From NCBI GenBank assembly GCA_039720395.1, contig CM077827.1, positions 18,153,822 to 18,217,821 on the forward strand: a stretch of DNA of 64,000 bases. The letters run 5' to 3'. How positions within the stretch are numbered: position 1 is the stretch's first letter; every line of letters starts with the position of its first letter. Origin of the DNA: Liquidambar formosana (lineage: Eukaryota; Streptophyta; Magnoliopsida; Saxifragales; Altingiaceae). The position numbers were made by a program, and so were the translations under genes. Shown here one piece after another: positions 1 through 64,000 of this stretch. Below the pieces are notes generated by a model, which worked only from the letters and a program-made list of their open reading frames with translations, was not told where the DNA came from and did no database searches.

Positions 1-2694
1 TCCACTGGCTGAACTTAATTCTTCCTTTGTCTTTTTATAGTATTTTGAAGGGATAATCCCTTCTTGTATACAGTTCATATCTGCACCTGTATCAATTAAT
101 GCAGTTATGACCAGTATATATTTGTCATCTTTGTCTTGTGGATTTTGTACCATAATTTTTATGGTAGTATTCCATTTTTGATATGTTATTTGCTTGAGAA
201 GTTGAACAAAATTTTCTTCACCTAAGTTTTCCCTTTCCTTGGTGATATTGTCATTTTCAGCTTCATGAATGACAATTTGCTTGCCATTGCTTGTAGAAGC
301 TTGTTGCTGTTCTAACTGACAAATCTGTTGTCGTAGAACTTCAATATTTAAATTTTGCAAGTTAGAGTGTTGCCTTAATTCTTTTATGTCATTTTTCATT
401 TGCTTAATTTCTTGTTTCATATCTTGCACAGAAATTTCTTCTGTTTGTTGCTTTTGATATTTTTCATTAAGGATTTCTTGCAAATTATAAATCCTTTTGG
501 GTTTTTGTTGCACTTTGCTCATTGTGTTTTGCAGTTTTTGCAAATATTCTCTTTTTAAAATTGGATCAGTCATTTTATCAATGATATCCAATAAAAGAGT
601 TTGTTGTTCATGATTAATATTACTTTTAATCATGTTACAACATTTTTGATTGCAATTTTGTTGACATTGTTGCTCAGACTCAGAAGATGAATCTAATGTT
701 GTTGTTGTTTGATGAATTTCATCAATTTGTCTTTCTTCTTCTTCTGATCCGGAATAAGATTCATATTCGGAGTCAGAATTATAAATTGCACTTATGATCA
801 TGGTTTTTATCTCCTCTGGAGATAATCCAGAATCAAATTGCAACTCATTAATTGTATGTTTTACTCTACATTGGGCTTTATAATGACCCGGTTTGCCACA
901 TCTATGACAAACAACAGAATGTTGCTTATTGGATTTCTTCCTATATTGCTTTTTAGGATTTGGCCTGTGATGATCTTTCTGTTGACTTGAATTTGGCTTC
1001 TGATAATACTGATTATCAGATGGTTTGCTTTGAGTTCTCCTTCTATGATATTTTTTATGATATCTAGAAGAGGATTTACGGTATTTCTTGCGGTTTGTCT
1101 TTATAGAAGTAAACCCGAATTGTTCACAAAATGAACCAAATTCTTGTTTATTTCTAATTTTTTCCTTTTTCATTTGCTGTTGGAGTTTAAATTGAGTACA
1201 CTGGGCAATACCAGCCTGATGTATTGTACTAATTAAATCTCCATATGTCAGTTTCTCCCAAGGGATCATTCCATTGTTCTGATCCTTGAGTTTTGTCCTG
1301 ATAGTTTCTGCAAATAATGTTGGTAATCCAGATATAAATTTTTCTTTCCAGAAAGGTTGATTATTATCTGGTCTTAAAAATACCTTTGTAAGAAAGGCAT
1401 CTTTATACCATTTAAAATCACCTGACCTTTTACATCTGAGATTTGCCAATATTTCTGCAGTTGTGTCTTTTAACTTAGAAGGATCTCCAACAAAATGTTT
1501 GGAGATTGTGAAGAGCAGTGTTGAGACTGCGTCCTCAATCTCTTCTCCTTCTTCAGTTTTAATAATATTGCCTTGTTGGTCAGTTTTTATTGCATATAAT
1601 ATTGCCTGTTTTTCTTGATGGGTTAAGGTGTGATCCCACCATCCTTTTAGTTGTCCAGTAAAACCAGCAACTAAGGAGTGTGCTATGGCGTGATCAGTTA
1701 TTTCTGAATCTTTTTCCTGATATGCAGAACTTACCATTGTCATTTGATGTAATAAGTTCTGTATCTGATATTGCGTTAATCCATCAATGTTCCATTCATA
1801 GATAGTTCCTCCATGATAGGAAGCTTGATGGTAGTTTCCTCTTTCTTCAATTTTCATATCTGGAAAAGAAGGATACTGATAAACATTTTTTATGGGCTGG
1901 GCATGCCTTATAGCATTAACAGCCGAATTTTCTTGTTGCTTAAATTGTTGCATAATATCATCAGCTTCTGTTTCAGATTCAATGATATTATCATTTTGCG
2001 TTATTACAGTAATTGCTTTACTAGTACTTGCCTGGGGCTTCTGTGGAGTGTCTTGTACCACGGATTTACCAATTACATCATCAAGAAGTTTGATTCTTTC
2101 TTGAATTTCTGTATATAATTGTCCCTTGGCCAATTGTCTAGTATATTGCTTAGGTATTGCATGAGGAATGAAAAGGGGTTTTTCATCCTGTTGATTAGGT
2201 AAAATGGATTCATGTTGAACCAGATTTTCAACTCTGGTCAGTTGTTCTGCAATTGTCTTGATATGTTGGTTTGTATAATTGTTTTGCTCAAAGATATTTT
2301 TAATATCTTTTCCTGTTGGTTGTATTTCTTCTTCCGTTTTGACCTTATAAGGTGCAGCTGTTATACTTACCTTATAATATGGTATTTTAATCTGTTCTAG
2401 GGGTGGATGAACAGATTCTATCATTTAATTACTTGGAGTTAATTGCCAAATAGTTGTATTTTTGCTTGTTACATTAATTTGTCTTTCCATTGTATATACC
2501 TTCTCAAACCATTCGAAAAAGTATATATGGAATTGGTTTTTCTCCATATACGTATACCACTGTGTACGTATTTGGCTTTGCTGGACTTTGTCATGTATTT
2601 CAAAAAATTGTCTTCTGTTTTCTTTGTTTTTGTCAAGCATAAATTCTGTTCTTAGTAAGTCTTTGTCCATAACAAAGGGTATACTAATCATCAT
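1..2694 (-). pseudogene. Partial pararetrovirus polyprotein (linker, coat protein, start of protease)
   Basis: An ATG-led stretch of 89 codons (2694 to 2425) ends at a TAA at 2427-2425. The same frame resumes at once with ATG at 2424 and appears open for 808 codons to the window edge. It covers the coat protein region, the CCHC zinc knuckle (about 860-905) and the approach to the aspartic protease. The two codons that are stops in copy A (4958, 6425) are sense here. The movement protein part is missing. It is a virus remnant, not a host gene; whether more of it lies left of the window cannot be seen. Confidence 0.85.
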
Positions 2695-2700
2695 TATGCC
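1..2700 (-). mobile_element. Endogenous pararetrovirus fragment, inverted, cut by window edge
   Basis: The reverse complement matches copy A from about 4055 to 6750 almost base for base, so this is a piece of the same virus running towards the left edge. It starts inside the polyprotein linker downstream of the movement domain and reaches the start of the protease domain at position 1. It lies head to head with copy A, giving an inverted repeat with arms of about 2.7 kb and a spacer of about 1.35 kb. The right end at 2700 is a sharp break followed by filler DNA. The piece lacks both internal stops of copy A, so it is not a simple recent inversion of that copy. Confidence 0.93.
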
Positions 2701-2726
2701 ATGCCTTCTGTTTTCTTTGTGGTTCC
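2701..2726. other. Filler DNA at the head-to-head virus junction
   Basis: The 26 bases between the inverted fragment and copy A belong to neither virus end. Bases 2705-2720 are a 16-base copy of 2612-2627, which lies about 90 bp to the left. This is a templated insertion of the kind left by error-prone end joining. Confidence 0.7.
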
Positions 2727-2731
2727 GTTGT

Positions 2732-2743
2732 TGGTATCAGAGC
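2732..2743 (+). promoter_or_regulatory. tRNA-Met primer-binding site, copy A
   Basis: TGGTATCAGAGC complements the 3' end of plant initiator tRNA-Met, the primer for minus-strand DNA in Caulimoviridae. The copy begins five bases upstream, so the integration breakpoint sits at the site of the minus-strand discontinuity in virion DNA. Confidence 0.9.
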
Positions 2744-2875
2744 CATAGGAATAGTGCATATTGTTATCTGTATATCTATGCATGCATATTTCAGGTGGGC
2801 AGTAGGGCAGAGGTGAGTAAGTCCCGTAGTAAGACCTTTACCTAAGTGTATGGTGTATAGAAACCATAGGTAGCA

Positions 2876-4960
2876 ATGTTTACTAGGATGATGTCAATGA
2901 AATCTACTGCATCCTCTAGTGAGGAGACAGATATTCCTGAGGAACGGGAATATGTTATAGACAATAAAAAACTTTGCAACTGGAAATTACCAAAAATACC
3001 TGCAACAGATATTTATGAAGGCAACAGGTTCTTCCCTGGATTTAGGGTCCGAACCAGTGAAGAAACAATAATAATGGATGGAGAACATAAGACAATATTA
3101 CTCTTCAACGAAGAAGTAATTAAAAGACATTTAGAAGACAATTATAAATTCCTACATGTGGGATCAGTACAAATTTGTGCTAAACCATTAGGAAGAGATG
3201 GGCTTAACATGTCTCTATTCATGGCACTTAGAGACTGTAGGTTCAACAATTTTGAGAAAACAATGTTAGGAGGGATCCAATCTGGTCTCCATGCTGGACC
3301 AGTATATTTTAACTGCTATCCGGATTTTACTATAAGCTTAGCAGATAAAAATATCCTGGATGCTCTAACATTGAATGTCAAAATTCACAATTCTGAAATG
3401 AAGGCAGGATCTCAGCCCCTTGCTATCATTTACCGAACGCAATATAGGGTGTATTCTACTCTGGTAAATACTCCTGTTGTTAAAAGAAGAAGCGATAAAG
3501 GCAAAACAATTTTACTGCAAAGCAATCTAAAAGACAAAGAAAATGCAATTATACCTAAGACTTTAATGTGGTCTGAATTAAAATTTCCTGAAGAATGGAA
3601 AATTCTAGAAGCCATTGAAGTTGCTGCTCCTGAGCAACTGCAACAACAAACTAAGCAAACCACAAAAATTAAGCAAATGGTAGAATATTCGGATGGAAGT
3701 GCAGGGATTAGATTTAATTCTCCCTTTACCCAGTCCTTTAGACTACCAAATTCTAAGCCAATAATAACTGAAATTCCAGATTCCTCTCGTGCATCTTGCT
3801 CATCACGAGCATCTTGCTCAGCTGTACCTGTAAGAATCTTTAGACAAAACTCATCTTCAAGTTCTGAAGTTCCAGATCTTGAACCTGAAACTCCTTTGGT
3901 GAATCCTAGGACTCAACCAAATTTACAAGGAGTGAGAAATAGCAACATATCATACCCATACTATGAAACTGCAACAAATCAACAAGATGACAATTCTGAA
4001 GAAGAATCTCAGAATATGTCACCAACAAAAACAGGAATGGAAATACCGCCAGGCATAATGATGATTAGTATACCCTTTGTTATGGACAAAGACTTACAAA
4101 GAACAGAATTTATGCTTGACAAAAACAAAGAAAACAGAAGACAATTTTTTGAAATACATGACAAAGTCCAGCAAAGCCAAATACGTACACAGTGGTATAC
4201 GTATATGGAGAAAAACCAATTCCATATATACTTTTTCGAATGGTTTGAGAAGGTATATACAATGGAAAGACAAATTAATGTAACAAGCAAAAATACAACT
4301 ACTTGGCAATTAACTCCAAGTAATCAAATGATAGAATCTGTTCATCCACCCCTAGAACAGATTAAAATACCATATTATAAGGTAAGTATAACAGCTGCAC
4401 CTTATAAGGTTAAAACGGAAGAAGAAATACAACCAACAGGAAAAGATATTAAAAATATCTTTGAGCAAAACAATTATACAAACCAACATATCAAGACAAT
4501 TGCAGAACAACTGACCAGAGTTGAAAATCTGGTTCAGCATGAATCCATTTTACCTAATCAACAGGATGAAAAACCCCTTTTCATTCCTCATGCAATACCT
4601 AAGCAATATACTAGACAATTGGCCAAGGGACAATTACATACAGAAATTCAAGAAAGAATCAGACTTCTTGATGATGTAATTGGTAAATCCGTGGTACAAG
4701 ACACTCCACAGAAGCCCCAGGTAAGTACTAGTAAAGCAATTACTGTAATAACGCAAAATGATAATATCATTGAATCTGAAACAGAAGCTGATGATATTAT
4801 GCAACAATTTAAGCAACAAGAAAATTCGGCTGTTAATGCTATAAGGCATGCCCAGCCCATAAAAAATGTTTATCAGTATCCTTCTTTTCCAGATATGAAA
4901 ATTGAAGAAAGAGGAAACTACCATCAAGCTTCCTATCATGGAGGAACTATCTATGAATAG
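2876..4960 (+). CDS. Movement protein and linker segment of ORF1 (copy A)
   Basis: This 694-codon segment ends at the first premature TAG. Residues 85-200 carry the movement-protein signature, including GRDGLNMSLFMALRDCRF and a later YRTQYRV stretch; in Caulimoviridae this protein carries virus between cells through plasmodesmata. Downstream comes a low-complexity Ser-rich part (two SSRASC-like repeats near 305-320), then a conserved aromatic block around FFEWFEKVYTMERQ of unknown role, then a Gln- and Glu-rich stretch likely to be coiled. The stop falls just before the coat protein core. It could still be read as a truncated protein if transcribed, which I cannot judge. Confidence 0.8.
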   Translation: MFTRMMSMKSTASSSEETDIPEEREYVIDNKKLCNWKLPKIPATDIYEGNRFFPGFRVRTSEETIIMDGEHKTILLFNEEVIKRHLEDNYKFLHVGSVQICAKPLGRDGLNMSLFMALRDCRFNNFEKTMLGGIQSGLHAGPVYFNCYPDFTISLADKNILDALTLNVKIHNSEMKAGSQPLAIIYRTQYRVYSTLVNTPVVKRRSDKGKTILLQSNLKDKENAIIPKTLMWSELKFPEEWKILEAIEVAAPEQLQQQTKQTTKIKQMVEYSDGSAGIRFNSPFTQSFRLPNSKPIITEIPDSSRASCSSRASCSAVPVRIFRQNSSSSSEVPDLEPETPLVNPRTQPNLQGVRNSNISYPYYETATNQQDDNSEEESQNMSPTKTGMEIPPGIMMISIPFVMDKDLQRTEFMLDKNKENRRQFFEIHDKVQQSQIRTQWYTYMEKNQFHIYFFEWFEKVYTMERQINVTSKNTTTWQLTPSNQMIESVHPPLEQIKIPYYKVSITAAPYKVKTEEEIQPTGKDIKNIFEQNNYTNQHIKTIAEQLTRVENLVQHESILPNQQDEKPLFIPHAIPKQYTRQLAKGQLHTEIQERIRLLDDVIGKSVVQDTPQKPQVSTSKAITVITQNDNIIESETEADDIMQQFKQQENSAVNAIRHAQPIKNVYQYPSFPDMKIEERGNYHQASYHGGTIYE

Positions 4961-5008
4961 AACATTGATGGATTAACGCAATATCAGATACAGAACTTAT
5001 TACATCAA

Positions 5009-6427
5009 ATGACAATGGTAAGTTCTGCATATCAGGCAAAAGATTCAGAAATAACTGATCATGCCATAGCACACTCCTTAGTTGCTGGTTTTACTAGACA
5101 ACTAAAAGGATGGTGGGATCACACCTTAACCCATCAAGAAAAACAGGCAATATTATATGCAATAAAAACTGACCAACAAGGCAATATTATTAAAACTGAA
5201 GAAGGAGAAGAGATTGGGGACGCAGTCTCAACACTGCTCTTCACAATCTCCAAACATTTTGTTGGAGATCCTTCTAAGTTAAAAGACACAACTGCAGAAA
5301 TATTGGCAAATCTCAGATGTAAAAGGTTAGGTGATTTTAAATGGTATAAAGATGCCTTTCTTACAAAGGTATTTTTAAGACCAGATAATAATCAACCTTT
5401 CTGGAAAGAAAAATTTATATCTGGATTACCAACATTATTTGCAGAAACTATCAGGACAAAACTCAAGGATCAGAACAATGGAATGATCCCTTGGGAGAAA
5501 CTGACATATGGAGATTTAATTAGTACAATACATCAGGTTGGTATTGCCCAGTGTACTCAATTTAAACTCCAACAGCAAATGAAAAAGGAAAAAATTAGAA
5601 ATAAACAAGAATTTGGTTCATTTTGTGAACAATTCGGGTTTACTTCTATAAAGACAAACCGCAAGAAATACCGTAAATCCTCTTCTAGATATCATAAAAA
5701 ATATCATAGAAGGAGAACTCAAAGCAAACCATCTGATAATCAGTATTATCAGAAGCCAAATTCAAGTCAACAGAAAGATCATCACAGGCCAAATCCTAAA
5801 AAGCAATATAGGAAGAAATCCAATAAGCAACATTCTGTTGTTTGTCATAGATGTGGCAAACCGGGTCATTATAAAGCCCAATGTAGAGTAAAACAGACAA
5901 TTAATGAGTTGCAACTTGATTCTGGATTATCTTCAGAGGAGATAAAAACCATGATCATAAGTGCAATTTATAATTCTGACTCCGAATATGAATCTTATTC
6001 CGGATCAGAAGAAGAAGAAAGACAAATTGATGAAATTCATCAAACAACAACAACATCAGATTCATCTTCTGAGTCTGAGCAACAATGTCAACAAAATTGC
6101 AATAAAAAATGTTGTAACATGATTAAAAGTAATATTAATCATGAACAACAAACTCTTTTATTGGATATCATTGATAAAATGACTGATCCAATTTTAAAAA
6201 GAGAATATTTGCAAAAACTGCAAAACACAATGAGCAAAGTGCAACAAAAACCCAAAAGGATTTATAATTTGCAAGAAATCCTTAATGAAAAATATCAAAA
6301 GCAACAAACAGAAGAAATTTCTGTGCAAGATATGAAACAAGAAATTAAGCAAATGAAAAATGACATAAAAGAATTAAGGCAACACTCTAACTTGCAAAAT
6401 TTAAATATTGAAGTTCTACGACATTAG
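5009..6427 (+). CDS. Coat protein / nucleocapsid segment of ORF1 (copy A)
   Basis: This is the part of the polyprotein frame between the two premature stops; the frame is open from 4961 and the first ATG is 5009. It contains the caulimovirid coat-protein core (GWWDHTLTHQEKQAI, then FWKEKFISGLPTLF), a Lys- and Arg-rich nucleic-acid-binding stretch near 5650-5840, and a CCHC zinc knuckle with cysteines and histidine spaced C-x2-C-x4-H-x4-C at 5843-5884. An acidic Ser-rich tail and a predicted coiled coil follow. The family role is packaging of viral DNA. In the parent virus it would be cut from the polyprotein, so 5009 is not a real protein start. Confidence 0.78.
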   Translation: MTMVSSAYQAKDSEITDHAIAHSLVAGFTRQLKGWWDHTLTHQEKQAILYAIKTDQQGNIIKTEEGEEIGDAVSTLLFTISKHFVGDPSKLKDTTAEILANLRCKRLGDFKWYKDAFLTKVFLRPDNNQPFWKEKFISGLPTLFAETIRTKLKDQNNGMIPWEKLTYGDLISTIHQVGIAQCTQFKLQQQMKKEKIRNKQEFGSFCEQFGFTSIKTNRKKYRKSSSRYHKKYHRRRTQSKPSDNQYYQKPNSSQQKDHHRPNPKKQYRKKSNKQHSVVCHRCGKPGHYKAQCRVKQTINELQLDSGLSSEEIKTMIISAIYNSDSEYESYSGSEEEERQIDEIHQTTTTSDSSSESEQQCQQNCNKKCCNMIKSNINHEQQTLLLDIIDKMTDPILKREYLQKLQNTMSKVQQKPKRIYNLQEILNEKYQKQQTEEISVQDMKQEIKQMKNDIKELRQHSNLQNLNIEVLRH

Positions 6428-6598
6428 ATTTGTCAGTTAGAACAGCAACAAGCTTCTACAAGCAATGGCAAACAAATTGTCATTCATGAAGCTGAAAATG
6501 ACAATATCACCAAGGAAAGGGAAAACTTAGGTGAAGAAAATTTTGTTCAACTTCTCAAGCAAATAACATATAAAAAATGGAATACTACCATAAAAATT

Positions 6599-8677
6599 AT
6601 GGTACAAAATCCACAAGACAAAGATGACAAATATATATTGGTCATAACTGCATTAATTGATACAGGTGCAGATATGAACTGTATACAAGAAGGGATTATC
6701 CCTTCAAAATACTATAAAAAGACAAAGGAAGAATTAAGTTCAGCCAGTGGAGCTAAGCTTAATATCAAATATAAATTAGACAATGTTCATATATGTAATG
6801 AGGGAACTTGTGTTGAATCAACATTTATCCTTGTTAAAAATCTGAGTAGAGAAGTGATATTGGGTACTCCCTTTATCACCTGTATTCAGCCTTTTAGCGT
6901 TGATACAACAGGAATAACCTCTTACATTAAAGGCAAAGAAACTAAGTTTGAATTCCTCAATCCTCCATCGGTTAGGGATGTAAAATTATTAAAGGATCAA
7001 TTTGTTCACCAAGAAGAACAAATTAATCTAATTGCCAAAAAGACAAAACATTTGAATTTCCTTAAGCAAGAAATCCAATATAAACAAATTGAGCACCAAT
7101 TAAAAGATTGTAAACTTCAATCTATGATAAAACACTTTGAAGACAAATTAAAAGCAACAATTTGTTCTGATAACCCTCATACTTTTTGGCATAGGAACAA
7201 GCATATTGTTAAACTGCCATATGAGAAGGATTTTCAAGAAAGCCAAATCCCAACAAAAGCAAGGCCTATTCAAATGAATCAGGAATTGCTTGAAATCTGC
7301 AAAAAAGAAATCCAAGATTTGCTCTCTAAAAACTTGATAAGAGACAGCCGCTCGCCATGGAGTTGTGCAGCCTTTTATGTTTTTAAAGCAGCAGAGATTG
7401 AACGTGGAGTTCCACGGTTAGTCATAAATTATAAGCCTTTAAATGATGCTTTACAATGGATAAGGTATCCTTTACCTAATAAAAAAGATTTATTAGGAAG
7501 GCTTAGTAAGGCAACAATATTTTCGAAATTCGATATGAAATCGGGTTTCTGGCAAATTCAAATTGCTGAAGAAGATAGGTATAAGACTGCTTTCACAGTC
7601 CCATTTGGTCATTATGAATGGAATGTAATGCCATTTGGCCTAAAAAATGCCCCTTCAGAATTTCAAAACATAATGAATGCAATATTTACGCAATATACGG
7701 AATTTACTATTGTATACATTGATGATGTATTAGTATTTTCCAAGTCAATTGAGCAACATTGGAAGCACCTTAATACGTTCTTCCATTTGATCAACCAAAA
7801 TGGCTTAGCCTTGAGTCCTACTAAAATTAATCTTTTCCAAACAAAGATTAGATTTTTAGGACATCATATCTATCAGGGAACCATCGTCCCTATAGAAAGG
7901 TCAATCCAATTTGCAGACAAATTCCCAGATGAAATTAAGGACAAAAAACAATTGCAAAGGTTTTTAGGGTGTCTCAATTATATTGTAGATTTTTTCCCAA
8001 ACCTTAGCCAAGAATGTGCCATTCTTAGGAGAAGACTTAGAAAAAATCCTCCTGCATGGTCACAAGAGTATACAGAGACAGTCAAAAAGTTGAAACAGAA
8101 AGTTAGGATTCTTCCCTGTCTTAGTCTAGCAGACCCGCTAGCATTTAAGATAGTTCAGACCGATGCATCAGACATAGGTTATGGGGGAATTCTTATGCAA
8201 AGGGTAGACAATATAGACAAAATAGTCAGGTTTACATCTGGCACATGGAACACAGCACAGGCAAAATATTCTACAATTAAAAAAGAAATATTATCTATAG
8301 TTTTGAGTATTTCAAAATTTCAAGATGATATTTTAAATCAAAAATTTCTACTACGAGTAGATTGTCAAGCTGCAAAACCCGTTTTGAAAAAAGATGTTAA
8401 AAATATTGCTTCAAAACATATCTTTGCTAGATGGCAGGCAATACTTTCAGTTTTCGATTTTGATATAGAATATATTAAAGGAGAAAACAATTGTGTCCCT
8501 GATTTCCTCTCTCGTGAGTTCCTACAGGGTCACCTACCCAAGGATCAGGGCAATTCCTCAGAATGCCCAGACAAAACAAAGCCAAAGCCAAAGCCCCTCA
8601 AGGGCAATCAACCTTGCAAAATCAGCCAAAAGGCCAAAATCAAGCAACAGGGTCATCCACCCAGCCCAAGGCAATAG
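6599..8677 (+). CDS. Aspartic protease, reverse transcriptase and RNase H segment of ORF1 (copy A)
   Basis: The frame is open from 6428 to the natural end at 8677; 6599 is the first ATG. The protease active site DTG is coded at 6659-6667. RT motifs follow: a VINYKPLN-type block near 7420, FDMKSGFWQI near 7530, MPFGLKNAPSEFQ near 7630, and the catalytic YIDD at 7715-7726. RNase H starts with Asp at 8162 (TDASDIGYGG), with further acidic residues in KKEILSIV and RVDCQA, and ends in CVPDFLSRE. Together these convert pregenomic RNA to DNA. No integrase follows. The Lys-, Pro- and Gln-rich tail coincides with the overlap with ORF2. Confidence 0.88.
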   Translation: MVQNPQDKDDKYILVITALIDTGADMNCIQEGIIPSKYYKKTKEELSSASGAKLNIKYKLDNVHICNEGTCVESTFILVKNLSREVILGTPFITCIQPFSVDTTGITSYIKGKETKFEFLNPPSVRDVKLLKDQFVHQEEQINLIAKKTKHLNFLKQEIQYKQIEHQLKDCKLQSMIKHFEDKLKATICSDNPHTFWHRNKHIVKLPYEKDFQESQIPTKARPIQMNQELLEICKKEIQDLLSKNLIRDSRSPWSCAAFYVFKAAEIERGVPRLVINYKPLNDALQWIRYPLPNKKDLLGRLSKATIFSKFDMKSGFWQIQIAEEDRYKTAFTVPFGHYEWNVMPFGLKNAPSEFQNIMNAIFTQYTEFTIVYIDDVLVFSKSIEQHWKHLNTFFHLINQNGLALSPTKINLFQTKIRFLGHHIYQGTIVPIERSIQFADKFPDEIKDKKQLQRFLGCLNYIVDFFPNLSQECAILRRRLRKNPPAWSQEYTETVKKLKQKVRILPCLSLADPLAFKIVQTDASDIGYGGILMQRVDNIDKIVRFTSGTWNTAQAKYSTIKKEILSIVLSISKFQDDILNQKFLLRVDCQAAKPVLKKDVKNIASKHIFARWQAILSVFDFDIEYIKGENNCVPDFLSREFLQGHLPKDQGNSSECPDKTKPKPKPLKGNQPCKISQKAKIKQQGHPPSPRQ

Positions 8678-9969
8678 CAAAGAAAAAATGGTTCGAGGAT
8701 CTCCAAGAAGAAGAGGAGATGCTTGAACAATACAAGCAACAACAACTCTTGAAACAGCAACAGCAACAATCTCCAATCAATAAGTCACAGACTTATTCAT
8801 TGGCAGCTTCCAGCGTTAGGAATAGTGGCAAGTATATTGCAACTTCTTCTAAATCTGAGGAGCCATTAGGAGCTCTTGCTCCATCTTCACAATTTCTTTT
8901 AAAAGACAAAGCAGAGGGCAATTTTCGAAAAAATCGCAAAAATCATAGCCCATATTTTGAAAAAACCTCTACTTTAGACATAATGGTCTTGGAGAGTGAA
9001 TTTTCCAAATCGGATATCTCTGATATCCTGGAATCCTATTTTCCACCTGGGATCCATTACAAGACAAATGATTTTCGCAAAGACCAGGCATGGTACCAAT
9101 ATGTTTTAGAAAAAGGAACTAAATCGGCCATTTTCAAACATAATCATCCTGAAAATGATAAATCCGATGTTTCTTATTCTACCTGTAAAATTTTGAGGGT
9201 TCTTAGTCCTTCTGACTGGGAACAACCTCTTTACCAACCCAGACAACTTCCTGGCAATATTTCGCCTAATCTCTATAATTATTTTGATTATGAGAAGGCA
9301 TGGCAAAATTCTTTCTTTATTCAAAATAAGATCAACCGTCATTCATGGATGATCTATTTTGATAAAAAATTTGACGTTGAGGCAATACCCTTTTGGTTTC
9401 TCTCTTGGTGGTCATACTTCGGCCCCATTCAGGAAATTCTTCCAGAGCAACCAGTCAACATTAGTAAGTCATATACTTACTATGAGCAACATATCCAGCC
9501 AAAAATTCATCTACAAACCTTCCCAAAGCTTTTCCTGTTCTATACCCATTTTGGTCTAGCATGGATCATGTTTTGGCGTTATGAGTTTACAGGTACACAG
9601 CAATGGCCCTGCATAGGGAGATCCTTCCATGTCAAATGGTGGGATAATGCAATCACGGACCATATCACCCCTGAAGCAATTCAGAAATGGTTCCAGAAAC
9701 ATCTTGCAATTCAGTCAACAGTAGGAGACTCATCCAAAGCTCTCCTATCAAAAAGTCAACTAACGTCAAAATTAGCAGCTGCTCCTCCTAACAGCAAAGA
9801 GCTGAAAGCTTATCTCCAGGAAGCTCTATCTTCTCTCAATGAAGAAGATGAACAGGGATCCTGCGCTTCAGTCAATTTGGGAGACGACAACGAAGATGAC
9901 TGTTTTGGGATTCTTCCTCCCATACCTCATCATTCAGGCAGCAGCAAGAATCCAAGGCAATTTGACTAA
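8563..9969 (+). CDS. Pararetrovirus ORF2, unknown function (copy A)
   Basis: An intact 468-codon ORF overlaps the end of ORF1 by 115 bases in another frame. The N-terminal 80 residues are Lys- and Gln-rich, with a glutamine run. The middle (about 140-390) is rich in Trp, Tyr and Phe with clusters such as PFWFLSWWSYFGP and GLAWIMFWRYEF; the C-terminus is acidic. Florendoviruses are known to carry a second ORF of unknown function at this position, and I have no better assignment. The aromatic clusters are not long enough in uninterrupted hydrophobic run to call membrane segments firmly. Copies B and C are truncated before this gene, so it is present once in the window. Confidence 0.8.
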   Translation: MPRQNKAKAKAPQGQSTLQNQPKGQNQATGSSTQPKAIAKKKWFEDLQEEEEMLEQYKQQQLLKQQQQQSPINKSQTYSLAASSVRNSGKYIATSSKSEEPLGALAPSSQFLLKDKAEGNFRKNRKNHSPYFEKTSTLDIMVLESEFSKSDISDILESYFPPGIHYKTNDFRKDQAWYQYVLEKGTKSAIFKHNHPENDKSDVSYSTCKILRVLSPSDWEQPLYQPRQLPGNISPNLYNYFDYEKAWQNSFFIQNKINRHSWMIYFDKKFDVEAIPFWFLSWWSYFGPIQEILPEQPVNISKSYTYYEQHIQPKIHLQTFPKLFLFYTHFGLAWIMFWRYEFTGTQQWPCIGRSFHVKWWDNAITDHITPEAIQKWFQKHLAIQSTVGDSSKALLSKSQLTSKLAAAPPNSKELKAYLQEALSSLNEEDEQGSCASVNLGDDNEDDCFGILPPIPHHSGSSKNPRQFD

Positions 9970-10546
9970 TAATGAGCAGTAAAAGCAACAATATGCTTTT
10001 ACCCCGGCAAATTCAGAGACAATCACGTGGCCATAGTATCTCCACTCTGCAAAGGCAAATAATTGTGGTTCTTTCGGTGCAAAAGACAAGCAATCACATG
10101 GCAACAGTACCTGTCCAGGACAAAAGCAGCCAACAGTATCCCCACTTAACAAAAGTAAACAGTGAAGATACCATTCACAAGACAACAGTATCAGCAAAAA
10201 GACAACACCGACAGCCCGGCTTCATTATTAGCCTTCGGCTCTCTTCTCCTATATAAGGAGAGTTTGGCAATTCTATTGGGGGTCGGAAATTGTTTAGCCA
10301 TTAAGTAGTTTCCCTCCACTTGTAATACCACTTCTACCATCCTCCACCTCCATTCACCTTTGTAATACCTCCATCAGGCAACCTTTGTCAACAGCAATTG
10401 TAACTCCGCAATACTATATTGCAAATTTGTAAGTTTTTATTTATATAAAAGCTTTCTTTTATCTGGCAATTTCTTTTTGCAAAATCATTTTTATTTATAT
10501 TCCATATCTTCTTTCTTGTTGTATATCTGCATCTTCATTCCTGGGT
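9970..10546 (+). promoter_or_regulatory. Pararetrovirus intergenic region with promoter and leader
   Basis: The only non-coding stretch of the virus unit lies between ORF2 and the next primer-binding site. A TATA box sits at 10250-10256 in the context CTATATAAGG, so transcription should begin near 10280 and produce the leader of copy B. Upstream, at 10010-10200, are imperfect direct repeats built on CACGTGGCC/CACATGGCA and CAGTATC, plausible activator sites. A second TATATAAA at 10442-10449 could instead belong to RNA 3'-end formation. A 62-codon upstream ORF (10477-10665) spans the primer-binding site, in keeping with leaders that use ribosome shunting, but may be chance. Confidence 0.65.
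10250..10256 (+). promoter_or_regulatory. TATA box of the pararetrovirus promoter
   Basis: TATATAA followed by GGAG, 300 bases upstream of the primer-binding site of copy B. Because A and B are tandem, this promoter drives copy B; copy A has no such region upstream of it. Confidence 0.7.
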
Positions 10547-10551
10547 GTTGT

Positions 10552-10563
10552 TGGTATCAGAGC
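10552..10563 (+). promoter_or_regulatory. tRNA-Met primer-binding site, copy B
   Basis: TGGTATCAGAGC again, 7,820 bases after the site in copy A. The identical spacing defines the virus genome length. Confidence 0.9.
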
Positions 10564-10695
10564 CATAGGAATAGTGCATATTGTTATCTGTATATCTGTG
10601 CATGCATATTTCAGGTGGGCAGTAGGGCAGAGGTGAGTAAGTCCCGTAGTAAGACCTTTACCTAAGTGTATGGTGTATAGAAACCATAGGTAGCA

Positions 10696-13600
10696 ATGTT
10701 TACTAGGATGATGTCAATGAAATCTACTGCATCCTCTAGTGAGGAGACAGATATTCCTGAGGAACGGGAATATGTTATAGACAATAAAAAACTTTGCAAC
10801 TGGAAATTACCAAAAATACCTGCAACAGATATTTATGAAGGCAACAGGTTCTTCCCTGGATTTAGGGTCCGAACCAGTGAAGAAACAATAATAATGGATG
10901 GAGAACATAAGACAATATTACTCTTCAACGAAGAAGTAATTAAAAGACATTTAGAAGACAATTATAAATTCCTACATGTGGGATCAGTACAAATTTGTGC
11001 TAAACCATTAGGAAGAGATGGGCTTAACATGTCTCTATTCATGGCACTTAGAGACTGTAGGTTCAACAATTTTGAGAAAACAATGTTAGGAGGGATCCAA
11101 TCTGGTCTCCATGCTGGACCAGTATATTTTAACTGCTATCCAGATTTTACTATAAGCTTAGCAGATAAAAATATCCTGGATGCTCTAACATTGAATGTCA
11201 AAATTCACAATTCTGAGATGAAGGCAGGATCTCAGCCCCTTGCTATCATTTACCGAACGCAATATAGGGTGTATTCTACTCTGGTAAATACTCCTGTTGT
11301 TAAAAGAAGAAGCGATAAAGGCAAAACAATTTTACTGCAAAGCAATCTAAAAGACAAAGAAAATGCAATTATACCTAAGACTTTAATGTGGTCTGAATTA
11401 AAATTTCCTGAAGAATGGAAAATTCCAGAAGCCATTGAAGTTGCTGCTCCTGAGCAACTGCAACAACAAACTAAGCAAACCACAAAAATTAAGCAAATGG
11501 TAGAATATTCGGATGGAAGTGCAGGGATTAGATTTAATTCTCCCTTTACCCAGTCCTTTAGACTACCAAATTCTAAGCCAATAATAACTGAAATTCCAGA
11601 TTCCTCTCGTGCATCTTGCTCATCACGAGCATCTTGTTCAGCTGTACCTGTAAGAATCTTTAGACAAAACTCATCTTCAAGTTCTGAAGTTCCAGATCTT
11701 GAACCTGAAACTCCTTTGGTGAATCCTAGGGCTCAACCAAATTTACAAGGAGTGAGAAATAGCAACATATCATACCCATACTATGAAACTGCAACAAATC
11801 AACAAGATGACAATTCTGAAGAAGAATCTCAGAATATGTCACCAACAAAAACAGGAATGGAAATACCGCCAGGCATAATGATGATTAGTATACCCTTTGT
11901 TATGGACAAAGACTTACTAAGAACAGAATTTATGCTTGACAAAAACAAAGAAAACAGAAGACAATTTTTTGAAATACATGACAAAGTCCAGCAAAGCCAA
12001 ATACGTACACAGTGGTATACGTATATGGAGAAAAACCAATTCCATATATACTTTTTCGAATGGTTTGAGAAGGTATATACAATGGAAAGACAAATTAATG
12101 TAACAAGCAAAAATACAACTACTTGGCAATTAACTCCAAGTAATCAAATGATAGAATCTGTTCATCCACCCCTAGAACAGATTAAAATACCATATTATAA
12201 GGTAAGTATAACAGCTGCACCTTATAAGGTCAAAACGGAAGAAGAAATACAACCAACAGGAAAAGATATTAAAAATATCTTTGAGCAAAACAATTATACA
12301 AACCAACATATCAAGACAATTGCAGAACAACTGACCAGAGTTGAAAATCTGGTTCAACATGAATCCATTTTACCTAATCAACAGGATGAAAAACCCCTTT
12401 TCATTCCTCATGCAATACCTAAGCAATATACTAGACAATTGGCCAAGGGACAATTACATACAGAAATTCAAGAAAGAATCAGACTTCTTGATGATGTAAT
12501 TGGTAAATCCGTGGTACAAGACACTCCACAGAAGCCCCAAGCAAGTACTAGTAAAGCAATTACTGTAATAACGCAAAATGATAATATCATTGAATCTGAA
12601 ACAGAAGCTGATGATATTATGCAACAATTTAAGCAACAAGAAAATTCGGCTGTTAATGCTATAAGGCATGCCCAACCCATAAAAAATGTTTATCAGTATC
12701 CTTCTTTTCCAGATATGAAAATTGAAGAAAGAGGAAACTACCATCAAGCTTCCTATCATGGAGGAACTATCTATGAATGGAACATTGATGGATTAACGCA
12801 ATATCAGATACAGAACTTATTACATCAAATGACAATGGTAAGTTCTGCATATCAGGCAAAAGATTCAGAAATAACTGATCATGCCATAGCACACTCCTTA
12901 GTTGCTAGTTTTACTGGACAACTAAAAGGATGGTGGGATCACACCTTAACCCATCAAGAAAAACAAGCAATATTATATGCAATAAAAACTGACCAACAAG
13001 GCAATATTATTAAAACTGAAGAAGGAGAACAGATTGAGGACGCAGTCTCAACACTGCTCTTCACAATCTCCAAACATTTTGTTGGAGATCCTTCTAAGTT
13101 AAAAGACACAACTGCAGAAATATTGGCAAATCTCAGATGTAAAAGGTTAGGTGATTTTAAATGGTATAAAGATGCCTTTCTTACAAAGGTATTTTTAAGA
13201 CCAGATAATAATCAACCTTTCTGGAAAAAAAAATTTATATCTGGATTACCAACATTATTTGCAGAAACTATCAGGACAAAACTCAAGGATCAGAACAATG
13301 GAATGATCCCTTGGGAGAAATGGAATGATCCCTTGGGAGAAACTGACATATGGAGATTTAATTAGTACAATACATCAGGCTGGTATTGCCCAGTGTACTC
13401 AATTTAAACTCCAACAGCAAATGAAAAAGGAAAAAATTAGAAATAAACAAGAATTTGGTTCATTTTGTGAACAATTCGGGTTTACTTCTATAAAGACAAA
13501 TCCCAAGAAATACCGTAAATCCTCTTCTAGATATCATAAAAAATATCATAGAAGGAGAACTCAAAGCAAACCATCTGATAATCAGTATTATCAGAAGCCA

Positions 13601-14044
13601 AATTCAAGTCAACAGAAAGATCATCACAGGCCAAATCCTAAAAAGCAATATAGGAAGAAATCCAATAAGCAACATTCTGTTGTTTGTCATAGATGTGGCA
13701 AACCGGGTCATTATAAAGCCCAATGTAGAGTAAAACAGACAATTAATGAGTTGCAATTTGATTCTGGATTATCTCCAGAGGAGATAAAAACCATGATCAT
13801 AAGTGCAATTTATAATTCTGACTCCGAATATGAATCTTATTCCGGATCAGAAGAAGAAGAAAGACAAATTGATGAAATTCATCAAACAACAACAACATCA
13901 GATTCATCTTCTGAGTCTGAGCAACAATGTCAACAAAATTGCAATAAAAAATGTTGTAACATGATTAAAAGTAATATTAATCATGAACAACAAACTCTTT
14001 TATTGGATATCATTGATAAAATGACTGATCCAATTTTAAAAAGA
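10696..14044 (+). pseudogene. Pararetrovirus ORF1, copy B, frame-shifted and truncated
   Basis: The frame runs 889 codons from ATG 10696 to a stop at 13365. It has the same movement protein, linker and coat-protein start as copy A and is open where copy A has its first stop. A 22-bp tandem duplication (13299-13320 and 13321-13342) shifts the frame, so the last 15 residues before 13365 are nonsense. The genuine frame continues from about 13325 to the copy end with the basic region and the CCHC knuckle (about 13694-13735). The 242-codon ORF there ends at 14053, just inside copy C. Everything downstream of the coat protein is missing. Confidence 0.85.
13299..13342 (+). repeat. 22-bp tandem duplication causing a frameshift in copy B
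   Basis: The unit TGGAATGATCCCTTGGGAGA plus two A residues occurs twice back to back. Copies A and the inverted fragment have it once. Since 22 is not a multiple of three, it breaks the polyprotein frame. Confidence 0.92.
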
Positions 14045-14111
14045 TGGGCTTAACATGTCTCTATTCATGGCACTTAGAGACTGTAGGTTCAACAATTTTG
14101 AGAAAACAATG
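14042..14111 (+). mobile_element. Pararetrovirus copy C, left piece
   Basis: These 70 bases match copy A 3196-3265 in the movement protein region and follow directly on truncated copy B. The rest of copy C resumes at 52735. The two pieces were separated by insertion of retrotransposon beta. Confidence 0.9.
14107..14111. repeat. Target-site duplication of retrotransposon beta, left
   Basis: CAATG directly before the LTR terminus TGTGAACCCC. The same five bases follow the other end at 52735-52739, and the virus sequence has CAATG once at 3261-3265 of copy A. Confidence 0.95.
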
Positions 14112-16601
14112 TGTGAACCCCGGAAATTGGGCCCACAAGGGATTGAAAGAAAATGGATTTGAAAAAGAAAAAGGAAAGGAGTCGCCACCTTATTTTTTAA
14201 AGGAAACAAGGAAAACCCTAAAAATCAGGTTGTTTTAGGAAAACAATTTGAATGACTCCATAAAAAAAGGAAAGGCAAAAACCAATCTTTTGAAAACCAA
14301 AGAAATCGGGGATTCGGAGGCTAAGTTATGACATGGGAAGGTTCTAGGCAAAGCCTATAGGCACCCATGTCACCCTTTCGGTCTCTCAGTTCATTTGGGC
14401 TAAATTAAGATCTTTCCCATACAAAAATCAGCAAGTATATCATCACAAGAATTGCATGCATATCATATATTTCATTCATCCATCCATGCATAATAAGCAC
14501 ATAAAAACAGAAAAAGAAAAAGAAGAAAAGAAAACAAAAATAAACCTAGGATGCTTGGATCCTAGAACGGACTTGAGCCTCATGAAGAGCGCCTACGTAC
14601 CATGCAGCGAAATACATGGATCAAAGTCCACGTAGTTCGATTTAGAATTAGGGTTGAATCCTAAGGTTTCCTTATTTGAATCAAAAGAGTTGAATATGAT
14701 AGAAAGTTTGATTTTAGGAAAGAAATCCACAAAATGGAAACTTTAATAAAAACCAGAATTTTATTTATGAAGGAAACCTTTGATTAAACCATAGACTTGT
14801 ATTAAAAATTAACCCTAGATAGGGAGAAGAGAATGAGTTAAGAAGAAAGGTGAATTGGGGCACCTTCACACCCACTTACCTGAGCGCAATTAGCTCCAAG
14901 CATTTAGCCATTTCAGACATGAGCAGCCCTATTTGCCATGGGACAAATACCACACCTATTTGCACCCTTACAAGTGCTCAAAACCATGAAAAAACACTAA
15001 CATGCAAATCTGGACAGAATAGTATCATGGCCTAAAATCATCCACTAAGCATGCTAACAGCAAAAACAGCGAACAATAATAAGTCCTAACATATTCCTAG
15101 AACCATATCATGCATAAAAACCCTAGAACATACTAATATGCATGCAAAACTATCATGTTTACTCTATATGCAAGACATATACAGCAAACACGAAGAAAAA
15201 CCAAATAAAAAAGTCTACTTTATCATGCTATATGAAAACAAACACAAAACAATGACTCTAAAACCCTAAACTCACAAATATGCTTAAAAACTCACAAGAC
15301 ATACTTTAATCATGCTAAAACCAAACTAAACAGAAATTATATCATGCATATTAACTAACTAAAGCAATATAACATGATGAAAATCCTAACTCTAACATGC
15401 AATGACACTAATCCTAGCACAAGGACAAACAGGAGCACAAGAATCATAACTATGCATTGAAACATAAAGGACAGCCCTAAAGCATGCTAAACAGTAGATA
15501 AACAATAGATATTCCATGTATATTAACTAGCTAGAGTGTTAATACATGATAAAAAAGTCACCTTTAACATGCAATAGGCCTATCCTATATGAAAACCTAG
15601 TTTAAGCTTGAATAGAGAAGGAGAATACCTTAGGAAGGGCCTTCCTTGCTGCTGTATGAACTCCCTCTTGCTCTTATGGATGACTTGAATCAATGTTCTC
15701 CAAGGCTACAGCAAGAACTCCAGCTCTCCTTGAAGTCTCTCTCTCTCTTATTCTCTCTCAAACACTCAAGTATTAATGCATAAAGTGGCTCCCCTTGTGT
15801 TTGTAATTGTTCGTGGCTCCTCAGGTCTTTAGAGTGAATCAAACCAACACGAATCCTCCTCTTTGTCAAAGTGGTATCACAGCAAAGAGATCAAAACTCA
15901 CTCAACTTTGAAAAGAAATAGAAAACAAAAAGAGAACAAGAGAAAAGAAAAGTGATTTTCGTCACTTTGCAGCAGCAGCAACTTCAATCGCGTTTTTGGG
16001 TATGAAAACGTTGGATTTGGACAAAGCTTGTGAAATACAAAGTTGTAGAGAATTGAATTATCTTTCTAACAAGACCAATTTCATCAAATTCTGACTTTGG
16101 ATGAAAAAGTTATGATTAAAATACGACTGCTGGTTTTCAGAAAATCTGCTGCTGAATTATGACGAATTTCACTCCCCCCAAACCCTCTTCTCCTCCCCCT
16201 TGTTTAAAGACATTAAGAGAGTATTTATAGCTGAAATCTGGAGTTTCCCTTTCCTTCCTGGACTAGGTTTTTTTTGGAGAATAATCAAAAGGTATTTTAT
16301 AATGATAAAAGACTTCTAATCTGAATAGGAAAAGGAAATTGTCTTTTATAAAAATTGGGAGACTGACCGCTAACACGCATGCACATGTATCGTATGTGCG
16401 TACACACACTCATCACATACGTACACGTGTTAGTGTCATGATAAAAATGGCTAATTTAATAAAATAATTTTCTTTTCATTTTAACCAAAAATCTCATGCT
16501 GTGATTCGCACTAATTCTTCAAGGATAATCCGTAAATAACCACACTAAACTCATCATCAGGGCCACGGGACTTAAGATGACAACCGGTACAAAATGGGGT
16601 G
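14112..16601 (-). repeat. Beta 3' LTR, distal part (split by alpha)
   Basis: This is the outer part of beta's 3' LTR; the inner part is at 33954-34590. Joined length is about 3.13 kb, against 3,147 bp for the other LTR, the difference being mostly a gap of about 26 bp near 14664. On the minus strand it holds a TATA box (TATAAATA, 16229-16222) and a G-box-bearing palindrome (about 16371-16434). No protein-coding gene is seen in it. Confidence 0.92.
16597..16601. repeat. Target-site duplication of retrotransposon alpha, left
   Basis: GGGTG directly before the alpha LTR start TGTCACACCCC, repeated at 33949-33953 after the LTR end. The uninterrupted beta LTR at about 52094-52098 has GGGTG once. 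Confidence 0.95.
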
Positions 16602-17177
16602 TGTCACACCCCATTTTTGCACCACCTCACTAGGGCTCATCATTTCATGCATGTTTTTGTTTTGTTTTTGAGTCTAGTCACTTGCATTAGTTTTCTAGAG
16701 TCACAAGGACAATGGATATGAATTTTGGTTCAAATTGGAGTTGATCTTGAGGGATAATAAGAGCTTTTGTGACTTGAGGGTCATAATCGTCTTTTAAGTC
16801 CCAAACTTTTCATTTGACCTTGGAATGATCTCCAAATTGTCAATTGGAGTTCATATGGATGCATATGAGGTATTTCTAGGTTCAATTTGGTAAGTCAATG
16901 GCTCGGGATTAAAATGGCTCGATGTAGTTCAAGTTGGTTAATTGACCCTTGGGTTAGCTCTAATTGACTCACAATTACCAACCAAATCTTTTCAAATTGA
17001 CTTTCATTAGTCATCATTTTGTACCGGTTGTCATCTTAAGTCCCGTGGCCCTGATGATGAGTTTAGTGTGGTTATTTACGGATTATCCTTGAAGAATTAG
17101 TGCGAATCACAGCATAAGATTTTTGGTTAAAATGAAAAGAAAATTATTTTATTAAATTAGCCATTTTTATCATGACA

Positions 17178-17241
17178 CTAACACGTGTACGTATGTGATG
17201 AGTGTGTGTACGCACATACGATACATGTGCATGCGTGTTAG
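17178..17241 (+). promoter_or_regulatory. G-box palindrome upstream of the alpha LTR TATA box
   Basis: A 64-bp imperfect inverted repeat begins CTAACACGTGTACGTATG and ends GCATGCGTGTTAG. It contains CACGTG and TACGTA, ACGT-core motifs that plant bZIP and bHLH factors bind. It lies 140 bp upstream of the TATA box, is present in all alpha and beta LTRs, and is replaced in gamma by a GC-rich foldback. Confidence 0.6.
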
Positions 17242-17380
17242 CGGTCAGTCTCCCAATTTTTATAAAAGACAATTTCCTTTTCTTATTCAGATTAGAAGTC
17301 TTTTATCATTATAAAATACCTTTTGATTATTCTCCAAAAAAACCTAGTCCAGGAAGGAAAGGGAAACTCCAGATTTCAGC

Positions 17381-17388
17381 TATAAATA
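17381..17388 (+). promoter_or_regulatory. TATA box, alpha 5' LTR
   Basis: TATAAATA in the context AGCTATAAATACTC, with a purine-rich start-site region 30-60 bases downstream. The equivalent boxes are at 31812-31819 (alpha 3' LTR), 51726-51719 and 16229-16222 (beta, minus strand) and 55588-55595 (gamma). Confidence 0.75.
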
Positions 17389-19520
17389 CTCTCTTAATGT
17401 CTTTAAACAAAGGAGAGGAAAAGAGGGTTTGGAGGGAGTGAAATTCGTCATAATTCAGCAGCAGATTTTCTGAAAACCAGCAGTCGTATTTTAATCATAA
17501 CTTTTTCATCCAAAGTCAGAATTTGATGAAATTGGTCTTGTTAGAAAGATAATTCAATTCTCTACAACTTTGTATTTCACAAGCTTTGTCCAAATCCAAC
17601 GTTTTCATACCCAAAAACGCGATTGAAGTTGCTGCTGCTGCAAAGTGACGAAAATCACTCTTCTTTTCTCTTGTTCTCTCTTTGTTTTCTATTTCTTTTC
17701 AAAGTTGAGTGAGTTTTGATCTCTTTGCTGTGATACCACTTTGACAAAGAGGAGGATTCGTGTTGGTTTGATTCACTCTAAAGACCTGAGGAGCCACGAA
17801 CAATTACAAACACAAGGGGAGCCACTTTATACATTAATACTTGAGTGTTTGAGAGAGAATAAGAGAGCGAGACTTGAAGGAGAGCTGGAGTTCTTGCTGT
17901 AGCCTTGGAGAACATTGATTCAAGTCATCCATAAGAGCAAGAGGGAGTTCATACAGCAGCAAGGAAGGCCCTTCCTAAGGTATTCTCCTTCTCTATTCAA
18001 GCTTAAACTAGGTTTTTATATAGGATAGGCCTATTGCATGTTAAAGGTAACTTTTTTATCATGTATTAACACTCTAGCTAGTTAATATACATGGAATATC
18101 TATTGTTTATCTACTGTTTAGCATGCTTTAGGGCTGTCCTTTATGTTTCAATGCATAGTTATGATTCTTGTGCTCCTGTTTGTCCTTGTGCTAGGATTAG
18201 TGTCATTGCATGTTAGAGTTAGGATTTTCATCATGTTATATTGCTTTAGTTAGTTAATATGCATGATTTAATTTCTGTTTAGTTTGGTTTTAGCATGATT
18301 AAAGTATGTTTTGTATGTCTTTAAGCATATTTGTGAGTTTAGGGTTTTAGAGTCATTGTTTTGTGTTTGTTTTCATATAGCATGATAAAGTAGACTTTTT
18401 TATTTGGTTTTTCTTCGTGTTTGCTGTATATGTTTTTCATATGGAGTAAACATGATAGTTTTGCATGCATGTTAGTATGTTTTAGGGTTTTTTATGCATG
18501 ATATGGTTCTAGGAATGTGTTAGGACTTATTATTGTTCGCTGTGTTGCTGTTAGCATGCTTAGTGGATGATTTTTAGGCCATGATACTATTCTGTCCAGA
18601 TTTGCATGTTAGTGTTTTTGCATGGTTTTGAGCACTTGTAAGGGTGCAAATAGGTGTGGTATTTGTCCTATGGCAAATAGGGCTGCTTATGTCTGAAATA
18701 GCTAATGTTTGGAGTAATCGCGCTCAGGTAAGTGGGTGTGAAGGTGCCCCAATTCACCTTTCTTTCTTAACTCATTCTCTTCTTCCTATCTAGGGTTAAT
18801 TTTTAATATGATCCTATGGTTTAATTAGAGGTTTCCTTAACCAACAAAATTCTGGTTTTTATTAAAGTTTCCATTTTGTGGATTTCTTTCCTAAAATCAA
18901 ACTTTCTATCATATTCAACTCTTTTGATCAAATAAGGAAACCTAGGGTTTTAACCATAGGTTTATATTAGGTCTTAACCCTAATTCTAATCGAACTACGT
19001 GGACTTTGATCCATGTATTTCGTTGCATGGTACGTAGGCGCTCTTCGTGAGGCTCAAGTCCGTTCTAGGATCCAAGCATCCTAGGTTTATTTTTGTTTTC
19101 TTTTCTTCTTTTTCTTTTTTCTGTTTTTATTTGCTTATTATGCATGGATGGATGAATGAAATATATGATATGCATGCAATTCTTGTGATGATATACTTGC
19201 TGATTTTTGTATGGGAAAGATCTTAATTTAGCCCAAATGAACTGAGAGACCGAAAGGGTGACATGGGTGCCTATAGGCTTTGCCTAGAACCTTCCCATGT
19301 CATAACTTAGCCTCCGAATCCCCGATTTCTTTGGTTTTCAAAAGATTGGTTTTTGCCTTTCCTTTTTTATGGAGTCATTCAAATTGTTTTCTTAGAACAA
19401 ACTATTTTTAGGGTTTTCCTTGTTTCCTTTAAAAAATAAGGTGGCGACTCCTTTCCTTTTTCTTTTTCAAATCCATTTTCTTTCAATCCCTTGTGGGCCC
19501 AATTTCCGGGGTTCACAGTT

Positions 19521-19538
19521 TGGCGACTCCACTGGGGA
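19521..19538 (+). promoter_or_regulatory. Primer-binding site of alpha (tRNA-Arg-like)
   Basis: TGGCGACTCCACTGGGGA begins three bases after the LTR. It complements the 3' end of a plant tRNA-Arg as I recall that tRNA, with one mismatch; Ogre-type elements are known to use tRNA-Arg. The tRNA assignment should be treated as likely rather than certain. Confidence 0.75.
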
Positions 19539-20393
19539 ATTGTGGGCTAGACTCTATAAAGTTTAATTGGGCTAGGTTAATTTCTTATGTTTAATTAAAA
19601 TCAATCACATTGCATCCGCTTGATTGTGTGCTTTCATTTATTGCATTGTGTGCGCAAACTCTTGCATGTTAGGATCGATGTCCCTCGATGTATCCTTGCC
19701 AACGATCGGCCTAGTCTCAACCTTGGTTTTCCTGATTCCATGTGTTGGGGCGAAAGCTATCAACCTCTCTTGCCTAGTACCCTTGGGCTTGCCCTTGGGT
19801 ATATTAAATGAGTTAATCACGTACTGCTGGACCCACGCGGCGTTCCTGATGCCACATGTGGTTAGGTATAAGGATTGCTCAAGCAAGTGAAGGACCCTAG
19901 CCTACCCTTATCATTAGTCCATATAGACAGACTTGTAGGACACTACGGTCTCACCTTTATGCACCCACAATTGTTTGTAATGATGCTATGCCGTGTTTGT
20001 GGTGTGAGGCTTTATATCTTATGCCCTTAATATTGACCTTTAAACCCTAGCCTTCGTTAAGGCCATGGGTTAGGAGGAATAAATTAAGGAAATAGGATGT
20101 AAAGCTATGTTTGTGATGTACTAGTCCTAGGGGATTAATTAAACCTAATTGAAGGACTCTATGCCCTATTCTTTAAAACATACCCTTAATCCATGACCCC
20201 TGTAAAGGTAATTGGATAAAAGGAATGAATTAATTGAAAATGGTGTAGAGACCGAATTCATTAAGGAAAATATGGAGGTTTAGGACAGATCCTTAGGCTA
20301 AAGGTTAAAACTTTTCTATCCATAGACGTGCTGGCTTGGATCCGCAATCCACAAGGGCGTCTAGTGAGTGTTGAGTCTACCCATCAGACAGAC
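19539..20393 (+). other. Alpha untranslated leader
   Basis: About 850 bp between primer site and gag. It is shared almost unchanged with beta (48723-49566) and its first 400 bp also with gamma (57761-58170). No credible ORF: the 88-codon frame at 19624 starts at GTG and is frame-broken in gamma. Conservation suggests cis-acting roles such as packaging. Confidence 0.6.
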
Positions 20394-23300
20394 ATGGCCG
20401 ACGAAAGAACTAGTGAGGGGCACTTTGACCTTGAGGCTTGCCTGAAAGCCATCATGGCCAAGCTTGACCATACCGCCGAGACATCCGATACCGCATTGAA
20501 AATGGCTCAAGAGAACCAACAGAAGATGGCGGATCTTGAACAAAATGGCTCTAAGGCCCATTCCTCGGGTATACCTCATGGGGCTGGCACCGAAGAGGGA
20601 CCTCAATCCAATGAGAACACCAAGACAAGGGGGGAAAGTAGCTCGAAACCTGAGGTCACCAACCTAGAAGGGGAAGCCAAGGGGAAAGGTACTAGCAGTG
20701 ATTCCGTATTAGCTAGCAAGGTAGAAGCTTTGGAGAGAACCATAAAAGGGATTCGCAGGGCTGATGACATGGTCGATGTGCGGACTCTATCCCTGTTTCC
20801 AACGGCTCGTATTCCACTACAATTCAAGATGCCAGAGTTAGAAAAGTTCGATGGGACGGGTTGCCCTAAGACTCATTTGAAGATGTACGTGCGAGCTATG
20901 CACCCTCGAGGGGCTACTGACGAGCTTTTAGCTCAAATGTTCCATGAAACCTTAGCCACTTCTGCTTTCAAATGGTTCTTATCCTTGGATGAGAATAGAA
21001 CCCGGACTTGGGAAGACATATGCAATGAGTTTTCAGAGCACTACAAGTATAACACAGAGGTGGACGTTACTCGAAGGGACCTAGAAACTACCAAGCAAGG
21101 GGCTCATGAAACTTTCTCCGCTTACATTACAAGGTGGAGACAAAAGGCGTCGAGAATGACGAATAGGCCGAATGAGGAGGACCAAATTCAGTTAGTGGTT
21201 AAGAACCTGCTGCCCGTGTATCACAAGCACCTATTTGCCCACTATTTCCCAAATTTCAAAGCTCTCATTGGGGTTGGCACGCAGGTTGAAGATGCTATCA
21301 ATGATGGGACAATCAAGACTGAGGAAGTGAGGAGTCGCAAGACAAACTTTACTGGGAAGAACAATGCCGAGGTCAACACCATAACTCAACCAATCCAACC
21401 CTTTTCTCTCAATGATGTCAACCCACCTCGCCAATTCACTGACCTATTCATGCCACCAATCGCTGTATTCGCCTTCGCCACCAAGTCCAAGACCTCATTG
21501 ACAAGCAAGTCATTTCACCACCAACCCGTCCAAATGTCACCCGTAATCCTCTCCCATCACACAACAACACACCCCCACCTAACACCATAAATGCCATTGG
21601 GGTTGAATCCTCTCGCCCTCGCCATCCCATAAGACAATACACTCCGCTCCCCATGACCTTAACCCATCTTTTCACCATTTGCCGCAATAACAGCCTTATC
21701 ATGCCACTTCCACCAAAGCCAAGGCCATCAACCCCTCACCAATATTGCCAATACCATCGTGCACCCGGCCATGACACCGAGGCTTGTTCTATACTAAAGA
21801 AGATCATTCAAGACCTCATTGACCAAAAAGTTTTGTTGTTGCCAAAGAAATCTATCCAACAAGAGCTGAAAGAAAGATATGAAGTAGGGGATCCTCAGGT
21901 TGGCCTATTGGGTGAAGCGTCGGGGAAATTCGATTACTATGTGCTGTACTCAAGCCCAAGTCTGATATCAGATGAGCAGATAGTCCCTTCAGGTTGGGAT
22001 GACTTGCTGACAAAGATGGAGAGCATTGACATGATAGAATGGGATGACTTAATGAATGACTCCGAGGAAGTCCATGACATATGGGCTAGCGATGATGAGT
22101 TGGACCATATAACCAGAGGGGGTCGCCATTTCAAGCCTCCCCACCTAGAATCTGAAAATCCGTTGGAAGATTTGGAAGGGCAGAGGCGTCCTAGCTTGCA
22201 AGAAGAAGAGGATGAAGTGCTTAGGCAGCTGAAGAAGACCAATGCCAACATTACTATTTGGGGCTTGCTCATGGCCTCGCATAAGCACAGACAGACTGTG
22301 TTGAAACTGTTGAATCAGATACAAGTGCCTGTTGACACATCCCCCGAGGGATTGGTACATTTGGTGAATCCAACTCCCAAGAACTCAACCATCGTGTTCA
22401 CCGATGTGGACTTACCTAAAAGCGGGCCGAGCCATTCTCAAGCTCTCTATGTGACCGTTGACACTATGGGGAAGAGGGTTCCCACCGTTCTTATCGACAA
22501 TGGGTCCGCACTGAATGTATGTCCTCTCCAAACTGCCACTGTTTTGGGTTTGGGACCCACTGATTTCACGCCATCTGGGCAGACCGTAAGAGCTTATGAC
22601 AACACCCGCCGAGAAGTAATAGGGGTAGTTACTTTGCCTCTTATCATGGGACCCACTGAATTTAGGGTGGAATTCCAAGTGTTGGATGTGCCGTCATGTT
22701 TCAACTTGCTGTTGGGCCGACCTTGGATCCATCCTGTTGGGGCTGTGCCATCTTCACTCCATCAAAAGGTGAAGTTTCCTTATGAAGGAGCCATAGTAAC
22801 GCTTCAAGGGGACTATGAATTGAAACTCGCAGGTGTGCCTATATGTGAGATACAACCCGAATCAGCAGCGATACCGCTATCTGGGTTTGACTATGTCCAA
22901 TGCATTGAGAAAGAGCTCGAAAAGGGTGAATTAATACCCTTGGACTTTTGCCCCCATGGCAACTTGCACGTCGGTGAAATAATGAGAAAGATGAGTTTCT
23001 TTCTAGGCATGGGGCTAGGGCGTCGCCAACAAGGGATCCCTACGTCTATTCAAAGCCGTGTCACCTCATACACCTTCGGGCTAGGATATGAGCCCTCTAG
23101 AAATGATCATGCGGAAATGCTAAAGAGGAACAAGGAGAAAGTAAGAGCCAAAGCCGAGGGAAGGGTGCCAGACCTGAAGATCTCTCCATATCGACCTACT
23201 TTGAATGGTTACTTCGTCAAAGAAGGGGATGATTTTCTATATTGCGGGTTTCCAGAGCCCACCTTTGACCAAGGTACCAAGATCCGAGTTCCAGGTTTTG

Positions 23301-23596
23301 AAATCTTCTTCACCGAATGGTATCCAATCACAGCTGAAATGGTGGATGATGAAGCCATCAATGATGAGTTCTGGGAAAAGAAAGAGGAGGACTGGGCAGA
23401 GAACCTTGATGCAGGGGCTATGACTGAAATGTTCCAAAATATGATCCTCACCGTGGAAGACTCGACCATTGAAGAACTCCAGGGTTCATCCATTAGCCAT
23501 ACTACCATGCCACTTCTGAATTGGTACCTTGAATGTGGTGTCATTGCGGAGATCCATGAAGAAGAAGACCTTGGCCTACCTGATAGCAGCTTGTAG
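20394..23596 (+). pseudogene. Alpha gag-pro, frame-shifted by a 136-bp deletion
   Basis: The likely start is ATG 20394 (MADERTSEG...), matched by ATGs in beta and gamma. The frame runs to 21590, but a deletion at about 21451-21456 moves the correct frame: relative to beta, 136 bp between two AGTGGCAT repeats (beta minus strand) are gone, removing the first of two YCxYH...GH..C zinc-knuckle-like modules. The rest is open from about 21459 to 23596. Gag core (retrotransposon gag family) lies at about residues 145-290. The second knuckle is at 21754-21800. A protease-like motif LIDNGSALNV at about 22492-22521 has Asn where most proteases have Thr or Ser, as is common in this branch. Confidence 0.88.
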
Positions 23597-23762
23597 GTGT
23601 CTTAGTTTAGTAATATTTCCTAATTCAATAAGATGTATCTACTTAACTCACCTTGTGGAGTCATAGTATTGGTACAGATTTGTTTGTTTTCTTTCTTTCT
23701 TTTGTGTGTCATTCCCATTATTCCTAGTCAATAAAGTGTGCTTTCTTTCTCTATATATGCAG
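23593..23762 (+). other. Putative intron between gag-pro and pol (alpha)
   Basis: GTAGGT starts two bases before the gag-pro stop codon, and a T-rich tract ends in ATATATGCAG before pol. Removing these 170 bases would drop the stop and put gag-pro and pol in one frame. Ogre elements are known to splice an intron at this place. Beta has the same borders (45387-45217, 171 bases). Confidence 0.6.
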
Positions 23763-23781
23763 TGTCTCTTTTCTCTCCTCT

Positions 23782-26700
23782 ATGGATATTTATGGCATGG
23801 ATATAGATCCTAGGAACGATGTCCCCCCGGAGCTCGTTGAGCAAAGGAAAAGGGGCGTCACCGAACCTAATATGGATGAATTGGAATCAATTAACTTAGG
23901 GACGAATGAATTGCCAAGAATAGTTAAAATTGGGAAAACCCTCTCCCCCGTTGAAAAAGAAAAGATGATCTCCCTCTTGAAAGCCAACATTATGGCTTTT
24001 GCATGGTCTTATGAAGACATGCCTGGCATTGACCCCGATATTGTGCAACACTATATCCCCACCAATTCCCTAAAGAAGCCGGTAAAGCAGAAACTCAGAA
24101 GATTAAAACCAGAATGGGCTCTAAAAGTAAAAGAAGAGGTAACTAAACAACTAAACGCGGGTTTCCTCCAAGTTGTGGAGTACCCCGAGTGGCTGTCGAA
24201 TATAGTGCCTGTGCCTAAAAAAGATGGGAAAGTAAGGATGTGTGTCGATTTCCGAGATCTCAACGCCGCGAGCCCTAAGGATGACTTTCCTTTACCCCAT
24301 ATCGACGTGTTGGTGGATAGTACAGTGGGACATGCACTCCTCTCCTTCATGGACGGATTCTCCGGGTATAACCAGATAAAGATGGCGCCTCAAGACATGG
24401 AGAAAACAGCCTTTATCACGCAATGGGGAACGTACTGTTACAAGGTAATGCCTTTTGGCTTAAGAAACGCTGGGGCTACTTACCAAAGAGCAGCTACGAC
24501 CTTATTACATGATATGATCCATAAGGAAGTCGAGGTTTACGTCGATGATATGATCGTGAAGTCCGTGGATAGGGAAGGGCATTTCAAGGCACTAGAGAAA
24601 TTCTTAGAGCGAGCAAAAAAGTACAATCTCCGTCTCAACCCACAGAAGTGTGCTTTCGGCGTCAGTGCAGGTAAGCTATTGGGGTTTATGATCACTCAGA
24701 GAGGTATCGAAGTGGACCCAAGGAAGATAAAAGCTATTGTGGAGATGGAGCCGCCTAGCACTGAGAAGCAGATCCGGGGTTTTCTGGGAAGAGTTCAATA
24801 CATAAGCCGATTCATTGCCAACTTAACCATGGTTTGCGAACCAATCTTCAAATTGCTTAAGAAAGGTGTGCCAAAAGTATGGAACGAAGAATGCCAAGAG
24901 GCCTTTGAGACCATTAAGAGATACTTGAGCAATCCTCCAATCTTAGTTCCCCCACGGCAAGGTGCGCCGCTTTTGTTATACTTAACGGTCACCGAAACCG
25001 CGATGGGAGCTTTGTTAGCTCAATATCTCGAAGGGTCTACAAAGGAGAATGCCATCTACTACCTAAGCAAGAAAATGACAGACTATGAAGTGAAGTACAA
25101 TGCAATTGAAAAAGCTTGTGTAGCACTAGTATGGGCGACGCAGAAACTCCGGCACTACATGATGTCCTTCAAAGTGTTCTTGATAAGTCGCATGGACCCA
25201 TTGAAGTACCTGATAGAAAGGTCAGTATTGTCATTCAGAACTACTCGATGGTCAATTCTCCTCAATGAATTCGACATCAAGTACGTGAATCAGAAGTCTA
25301 TCAAGGGGAGCGTCATCGCAGACTACCTAGCCAGCTGTCCTGTGTCATCATCTGCTCCATTCAACGATCAGTTCCCAGACGAGGACGTGCTAGAGATTGG
25401 CAGAAAAATTTGGAGAGTATACTTCGATGGGGCAGCCAATAAGAAAGGTTATGGGATAGGAGTCCTGCTGGTCTCACCTGAAGAGGCATTTACACCGTTG
25501 GCGGTCAAGTTGGGGTTTGAAGCTACCAACAACATTGCTGAATATGAGGCCTGTATCCTAGCACTGGAAGCGGCACTTGAATTGGGGATCAAAGAATCAG
25601 AAGTGTTCGGGGACTCGGCGCTAATCATTTGTCAGATAAAAGGGGAATGGAAAACTCGAGATGAGAAGCTGCTACCCTACCATGCCTACCTGGAAGCTCT
25701 AACCAAGGAGTTCTCAGAGATAGAATTTAACTACCTTTCAAGGAACAAGAACCAGTTCGCCGATGCCTTGGCGACCCTAGCATCCATGGTGGAGATACCT
25801 GAAGGAGGAAATGTGAAGCCATTGGTGATAGAATGTCGAGACAAGCCTGTGTACTGTTGTGCAATCCGAGGAGGAGAAGTGAATGATGGCCGTCCGTGGT
25901 TCCATGACATAAAGAAGTTCATTGAAGAAAGGGAGTACCCAGAAGGAGCATCTCGCATTGATAGAAAAACCCTAAGGCGGTTGGCAAGTCACTATGTACT
26001 TTGTGGAGGAAAGCTATATCGGAGATCATACGACGGGATCCACCTGCTGTGTGTCACCGAGGAGGAAGCCGAGCATCTGATTAAAGAAATCCATGAAGGG
26101 ACAGGGGCTCCGCATATGAATGGCTATATGTTAGCTAAGAAAATCATGAGGCTAGGCTATTACTGGTCTACCATGGAAAGGGACTGCCACGCACATGTCA
26201 AGAAGTGCCACAAATGCCAACTGTTCGCCAGTGGACAACATTTGCCTTCTATGCCTTTAACGAGTATGTCGTCACCTTGGCCATTCGCGGTGTGGGGGAT
26301 AGATATCATCGGACAGATCAAGCCAAAGGCATCAAATGGGCATGAATACATCCTGGTTGCCATCGATTACTTCACTAAATGGGTGGAAGCAGCATCCTTC
26401 AAGACCTTGAATTCCAAGAAGGTAGCACAGTTCATACAGCACAGCATCATCTATCGATATGGGGTACCGCATGAAGTTATCTCAGACAATGGCCAGCACT
26501 TTCAGAAAGAAACCCATGAGCTCTTGCAAAAGTACGGCATAGTTCACCATTTGTCGTCACCATATCGTCCTCAGACTAATGGAGCAGTGGAAGCAGCTAA
26601 CAAGAACATCAAGAAGATACTACAGAAGACGGCGGACTCGCACACAGATTGGCATGAGAAGTTACCGTTAGCTCTATGGGGTTACAGAACATCAATAAGG

Positions 26701-27141
26701 TCGTCAACAGGGGCTACCCCTTATTCTCTAGTTTATGGAATGGAGGCCGTGTTGCCAGTTGAATTAGAAGTTCCTTCATTAAGGGTTGCCGTGGAGAGCC
26801 AGATAACAGAAGTGGACTGGGTTAAGAGTCGCTATGATGAGTTAGCTTTGCTGGATGAAAGGCGTTTAAGGGCGCTGTATCATGTTCAGGGGTATCAACG
26901 GAGGGTTGCCAGAGCATTCAACAAGCATGTCAAAGATCGAGGTCTAAAGAAAGGGGATGTAGTGCTGAAAGAAATCAGAGCTCCAGTGTTCGATCCGCGG
27001 GGAAAATTCAAGCCAAGTTGGGGTGGACCATACATTATCAAAGAAATATTGCCAGCAGGGGCTGTTCGCCTCATGGATTTAGATGGAATTGAGTTCGCTC
27101 GTCCAACTAATGTGGATCAATTGAAGAAATATCATGTTTGA
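23782..27141 (+). CDS. Alpha Pol: reverse transcriptase, two RNase H domains, integrase
   Basis: An intact 1,119-codon frame. RT occupies about residues 110-290 with VDFRDLN, MPFGLRNAG and catalytic YVDD at 253-256. A connection/degenerate RNase H follows at about 390-500. A second RNase H begins with Asp549 (YFDGAANKKG), then NNIAEYEACILALEAA and NQFADALA; such a dual arrangement marks the Tat branch. Integrase has an HHCC zinc finger (about 770-815) and the triad D841, D902, E937, with 34 residues between the last two, one fewer than usual. The GPY-like end (PSWGGPYIIKE) binds DNA. ATG 23782 may be internal if the upstream intron is spliced, since the frame is open back to 23764. Confidence 0.93.
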   Translation: MDIYGMDIDPRNDVPPELVEQRKRGVTEPNMDELESINLGTNELPRIVKIGKTLSPVEKEKMISLLKANIMAFAWSYEDMPGIDPDIVQHYIPTNSLKKPVKQKLRRLKPEWALKVKEEVTKQLNAGFLQVVEYPEWLSNIVPVPKKDGKVRMCVDFRDLNAASPKDDFPLPHIDVLVDSTVGHALLSFMDGFSGYNQIKMAPQDMEKTAFITQWGTYCYKVMPFGLRNAGATYQRAATTLLHDMIHKEVEVYVDDMIVKSVDREGHFKALEKFLERAKKYNLRLNPQKCAFGVSAGKLLGFMITQRGIEVDPRKIKAIVEMEPPSTEKQIRGFLGRVQYISRFIANLTMVCEPIFKLLKKGVPKVWNEECQEAFETIKRYLSNPPILVPPRQGAPLLLYLTVTETAMGALLAQYLEGSTKENAIYYLSKKMTDYEVKYNAIEKACVALVWATQKLRHYMMSFKVFLISRMDPLKYLIERSVLSFRTTRWSILLNEFDIKYVNQKSIKGSVIADYLASCPVSSSAPFNDQFPDEDVLEIGRKIWRVYFDGAANKKGYGIGVLLVSPEEAFTPLAVKLGFEATNNIAEYEACILALEAALELGIKESEVFGDSALIICQIKGEWKTRDEKLLPYHAYLEALTKEFSEIEFNYLSRNKNQFADALATLASMVEIPEGGNVKPLVIECRDKPVYCCAIRGGEVNDGRPWFHDIKKFIEEREYPEGASRIDRKTLRRLASHYVLCGGKLYRRSYDGIHLLCVTEEEAEHLIKEIHEGTGAPHMNGYMLAKKIMRLGYYWSTMERDCHAHVKKCHKCQLFASGQHLPSMPLTSMSSPWPFAVWGIDIIGQIKPKASNGHEYILVAIDYFTKWVEAASFKTLNSKKVAQFIQHSIIYRYGVPHEVISDNGQHFQKETHELLQKYGIVHHLSSPYRPQTNGAVEAANKNIKKILQKTADSHTDWHEKLPLALWGYRTSIRSSTGATPYSLVYGMEAVLPVELEVPSLRVAVESQITEVDWVKSRYDELALLDERRLRALYHVQGYQRRVARAFNKHVKDRGLKKGDVVLKEIRAPVFDPRGKFKPSWGGPYIIKEILPAGAVRLMDLDGIEFARPTNVDQLKKYHV

Positions 27142-27470
27142 AGCCTGCTAGGTTGAAAACCCGTAAGGGCGGCCTAGGCAAAAGTTAAGGCATAAGAACT
27201 ACGTAAGACTTGATTCTCCATTCAAAAACAAAAAAACAAAAAAAAACAAAAACAAAAAAAACAAAAAAAAAAAAGAAGAAAAAAAAACCATGGAGATACG
27301 TAGGCAACCCATAAAGTTACCTTGGGTGCGGTCTAAATCAAACAACAAAATCCCAAATTCGATTTATTATTGGCAATTTATCCAAAACTAAAATTGATTG
27401 ACATAGCAATTCATTGGTATTAAGTAAAAGAACTATAAATATGCCATAAATATCCTATTCTATTGAGTCT
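27142..27470 (+). promoter_or_regulatory. Conserved non-coding block downstream of alpha pol
   Basis: Two blocks recur in alpha, beta and gamma. Block 1 (about 27147-27185) reads GCTAGGTTGAAAACCCG, then CCTAGGC, and can fold. Block 2 (about 27290-27335) contains GGAGATACGTAGGCAACCC and TTGGGTGCGGTC. An A-rich tract (27230-27290) separates them. Gamma kept both although it lost pol, which suggests a cis-acting role. The right end overlaps the 3' flank of the antisense ORF. Confidence 0.6.
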
Positions 27471-28757
27471 TCAGTTTTTCTTGGGCTTCTTTGCAGCTCG
27501 CTCTTCAGCTTTCTTCTCTTCTCTTGCATGTCTTCTTTTCTTCCTCAAGTTGTGTTCATAAGCTGCTGTCACTGCTTCCATAATATCTTCTCTGCAAGGT
27601 CCAAGTTCATTGTTCTTGATAAGTCCAAAAATCCTTTCTCTTCGAGTAGTCTCTCTCTCACCTAAATTGCTTTTCAACCATTCCTTATACTCGGGGCTCA
27701 TCATATACGGACCATCAGTATTCGTAACTTGGGTTAGTATCAACTTGCTAGGCCATCGGTCCTTCGCCCAAGTCACTACAGAAAGACCCGCGGGCACCAC
27801 AGGATAGTCACCTTTCAAGGAAGTAGGTATGGTTTGCATGGCGCCCATCTGACGCAGAACCCTTGAAGGCCAATAGAAGGAAGTAGACCTCAGTCCTATG
27901 AGTCTCACCATGGCGCATCCAGAAGTCCGCAGAAGCACCTGGTCACTGCAGCCCCATATGAATACAAACCACTTGACACTCCTCCAAGAAAGGGTTTGGA
28001 AGTAACCTAGCCAATCTCTCAATGAAAATTGCCCAGGTAGTTCAATGCGGCGAAGGCAGTAATGCTGGGGCTTGTATGGTGTAATGGCAACTGGTGACAA
28101 GAAATTCAGTCTTTCAAGCAACCACATCTGCAGTAGAATGGGGCTACCTCCTAAAGGAACCTTTGGGTCCTCATGAGTTTTATCCAAACCATTCAGGGTT
28201 TCAGCTAGCACCATGGGAATCAAGTTATGGCCCTTGGCAAGGAGAGGAATCAAGTCACAGATTTGAACGGGAACATGTGGAGTACCAGTGGAAATAAGAA
28301 AACGACCAATGAGGCAAAAGGCAAGAGCATGCTTAATAGGAAAGGTAAAATTCAGAATACCTTTACTATCACAAGCTAAAAAAGAGGTTGCCAATTTCAT
28401 CAAGTCTACCATATGGTCCTTTACAAACGTAGAGGCATATTGTGAGTGAATCCCAAGTAGATTGGAGAAAGAAGTAAGAAAGCTTGGGCGAGGAGTAGGG
28501 AGAATGAAAGGACCTACTGTTGAAACTCCATACAATGCACAGAATTCCTCCATGGTTGGGCACAGTTCTTCATAGTTGAAGCGGAACACATGAACTTGAG
28601 GATCCCAAAAATATGTAGCAGCAGTCAAGAGGTTCGTTTCAAGCCTCACATGCCTCAAGGAGAGCAATGGATCCAAGCCAAAGCACTTGAACTCAGATTT
28701 TGCTTCAGCACTCATAACTCTCAAAAACCCTCCTAAAAATTTGTCTAGAGCCTCCAT
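27471..28757 (-). CDS. Antisense ORF of alpha, mobile-domain-like protein of unknown function
   Basis: An intact 428-codon ORF on the strand opposite to gag and pol, starting at ATG 28757. A globular part includes YFWDPQVHVFRFNYEELCP and TMEEFCALYGV, a pattern seen in plant proteins of the DUF7745 / plant mobile domain type that are often linked to retrotransposons; I infer this from memory of the family. The C-terminal 25 residues are almost all Lys, Arg, Glu and Ala, a likely nuclear localisation signal. It has its own TATA box 49 bp upstream. The beta homologue is intact too but differs at 22 residues (5%), about three times the difference seen in pol. No catalytic residues are recognised. 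Confidence 0.8.
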   Translation of the reverse strand: MEALDKFLGGFLRVMSAEAKSEFKCFGLDPLLSLRHVRLETNLLTAATYFWDPQVHVFRFNYEELCPTMEEFCALYGVSTVGPFILPTPRPSFLTSFSNLLGIHSQYASTFVKDHMVDLMKLATSFLACDSKGILNFTFPIKHALAFCLIGRFLISTGTPHVPVQICDLIPLLAKGHNLIPMVLAETLNGLDKTHEDPKVPLGGSPILLQMWLLERLNFLSPVAITPYKPQHYCLRRIELPGQFSLRDWLGYFQTLSWRSVKWFVFIWGCSDQVLLRTSGCAMVRLIGLRSTSFYWPSRVLRQMGAMQTIPTSLKGDYPVVPAGLSVVTWAKDRWPSKLILTQVTNTDGPYMMSPEYKEWLKSNLGERETTRRERIFGLIKNNELGPCREDIMEAVTAAYEHNLRKKRRHAREEKKAEERAAKKPKKN

Positions 28758-28805
28758 AATTTCTAGTGAATGAATACAAGTAGGTTTAGGAACCTCTTGG
28801 ATGTG

Positions 28806-28813
28806 TTTTTATA
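28806..28813 (-). promoter_or_regulatory. TATA box of the alpha antisense ORF
   Basis: TATAAAAA on the minus strand, 49 bases before the ATG, in a context identical to the beta copy. This suggests that the antisense gene is transcribed independently of the LTR. Confidence 0.65.
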
Positions 28814-28898
28814 GGGAAAAGGTCACAAATCCAAGTTCAAATAGGAGAAAACCCATCAGAATAGGAAGTTTCCTATTCAAAGTGGGATTTCCGCTTCG

Positions 28899-28960
28899 GG
28901 CTCGGGTAACCACCCAGGCCTGGGCGGCTAGCCTCCTGAGGCCTGGTGGTCACCCAAGCC
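28899..28960. repeat. GC-rich foldback repeat in alpha (recombinant)
   Basis: A 62-bp G+C-rich inverted repeat with ends GGCTCGGGTAACC and GGTCACCCAAGCC in AT-rich surroundings. Its left half matches beta's repeat at 39978-40057 and its right half matches beta's repeat at 36639-36722, so it looks like a product of recombination between the two. Confidence 0.75.
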
Positions 28961-29219
28961 ACCTTGTTTTGGCTTTCTCCCTCGCTTTGTCTCGCCTTGA
29001 CGCGTGATCAAACCTCCTTCCAAATGAGATATTCAACACTTTTTGAGCTTAAAATCAATTAAATTCCATCTTGAAATCAATTTCTTGAATTGATTTTATG
29101 TTCAAAAGGGTTGAATATATTTCCCCTGTGTCATGCTAGCTCAAGTGACAATGTGTTAAGTCACTTTCCTCTTGCACCATGTCTGTTCAATCTTGATAAA
29201 TTGATCATATATCCTCATT
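28961..29219. other. Unique spacer, alpha 3' region
   Basis: No ORF or motif is seen. It is matched by beta 36380-36638 in reverse, including an inverted AATTGATTTTA-type repeat near 29060-29100. Confidence 0.5.
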
Positions 29220-30890
29220 TCAAATCTTGATTTTTCATCCCACTTGGTTGAATATACTCATCACTTGAATACATTCTTCCATTTCAAAAGTGTATTCACT
29301 CTTTGAATATGCTTCTCGGTTTCAAATTCTCATTCCCTATCCTACTTGGTTGAATATATTCATCACTTGAATATATTTTTCTATTTCAAAAGTGTATTCA
29401 CCCTTTGAATATGCTTCTCAGTTTCAAATTCTCATTTTCTATCATACTTGGTTGAATATATTCATCACTTGAATATATTCTTCCATTTCAAAAGCATGTT
29501 CACCCATTGAATATGCTTCCTAGTTTCAGATCCTCATTATCACTTACTTGGTTAAGTATATCCATCGCTTGGGTATATTTCTCCATTTCAATGGTATACT
29601 CATCACTTGAGTATACTTCTCAGATATTTTGCCACTTACTTGGTTAAGTATATCCATCGCTTGGGTATATTTCTCCATTTCAATGGTATGTTCATCACTT
29701 GAACATACTTCTCAGATTATTTGTCACTTACTTGGTTAAATATATTCATCACTTGAATATATTTCTCCATTTCAATGGTATACTCATCACTTGAGTATAC
29801 TTCTCAGATTATTCTCTATCTTACTTGCTTAAGTACATCCATCGCTTGGATATATTTCTCTATTTTAATGGTATGTTTATCACTTAAACATACTTGTCAC
29901 TTACTTGGTTAAGTATATCCATCACTTGGATATATTTCTCTATTTCAATGGTATGTTTATCACTTAAACATACTTGTCACTTACTTGGTTAAGTATATTC
30001 GTGACTAGAATATATTTCTCCATTTCAATGGTGTACTCATCACTTGAGTACACTTCTCAGATTATTCTTATCTTACTTGGTTAAATATATCCGTCGTTTG
30101 GATATATTTCTCCATCTCAATGGTATGCTCATCACTTGAGTGTACTTCTCAGCTTACTTGGTTAAATATATCCATCACTTGGATACATTTCTCCATTTCA
30201 AAAGTATGTTCATCACTTGAACGTACTTCTCAGTCTTTTTCAATCATTAAGTATACTCATCACTTGAGTATATTTCTCAGCATCTTTTTCATCACTTGGT
30301 TAAATATGTTCGTGACCTGAATATATCTCTCCATTTCAAAAGTACACTCATCACTTGAGTACACTTCTCAGATTATTCTTTATCCTACTTGGTTAAATAT
30401 ATCCATCGCTTGGATATATTTCTCCATTTCAATGGTATGCTCACCACTTGAGTATACTTCTCAGATTTCATTCTCAGATTACTTGGTTAAATATATCCAT
30501 CGCTTGGATATATTTCTCCATTTCAATGGTATGCTCACCACTTGAGTATACTTCTCAGATTTCATTCTCAGATTACTTGGTTAAATATATTCGCGACCTG
30601 AATATATTTCTCCATTTCAGTGGTATACTCATCATTTGAGTATACTTCTCAGATATTTTGTCACTTACTTGGTTAAGTATATTCGTGACCTGAATATACT
30701 TCTCCATTTCCAAGGTACGTTCATCACTTGAACGTACTTCTCAGATCTCATTCTCATCACTTGGTTAAATATATTCGTGACTAGAATATATTTCTCCATT
30801 TCAAAAGTATGTTCCTTCGTAGTGGCTTGAATATGCTTCTCTTGACAATCACCAACCCCCAGTGGTTTAAGTATACTCATGACTTGAGTA
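29220..30890 (+). repeat. Hairpin-repeat array of alpha
   Basis: About 1.7 kb made of some forty short palindromes, alternating between two classes at a spacing of 30-40 bases. Each has a stem of 8-9 bp around a near-constant seven-base loop ATCACTT (variants ATCGCTT, GTGACTA). The stems differ but remain complementary: GTATACTC/GAGTATAC (29594-29616), GTATGTTC/GAACATAC (29686-29708), GTATGTTT/AAACATAC (29871-29893), GTGTACTC/GAGTACAC (30031-30053), GTACGTTC/GAACGTAC (30715-30737). Linkers such as TTCTCCATTTCAATG and TTCTCAGAT recur. Tandem repeats in the 3' untranslated region are known for Tat/Ogre elements; the pairing pattern is what stands out. Confidence 0.88.
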
Positions 30891-31019
30891 CACTTCCTTA
30901 TTTCAGTCTCCGGTTTTCAACCTCCCATCATTGTTGGTATCAGTGTGTGATTTCTCCGGGCTTTTTGGCCAAAAATGGGTTGTTCTTTATCATTGGTTCA
31001 CAAGTGTAACTTGTTCGCC

Positions 31020-31032
31020 AATGAGGGGCTTC
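31020..31032 (+). promoter_or_regulatory. Polypurine-tract candidate of alpha
   Basis: AATGAGGGGCTTC ends at the first base of the 3' LTR. Beta has the same string at its 3' LTR (34603-34591, minus strand). It would prime plus-strand DNA, though the purine run is short. Confidence 0.5.
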
Positions 31033-33948
31033 TGTCACACCCCATTTTTGCACCACCTCACTAGGACTCATCATTTCATGCATGTTTTTGTTTTGTTTTT
31101 GAGTCTAGTCACTTGCATTAGTTTTCTAGAGTCACAAGGACAATGGATATGAATTTTGGTTCAAATTGGAGTTGATCTTGAGGGATAATAAGAGCTTTTG
31201 TGACTTGAGGGGCATAATCGTCTTTTAAGTCCCAAACTTTTCATTTGACCTTGGAATGATCTCCAAATTGTCAATTGGAGTTCATATGGATGCATATGAG
31301 GTATTTCTAGGTTCAATTTGGTAAGTCAATGGCTCGGGATTAAAATAGCTCGATGTAGTTCAAGTTGGTTAATTGACCCTTGGGTTAGCTCTAATTGACT
31401 CACAATTACTAACCAAATCTTTTCAAATTGACTTTCATTAGTCATCATTTTGTACCGGTTGTCATCTTAAGTCCCGTGGCCCTGATGATGAGTTTAGTGT
31501 GGTTATTTATGGATTATCCTTGAAGAATTAGTGCGAATCACAGCATGAGATTTTTGGTTAAAATGAAAAGAAAATTATTTTATTAAATTAGCCATTTTTA
31601 TCATGACACTAACACGTGTACGTATGTGATGAGTGTGTGTACGCACATACGATACATGTGCATGCGTGTTAGCGGTCAGTCTCCCAATTTTTATAAAAGA
31701 CAATTTCCTTTTCCTATTCAGATTAGAAGTCTTTTATCATTATAAAATACCTTTTGATTATTCTCCAAAAAAACCTAGTCCAGGAAGGAAAGGGAAACTC
31801 CAGATTTCAGCTATAAATACTCTCTTAATGTCTTTAAACAAAGGAGAGGAAAAGAGGGTTTGGAGGGAGTGAAATTCGTCATAATTCAGCAGCAGATTTT
31901 CTGAAAACCAGCAGTCGTATTTTAATCATAACTTTTTCATCCGAAGTCAGAATTTGATGAAATTGGTCTTGTTAGAAAGATAATTCAATTCTCTACAACT
32001 TTGTATTTCACAAGCTTTGTCCAAATCCAACGTTTTCATACCCAAAAACGCGATTGAAGTTGCTGCTGCTGCAAAGTGACGAAAATCAGTCTTCTTTTCT
32101 CTTGTTCTCTTTTTGTTTTCTATTTCTTTTCAAAGTTGAGTGAGTTTTGATCTCTTTGCTGTGATACCACTTTGACAAAGAGGAGGATTCGTGTTGGTTT
32201 GATTCACTCTAAAGACCTGAGGAGCCACGAACAATTACAAACACAAGGGGAGCCACTTTATGCATTAATACTTGAGTGTTTGAGAGAGAATAAGAGAGAG
32301 AGACTTGAAGGAGAGCTGGAGTTCTTGCTGTAGCCTTGGAGAACATTGATTCAAGTCATCCATAAGAGCAAGAGGGAGTTCATACCGCAGCAAGGAAGGC
32401 CCTTCCTAAGGTATTCTCCTTCTCTATTCAAGCTTAAACTAGGTTTTCATATAGGATAGGCCTATTGCATGTTAAAGGTAACTTTTTTATCATGTATTAA
32501 CACTCTAGCTAGTTAATATACATGGAATATCTATTGTTTATCTACTGTTTAGCATGCTTTAGGGCTGTCCTTTATGTTTCAATGCATAGTTATGATTCTT
32601 GTGCTCCTGTTTGTCCTTGTGCTAGGATTAGTGTCATTGCATGTTAGAGTTAGGATTTTCATCATGTTATATTGCTTTAGTTAGTTAATATGCATGATTT
32701 AATTTCTGTTTAGTTTGGTTTTAGCATGATTAAAGTATGTTTTGTATGTCTTTAAGCATATTTGTGAGTTTAGGGTTTTAGAGTCATTGTTTTGTGTTTG
32801 TTTTCATATAGCATGATAAAGTAGACTTTTTTATTTGGTTTTTCTTCGTGTTTGCTGTATATGTTTTTCATATGGAGTAAACATGATAGTTTTGCATGCA
32901 TGTTAGTATGTTTTAGGGTTTTTTATGCATGATATGGTTCTAGGAATGTGTTAGGACTTATTATTGTTCGCTGTGTTGCTGTTAGCATGCTTAGTGGATG
33001 ATTTTTAGGCCATGATACTATTCTGTCCAGATTTGCATGTTAGTGTTTTTGCATGGTTTTGAGCACTTGTAAGGGTGCAAATAGGTGTGGTATTTGTCCT
33101 ATGGCAAATAGGGCTGCTTATGTCTGAAATAGCTAATGTTTGGAGTAATCGCGCTCAGGTAAGTGGGTGTGAAGGTGCCCCAATTCACCTTTCTTTCTTA
33201 ACTCATTCTCTTCTCCCTATCTAGGGTTAATTTTTAATATGATCCTATGGTTTAATTAGAGGTTTCCTTAACCAACAAAATTCTGGTTTTTATTAAAGTT
33301 TCCATTTTGTGGATTTCTTTCCTAAAATCAAACTTTCTATCATATTCAACTCTTTTGATCAAATAAGGAAACCTAGGGTTTTAACCATAGGTTTATATTA
33401 GGTCTTAACCCTAATTCTAATCGAACTACGTGGACTTTGATCCATGTATTTCGTTGCATGGTACGTAGGCGCTCTTCGTGAGGCTCAAGTCCGTTCTAGG
33501 ATCCAAGCATCCTAGGTTTATTTTTGTTTTCTTTTCTTCTTTTTCTTTTTTCTGTTTTTATTTGCTTATTATGCATGGATGGATGAATGAAATATATGAT
33601 ATGCATGCAATTCTTGTGATGATATACTTGCTGATTTTTGTATGGGAAAGATCTTAATTTAGCCCAAATGAACTGAGAGACCGAAAGGGTGACATGGGTG
33701 CCTATAGGCTTTGCCTAGAACCTTCCCATGTCATAACTTAGCCTCCGAATCCCCGATTTCTTTGGTTTTCAAAAGATTGGTTTTTGCCTTTCCTTTTTTA
33801 TGGAGTCATTCAAATTGTTTTCTTAGAACAAACTATTTTTAGGGTTTTCCTTGTTTCCTTTAAAAAATAAGGTGGCGACTCCTTTCCTTTTTCTTTTTCA
33901 AATCCATTTTCTTTCAATCCCTTGTGGGCCCAATTTCCGGGGTTCACA
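31033..33948 (+). repeat. Alpha 3' LTR
   Basis: Same length (2,916 bp) and ends as the 5' LTR, with about fifteen single-base differences noticed, for example at the positions matching 17110 and 17283. TATA box at 31812-31819. Its promoter points out of alpha through the beta LTR remnant towards beta's plus-strand genes at 37008 and 40201. Confidence 0.95.
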
Positions 33949-33953
33949 GGGTG
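33949..33953. repeat. Target-site duplication of retrotransposon alpha, right
   Basis: GGGTG directly after the LTR end TTCACA, matching 16597-16601. Confidence 0.95.
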
Positions 33954-34590
33954 TCTACAGAAACAAAAGCCAAAACGACCGTGTTTCGATGAGGAATATG
34001 TTTTTGAACATTTTAGGCTGAAAACCACTAACCATGGGAGCATGGTTAGGTTTGAACGAGGCGGTTAACCACTATTCTCTACCTTTGCTAAGCATAGGCA
34101 TGCACATAGGGTCAAACCAAACACTTGCCATATCAAAATTGAACTTCATGAAACACTTTTGAGGGTAAAATGATGACTAATGAAAGTCAATTTGAAAAGA
34201 TTTGGTTGGTAATTGTGAGTCAATTAGAGCTAACCCAAGGAAGGGTCAATTAACCAACTTGAACTACATCGAGCCATTTTAATCCCGAGCCATTGACTTA
34301 CCAAATTGAACCTAGAAATACCTCATATGCATCCATATGAACTCCAATTGACAATTTGGAGATCATTCCAAGGTCAAATGAAAAGTTTGGGACTTAAAAG
34401 ACGATTATGCCCCTCAAGTCACAAAAGCTCTTATTATCCCTCAAGATCAACTCCAATTTGAACCAAAATTCATATCCATTGTCCTTGTGACTCTAGAAAA
34501 CTAATGCAAGTGACTAGACTCAAAAAAAAAAATAAAAACATGCATGAAATGATGAGCCCTAGTGAGGTGGTGTAAAAATGGGGTGTGACA
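33954..34590 (-). repeat. Beta 3' LTR, proximal part
   Basis: It continues the LTR sequence interrupted at 16601 and ends GGGGTGTGACA. It contains the roughly 220-bp segment that alpha's LTR lacks, and matches 52099-52734 of the other beta LTR closely. Confidence 0.92.
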
Positions 34591-34735
34591 GAAGCCCCTC
34601 ATTGGCGAACAAGTTACACTTGTGAACCAATGATAAAGAACAACCCATTTTTGCTAAAAAGCCTGGAGAAATCACACACTGTAACCAAACAATGACAGGA
34701 GGTTGAAAACCGGAGACTGAAATAAGGAAGTGTAC
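34591..34735 (-). other. Beta polypurine-tract candidate and 3' spacer
   Basis: On the minus strand AATGAGGGGCTTC (34603-34591) abuts the 3' LTR. The remaining spacer matches alpha 30890-31019. No gene is seen. Confidence 0.5.
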
Positions 34736-36379
34736 TCAAGTCATGAGTATACTTAAACCACTGGGGGTTGGTGATTGTCAAGAGAAGCATATTCAAGCCA
34801 CTACGAAGGAACATACTTTTGAAATGGAGAAATATATTCTAGTCACGAATATATTTAACCAAGTGATGAGAATGAGATCTGAGAAGTACGTTCAAGTGAT
34901 GAACGTACCTTGGAAATGGAGAAGTATATTCAGGTCACGAATATATTTAACCAAGTAAGTGACAAAATATCTGAGAAGTATACTCAAATGATGAGTATAC
35001 CACTGAAATGGAGAAATATATTCAGGTCACGAATATATTTAACCAAGTAATCTGAGAATGAAATCTGAGAAGTATACTCAAGTGGTGAGCATACCATTGA
35101 AATGGAGAAATATATCCAAGCGATGGATATCTTTAACCAAGTAGGATAAGAATAATCTGAGAGGTGTATTCAAGTGATGAGTGTACTTTTGAAATGGAGA
35201 AATATATTCAGGTCACGAACATATTTAACCAAGTGATGAAAAAGATGCTGAGAAATATACTCAAGTGATGAGTATACTTAATGATTGAAAAAGACTGAGA
35301 AGTACGTTCAAGTGATGAACACACTTTTGAAATGGAGAAATGTATCCAAGTGATGGATATATTTAACCAAGTAAGCTGAGAAGTACACTCAAGTGATGAG
35401 CATACCATTGAAATGGAGAAATATATCCAAACGACGGATATATTTAACCAAGTAAGATAAAAATAATCTGAGAAGTGTACTCAAGTGATGAGTACACCAT
35501 TGAAATGGAGAAATATATTCTAGTCACGAATATACTTAACCAAGTAAGTGACAAGTATGTTTGAGTGATAAACATACCATTGAAATAGAGAAATATATCC
35601 AAGTGATGGATATACTTAACCAAGTAAGTGACAAGTATGTTTAAGTGATAAACATACCATTGAAATAGAGAAATATATCCAAGTGATGGATATACTTAAC
35701 CAAGTAAGTGACAAGTATGTTTAAGTGATAAACATACCATTGAAATAGAGAAATATATCCAAGCGATGGATATACTTAAGGAAGTAAGATAGAGAATAAT
35801 CTGAGAAGTGTACTCAAGTGATGAGTACACCATTGAAATGGAGAAATATATTCTAGTCATGAATATATTTAACCAAGTAAGTGACAAATATTCTAAGAAG
35901 TATGTTCAAGTGATGAACATACTATTGAAATGGAGAAATATACCCAAGCGATGGATATACTTAACCAAGTAAGTGGCAAAATATCTGAGAAGTATACTCA
36001 AGTGATGAGTATACCATTGAAATGGAAAACATATACCCAAGTGGTGGATATACTTAACCAAGTAAGTGACAAAATATCTGAGAAGTATGTTCAAGTGATG
36101 AACATACCATTGAAATGGAGAAATATATTCAAGTGATGAATATATTTAACCAAGTAAGTGATAATGAGGATCTGAAACTAGGAAGCATATTCAATGGGTG
36201 AACATGCTTTTGAAATGGAAGAATATATTCAAGTGATGAATATATTCAACCAAGTATGATAGAGAATGAGAATTTGAAGCTGAGAAGCATATTCAAAGAG
36301 TGAATACACTTTTGAAATGGAAGAATATATTCAAGTGATGAGTATATTCAACCAAGTGGGATGGAAAATCAAGATTTGA
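34736..36379 (-). repeat. Hairpin-repeat array of beta
   Basis: The same array as in alpha, in reverse orientation. It has the same alternating palindromes with loop AAGTGAT on this strand (ATCACTT in element sense) and linkers CATTGAAATGGAGAAATAT. Some units are gained, lost or changed relative to alpha, and stems again mostly stay complementary. It holds no credible ORF; the 60-70-codon frames are by-products of the repeats. Confidence 0.87.
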
Positions 36380-36638
36380 AATGAGGATATGTGATCAATT
36401 TATCAAGATAGAACAAGCATGGTGCAAGAGGAAAGTGACTTAACACATTGTCACTTGAGTGGGCATGACACAGGGGAAATATATTCAACCCTTTTGAACA
36501 TAAAATCAATTCAAGGAATTGATTTCAAGATGGAATTTGATTGATTTTAAGCTCAAAAAGTGTGGAATATCTCATTTGGAAGGAGGTTTGATCACGCGTC
36601 AAGGCGAGACAAAGCGAGGGAGAAAGCCAAAACAAGAT
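36380..36638. other. Unique spacer, beta 3' region
   Basis: Matches alpha 28961-29219 in reverse. Nothing recognisable besides a short inverted repeat around AATCAATTC near 36505-36545. Confidence 0.5.
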
Positions 36639-36722
36639 GGCTTGGGTGACCATCAGGCCTCAGGAGGCTAGCCGCCCAGGCCCTGGTGGCTAGCCGCCCA
36701 GGGCTTGGGTGGTCACCTGAGC
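36639..36722. repeat. GC-rich foldback repeat 1 of beta
   Basis: An 84-bp G+C-rich inverted repeat, ends GGCTTGGGTGACCA and GGTCACCTGAGCC, with internal GGCTAGCCGCC palindromes. It lies about 285 bp upstream of the plant mobile domain gene start. Confidence 0.75.
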
Positions 36723-37007
36723 CTATTGCTGAAAAATTCTGGGTTTTTAAATGCATAAGTGCACTATTCATACCCCTTGTTCAAAGAACCCGAAAATTGG
36801 AGTTTCTCTCTCTAGAAAGCTTACCCCATTTTGCAAAATCACTCCAATACCCAAGAGCAATCAAATCCACACTTCAAGAGGGATTCATACACATGAAATA
36901 GCATCAATAACACGCAATTTTACATCAAAAACCAGAAATTTGCAGCACTTTGCAAATCAAAAACCCATTAAACCAATTTTTGCTCAAAACAAGCTAGTTC
37001 ATCCACC

Positions 37008-39743
37008 ATGGATCCAAATGAAGACTCCACTTCAAAGTATCCATTTCTTGACTCAAAGAGTAGATACAAGGCACCAATATATGATGTTCCTCAAGAGAAA
37101 TTGCTTCTAGAACCAAGGAATCATCTCTCTTTTCTTCATTCCAAACAAGAGGTAAGCTTACCCATTTTAAACTTTTCTTTGAAATTTTCATTTTTGTTAA
37201 TTGAAATGCATTCCCATGAACTCTCTATGAGTATTCCTAGCAATGTTTGCAATGCCCATTGATTTTGGCAAGGATTGGATGTGAAAAGAATTCCATTTGG
37301 AAACTTGGTGAATAGTGCCCACCAAGTGTTTGATAAAATGCTTGAATGATGAGAATTCATCCAATCTTTGTAAAATTGATGTGTATTGCAAGGCAAAATC
37401 ATAGACATTCATTTCTAATTGATTTTAGAAACAAAACCAAGCATTTTCATGAACTTTGAAAAACAAAGTTTGCTATATTTTTGAAAAACCCATGTTTTCA
37501 TGAACAAGGTTTGCTTATTTTTTCCTTAAAAAACCACTTTGGAAAACAAAGTTTGCTTGCTATTTTCTTTGAAAAATCCATGTTTCCATGGTATTGGAAT
37601 GCATGGTTTACCAATGATCATGAGTTTGAGGAATAAAACCAATGTTTTCATAAACTTTCAAAGCATGGTTTACTTGTTCATGAACTAAAAGACTTAGTTT
37701 TTGAAAAGCCAATTATCAATGCTTGCATATGATTTTTACACTAACTAGGTGAATCATTCTTCTTGATTAGCCCAACTTTCAAGACCTACGCACAAGGTCT
37801 TCGATAAAGAATCTCATTGGGTGGTGGAGGCGTATGGAACACACCCAACCTTCTGCAAGAGAGTCCATTAAGAAAGCGGGTTTTGGTTGGTTTCTTGATT
37901 CCCTATGGAATGAACAGTGGGATAGACAAGCCCTTCTTGCCTTGGCTGAGCTATGGTGGGATACCACCAACACTTTCCACTTCAGTTTTGGGGAGATGAC
38001 CATGACTCCTAAGGATTTTTCAATTATCACCGGTTTAAGCCTCAAGGGAAAGAGGTTGGAATTCTATGGGGATGCCAACACAAATAGTGCTTATCTCCTC
38101 ACTATGTTGGGGATGGAAATTGAGGCAGGCTCACGCGGTGTTAGGAGGACATGGCTATTCGAGAATTTTGCCAACCAAGTAGAAGGTGTGGGAGTGGCTC
38201 CCGAGTGCATGGCTAGGGCTTTCATGATCTATATGCTTTCTTGCACTCTCTTTGTTGGTGCCAATGACATGGCACAACCGGGCTATCTTGCCTCCATGGT
38301 GGATGTGAACAAGATGGGAAGATATAACTGGGGAGGGGCAGCACTAGCCACCATGTACAGATCCATGTCTGACATGTCTTGAGGTGTTTGCAAGAATTTT
38401 GGTGGGCTTCCCTTTGTTTGGGAGGTAAGTAAAAATATTTAATTTTTAAATTCCTCTCAAACTTGATTTGATTTTAATGCTTTTCTTGAATTTTGACAGA
38501 TATGGTATTATGAATACTTGGGACTGTGCCGCCCCACCCTGGATAATGAGATACAGGAATGGCCCATACTTGGGAACTATGCTCCCAACAAGATAGCCGT
38601 GCGTGCCCCCAATAGGCATGACTACGCCCATGCAAGGGCATACCTAGCGAGTTTGAATGCTGATATGGTAATCCCTATTCCTCATTTTTCTTTCATTCAT
38701 TTTTTTATTATCTTACTCATCATTTTTTCTTTTCAAATTCAACAGGTAGAGTGGAGCCCATGGGGACTGTGGGAGGCTAGGCTGCCTAGGAGGTGTGTGT
38801 CCTGCCTGGAGTTGACTGGGAAGAGGGTACTCTTTGAGGGTCCCTCAGGGCGATACTGGTATTTGGGGGAGCGCGTCCTTAGGCAGGTGAAAGGACGAGT
38901 GGATGCCGCTCTTACCCCTGTCTTGCCTCCCATGAACATGAGGCATATTGACTCTTTGGATGAGGATGAGCTGATGGAAGCTCTGACTGGGTGGGATGCT
39001 GAGGAGTTCACCTCACCCAATACGGACTACATGACTTTCTGCAATCAATTCCTGATGCGTCCTAGAGTCATTGGCTTCCCACCTCAAGGGGTGAGTCTCT
39101 ATTCCATTCTTTTCAATTATTGACTTATGCAAGCACTCTTTTTAAGCAATTTATCTATTGCAGGGCCGGCGAGCTCGTGGACATAGTTCCACAATAGCAT
39201 CCTCCACAGGCATGACTCATGGGGATGAGGATTATGAGATGGGGGGAATGGCACAGCCGCCTCTCCCAGTTCTCGACTGGCAAGTGAATATATGTAATGG
39301 GTTGGAATTCATGAGGACTAACATTACTCATCCTGCTTTTGATGAAGTCCCCAGGATTGACTCGAGCTATGAGCATGTAAGCGCTAAACCTTTGCCTTCC
39401 TGAAAACCTCTTTCATCATTTATTAACCATGTTCATCTTTTAGGTTCCCCGAGAATACGCACAGGAGTGCCTTGAACTCAGCGAGGGGTTAAGGCGGGAC
39501 CTTGTTAGGATGAGTTTGGCGAACTCTGTGCTAGAGGGACGACTGAATCCCACTGTAAGACATTCCCTTTGTTCATTCCAATCATAGGAGCTAATGATAT
39601 AACCCTTCTTTATTAATTGATTATCTTTGCAACGGGTCTCCACACTGCGTCCACCACAGCCAATGCCACCCCAAGGGAATCCTCATGCTGGTCGTGGTAG
39701 AGGCGAATCAAGTAGAAAGAGAAGAACCACGGGAGACCATTAG
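37008..39743 (+). pseudogene. Plant mobile domain (PMD) gene inside beta, seven exons, antisense to gag-pol
   Basis: Model by eye: exons 37008-37151, 37771-38424, 38500-38667, 38746-39090, 39164-39376, 39444-39554 and 39633-39743, coding about 581 residues. All introns are phase 0 and all but the last have GT-AG borders (for example GAG/GTAAGC, TTGACAG). Exon 2 carries the plant mobile domain: WWRRMEHTQPSARESI, ELWWDTTNTFHFSFGEMTM, DFSIITGL, typical of MAIN/MAIL and transposon-borne relatives. The last exon is basic (GRGRGESSRKRRTTG). Two breaks: TGA at 38380-38382 in exon 2, and AA instead of AG at the last acceptor (39631-39632). Alpha lacks the gene completely. It is probably a captured host-type gene; PMD coding in Ty3/gypsy elements is known. 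Confidence 0.78.
37771..38424 (+). CDS. Exon 2 of the PMD gene (plant mobile domain core)
   Basis: Frame open from 37771, after the acceptor TTGATTAG, to the TGA at 38380, then 14 more codons to the donor GAG/GTAAGT at 38424. It holds most of the domain, including GYLASMVDVNKMGRYNWGGA and the end GVCKNFGGLPFVWE. The ATG at 37834 lies inside the domain, so it is not the real start. Confidence 0.75.
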
Positions 39744-39977
39744 ATTAGCTTACCCTCTTGCTTTGTAATCGAATGAAACATCTTTCTTTATGCTTTGTAA
39801 TCTCTCTTTGAACACTTGCTTTGGTACTTTGTATGAGACTTTTGGAATTCCATGGTGGTGATTTACTCATATTTTGGTGCAAAAATAAGCTCAAAATAAG
39901 CTTCCCAAGGTCACATAACCATATAGGGGTCAAAAGAGGTCAAAAATAGGCAAAACTGGGCAAAATAGGAAAACGGC
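39744..39977. other. 3' flank of the PMD gene
   Basis: About 230 bp with no ORF. It includes TTTGTAATC repeats near 39763-39800 that may be part of RNA 3'-end formation. Confidence 0.4.
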
Positions 39978-40057
39978 CTCGGGTGACCACCCAGGGCTGG
40001 GCGGCTAGCCGCCCAAGCCCAGGAGGCTAGCCGCCCAGGCCTGGGTGGTCACCCGAG
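39978..40057. repeat. GC-rich foldback repeat 2 of beta
   Basis: An 80-bp repeat with perfect 18-bp inverted ends: CTCGGGTGACCACCCAGG at the left and its complement at the right. The interior has two GGCTAGCCGCC palindromes. It sits about 90 bp upstream of the TATA box of the 428-codon ORF. Confidence 0.82.
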
Positions 40058-40144
40058 CCCAAAGCGGAAATCCTCCTTTGAATAGGAAACTTCCTATTCT
40101 GACGGGTTTTTTCCTATTTGAACTTGGATTTGTGACCTTTTCCC

Positions 40145-40152
40145 TATAAAAA
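40145..40152 (+). promoter_or_regulatory. TATA box of the beta antisense ORF
   Basis: TATAAAAA, 48 bases before ATG 40201, preceded by CCC. Identical in position to the alpha copy. Confidence 0.65.
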
Positions 40153-40200
40153 CACATCCAAGAGGTTCCTAAACCTACTTGTATTCATTCATTAGAAATT

Positions 40201-41487
40201 ATGGAGGCTCTAGACAAATTTTTAGGAGGGTTTTTGAGAGTTATGAGTGCTGAAGCAAAATCTGAGTTCAAGTGCTTTGGCTTGGATCCATTGCTCTCCT
40301 TGAGGCATGTGAGGCTTAAAACGAACCTCTTGACTGCTGCTACATATTTTTGGGATCCTCAAGTTCATGTGTTCCGCTTCAACTATGAAGAACTGTGCCC
40401 AACCATGGAGGAATTCTGTGCATTGTATGGAGTTTCAACGGTAGGTCCTTTCATTCTCCCTACTCCTCGCCCAAGCTTCCTTACTTCTTTCTCCAATTTA
40501 CTTGGGGTTCACCAACAATATGCCTCTACGTTTGTAAAGGACCATATGGTAGACTTGATGAAATTGGCAACTTCTTTCTTGGCCTATGATAGTAAAGGTA
40601 TTCTGAAATTTACCTTTCTTATTAAGCATGCACTTGCCTTTTGCCTCATTGGTCGTTTCCTTATTTCCACTGGTACTCCACATGTTCCCATACAAATTTG
40701 TGACTTGATTCCTCTCCTTGCCAAGGGCCATAACTTGGTTCCCATGGTGCTAGCTGAAACCCTGAATGGTTTGGATAAAGTCCATGAGGACCCAAAGGTT
40801 TCCTTAGGAGGTAGCCCCATTCTACTGCAGATGTGGTTGCTTGAAAGACTGAATTTCTTGTCACCAGTTGCCATTACACCGTACAAGCCCCAGCATTACT
40901 GCCTTCGCCGCATTGAACTGCCTGGGCAATTTTCATTGAGAGATTGGCTAGGTTACTTCCAAACCCTTTCATGGAGGAATATCAAGTGGTTTGTTTTCAT
41001 ATGGGGTTGTAGCGAACAGGTGCTTCTGCGAACTTCTGGATGCGCCATGGTGAGACTCATAGGACTGAGGTCTACTTCCTTCTATTGGCCTTCAAGGGTT
41101 CTTCGTCAGATGGGTGCCATGCAAACCATACCTACTTCCTTGAAAGGTGACTATCCTGTGGTGCCTGCGGGTCTTTCTGTAGTGACTTGGGCGAAGGACC
41201 GATGGCCTAGAAAGCTGACACTAACCCAAGTTACGAATACTGATGGTCCATATATGATGAGCCCCGAGTATAAGGAATGGTTGATAAGCAATTTAGGTGA
41301 GAGAGAGACTACTCGAAGAGAAAGGATTTTTGGTCTTATCAAGAATAACGAACTTGGATCTTGCAGAGAAGATATTATGGAAGCAGTGACAGCAGCTTAT
41401 GAACATGACTTGAGGAAGAAAAGAAGACACGAAAGAGAGAAGAAGAAAGCTGAGGAGCGAGCTGCAAGGAAGCTCAAGAAAAACTGA
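40201..41487 (+). CDS. Antisense ORF of beta, mobile-domain-like protein of unknown function
   Basis: An intact 428-codon homologue of the alpha antisense ORF, same length, same start context and same basic tail. It differs from alpha at 22 residues spread over the protein, six of them in the last 40 residues. It runs opposite to beta's gag and pol and ends about 350 bp beyond the pol stop, so transcripts from both strands would converge. Function unknown; an accessory or chromatin-related role is only a guess from the plant mobile domain resemblance. Confidence 0.8.
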   Translation: MEALDKFLGGFLRVMSAEAKSEFKCFGLDPLLSLRHVRLKTNLLTAATYFWDPQVHVFRFNYEELCPTMEEFCALYGVSTVGPFILPTPRPSFLTSFSNLLGVHQQYASTFVKDHMVDLMKLATSFLAYDSKGILKFTFLIKHALAFCLIGRFLISTGTPHVPIQICDLIPLLAKGHNLVPMVLAETLNGLDKVHEDPKVSLGGSPILLQMWLLERLNFLSPVAITPYKPQHYCLRRIELPGQFSLRDWLGYFQTLSWRNIKWFVFIWGCSEQVLLRTSGCAMVRLIGLRSTSFYWPSRVLRQMGAMQTIPTSLKGDYPVVPAGLSVVTWAKDRWPRKLTLTQVTNTDGPYMMSPEYKEWLISNLGERETTRRERIFGLIKNNELGSCREDIMEAVTAAYEHDLRKKRRHEREKKKAEERAARKLKKN

Positions 41488-41837
41488 AGACTCAATAGAA
41501 TAGGATATTTATGGCACTTTTATAGTTCTTTTACTTAATACCAATGAATTGCTATGTCAATCAATTTAGTTTTGAATAAATTTCCAATAATAAATTAAAT
41601 TTGGGATTTTGTTGTTTGATTTAGACCGCACCCAAGGTAACTTTATGGGTTGCCTACGTATCTCCATGATTTTTCTTTTTTTCTTTCTTCCTCTTTTTTT
41701 TTTTGTTTTTTGTTTTTTTTGTTTTTTTTGTTTTTTTTGTTTTTTTTGTTTTTTTGAATGGAGAATCAGGTCTTACGTAGTTCTCATGCCTTAACTTTTG
41801 CCTAGGCCGCCTTTACGGGTTTTCAACCTAGCAGGCT
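41488..41837 (-). promoter_or_regulatory. Conserved non-coding block downstream of beta pol
   Basis: Reverse complement of alpha 27142-27470. Block 1 lies at about 41795-41833 and block 2 at about 41628-41668. A T-rich tract (41670-41757 on the plus strand) has GTTTTTTT periodicity and makes a false Phe-rich ORF. Confidence 0.6.
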
Positions 41838-44800
41838 TCAAACATGATATTTCTTCAATTGATCCAAATTAGTTGGACGAGCGAACTCAATTCCATCTAA
41901 ATCCATGAGGCGAACAGCCCCTGCTGGCAATATTTCCTTGATAATGTATGGTCCACCCCAACTTGGCTTGAATTTCCCTCGTGGATCGAACACTGGAGCT
42001 CTGATTTCTTTCAGCACTACATCCCCTTTCTTTAGACCTCGATCTTTGACATGCTTGTTGAATGCTCTGGCAACTCTCCGTTGATACCCCTGAACATGAT
42101 ACAGCGCCCTTAAACGTCTTTCATCCAGCAAAGCTAACTCATCATAGCGGCTCTTAACCCAGTCCACTTCTGTTATCTGGCTCTCCACGGCAACTCTTAG
42201 TGAAGGAACTTCCAATTCAACTGGCAACACGGCCTCCATTCCATAAACTAGAGAATAAGGGGTAGCCCCTGTTGACGACCTTATTGATGTTCTGTAACCC
42301 CATAGAGCCAATGGCAACTTCTCATGCCAGTCTGTGTGTGAGTCCGCAGTCTTCTGTAGTATCTTCTTGATGTTCTTGTTAGCTGCTTCCACCGCTCCAT
42401 TAGTCTAAGGACGGTATGGTGACGACAGATGGTGGGCTATGCCATACTTTTGCAAGAGCTCATGGGTTTCTTTCTGAAAGTGCTGGCCATTGTCTGAGAT
42501 AACTTCATACGGTACCCCATATCGATAGATGATGCTGTGCTGTATGAACTGTGCTACCTTCTTGGAATTCAAGGTCTTGAAGGACGCTGCTTCCACCCAC
42601 TTAGTGAAGTAGTCGATGGCGACCAGGATGTATTCATGCCCATTTGATGCCTTTGGCTTGATCTGTCCGATGATATCTATCCCCCATACCGCGAATGGCC
42701 AAGGTGATGACATACTCGTTAAAGGCATAGAAGGCAAATGTTGTCCACTGGCGAACAGTTGGCATTTGTGGCACTTCTTGACATGTGCGTGGCAGTCTCT
42801 TTCCATGGTGGACCAATAATAGCCTAACCTCATGATTTTCTTAGCTAACATATAGCCATTCATATGCGGAGCCCCTGTCCCTTCATGGATTTCTTTAATC
42901 AGATGCTCGGCTTCCTCCTCGGTGACACACAGCAGGTGGATCCCGTCGTATGATCTCCGATATAGCTTTCCTCCACAAAGTACATAGTGACTCGCCAACC
43001 GCCTTAGGGTTTTTCTATCGATACGAGATGCTCCTTCTGGGTATTCCCTTTCTTCAATGAACTTCTTTATGTCATGGAACCACGGACGGCCATCATTTAC
43101 CTCTCCTCCTCGGATTGCACAACAGTACACAGGCTTGTCTCGGCATTCTATCACCAACGGCTTCACATTTCCCCCTTCAGGTATCTCCACCATGGATGCT
43201 AGGGTCGCCAAGGCATCGGCGAACTGGTTCTTGTTCCTTGAAAGGTAGTTAAATTCTATCTCTGAGAACTCCTTGGTTAGAGCTTCCAGGTAGGCATGGT
43301 AGGGTAGCAGCTTCTCATCTCGAGTTTTCCATTCCCCTTTTATCTGACAAATGATTAGCGCCGAGTCCCCGAACACTTCTAATTCTTTGATCCCCAATTC
43401 AAGTGCCGCTTCCAGTGCTAGGATACAGGCCTCATACTCAGCAATGTTGTTGGTAGCTTCGAACCCCAACTTGACCGCCAACGGTGTAAATGCCTCTTCG
43501 GGTGAGACCAGCAGGACTCCTATCCCATAACCTTTCTTATTGGCTGCCCCATCGAAGTATACTCTCCAAGTTTTTCTACCAATCTCTAGCACGTCCTCAT
43601 CTGGGAATTGATCGTTGAACGGAGCGGATGATGACACCGGACAGCTAGCTAGGTAGTCTGCGATGACGCTTCCCTTGATAGACTTCTGATTCACGTACTT
43701 GATGTCGAATTCATTGAGGAGAATTGATCATCGAGCAGTTCTGAATAACAATACCGGCCTTTCTACCAGGTACTTCAACGGGTCCATGCGACTTATTAAG
43801 AACACTTCAAAGGACATCATGTAGTGCCGGAGTTTCTGCGTTGCCCATACTAGTGCTACACAAGCCTTTTCAATTGCATTGTACTTCACTTCATAGTCTG
43901 TCATTTTCTTGCTTAAGTAATAAATGGCATTTTCCTTTGTAGACCCTTCAAGATATTGAGCTAACATAGCTCCCATCGCGGTTTCGGTGACCGTTAAGTA
44001 TAACAAAAGTGGCGCACCTTGCCGTGGGGGAACTAAGATTGGAGGATTGCTCAAGTATCTCTTAATGGTCTCAAAGGCCTCTTGGCATTCTTCGTTCCAT
44101 ACTTTTGGCACACCTTTCTTAAGCAATTTGAAGATTGGTTCGCAAACCATGGTCAAGTTGGCAATGAATCGGCTTATGTATTGAACTCTTCCCAGAAAAC
44201 CCCGGATCTGCTTCTCAGTGCTAGGCGGCTCCATCTCCACAATAGCTTTTATCTTCCCTGGGTCCACTTTGATACCTCTCTGAGTGATCATAAACCCCAA
44301 TAACTTGCCTGCAGTGACACCAAAAGCGCACTTCTGTGGGTTGAGACGGAGATTGTACTTTTTTGCTCGCTCTAGGAATTTCTCTAGTGCCTTGAAATGC
44401 CCTTCTCTATCCACGGACTTTACGATCATATCATCGACATAAACCTCGACTTCCTTATGGATCATATCATGCAATAAGGTCGTAGCTGCTCTTTGGTAAG
44501 TAGCCCTAGCGTTTCTTAAGCCAAAAGGCATTACCTTGTAACAGTACGTTCCCCATTGCGTGATAAAGGCTGTTTTCTCCATGTCTTGAGGCGCCATCTT
44601 TATCTGGTTATACCCGGAGAATCCGTCCATGAAGGAGAGGAGTGCATGTCCCACTGTACTATCCACCAACACGTCGATATAGGGTAAAGGAAAGTCATCC
44701 TTAGGGCTCGCGGTGTTGAGATCTCGGAAATCGACACACATCCTTACTTTCCCATCTTTTTTAGGCACAGGCACTATATTCGACAGCCACTCGGGGTACT

Positions 44801-45197
44801 CCACAACTTGGAGGAAACCCGCGTCTAGTTGTTTAGTTACCTCTTCTTTTACTTTTAGAGCCCATTCTGGTTTTAATCTTCTGAGTTTCTGCTTTACCGG
44901 CTTCTTTAGGGAATTAGTGGGGATATAGTGTTGCACAATATCGGGGTCGATGCCAGGCATGTCTTCATAAGACCATGCAAAAGCCATAATGTTGGCTTTC
45001 AAGAGGGAGATCATCTTTTCTTTTTCAACGGGGGAGAGGGTTTTCCCAATTTTAACTATTCTTGGCAATTCATTCGTCCCTAAGTTGATTGATTCCAATT
45101 CATCCATATTAGGTTCGGTGACGCCCCTTTTCCTTTGCTCAACGAGCTCCGGGGGGACATCGTTCCTAGGATCTATATCCATGCCATAAATATCCAT
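41838..45197 (-). pseudogene. Beta Pol with two in-frame stops
   Basis: The frame has the same 1,119-codon length as alpha Pol and no length changes, but TGA at 43730-43728 (after the RT thumb/first RNase H region) and TAG at 42407-42405 (just before the catalytic Glu of integrase) split it into three parts. RT with YVDD, the dual RNase H and the integrase motifs are otherwise present. About 18 residues differ from alpha (1.6%). Both stops are single transitions relative to alpha. The RT part could still be made as a truncated protein. Confidence 0.92.
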
Positions 45198-45216
45198 AGA
45201 GGAGAGAAAAGAGACA

Positions 45217-45387
45217 CTGCATATATAGAGAAAGAAAGCACACTTTATTGACTAGGAATAGTAGGAATGACACACAAAAGAAAGAAGGAAAACAAACAAA
45301 TCTGTATCAATACTATGACTCCACAAAGTGAGTAAAGTAGATACATCTTATTGAATTAGGGAAATATTACTAAACTAAGACACCTAC
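45217..45387 (-). other. Putative intron between gag-pro and pol (beta)
   Basis: Same GTAGGT donor and ATATATGCAG acceptor as alpha, one base longer. Conservation of both borders in two copies fits a working intron but is also expected from recent common ancestry. Confidence 0.55.
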
Positions 45388-48300
45388 AAGCTGCTATCAG
45401 GTAGGCCAAGGTCTTCTTCTTCATGGATCTCCACAACGACACCACATTCAAGGTACCAATTCAGGAGTGGCAAGGTAGCATGGCTAATTAACGAACCCTG
45501 GAGTTCTTCAATGGTCGAGTCTTCCACGGTGAGGATCATATCTTGGAACATTTCAGTCATAGCCCCTGCGTCGAGGTTCTCTGCCCAGTCCTCCTCTTTC
45601 TTTTCCCAGAACTCATCATTGATGGCTTCATCATCCACCATTTCAGCTGTGATTGGATACCATTCGGTGAAGAAGATTTCAAAACCCGGAACTCGGATCT
45701 TGGTAGCTTGGTCAAAGGTGGGCTCTGGAAACCCACAATATAGAAAATCATCCCCTTCTTTGACGAAGTAACCATTCAAAGTAGGTCGATATGGCGAGAT
45801 CCTCAAGTCTGGCACCCTTCCCTCGGCTTTGGCTCTTACTTTCTCCTTGTTCCTCTTTAGCATTTCTGCATGATCATTTCTGGAGGGCTCATATCCTAGC
45901 CCAAAAGTGTATGAGGTGACACAGCTTTGAATAGACATAGGGATCCCTTGTTGGCGACGCCCTAGCCCCATGCCTGGAAAGAAACTCATTCTTCTCATGA
46001 TTTCACCAACATGCAAGTTGCCATGGGGACAAAAGTCCAAGGGTATTAATTCACCCTTTTCGAGCTCTTTCTCAATGCATTGGACATAGTCAAACCCAGA
46101 TAGCGGTATCGCTGCTGATTCGGGTTGTATCTCACATATAGGCACACCTGCGAGTTTCAATTCATAGTCCCCTTGAAGCGTTACTATGGCTCCTTCATAT
46201 GGAAACTTCACCTTTTGATGGAGTGAAGATAGCACAGCCCCAGCGGGATGGATCCAAGGTCGGCCCAACAGCAAGTTGAAACATGACGGCACATCCAACA
46301 CTTGGAATTCCACCCTAAATTCAGTGGGTCCCATGATAAGAGGCAAAGTAACTACCCCTATTACTTCTCGGCGGGTGTTGTCATAAGCTCTTACGGTCTG
46401 CCCAGATGGCGTGAAATCAGTGGGTCCTAAACCCAAAACAGTGGCAGTTTGGAGAGGACATACATTCAGTGCGGACCCATTGTCGATAAGAACGGTGGGA
46501 ACCCTCTTCCCCATAGTGTCAACAGTCACATAGAGAGCTTGAGAATGGCTCGGCCCGCTTTTAGGTAGGTCTACATCGGTGAACATGATGGTTGAGTTCT
46601 TGGGAGTTGGATTCACCAAATGTACCAATCCCTCGGGGGATGTGTCAACAGGCACTTGTATCTGATTCAACAGTTTCAACACGGTCTGTCTGTGCTTATG
46701 CGAGGCCATGAGCAAGCCCCAAATAGTGATGTTGGCATTGGTCTTCTTCAGCTGCCTAAGCACTTCATCCTCTTCTTCTTGCAAGCTAGGACGCCTCTGC
46801 CCTTCCAAATCTTCCAACGGATTTTCATATTCTAGGTGGGGGGGCTTGAAATGACGACCCCCTCTAGTTATATGGTCCAACTCATCATCGCTAGCCCATA
46901 TGTCATGGACTTCCTCGGAGTCATTCATCAAGTCATCCCATTCTATCATGTCGATGCTCTCCATCTCTGTCGGCAAGTCATCCCAACCTGAAGGGACTAT
47001 CGGCTCATCTGATATCGGACTTGGGCTTGAGTACAGCACATAGTAATCGAATTTCCCCGACGCTTCACCCAATAGGCCAACCTGAGGATCCCCTGCTTCA
47101 TATCTTTCTTTTAGCTCTTGTTGGATAGATTTCTTTGGCAACAACAAAACTTTTTGGTCAATGAGGTCTTGAATGATCTTCTTTAGTATAGAACAAGCCT
47201 CGGTGTCATGGCCGGGTGCACGATGGTATTGGCAATATTGGTGAGGGGTTGATGGCCTTGGCTTTGGTGGAAGTGGCATGATAAGACTGTTATTGCGGCA
47301 AATGGTGAAAAGACGGGTTAAGGTCATGGGGAGTGGAGTGTAGTGTCTTATGGGATGGCGAGGGCGAGAGGATTCAACCCCAATGGCATTTATGGTGTTA
47401 GGTGGGGGTGTGTTGTTGTGTAATGGGAGAGGATTACGGGTGACATTTGGACGGGTTGGTGGTGAAATGACTTGCTTGTCAATGAGGTCTTGAACTTGGT
47501 GGCGAAGGCGAATACAGCGATTAGTGGCATGGCCTTTGGATTGGTGGTACTTGCAGTACTCATTCTCATTGTAGCTCTTGGGTAAGGGATTTGGTGGAGG
47601 TCTTGGGTCGAGTGGCTTCAATAGGTCACGACTTATGAGCTTTTCAAGGACTCTTTCGAGTGGCATGAATAGGTCAGTGAATTGGCGAGGTGGGTTGACA
47701 TCATTGAGAGAAAAGGGTTGGATTGGTTGAGTTATGGTGTTGACCTCGGCATTGTTCTTCCCAGTAAAGTTTGTCTTGCGACTCCTCACTTCCTCAGTCT
47801 TGATTGTCCCATCATTGATAGCATCTTCAACCTGCGTGCCAGCCCCAATGAGAGCTTTGAAATTGGGGAAATAGTGGGCAAATAAGTGCTTGTGGTACAC
47901 GGGCAACAAATTCTTAACCACCAGCCGAATTTGGTCCTCCTCATTTGGCCTATCCGTCATTCTCGACGCCTTTTGTCTCCACCTTGTAATGCAAGCGGAG
48001 AAAGTTTCATGAGCCCCTTGCTTGGTAGTTTCCAAGTCCCTTCGAGTGACATCCACCTCTGTGTTGTACTTGTAGTGCTCCGAGAACTCATTGCATATGT
48101 CTTCCCAAGTCCGAGTTCTGTTCTCATCCAAAGATAAGAACCATTTCAAAGCAGAAGTGGCCAAGGTTTCGTGGAACATTTGAGCTAAAAGCTCGTCAGT
48201 AGCCCCTCGAGGGTGCATAGCTCGCACATACATCTTCAAATGAGTCTTAGGGCAACCCGTCCCATCGAACTTTTCTAACTCCGGTATCTTGAATTGTAGT

Positions 48301-48722
48301 GGAATACGAGCCGTTGGAAACAGAGATAGAGTCCGCACATCGACCATGTCATCAGCCCTACGAATCCCTTTTATAGTTCTCTCCAATGCTTCTACCTTGC
48401 TAGCTAACACGGAATCACTGCTAGTACCTTTCCCCTTGGCTTCCCCTTCTAGGTTGATGACCTCAGGTTTCGAGCTACTTTCCCCCCTTGTCTTGGTGTT
48501 CTCATTGGATTGAGGTCCCTCTTCGGTGCCAACCCCATGAGGTATACCCGAGGAATGGGCCTTAGAGCCATTTTGTTCAAGATCCGCCATCTTCTGTTGG
48601 TTCTCTTGAGCCATTTTCAATGCGGTATCGGATGTCTCGGCGGTATGGTCAAGCTTTGTCATGATGGCTTTCAGGCAAGCCTCAAGGTCAAAGTGCCCCT
48701 CACTAGTTCTTTCGTCGGCCAT
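45384..48722 (-). CDS. Beta gag-pro, intact
   Basis: Frame open from ATG 48722 (MADERTSEG...) to the stop at 45386-45384, 1,112 codons; it is open a little further upstream but without an ATG. Gag core at about residues 130-285 (MYVRAMHPRGATDELL, TRTWEDICNEFSEHYKYN). Two zinc-knuckle-like modules: YCKYHQSKGHATNRC (about 47512-47556) and YCQYHRAPGHDTEAC (about 47200-47240). The protease-like motif LIDNGSALNVCPL lies near 46485. A G-patch-like GMGLGRRQQG stretch follows near 45960. Gag forms the particle and the protease matures it. Alpha lacks the first knuckle through its 136-bp deletion. Confidence 0.9.
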   Translation of the reverse strand: MADERTSEGHFDLEACLKAIMTKLDHTAETSDTALKMAQENQQKMADLEQNGSKAHSSGIPHGVGTEEGPQSNENTKTRGESSSKPEVINLEGEAKGKGTSSDSVLASKVEALERTIKGIRRADDMVDVRTLSLFPTARIPLQFKIPELEKFDGTGCPKTHLKMYVRAMHPRGATDELLAQMFHETLATSALKWFLSLDENRTRTWEDICNEFSEHYKYNTEVDVTRRDLETTKQGAHETFSACITRWRQKASRMTDRPNEEDQIRLVVKNLLPVYHKHLFAHYFPNFKALIGAGTQVEDAINDGTIKTEEVRSRKTNFTGKNNAEVNTITQPIQPFSLNDVNPPRQFTDLFMPLERVLEKLISRDLLKPLDPRPPPNPLPKSYNENEYCKYHQSKGHATNRCIRLRHQVQDLIDKQVISPPTRPNVTRNPLPLHNNTPPPNTINAIGVESSRPRHPIRHYTPLPMTLTRLFTICRNNSLIMPLPPKPRPSTPHQYCQYHRAPGHDTEACSILKKIIQDLIDQKVLLLPKKSIQQELKERYEAGDPQVGLLGEASGKFDYYVLYSSPSPISDEPIVPSGWDDLPTEMESIDMIEWDDLMNDSEEVHDIWASDDELDHITRGGRHFKPPHLEYENPLEDLEGQRRPSLQEEEDEVLRQLKKTNANITIWGLLMASHKHRQTVLKLLNQIQVPVDTSPEGLVHLVNPTPKNSTIMFTDVDLPKSGPSHSQALYVTVDTMGKRVPTVLIDNGSALNVCPLQTATVLGLGPTDFTPSGQTVRAYDNTRREVIGVVTLPLIMGPTEFRVEFQVLDVPSCFNLLLGRPWIHPAGAVLSSLHQKVKFPYEGAIVTLQGDYELKLAGVPICEIQPESAAIPLSGFDYVQCIEKELEKGELIPLDFCPHGNLHVGEIMRRMSFFPGMGLGRRQQGIPMSIQSCVTSYTFGLGYEPSRNDHAEMLKRNKEKVRAKAEGRVPDLRISPYRPTLNGYFVKEGDDFLYCGFPEPTFDQATKIRVPGFEIFFTEWYPITAEMVDDEAINDEFWEKKEEDWAENLDAGAMTEMFQDMILTVEDSTIEELQGSLISHATLPLLNWYLECGVVVEIHEEEDLGLPDSSL

Positions 48723-49566
48723 GTCTGTCTGATGGGTAGACTCAACACTCACTAGACGCCCTTATGGATTGCGGATCCAAGCCAGCACGTCTATGGATAG
48801 AAAAGTTTTAACCTTTAGCCTAAGGACTTGTCCTAAACCTCCATATTTTCCTTAATGAACTCGGTCTCTACACCATGTTCAATTAATTCATTCCTTTTAT
48901 CCAATTACCTTTACAAGGGTCATGGATTAAGGGTATGTTTTAAAGAATAGGGCATAGAGTCCTTCAATTAGGTTTAATTAATCCCCTAGGACTAGCACAT
49001 CACAAACATAGCTTTACATCCTATTTCCTTAATTTATTCCTCCTAACCCATGGCCTTAACGAAGGCTAGGGTTTAAAGGTCTATGTTAAGGGCATAAGAT
49101 ACAAAGCCTCACACCACAAACACGGCATAGCATCATTACAAACAAATGTGGGTGCATAATGGTGAGACCGTAGTGTCCTACAAGTCTGTCTACATGAACT
49201 AATGATAAGGGTAGGTTGGGGTCCTTCACTTGCTTGAGCAATCCTTATACCTAACCACATGTGGCATCAGGAACGCCGTGTGGGTCCAGCAGTACGTGAT
49301 TAACTCATTTAATATACCCAAGGGTACTAGGCAAGAGAGGTTGATAGCTTTCGCCCCAGCACATGGAATCAGGAAAACCAAGGTTGAGACTAGGCCGATC
49401 GTTGGCAAGGATACATCGAGGGACATCGATCCTAGCATGCAAGAGTTTGCGCACACAATGCAATAAATGAAAGCACACAATCAAGCGGATGCAATGTGAT
49501 TGATTTTAATTAAACATAAGAAATTAACCTAGCCCAATTAAACTTTATAGAGTCTAGCCCACAACA
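48723..49566 (-). other. Beta untranslated leader
   Basis: Reverse complement of alpha's leader with few changes. No credible ORF. Confidence 0.6.
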
Positions 49567-49584
49567 TCCCCAGCAGAGTCGCCA
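49567..49584 (-). promoter_or_regulatory. Primer-binding site of beta (tRNA-Arg-like)
   Basis: On the minus strand TGGCGACTCTGCTGGGGA, three bases from the LTR end. It differs from alpha's site at two positions. Confidence 0.75.
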
Positions 49585-49587
49585 AAC

Positions 49588-52500
49588 TGTGAACCCCGGA
49601 AATTGGGCCCACGAGGGATTGAAAGAAAATGGATTTGAAAAAGAAAAAGGAAAGGAGTCGCCACCTTATTTTTTAAAGGAAACAAGGAAAACCCTAAAAA
49701 TCAGGTTGTTTTAGGAAAACAATTTGAATGACTCCATAAAAAAAGGAAAGGCAAAAACCAATCTTTTGAAAACCAAAGAAATCGGGGATTCGGAGGCTAA
49801 GTTATGACATGGGAAGGTTCTAGGCAAAGCCTATAGGCACCCATGTCACCCTTTCGGTCTCTCAGTTCATTTGGGCTAAATTAAGATCTTTCCCATACAA
49901 AAATCAGCAAGTATATCATCACAAGAATTGCATGCATATCATATATTTCATTCATCCATCTATGCATAATAAGCACATTAAAACAGAAAAAGAAAAAGAA
50001 GAAAAGAAAACAAAAATAAACCTAGGATGCTTGGATCCTAGAACGGACTTGAGCCTCACGAAGAGCGCCTACGTACCATGCAGCGAAATACATGGATCAA
50101 AGTCCACGTAGTTCGATTTAGAATTAGGGTTGAATCCTAATATAAACCTATGGTAAAAACCCTAGGTTTCCTTATTTGAATCAAAAGAGTTGAATATGAT
50201 AGAAAGTTTGATTTTAGGAAAGAAATCCACAAAATGGAAACTTTAATAAAAACCAGAATTTTATTTATGAAGGAAACCTTTGATTAAACCATAGACTTGT
50301 ATTAAAAATTAACCCTAGATAGGGAGAAGAGAATGAGTTAAGAAGAAAGGTGAATTAGGGCACCTTCACACCCACTTACCTGAGCGCAATTAGCTCTAAG
50401 CATTTAGCCATTTCAGACATGAGCAGCCCTATTTGCCATGGGACAAATACCACACCTATTTGCACCCTTACAAGTGCTCAAAACCATGCAAAAACACTAA
50501 CATGCAAATCTGGACAGAATAGTATCATGGCCTAAAATCATCCACTAAGCATGCTAACAGCAAAAACAGCGAACAATAATAAGTCCTAACATATTCCTAG
50601 AACCATATCATGCATAAAAACCCTAGAACATACTAATATGCATGCAAAACTATCATGTTTACTCTATATGCAAGACATATACAGCAAACACGAAGAAAAA
50701 CCAAATAAAAAAGTCTACTTTATCATGCTATATAAAAACAAACACAAAACAATGACTCTAAAACCCTAAACTCACAAATATGCTTAAAAACTCACAAGAC
50801 ATACTTTAATCATGCTAAAACCAAACTAAACAGAAATTATATCATGCATATTAACTAACTAAAGCAATATAACATGATGAAAATCCTAACTCTAACATGC
50901 AATGACACTAATCCTAGCACAAGGACAAACAGGAGCACAAGAATCATAACTATGCATTGAAACATAAAGGACAGCCCTAAAGCATGCTAAACAATAGATA
51001 AACAATAGATATTCCATGTATATTAACTAGCTAGAGTGTTAATACATGATAAAAAAGTCACCTTTAACATGCAATAGGCCTATCCTATATGAAAACCTAG
51101 TTTAAGCTTGAATAGAGAAGGAGAATACCTTAGGAAGGGCCTTCCTTGCTCCTGTATGAACTCCCTCTTGCTCTTATGGATGACTTGAATCAATGTTCTC
51201 CAAGGCTACAGCAAGAACTCCAGCTCTCCTTCAAGTCTCTCTCTCTTATTCTCTCTCAAACACTCAAGTATTAATGCATAAAGTGGCTCCCCTTGTGTTT
51301 GTAATTGTTCGTGGCTCCTCAGGTCTTTAGAGTGAATCAAACCAACACGAATCCTCCTCTTTTTCAAAGTGGTATCACAGCAAAGGGATCAAAACTCACT
51401 CAACTTTGAAAAGAAATAGAAAACAAAAAGAGAACAAGAGAAAAGAAAAGTGATTTTCGTCACTTTGCAGCAGCAGCAACTTCAATCACGTTTTTGGGTA
51501 TGAAAACGTTGGATTTGGACAAAGCTTGTGAAATACAAAGTTGTAGAGAATTGAATTATCTTTCTAACAAGATCAATTTCATCAAATTCTGACTTCGGAT
51601 GAAAACGTTATGATTACAATACGACTGCTGGTTTTCAGAAAATCTGCTGCTGAATTATGACGAATTTCACTCCCCCAAACCCTCTTCTCCTCCCCCTTGT
51701 TTAAAGACATTAAGAGAGTATTTATAGCTGAAATCTGGAGTTTCCCTTTCCTTCCTGGACTAGGTTTTTTTTGGAGAATAATCAAAAGGTATTTTATAAT
51801 GATAAAAGACTTCTAATCTGAATAGGAAAAGGAAATTGTCTTTTATAAAAATTGGGAGACTGACCGCTAACACGCATGCACATGTATCGTATGTGCGTAC
51901 ACACACTCATCACATACGTACACGTGTTAGTGTCATGATAAAAATGGCTAATTTAATAAAATAATTTGCTTTTCATTTTAACCAAAAATCTCATGCTGTG
52001 ATTCGCACTAATTCTTCAAGGATAATCCGTAAATAACCACACTAAACTCATCATCAGGGCCACGGGACTTAAGATGACAACCGGTACAAAATGGGGTGTC
52101 TACAGAAACAAAAGCCAAAACGACCGTGTTTCGATGAGGAATATGTTTTTGAACATTTTAGGCTGAAAACCACTAACCATGGGAGCATGGTTAGGTTTGA
52201 ACGAGGTGGTTAACCACTATTCTCTACCTTTGCTAAGCATAGGCATGCACATAGGGTCAAACCAAACACTTTCCATATCAAAATTGAACTTCATGAAACA
52301 CTTTTGAGGGTAAAATGATGACTAATGAAAGTCAATTTGAAAAGATTTGGTTGGTAATTGTGAGTCAATTAGAGCTAACCCAAGGAAGGGTCAATTAACC
52401 AACTTGAACTACATCGAGCCATTTTAATCCCGAGCCATTGACTTACCAAATTGAACCTAGAAATACCTCATATGCATCCATATGAACTCCAATTGACAAT

Positions 52501-52734
52501 TTGGAGATCATTCCAAGGTCAAATGAAAAGTTTGGGACTTAAAAGACGATTATGCCCCTCAAGTCACAAAAGCTCTTATTATCCCTCAAGATCAACTCCA
52601 ATTTGAACCAAAATTCATATCCATTGTCCTTGTGACTCTAGAAAACTAATGCAAGTGACTAGACTCAAAAACAAAATAAAAACATGCATGAAATGATGAG
52701 CCCTAGTGAGGTGGTGCAAAAATGGGGTGTGACA
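49588..52734 (-). repeat. Beta 5' LTR
   Basis: 3,147 bp with ends TGTGAACCCC and GGGGTGTGACA on the plus strand. TATA box at 51726-51719 on the minus strand. Near 52094-52110 it carries an internal near-copy of its own start (TGTAGACACCCCATTTTG against TGTCACACCCCATTTTTG), the place where alpha inserted in the other beta LTR. Confidence 0.95.
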
Positions 52735-52739
52735 CAATG
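52735..52739. repeat. Target-site duplication of retrotransposon beta, right
   Basis: CAATG directly after the LTR end GTGACA, matching 14107-14111. Confidence 0.95.
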
Positions 52740-54590
52740 TTAGGAGGGATCCAATCTGGTCTCCATGCTGGACCAGTATATTTTAACTGCTATCCGGATT
52801 TTACTATAAGCTTAGCAGATAAAAATATCCTGGATGCTCTAACATTGAATGTCAAAATTCACAATTCTGAGATGAAGGCAGGATCTCAGCCCTTTGCTAT
52901 CATTTACCGAACGCAATATAGGGTGTATTCTACTCTGGTAAATACTCCTGTTGTTAAAAGAAGAAGCGATAAAGGCAAAACAATTTTACTACAAAGCAAT
53001 CTAAAAGACAAAGAAAATGCAATTATACCTAAGACTTTAATGTGGTCTGAATTAAAATTTCCTGAAGAATGGAAAATTCCAGAAGCCATTGAAGTTGCTG
53101 CTCCTGAGCAACTGCAACAACAAACTAAGCAAACCACAAAAATTAAGCAAATGGTAGAATATTCGGATGGAAGTGTAGGGATTAGATTTAATTCTCCCTT
53201 TACCCAGTCCTTTAGACTACCAAATTCTAAGCCAATAATAACTGAAATTCCAGATTCCTCTCGTGCATCTTGCTCATCACGAGCATCTTGTTCAGCTGTA
53301 CCTGTAAGAATCTTTAGACAAAACTCATCTTCAAGTTCTGAAGTTCCAGATCTTGAACCTGAAACTCCTTTGGTGAATCCTAGGACTCAACCAAATTTAC
53401 AAGGAGTGAGAAATAGCAACATATTATACCCATACTATGAAACTGCAACAAATCAACAAGATGACAATTCTGAAGAAGAATCTCAGAATATGTCACCAAC
53501 AAAAACAGAAATGGAAATACCGCCAGGCATAATGATGATTAGTATACCCTTTGTTATGGACAAAGACTTACTAAGAATAGAATTTATGCTTGACAAAAAC
53601 AAAGAAAACAGAAGACAATTTTTTGAAATACATGACAAAGTCCAGCAAAGCCAAATACGTACACAGTGGTATACATATATGGAGAAAAACCAATTCCATA
53701 TATACTTTTTCGAATGGTTTGAGAAGGTATATACAATGGAAAGACAAATTAATGTAACAAGCAAAAATACAACTACTTGACAATTAACTCCAAGTAATCA
53801 AATGATAGAATCTGTTCATCCACCCCTAGAACAGATTAAAATACCATATTATAAGGTAAGTATAACAGCTGCACCTTATAAGGTCAAAACGGAAGAAGAA
53901 ATACAACCAACAGGAAAAGATATTAAAAATATCTTTGAGCAAAACAATTATACAAACCAACATATCAAGACAATTGCAGAACAACTGACCAGAGTTGAAA
54001 ATCTGGTTCAACATGAATCCATTTTACCTAATCAACAGGATGAAAAACCCCTTTTCATTCCTCATGCAATACCTAAGCAATATACTAGACAATTGGCCAA
54101 GGGACAATTACATACAGAAATTCAAGAAAGAATCAGACTTCTTGATGATGTAATTGGTAAATCCGTGGTACAAGACACTCCACAGAAGCCCCAAGCAAGT
54201 ACTAGTAAAGCAATTACTGTAATAACGCAAAATGATAATATCATTGAATCTGAAACAGAAGCTGATGATATTATGCAACAATTTAAGCAACAAGAAAATT
54301 CGGCTGTTAATGCTATAAGGCATGCCCAGCCCATAAAAAATGTTTATCAGTATCCTTCTTTTCCAGATATGAAAATTGAAGAAAGAGGAAACTACCATCA
54401 AGCTTCCTATCATGGAGGAACTATCTATGAATGGAACATTGATGGATTAACGCAATATCAGATACAGAACTTATTACATCAAATGACAATGGTGAGTTCT
54501 GCATATCAGGCAAAAGATTCAGAAATAACTGATCACGCCATAGCACACTCCTTAGTTGCTGGTTTTACTGGACAACTAAAAGGATGGTGG
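52735..54590 (+). mobile_element. Pararetrovirus copy C, right piece
   Basis: It continues the sequence interrupted at 14111, starting with the CAATG duplication, and matches copy A 3261-5116. It ends inside the coat protein region at the insertion of retrotransposon gamma. Confidence 0.93.
52735..54590 (+). pseudogene. Pararetrovirus ORF1 remnant, copy C
   Basis: The movement protein C-terminal part, Ser-rich linker, aromatic block and start of the coat protein are read in one frame, with TGA at 53778-53780 splitting it. The 352-codon ORF that begins at 52722 uses an ATG-like start within the LTR and is not a natural gene. The frame then continues from 53802 to the gamma insertion; the ORF ends inside the gamma LTR at 54641. 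Copies A and B are open at the TGA position. Confidence 0.88.
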
Positions 54591-55298
54591 TGTCACACCC
54601 CATTTTTGCACCACCTTACTAGGGCTCACCATTTCATGTAGGTTATTGTTTTGTTTTTGAGTCTAGTTACTTGCATTAGTTTTCTAGAATCACAAGGACA
54701 TTGGATATGAATTTTGGTTCAATTTGGAGTTGATCTTGAGGGTTAATAAGAACTTTTGTGACTTGAGGGGCATAACCGTCTTTTAGGTCACGAACTTTCT
54801 ATTTAACCTTGAAATGATCTCCAAGTTGTCAATTAGAGTTCATGAGAATGCATTTGAGGTATTTATGGGTTCAATTTGATGAATTGATGGTTCGGGATTA
54901 AAATGGCTCAATACGGTTCAAGTTGGTTAAGAGACCCACTTCGGGTTGGCTCAAATTGGCTCATGATTTTCACTCAATTCCCACCCATTTGACTTTAATT
55001 AGTCTTAATTTCATTCCCAAAGATGTTTTGGAAGGTTGAATTTTGAATTGGAAAGCATTCGGTGCGACCATATGTGCATACCTAAGCTTAGCGACGGTGG
55101 TGCATAGCGGTTAGCCGCCTTTGTAAAACCCAACCATGCAGCCATGGCTAGGGATTTTTGCCCTAAAATGTCTTAAATTACATTCCTCATCGAAGCACGG
55201 TCGTTTTGGCTTTCGTTTCGTCAAAATCGGACTCCGTTTGACCCCCGAAACACATTTGGAAGCTGAAAAGGCTCAAATAAGGCAATTGCTGATGGCGC

Positions 55299-55401
55299 GC
55301 TCGGGTGACCATCTGGGGCCTGGCGGCTAACCGCCCAGCCCAGGTGGTCAGCCGCCCAAGGCCAGGCGGCTAGCCGCCCAGCCCCAGGTGGTCACCCGAG
55401 C
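55299..55401. repeat. GC-rich foldback repeat in the gamma LTR
   Basis: A 103-bp inverted repeat with ends GCTCGGGTGACCA and GGTCACCCGAGC and internal GGCTAGCCGCC, clearly the same family as those in alpha and beta. It lies 187 bp upstream of the gamma TATA box. Confidence 0.8.
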
Positions 55402-55587
55402 TACTTTCCTTTTTTGAGCTTTGACGCGGCTCCCTCCCTATTTCCTCGGATTTGCTCGCCTCCAGCCGCCATTTAACCCTAATTTCAGCCCTATTTGACC
55501 TACTTGAGCCCCAAGGGAACCTCTAAGAGCCCTTGGATCAATCCCTAGGGTTTTAATCCCAACCATTGAGGGTTTTCCCTCAATCCC

Positions 55588-55595
55588 TATAAATA
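55588..55595 (+). promoter_or_regulatory. TATA box, gamma LTR
   Basis: TATAAATA in the context CCCTATAAATACC. Confidence 0.75.
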
Positions 55596-55892
55596 CCCCC
55601 TTATACTTCATCAATAGGGGAGGCAATTTCTGAAGTGTGAGGCATGTGTGAGACTTGGAGGCTATGGCAGCCATCCTTAGGGTAGTTTAACCTAAACTTT
55701 GAGTGAGAGAGTGAGAGAGAAGGCTTGAAGGAGGGCTAGAGTATTGCTTGAAGGCTTTAAGAAGAGTGTTTCCAGCAGTACAATAAGAAGAAGAGGACTC
55801 TCTACAGCAGCCACCATAGGTATACCTCTTCCCCTTTCTTTCTTTCATTCAAACTAGGGTTTTTGCATAAGATAGCATTATTCCATGTTCAA

Positions 55893-56395
55893 GCTTGTAC
55901 TTTTATTGTGCTTTGTTATTTCTATTAGTTAGTATGCATATCTAGGATCATATTCATGGGCTGTTTAGTATGCTAGGATGATATTCCATGTGATTTACTG
56001 CATGTTTGGGACTTTAGGGTTTCCTTAGTGCTGAAAATGGTTTTCTGCATGAAATAACTCTTTTGCATATTAAAGCTTGTGTTTTTATTGTGTTTTGCTA
56101 TTTCTATTAGTTAGTATGCATATCTAGGATCATATTCATGGGCTGTTTAGTATGCTAGGATGATATTCCATGTGATTTACTGCATGTTTGGGACTTTAGG
56201 GTTTCCTTAGTGCTGAAAATGGTTTTCTGCATGAAATAACTCTTTTGCATATTAAAGCTTGTGTTTTTATTGTGTTTTGCTATTTCTATTAGTTAGTATG
56301 CATATTTAGGATCATGTTCATGGGCTGTTTAGTATGCTAGGATGCTATTTCATGTGATTTACTGCATGTTTGTGATTCTAGGGTTTCTATCATCC
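55893..56395 (+). repeat. 182-bp tandem repeat in the gamma LTR
   Basis: TCTATTAGTTAGTATGCATA begins at 55921, 56103 and 56285, an exact 182-bp period over about 2.7 copies. The first two copies are almost identical. Alpha and beta LTRs have one such region. Confidence 0.88.
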
Positions 56396-57742
56396 TTGTG
56401 TGGGTTTAGTTGCATATAGCATGATTGGTTAGGGATTTTTCCCTGTTTTTTTCTTCATAGTTGCTGCATATGTGTTCCATATTAGGTAACTATGATATTT
56501 CTAGCATTCATATAGTTGATTTTAGGGTTTTTTTGCATGTCATTGCATGTAGGGTTGAATTAGGGTTTCAGTTAGCTTATGATTCATGTTGTTTGCATGA
56601 CTTGTGGTTGATTTTAAGCCTTATTTCAATTCTGTCCAGATCTGTTGTTTGTCCTTGATATGATATTTTGAGCATGTATTTGCTTATGTTTAAGCATGAT
56701 AATGGCTTGATTTGGAATCTAGCTTGTTTGGTTGGTATTTTTGGTATGTTTTGCATGGAAATTGCAGGTGCTTTGACAAGTACAACAGGTGCAACTACCC
56801 CACCAATGTGGGGTGGTTATTTTGGCTATTGCGAGATGAAATCTTGCAAATTACCCTATGCAATAGGGTGGTTATTTTGACAGGTTGCTTTTGCTAAAGG
56901 TAAGTAGGGTGTGAGGGTGCCCCAATTCACCCTTCTTTCCTTTTCCTTGAAACTTTCCCTTTCTCCCCCCCTAGGGTTATTTCCTAATAGAGGGGTACGG
57001 TAACTCCTATAGTTTCCTTTCGATAACAAATACCTTTCGAATCAAGGTTTCCATTTTTATCAAAATTCCATATATTACCAAAAATCTTTTGAGAATCATT
57101 TATTTTGGAAACTTACCATGTTTTACTTGAAAGGAAACTTAGGGTTTACCATAGGCCTTGATTAGGTTATAACCCTATTCCCTTTCGAACTACGTGGACT
57201 TTGATCCATGTATTTCCATACATGGTACGTAGGCGCTCCTTGTGAGGTTCAAGTCCGCCCTAGGATACTAAGTATCCTAGGTTTTCTCTCCCTCCTTCTT
57301 TTTTCTGTTTTTTCTTTGATTTACTTGATTATATGGATGAATGAATGAATGATATGCATGCTGTCTTGTGATGATAACTGTTGATTTGTGTGTGATTAAG
57401 ACTTTGATTTAGCCCAATTAAATTAAGAGACCGTTTAGGGCGATATGGGTGCCTATAGGCTTTGCCTAGAACCTTCCCATATCGTAACTTAGCCTCCGAA
57501 TCCCCGAATTCTCTGGTTTCCAAAAGACTTTTCGCCTTACCATTTTTAAACATGGAGTCATTATTTTGTTTTCCTAAAACAAAACTGTTTTTAGGGTTTT
57601 CCTTGTTTCCTTTAAAAAATAAGGTGGCGACTCCTTTTCCTTTTTCAAACTTCAAACCCATTCGTGGGCCTGCTTTCCTGGGTCCACAGACTGGCGACTT
57701 TTAAACCCTTGTGGGCCTTAACTTTTTAGGGGTTCACAGCTT

Positions 57743-57760
57743 TGGCGACTCCACTGGGGA
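57743..57760 (+). promoter_or_regulatory. Primer-binding site of gamma (tRNA-Arg-like)
   Basis: TGGCGACTCCACTGGGGA, identical to alpha's site, four bases after the LTR. A partial copy, CTGGCGACTT, lies at about 57691-57700 after an earlier LTR-like end. Confidence 0.75.
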
Positions 57761-58851
57761 CTTGTGGGCTAGACTCTATATAATTTGATTGGGCTAAGTT
57801 AATTTCTTTTGTTTAATTAAAATCAATCACATTGCATCTGCTTGATTGTGTGCTTTCATTTATTGCATTGTGTGCGCAAACTCCTGCATGCTAGGATCGA
57901 TGTCCCTTGCCCCTGACGGGCCTAGCCTCAACCTTGGTTTTCCTGATTCCATGTGTTGGGGCGAAAGCTCTCAACCTCTCTTGCCAAGTACCCTTGGGTA
58001 TATGAAATGAGTTAATCACGTACTGCTGGACCCACGCGGCGTTCCTGATGCCACATGTGGTTAGGTATAAAGATTGCTCAAGCAAGTGAAGGACCCCAGC
58101 CTACCCTTATCATTAGTCCATATAGACAGACTTGTAGGGCACTATGGTCTCACCTTTATGCACCCACACTTGATTGTAATGATATCATGCCGTGCTTGTG
58201 TTGTGTTGCTATGCTCAAAAGTTGTGTTCTAGGCTTAGGTTTATTGATTGACACTTGATATATGGTCTCACCTACGTACCCTTAGTAAGTACATCCACCC
58301 TTCACACAAGGGGCTCCCAAAAGGAAGGATGGACTAATTAAAGGTATGTGAGCTAAGACCATTTAATCATGGGCTTTTAAATAAACCAATAGGGGCTTGT
58401 TTGGAGTGAAGTGTTTGATTAAGGGTTAAGAAGTAGGGGCTTATTCATCTTTATGTCTTCAATATGTCACCTTACCTTCCGTCTTAAGGACACTTTTGAG
58501 GATGAGGTGTCTAACTAAGGAGATATCCTGTTTAAACCTAGCTCATAGTTTGCTTACACTTGGGGGAAAGCGACTCTTGATGGTTTTGTGATTGTTAATG
58601 GTTAAAACCTAAGACTAAGTGACTCACCTTCATGTCCTTAGTACGTCACCTCACACTTCAAGGTACCCTTGAAGATGAGATGTCTAACTAAGGGGATGCT
58701 TTATAAGATCACATTTATCAATTTAGCACAGTCATGGAAATATTGTTAAAATGTTTTGGTCATAGCCTAAAAAGGGGATTTTGTTCTTGAAGGGGGGTTG
58801 GATTAAACCCGTGACAACTTATTAAGGTTGGACTCAAATTTTGAACCCGAG
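57761..58851 (+). other. Gamma untranslated leader
   Basis: The first 400 bp match alpha's leader. The rest is unique and includes a diverged tandem duplication with TGTCTAACTAAGG at about 58510 and 58681. No credible ORF. Confidence 0.55.
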
Positions 58852-60114
58852 ATGGCTAACAAAGGGACTAGTGAAAGGAGCTTTGACCTTGAGGCTTGTT
58901 TGAAAGCCATCATGACCAAGCTTGATTACACCACTGATGTATCTGAGAGAGCATTGAAAATGGCCCAAGATATCCAACATAAGATATCGGAACCCGAACA
59001 GAATAATGGCTGTACCCCGGGGGATAACACCGAAGATGGGACTCAGTCTGGAGAAGGCACTAAGACCAATGAAGGAGGAAGTACTAAACCTAAGGGGAGT
59101 GAACCACCTGAAATTTTTAACCTAGAAGGGGGAAGTGAGGGGAAGACCTCTGATACAGACTCTGTGTTGGCTAGCAAGGTAGAAGCATTGGAGAGAACTA
59201 TAAAAGGAATCCGTAGGATGGATGACATGGTAGATGTACGTACCCTATCTTTGTTTCCTCAAGCTCGTATTTCACTACAATTTAAGATGCCCGAATTAGA
59301 AAAGTTTGATGGAACGGGTTGTCCTAAGACTCATTTGAAGATGTATGTGCGAGCTATGCACCCTCGAGGGGCCACTGACGAGCTTTTGGCTCAAATGTTC
59401 CATGAAACCTTGGCCACTTCCGCTTTGAAATGGTTTTTATCATTGGATGAGAATAGGACTCGGACTTGGGAGGACATATGTAATGAATTCTTGGAGCACT
59501 ACAAGTACAATACGGAGGTGGATGTTACTCGAAGAGACTTGGAGACTACAAAACAAGGGGCTAATGAAACCTTCTCTGGATTCATTACAAGGTGGAGACG
59601 AAAGGCTTCTCAAATGGTAAACCGACCCAATGAAGAAGAGCAGATTCAGATGGTAGTTAAGAACCTCCTCCCTATCTACCATAAGCATCTATTTGCAAGC
59701 TATTTTCCAAACTTTAAGGCCTTGATTGGGGCTGGAACTCAAGTAGAAGATGCCATTGGTGACAGTACAATTGAGGAAGATGAGACATTAGGGAACTCCC
59801 GAATTGGAAGTAATGGAAAGACACATAGGCATGTTAATGCCATATCTCCCCAACAGTCCCGCCAATTTACCGAACTCTACATGCCATTAAGCGATGTTTT
59901 TGAGAAGTTGAAGGTGAAAGGTTTGCTTCAACCCCTTGACCCAGCACCGTTGCCTAACCCATTACCTCGTCGCTTTAAAGAGAATGAGTATTGTGACTTC
60001 CACCAAGGCAAGGGGTATAGCACTGATCGATGCCCAAGGTTGAAACATGAAATCCAAAACCTCTTTGACAAGGGAATTGTCTCTCCACCTAAGGCACCCA
60101 ATCATTCACTCTAA
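58852..60114 (+). CDS. Gamma Gag
   Basis: A 420-codon ORF from ATG 58852 (MANKGTSERSFDLEAC...); the frame is open a little upstream from a TTG. It has the same build as alpha and beta Gag: an N-terminal helix-rich part, a Gly/Ser/Glu linker, and a gag core at about residues 130-290 with FDGTGCPKTHLKMYVRAMHP and TRTWEDICNEFLEHYKYN, then one zinc-knuckle-like module YCDFHQGKGYSTDRC near 390. It ends soon after the knuckle, where alpha and beta continue into a second knuckle and protease. The core is highly conserved while the N-terminal linker differs much. It could assemble with particles of a relative. Confidence 0.88.
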   Translation: MANKGTSERSFDLEACLKAIMTKLDYTTDVSERALKMAQDIQHKISEPEQNNGCTPGDNTEDGTQSGEGTKTNEGGSTKPKGSEPPEIFNLEGGSEGKTSDTDSVLASKVEALERTIKGIRRMDDMVDVRTLSLFPQARISLQFKMPELEKFDGTGCPKTHLKMYVRAMHPRGATDELLAQMFHETLATSALKWFLSLDENRTRTWEDICNEFLEHYKYNTEVDVTRRDLETTKQGANETFSGFITRWRRKASQMVNRPNEEEQIQMVVKNLLPIYHKHLFASYFPNFKALIGAGTQVEDAIGDSTIEEDETLGNSRIGSNGKTHRHVNAISPQQSRQFTELYMPLSDVFEKLKVKGLLQPLDPAPLPNPLPRRFKENEYCDFHQGKGYSTDRCPRLKHEIQNLFDKGIVSPPKAPNHSL

Positions 60115-60850
60115 AGGCAATCCATTTAGTGCTTACTGTCGCACCAATTTTGTCATGACTGTTTGTGATAAAGAGTTTAGGTTGTTTGTCCTACAGAAGA
60201 CTTAGGGTTTATTTATTTGTTTTCTAGTTATTTGATTGTTTTCGTCTTTCAAGTCAAATGTCCTTTGAAGTTTTGAGTCTTTTGAGTCCTAGTCATTGTC
60301 AATGTATTCACCTTCATTCCCTCAATAAAAAGTTTGATTTCAATAATTCCATTGTCTCTCTATCTCTCTTGTCCTCGATCAATTGACAATCAAAGTGGCA
60401 TTAAAATATTTCCTAAGAAGCTTGAAAGCTCTTCCCACTAAAAGAGCAAACATAATGAATGATGAATGAGCTGCAATTGATTAACTTGGAAACAATGAGA
60501 AGTCCAAAATGGTAAACATAGGGGCCACCCGCCCACTACACTACATGAAGACCTAAGCCAAGCTACTTGAGAAGATCTTGAAACCCTTGCAAGAAGCAAT
60601 TCAGAGATCAAAAGAAGAAATCAATTAGCATGGTGAGCTTTTGGAGATATTTATTTCCCTCTCCCTCAAAAAAAAAAAAAAAAAAAAAAGTCAAAAGAAA
60701 AAATTGTGAAAAAAAAAAAAAGAAAGAAAAGAGCACAAAAAAGAAAAAAAGTACAAAAAGAAAGGGAAGGGATTAACATACATCCAAAAGCATTTAGAAG
60801 GAAAATTGATCAAAAGAAGGCCTTGTGTTCAAAGAAGACTACTACCTATG
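60115..60850 (+). other. Post-gag region of gamma without coding
   Basis: No protease or RT motif. A CAATAAAAAG signal (about 60323) and the T- and C-rich stretch after it resemble the alpha region just before pol (CAATAAAG near 23730), so this may be a remnant of the gag-pol intron. An A-rich tract lies at 60668-60760. Confidence 0.45.
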
Positions 60851-60905
60851 TTCGTGACCCGCGCAGGAAAAGTTCAAGCCAAATGAGGGTGGTCCCTATG
60901 TGGTC
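60851..60905 (+). pseudogene. Integrase C-terminal remnant in gamma
   Basis: Nucleotides from about 60857 (GACCCGCGCAGG, AAGTTCAAGCC, GGTGGTCCCTATGTGGTC) align with the end of alpha pol at 26992-27045, which codes the DPRGKFKPSWGGPY stretch. Small indels break the frame. It shows that gamma once had pol and lost it by internal deletion. Confidence 0.65.
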
Positions 60906-61120
60906 ATGTGTAGAGCCTAGGCCCGCTAGGTTGAAAACCTGAAAAGGCGACCTAGGCAAAAGTTAGGGCTTTTTAAAAAAAAAAAAAATGATGAAAAAAA
61001 GAAAAGAGAATGCCTTGAACTACGAAGACCTGATTCTCTACCAAAAAAGAAATGTTAGTTTGGTTAATCAAAGTGGAGATACGTAGGCAGCCCATAAAGT
61101 TACTTTGGGTGCGGTCCAAT
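60906..61120 (+). promoter_or_regulatory. Conserved non-coding blocks 1 and 2 in gamma
   Basis: Block 1 at about 60919-60967 (CCCGCTAGGTTGAAAACC, CCTAGGCAAAAGTTAGG) and block 2 at about 61074-61118 (GGAGATACGTAGGCAGCCC, TTGGGTGCGGTCC) match the post-pol regions of alpha and beta. Confidence 0.65.
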
Positions 61121-61754
61121 TCATTGAAAAAGAAAACAAAAAAGAGGAAGAAAGAAAGAGGCTTTACATATAACCAACCATTGAAGGCAATTCTTTGTGA
61201 CTAAGTTAAGAAGAAACGGTCTTATTCATCAAATTAGTGAGCTAAAATACTACATGCCACCGAGAAAGTTAATTTGACTATTCTTCCTGTTCTTGTTTGG
61301 TTTGAGTCCTTCGGATGTCCCTCCATTTACTTCCTTCACCTCTCTTGAGTCTTGTGTATTTCTAGTGGTCATAGACCTCGTCCTTTGAAAGTATTCAGTC
61401 ATAATGATTCATTTGTGGGTTCCATCAAATTCTATATCTTCTTACCTTTTGACTTAGACTCTTGTTATGGATTTAACGATGGAAAAGGGGTAGCAGTAAC
61501 CACTATGAAACGATTTGCCTTAGCTTTAGGCATGTGATTTCGTGAGATTGGGGCTGATTTATTTTGCTCAATTGAAGAACGTGAATGTGTTATGAACCCA
61601 GGGGCTGATTATGCTTGTTGAAGAAGAATTTGAATGAATGCTGGGGCTAGTTTGTTTTGTTCAGAGAACTTAAATGAATTGATGAAGGGAACGGGCTGGG
61701 GCTTCATGAGTTGAATTTCTTTGTGCTAGTGAGAAAGGAAAGAATGGAAAAAAG

Positions 61755-61785
<31 letters not shown>

Positions 61786-61797
61786 TAAAGAAGAAGA
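61121..61797 (+). other. Gamma 3' region without recognisable gene
   Basis: AT-rich sequence with loose direct repeats of GGGGCTGATT / TGGGGCT at 61551, 61602, 61641 and 61696, and a pure A tract at about 61747-61783. No credible ORF. Confidence 0.4.
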
Positions 61798-61895
61798 GCC
61801 CGCTAGGTTGAAAACCCGAAAGGGCGGCCTAGGCAAAAATTAGGGCAACCCGCTAGGTTGAAAACCCGTAAGGGCAATCTAGGCAAAAGTTAGGG
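61798..61895 (+). repeat. Two further copies of conserved block 1 in gamma
   Basis: CCCGCTAGGTTGAAAACCCG occurs at about 61799 and 61849, each followed by AAGGGC and CTAGGCAAAA. With 60919 this makes three copies in gamma against one in alpha and beta. Confidence 0.8.
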
Positions 61896-62414
61896 TTTTG
61901 AAAAAAGAGAAGTGAAGAAAGAAGAAGAGAAGAAGAGGTGATTCCACTCCATTCCTATACCTTGAAAAAGAATTCATGGGTTTAATCCGATCCTCCTAAA
62001 TTGCATTGTTTCCTAAGAAGGCTCGACCACCATTTTATAAACAAAGAAAAATGCTTTTGAAAATTCCATGATTGTGCTAAGTATGTAAAGAGGTCTTTAA
62101 GGAAAAAGAATGATAGGTTTGCAAAACCATTTCTAAATAATCTTTCTGTGCATGAACTTGTGCTCATAAATCTGTGTGAATCAATTTTACTTGAGTTGAT
62201 TGATTAGTTGATGTGTGCATTAGTAATATGCAGTGTTCATTGAGTTTTGGAGGTCCATTTTCCCATGACCATATTTGCTTGAGTATTCGCCATTGGGTTA
62301 CACCCAAGTAGCCATGTGAGTGATATTTTTTCTTCATGTGGTGTTGGCTTAGTCTCTATACCATTCCTGTCTTATTAATAGTGACTCCCCGCTTAACTAG
62401 TGTCTTCATAGGCT
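61896..62414 (+). other. Unique spacer, gamma 3' region
   Basis: No ORF of note and no motif recognised. Confidence 0.4.
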
Positions 62415-62700
62415 CTCTCGAGTATTCACATGTACTCACCCCGAGTATTCACATATACTCACCCCGAGTATTCACCAGTACTCACCCCGAGTATTCACCA
62501 ATACTCACCCTAAGTATTCACCCATATTCATCCCCGAGTATTCACCAATACTCACCCTGAGTATTCACCCCTACTCATCCCCGAGTATTCACATGTACTC
62601 ACTCCGAGTATTCACCTCTACTCATCCTTGAGTATTCACATGTACTCACTCCGAGTATTCATCTCTACTCGTCCCTAAATATTCACCAATACTCTCCTCT
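62415..62700 (+). repeat. Gamma hairpin array, first section (GAGTATTCAC units)
   Basis: About twelve units of 22-25 bp, each GAGTA-TTCACnnn-TACTC, for example 62419-62437. Stem GAGTA/TACTC is nearly constant here and the loop starts TTCAC. Confidence 0.85.
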
Positions 62701-63475
62701 CGAGCATTGACCCTTGTTCGTATTGATTCCAAACCCCTTCATCATGCCTCCTCTATTCATATGTTATTGTTTTAGGTATTGACTTCTACCTATGCAATCT
62801 CTCGGCATTCTTTGAGTATTGACCCCTACTCATCACCAACAGTGACTTTTGTTCATATAGTGAGTATTGACTCCTACTCATTTCAAGCATTGACCTTTGC
62901 TTATATACATTTTACCTTGAGCATTGACCCTTGCTCGAATAATTTTCTCTGTGAGTATTGAATCCTACTCATTTCAAGCATTGACCTTTGCTTATATACA
63001 TTTTATCTTGAGCATTGACCCTTGCTCGAATGATTTTCTCGGTGAGTATTGAATCCTACTCATTTCAAGCATTGACCTTTGCTTATATACATTTTATCTT
63101 GAGCATTGACCCTTGCTCGAATGATTTTCTCAGTGAGTATTGAATCCTACTCATTTCAAGCATGGACCTTTGCTTATATACATTTTATCTTGAGCATTGA
63201 TCCTTGCTCGAATAATTTTCTCTGTGAGTATTAAATCCTACTCATTTCAAGCATTAACCTTTGCTTATATACATTTTATCTTGAGCATTGACCCTTGCTC
63301 GAGTGATTTTCTCTGTGAGTATTGAATCCTACTCATTTCAAGCATTGACCATTGCTTATATACATTTTATCTTAAGCATTGACCCTTGCTCGTATGACTT
63401 TCTCTGTGAGTATTGAATCCTACTCATTTCAAGCAATGACCCTTGCTCGTAAGTTTTTCCTTATGAGTATTGATC
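62701..63475 (+). repeat. Gamma hairpin array, 91-bp higher-order repeat
   Basis: GTGAGTATTGA recurs at 62951, 63042, 63133, 63224, 63315 and 63406, an exact 91-bp period. Each unit contains three small palindromes with different stems and a shared loop TTGACCYT-like: GAGTA/TACTC (62953-62970), AAGCA/TGCTT (62885-62902) and GAGCA/TGCTC (62919-62936). GGTA/TACC occurs at 62775-62790. Confidence 0.9.
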
Positions 63476-64000
63476 TTTACTCATAGCAAGCATTGACCCT
63501 TGCTTATGTGTTTTTAAGTATTGACTTCTATTCATGGAATTTCTTTTTAGATTTTCAGTATGGATGTTGAATTCTATCCATCATGGGTTCTCGTTTGAGT
63601 AATGACTCTTACCCATACGATGTCTTATTGGCTCACCTGAGTATTGACCTATACTCATTCCGAGTACTGATATATACTCATCCTAAGTATTGACCCATTC
63701 TTACCCTGAATATTATCTCATATTCATCTTGAGTATTGACCCATACTCACCCTATGTATTGACCCGTACTGATTCTAATCATTAAAGCATATTTGTCTCG
63801 AGTATTGACTAGTACTCATCCCGAGTGTTGACCTTCACTCTGAATACTGATTCCTATTCCTTTCGAGTATTGACTGGTACTCACTCCGAGTGTTGACCTC
63901 CACTCATATTCATCCCTACTCCTTTCAAGTATTGACTATTACTCACCCTGAGTATTGACCTTCACTCCCAATACCGATTCTCTTCGAGTATTGACTTGTA
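63476..64000 (+). repeat. Gamma hairpin array, irregular section to window edge
   Basis: Irregular units with loop TTGAC and varied stems, including ATGGAT/ATCCAT (63560-63581) and GAATA/TATTC (63842-63859). It continues past the window edge. Confidence 0.82.

Follow-up and report, generated by a model that had tools for sequence, protein, structure and literature searches.

What keeps the two arms of a palindrome matched when both arms keep changing? This question is raised by a locus of the Liquidambar formosana genome, where a row of small palindromes with jointly changing arms lies in the 3' part of an LTR retrotransposon. We analyzed it within a window of 64,000 nucleotides (the whole stretch of DNA under study) and among related arrays of the 718-Mb genome searched. 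The reading that we favor, with a probability of about 0.45, is that selection for base pairing maintains the array as a row of small hairpins, formed by the genomic RNA of the element in its 3' untranslated part.

The array belongs to a Ty3/gypsy LTR retrotransposon that we call alpha (16602-33952, plus strand; the family names alpha to epsilon were coined in this analysis), flanked by the target-site duplication GGGTG. Its LTRs (5', 16602..19521; 3', 31033..33952) are 2920 bp each and 99.42% identical, with 17 differing positions (2903 of 2920 shared). Right after the 5' LTR stands TTTGGCGACTCCACTGGGGA, a candidate tRNA-Arg primer binding site; a site of this type is reported for Ogre. Downstream, all on the plus strand, come a gag ORF (20328..21590; Retrotrans_gag, 40.8 bits), a second ORF (21653..23596) with a weak G-patch match (20.1 bits, below the Pfam cut-off of 22), and pol (23782..27141), with reverse transcriptase, two RNase H domains and integrase. 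The two RNase H domains (RT_RNaseH at 395-497 and RVT_3 at 548-666) both exceed their cut-offs, and the available part of one source gives dual RNase H as a feature of the Tat lineage and describes plant mobile domains in Gypsy elements (PMC9289625). Between pol and the 3' LTR, the position known from Tat elements, a 428-aa ORF on the minus strand (27471..28757) encodes a plant mobile domain (PMD) and DUF7745. It is followed by the hairpin array (29220..30894, plus strand) in the 3' untranslated region, the polypurine tract AATGAGGGGCTTC and, directly after it, the 3' LTR. Judged from this structure, alpha is probably a Tat/Ogre-like element; it would be atypical as a Retand, since Retand elements, in the accessible text of PMC11963269, mostly carry TRP28 at the place of the antisense ORF.

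Alpha is inserted into the 3' LTR of a sister element, beta, which runs on the minus strand from ~52734 down to ~14111 and is flanked by CATTG. Beta has its own antisense PMD ORF (40201..41487, plus strand, beta itself being on the minus strand) and an array of 34 units homologous to that of alpha (34729..36349, minus strand). The antisense ORF is intact in both elements, with a dN/dS of 0.20 for the pair. Alpha and beta diverge by 1.46% in the LTR, 2.89% in pol and 4.43% in the antisense ORF, whose synonymous divergence of 0.124 is high next to the LTR and pol values. The predicted structure of the antisense protein was set aside (mean pLDDT 44.1, pTM 0.28). A related third element, gamma (LTR start at 54591, gag at 58828), has an LTR 85% identical to that of alpha over 421 bp and an array of other sequence (62419..64000, plus strand) that continues past the window end. 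A 182-bp tandem repeat in three copies (55857-56402) lies inside the stretch taken as the gamma LTR. Elsewhere in the window there are endogenous caulimovirid pieces (movement protein and coat protein domain, 2876-6427), and caulimovirid repeats at 1-14044 and 52734-54599 occur in several copies, some inverted, 99% alike.

In the alpha array, the seven stem versions named in the earlier note are all present within 29220-30890 and perfectly complementary: GTATACTC at 29594 and 29778, GTATGTTC at 29686, GTATGTTT at 29871 and 29951, GTGTACTC at 30031, GTACGTTC at 30715, and the types AATATATTC and AATATATCC in several units each. The row of hairpins that it described is real, but the "some forty" of them came down to 35, plus one further B unit at ~30806-30837 with an expanded, 14-nt loop. 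These 35 fall into two paralogous unit types, A (17 units) and B (18 units), which take turns along the array, the period being 80-102 bp in most cases. Counting Watson-Crick hairpins with 7 bp or more and loops of 4-9 gave 20 in alpha, compared with a mean of 0.64 and a maximum of 3 in 50 dinucleotide shuffles, and 23 in beta (shuffle mean 0.58). Control stretches from the LTR, pol and the 5' part gave 1, 0 and 1.

Folding against shuffles, which the note had proposed as a check, bore out this picture: the sense strand of the alpha array folds to -438.5 kcal/mol versus -221.5 +/- 9.1 (z -23.9; base-pair span at most 100, 20 shuffles), and the antisense strand reaches z -11.9 (20 shuffles), while LTR and pol controls (span 60) stay at z -1.5 and +1.5. 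Most A units fold into an 11-bp stem with a 5-nt loop, followed at its base by an internal loop (2x2) and then a TGG/CCA helix of 3 bp; in B units the stem has 10-11 bp and likewise carries a loop of 5 nt. The motif ATCACTT had been read as a constant loop. In the folded units its outer A and T are the closing pair, so the true loop has 5 nt, and it is near-constant in B units only. Among 640 A units of 38 arrays, the loop had a mean entropy of 0.65 bit, compared with 0.34-0.35 for the stem arms and 0.38-0.48 for the flanks; because A loops vary more than the flanks, we dropped the constant loop as a key feature. Moreover, in the same units the outermost A pair is a further covarying pair (A-T 535, G-C 71, G.T 28, A.C 5, other 1).

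Those 38 arrays, the alpha-type set, are alpha, beta and 36 others (L014-L049; L036 has only 6 units), all 36 from contig C1 and taken among the places listed for an exact 17-base B-unit pattern, which fixes part of the B unit in the sampled arrays and occurs at 4642 places in the genome. With a unit finder (a profile built from alpha and beta units) they were cut into 1294 units, 640 A and 654 B, with 134 distinct stems. An 18-base unit word was met in viral contigs at five loci, with one match each, which we take as chance. Pairing was compared with a tree null in the 76 unit variants that occur in three or more of the 38 arrays. This null kept the number of changes per column, placed changes independently and let the arms evolve separately (1000 simulations), on one tree built from all columns and one from non-stem columns; both are FastTree trees of short units that also recombine, and copies of one family are not independent.

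Results showed that 97.8% of stem cells are paired, versus 85.0% (all-column tree) and 80.9% (non-stem tree) in the null, a level reached in 0 of 1000 simulations each. The covariation score for A and B together was 0.485 versus 0.278 and 0.330 (reached in 5/1000 and 8/1000), and the count of double-changed cells was reached in 16/1000 and 88/1000. The covariation score of B units alone was reached in 0/1000 and 4/1000 simulations; covariation was weaker in A units alone, with 14/1000 and 59/1000. Shifting the partner by 1-3 columns lowered pairing to 22-54% (79 variants). Within the window, B units were 97.8% paired versus 91.6% in column shuffles (0/500), with 6 pairs changed on both sides versus 2.4 (0/500). 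In the A units of the window, percent paired and score exceeded all 500 column shuffles, and the pairs changed on both sides, 3 versus 2.1, were equalled in 154/500. Lack of covariation beyond phylogeny had been given as what would overturn the hairpin reading; in this tree-null form both pairing and covariation are in excess. Thus pairing is preserved beyond common descent.

These data bear on the simplest alternative, that chance palindromes were spread by duplication and unit exchange, with no present selection and no special process. The spread did clearly go through duplication. Independent changes of both arms are few, with same-branch changes from pair to pair making up 5 of 48 parsimony stem changes on the all-column tree and 17 of 86 on the non-stem tree. 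Moreover, in gamma- and delta-type units the covariation score alone is not clearly above the tree null (24/1000 and 111/1000 for gamma, 66/1000 and 108/1000 for delta), so that covariation beyond phylogeny is clear for alpha only. Pairing itself nevertheless exceeds the tree null in every run (0-2/1000), for units of the alpha, gamma and delta types alike; broken stem types are not amplified, and the same position is repeatedly occupied by hairpin arrays that differ in sequence. Together, these results make inheritance alone quite improbable. The claim that tandem duplication would not give such stems can be kept for the origin of the stem versions and has to be given up for their spread. The one two-sided alpha-beta difference (29780/29798) is joined by a changed neighboring loop, which speaks for spread by copying; we rejected it as a new compensatory change, as it is probably a copied unit.

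We also looked at which mismatches arise and which are kept. Among 81 private stems (found in one array each), 68 have a single-step parent, and the changes from the paired state are 20 G.T, 16 A.C and 23 transversions; changes private to one array look neutral. The 53 stems shared by at least 2 arrays hold 58 G.T, 18 A.C and 5 transversion cells (Fisher, G.T vs rest p 1.3e-5, G.T vs A.C p 0.03; at the cut-off of at least 3 arrays, p 6.8e-5 and 0.066). When single steps are counted in stems of three or more arrays, G.T (8) and A.C (7) come out even, hence the strand signal rests on amplified versions. The excess of G.U in the sense strand was dropped as a proof of RNA function, given these equal single steps and its absence in gamma. 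Within arrays, none of 13 stem types with an A.C or transversion mismatch was amplified, compared with 11 of 27 paired types (Fisher p 0.007): unit types multiply within arrays only while still pairing. The first B pair is G.T in 261 of 409 B units (22 arrays). On the recent time scale, private unit changes in the 38-array set revealed no clear stem constraint, with 59 in 18 stem columns and 109 in 30 other columns. Between alpha and beta, 10 stem pairs changed, 9 on one side (6 giving A.C, 2 G.T and 1 transversion) and 1 on both, in a count that leaves out 29378-29540, put out of register by the aligner. In 1000-base stretches, the sense strand had the lower z in 11 of 12 stretches of alpha, 3/3 of epsilon, 2/3 of gamma, 9/22 of delta and 0/2 of others, values that are noisy as they come from 12 shuffles each. 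Altogether, the strand-specific G.U signature is weak in alpha and absent in gamma, and the comparison of strands by folding gives a mixed picture across the families.

A process that regenerates palindromes by copying one arm from the other, either by mismatch repair within a hairpin or when reverse transcriptase switches template on a folded strand, would keep the arms matched without any selection for function. It would yield perfect arms at the level of DNA or RNA alike and would act in every family, as the lack of a strand preference in gamma and delta would also have it. Such correction should erase G.T pairs, which instead persist and multiply. The inverted loop, AAGTGAT, is absent from the loop tables of alpha-type arrays. 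Moreover, stem length is kept, A units leave their 2x2 internal loop unpaired, and possible intermediates are seen. We therefore regard such copying as unlikely to explain the array.

The search beyond alpha-type units showed that hairpins are not tied to one sequence. Gamma stems read, among others, GAGTA/TACTC, GAGCA/TGCTC, AAGCA/TGCTT or GAGTG/CACTC, with a loop of TTGACC or TTCACC plus 2-4 bases, and the gamma-type pattern occurs at 243 places in the genome. We took 14 gamma-type loci, 6 of a first 10 (the other 4 overlapping those) and 8 of a second set; they hold 13-30 hairpins of at least 6 bp versus shuffle means of 2.8-5.2, each above the maximum of 10 shuffles, and in 12 of the 14 a polypurine-tract/LTR junction follows the array. 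Among distinct gamma-type units, the letters of the two arms correspond at two pairs (odds ratios of 105 and 6.3, uncorrected for descent), and 91.6% of pairs are formed versus 69-70% in the tree null (0/1000); their shared stems showed no G.T preference (8 G.T, 14 A.C). Gamma-type arrays of L055, L057, L058 and L059 precede an LTR starting TGTCACACCCC, as in alpha, and at 8 other gamma-type junctions the LTR starts TGTAGACAC. Array type and LTR type are thus not strictly linked, which suggests array exchange between families. The stretch 62419-64000 also carries the words TTGACC/TTGACT 26 times, all of them on the plus strand. These words resemble the W-box of WRKY factors; among the papers listed for this idea, none concerned a W-box-like array in a transposon.

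So that hairpins played no part in the choice, a further sample was drawn solely by the polypurine-tract/LTR junction, taking the first 30 of its 206 places. Hairpins with 7 bp or more exceeded all 20 shuffles in 24 of the 30 upstream stretches versus 11 of the 30 adjoining LTR stretches (paired Wilcoxon p 1.3e-8, in which copies within one family are not independent), meaning that the adjoining LTR is not hairpin-free either; with a looser hairpin setting, 26 of the 30 upstream stretches exceeded the maximum of 8 shuffles. The sample consists of 22 delta, 3 epsilon and 3 gamma-like loci and 2 that are neither (L071, L097). The delta hairpin, GTRTG-TTTAAA-TGA...TCA-CAYAC, switches from GTATG/CATAC to GTGTG/CACAC, with A..T in 15, A..C in 3, G..T in 2 and G..C in 31 distinct units, and its pairing is 97.9% versus 88-91% in the tree null (1/1000 and 2/1000). 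Delta loci lie within L068-L096, and L068 has several different hairpins per 161-bp unit. Epsilon (L079, L086 and L088) has TTGAGTA/TACTCAA stems. Therefore, arrays with unlike hairpin sequences share one defined place in these elements.

A function of the DNA itself, with the palindromes as dimeric protein sites or as cruciform-forming DNA, could take the form of a regulatory array fronting the antisense gene or of a target for an anti-silencing protein like the VANC arrays. The alpha array does lie upstream of an intact antisense ORF under the low dN/dS given above, and in the available text of PMC7264820 the antisense gene of maize Grande is transcribed from an upstream promoter. VANC proteins bind YAGTATTAY in tandem arrays of the non-coding parts of VANDAL elements, according to the sections available of PMC5735166, and gamma units, which show no strand preference, partially resemble that motif with AGTATT followed by GAC or AAC. 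The same sections report the VANC motif in arrays of one orientation rather than as palindromes. A sequence-reading dimer should fix each arm and has no need for many stem sequences, so that the covariation of the arms at most stem positions speaks against such a dimer; alpha, moreover, amplifies stems containing G.T and none containing A.C. In the window, the gamma array comes without a detected antisense ORF: tblastn with alpha pol and the alpha antisense ORF gave no significant match in 57501-64000 (best E 0.16 and 0.36). This points to an array independent of the antisense gene and fits an RNA role better than one tied to that gene. We consider a DNA-level function doubtful.

A role as small-RNA hairpins, also raised in the earlier note, found no support, as no Rfam family reached its gathering score in the window (Rfam 15 against the whole window, 0 matches), with 5 sub-threshold matches at 28800-31100. 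Just before the array, a longer imperfect hairpin (29037-29111) has sub-threshold microRNA-precursor matches (26.2 bits vs a gathering score of 64).

Coming back to hairpins selected for pairing in the genomic RNA, we propose that the units spread through tandem duplication and exchange, that their stems would drift via transitions, and that the strand under selection would be the sense RNA. Arms that switch together to many sequences, G.U-containing versions that persist and multiply in alpha, and the better folding of the sense strand in alpha and epsilon point to such selection. Doubt comes from gamma and delta, which show no strand preference, and from the two rivals, palindromes acting as DNA and copying from one arm to the other, under which the arms would stay matched as well. 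The many copies might jointly serve the RNA cycle of the element, for instance, by analogy, by offering Gag many places to dock during packaging or dimerization; alternatively, they might act as a structured spacer next to the polypurine tract. As a working model, the array would be a redundant set of docking or structural hairpins with a putative partner, and such redundancy would account for the tolerance of individual broken hairpins.

For Tat elements, it is established that tandem arrays can lie between pol and the 3' LTR (PMC11963269, PMC7004042, PMC3305785). In the accessible parts of these papers, about half of the recently active Retand elements have them (PMC11963269, which describes both origin and function as unknown), Ogre elements from Lathyrus and soybean have them too (PMC7004042, PMC3305785), and Tat 3' repeats are described as common and as a source of plant satellite DNA (PMC7004042). 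The alpha array agrees with the repeats of Ogre, Retand and Grande in its place, tandem arrangement, family specificity and variable copy number, and differs from them in that its units are hairpins with covarying arms. The terms "hairpin" and "secondary structure" have 0 occurrences each in the available text of PMC7004042 and PMC3305785, and the open-access papers listed on the subject showed no report of covarying hairpin arrays in Tat-type elements. Tandem arrays before the 3' LTR of Tat elements are thus known, and what appears to be new, judging from sequence, is that their units are covarying hairpins. The data suggest that the repeat region before the tail end of the element may hold selected structure. 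We advance tentatively that, at least in this plant genome, the "hypervariable" repeats of the Tat 3' UTR may be structural RNA modules: families that differ in repeat sequence would each retain covarying hairpins next to the polypurine tract, with a sequence that turns over and an architecture that is selected. If pairing and not sequence is constrained, this would explain why a function was missed, as alignments look hypervariable with the structure kept, and it would have consequences for the satellite DNAs to which such arrays give rise. With thousands of copies per genome allowing strong covariation tests, the question is testable with ordinary tools.

The target arrays of VANC in Arabidopsis VANDAL elements are alike in being tandem, non-coding, fast-changing and part of a transposon with an accessory protein, and, in the sections available, belong to DNA transposons and consist of a 9-base motif in one orientation bound as DNA (PMC5735166). 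By contrast, alpha has covarying palindromes, is an LTR element and encodes a plant-mobile-domain protein. The packaging signals recognized by MS2-type coat proteins and by retroviral Gag are several small stem-loops in the genomic RNA; the likeness to alpha would be one of function only. The alpha array is 3'-terminal, and its loops vary between units and families.
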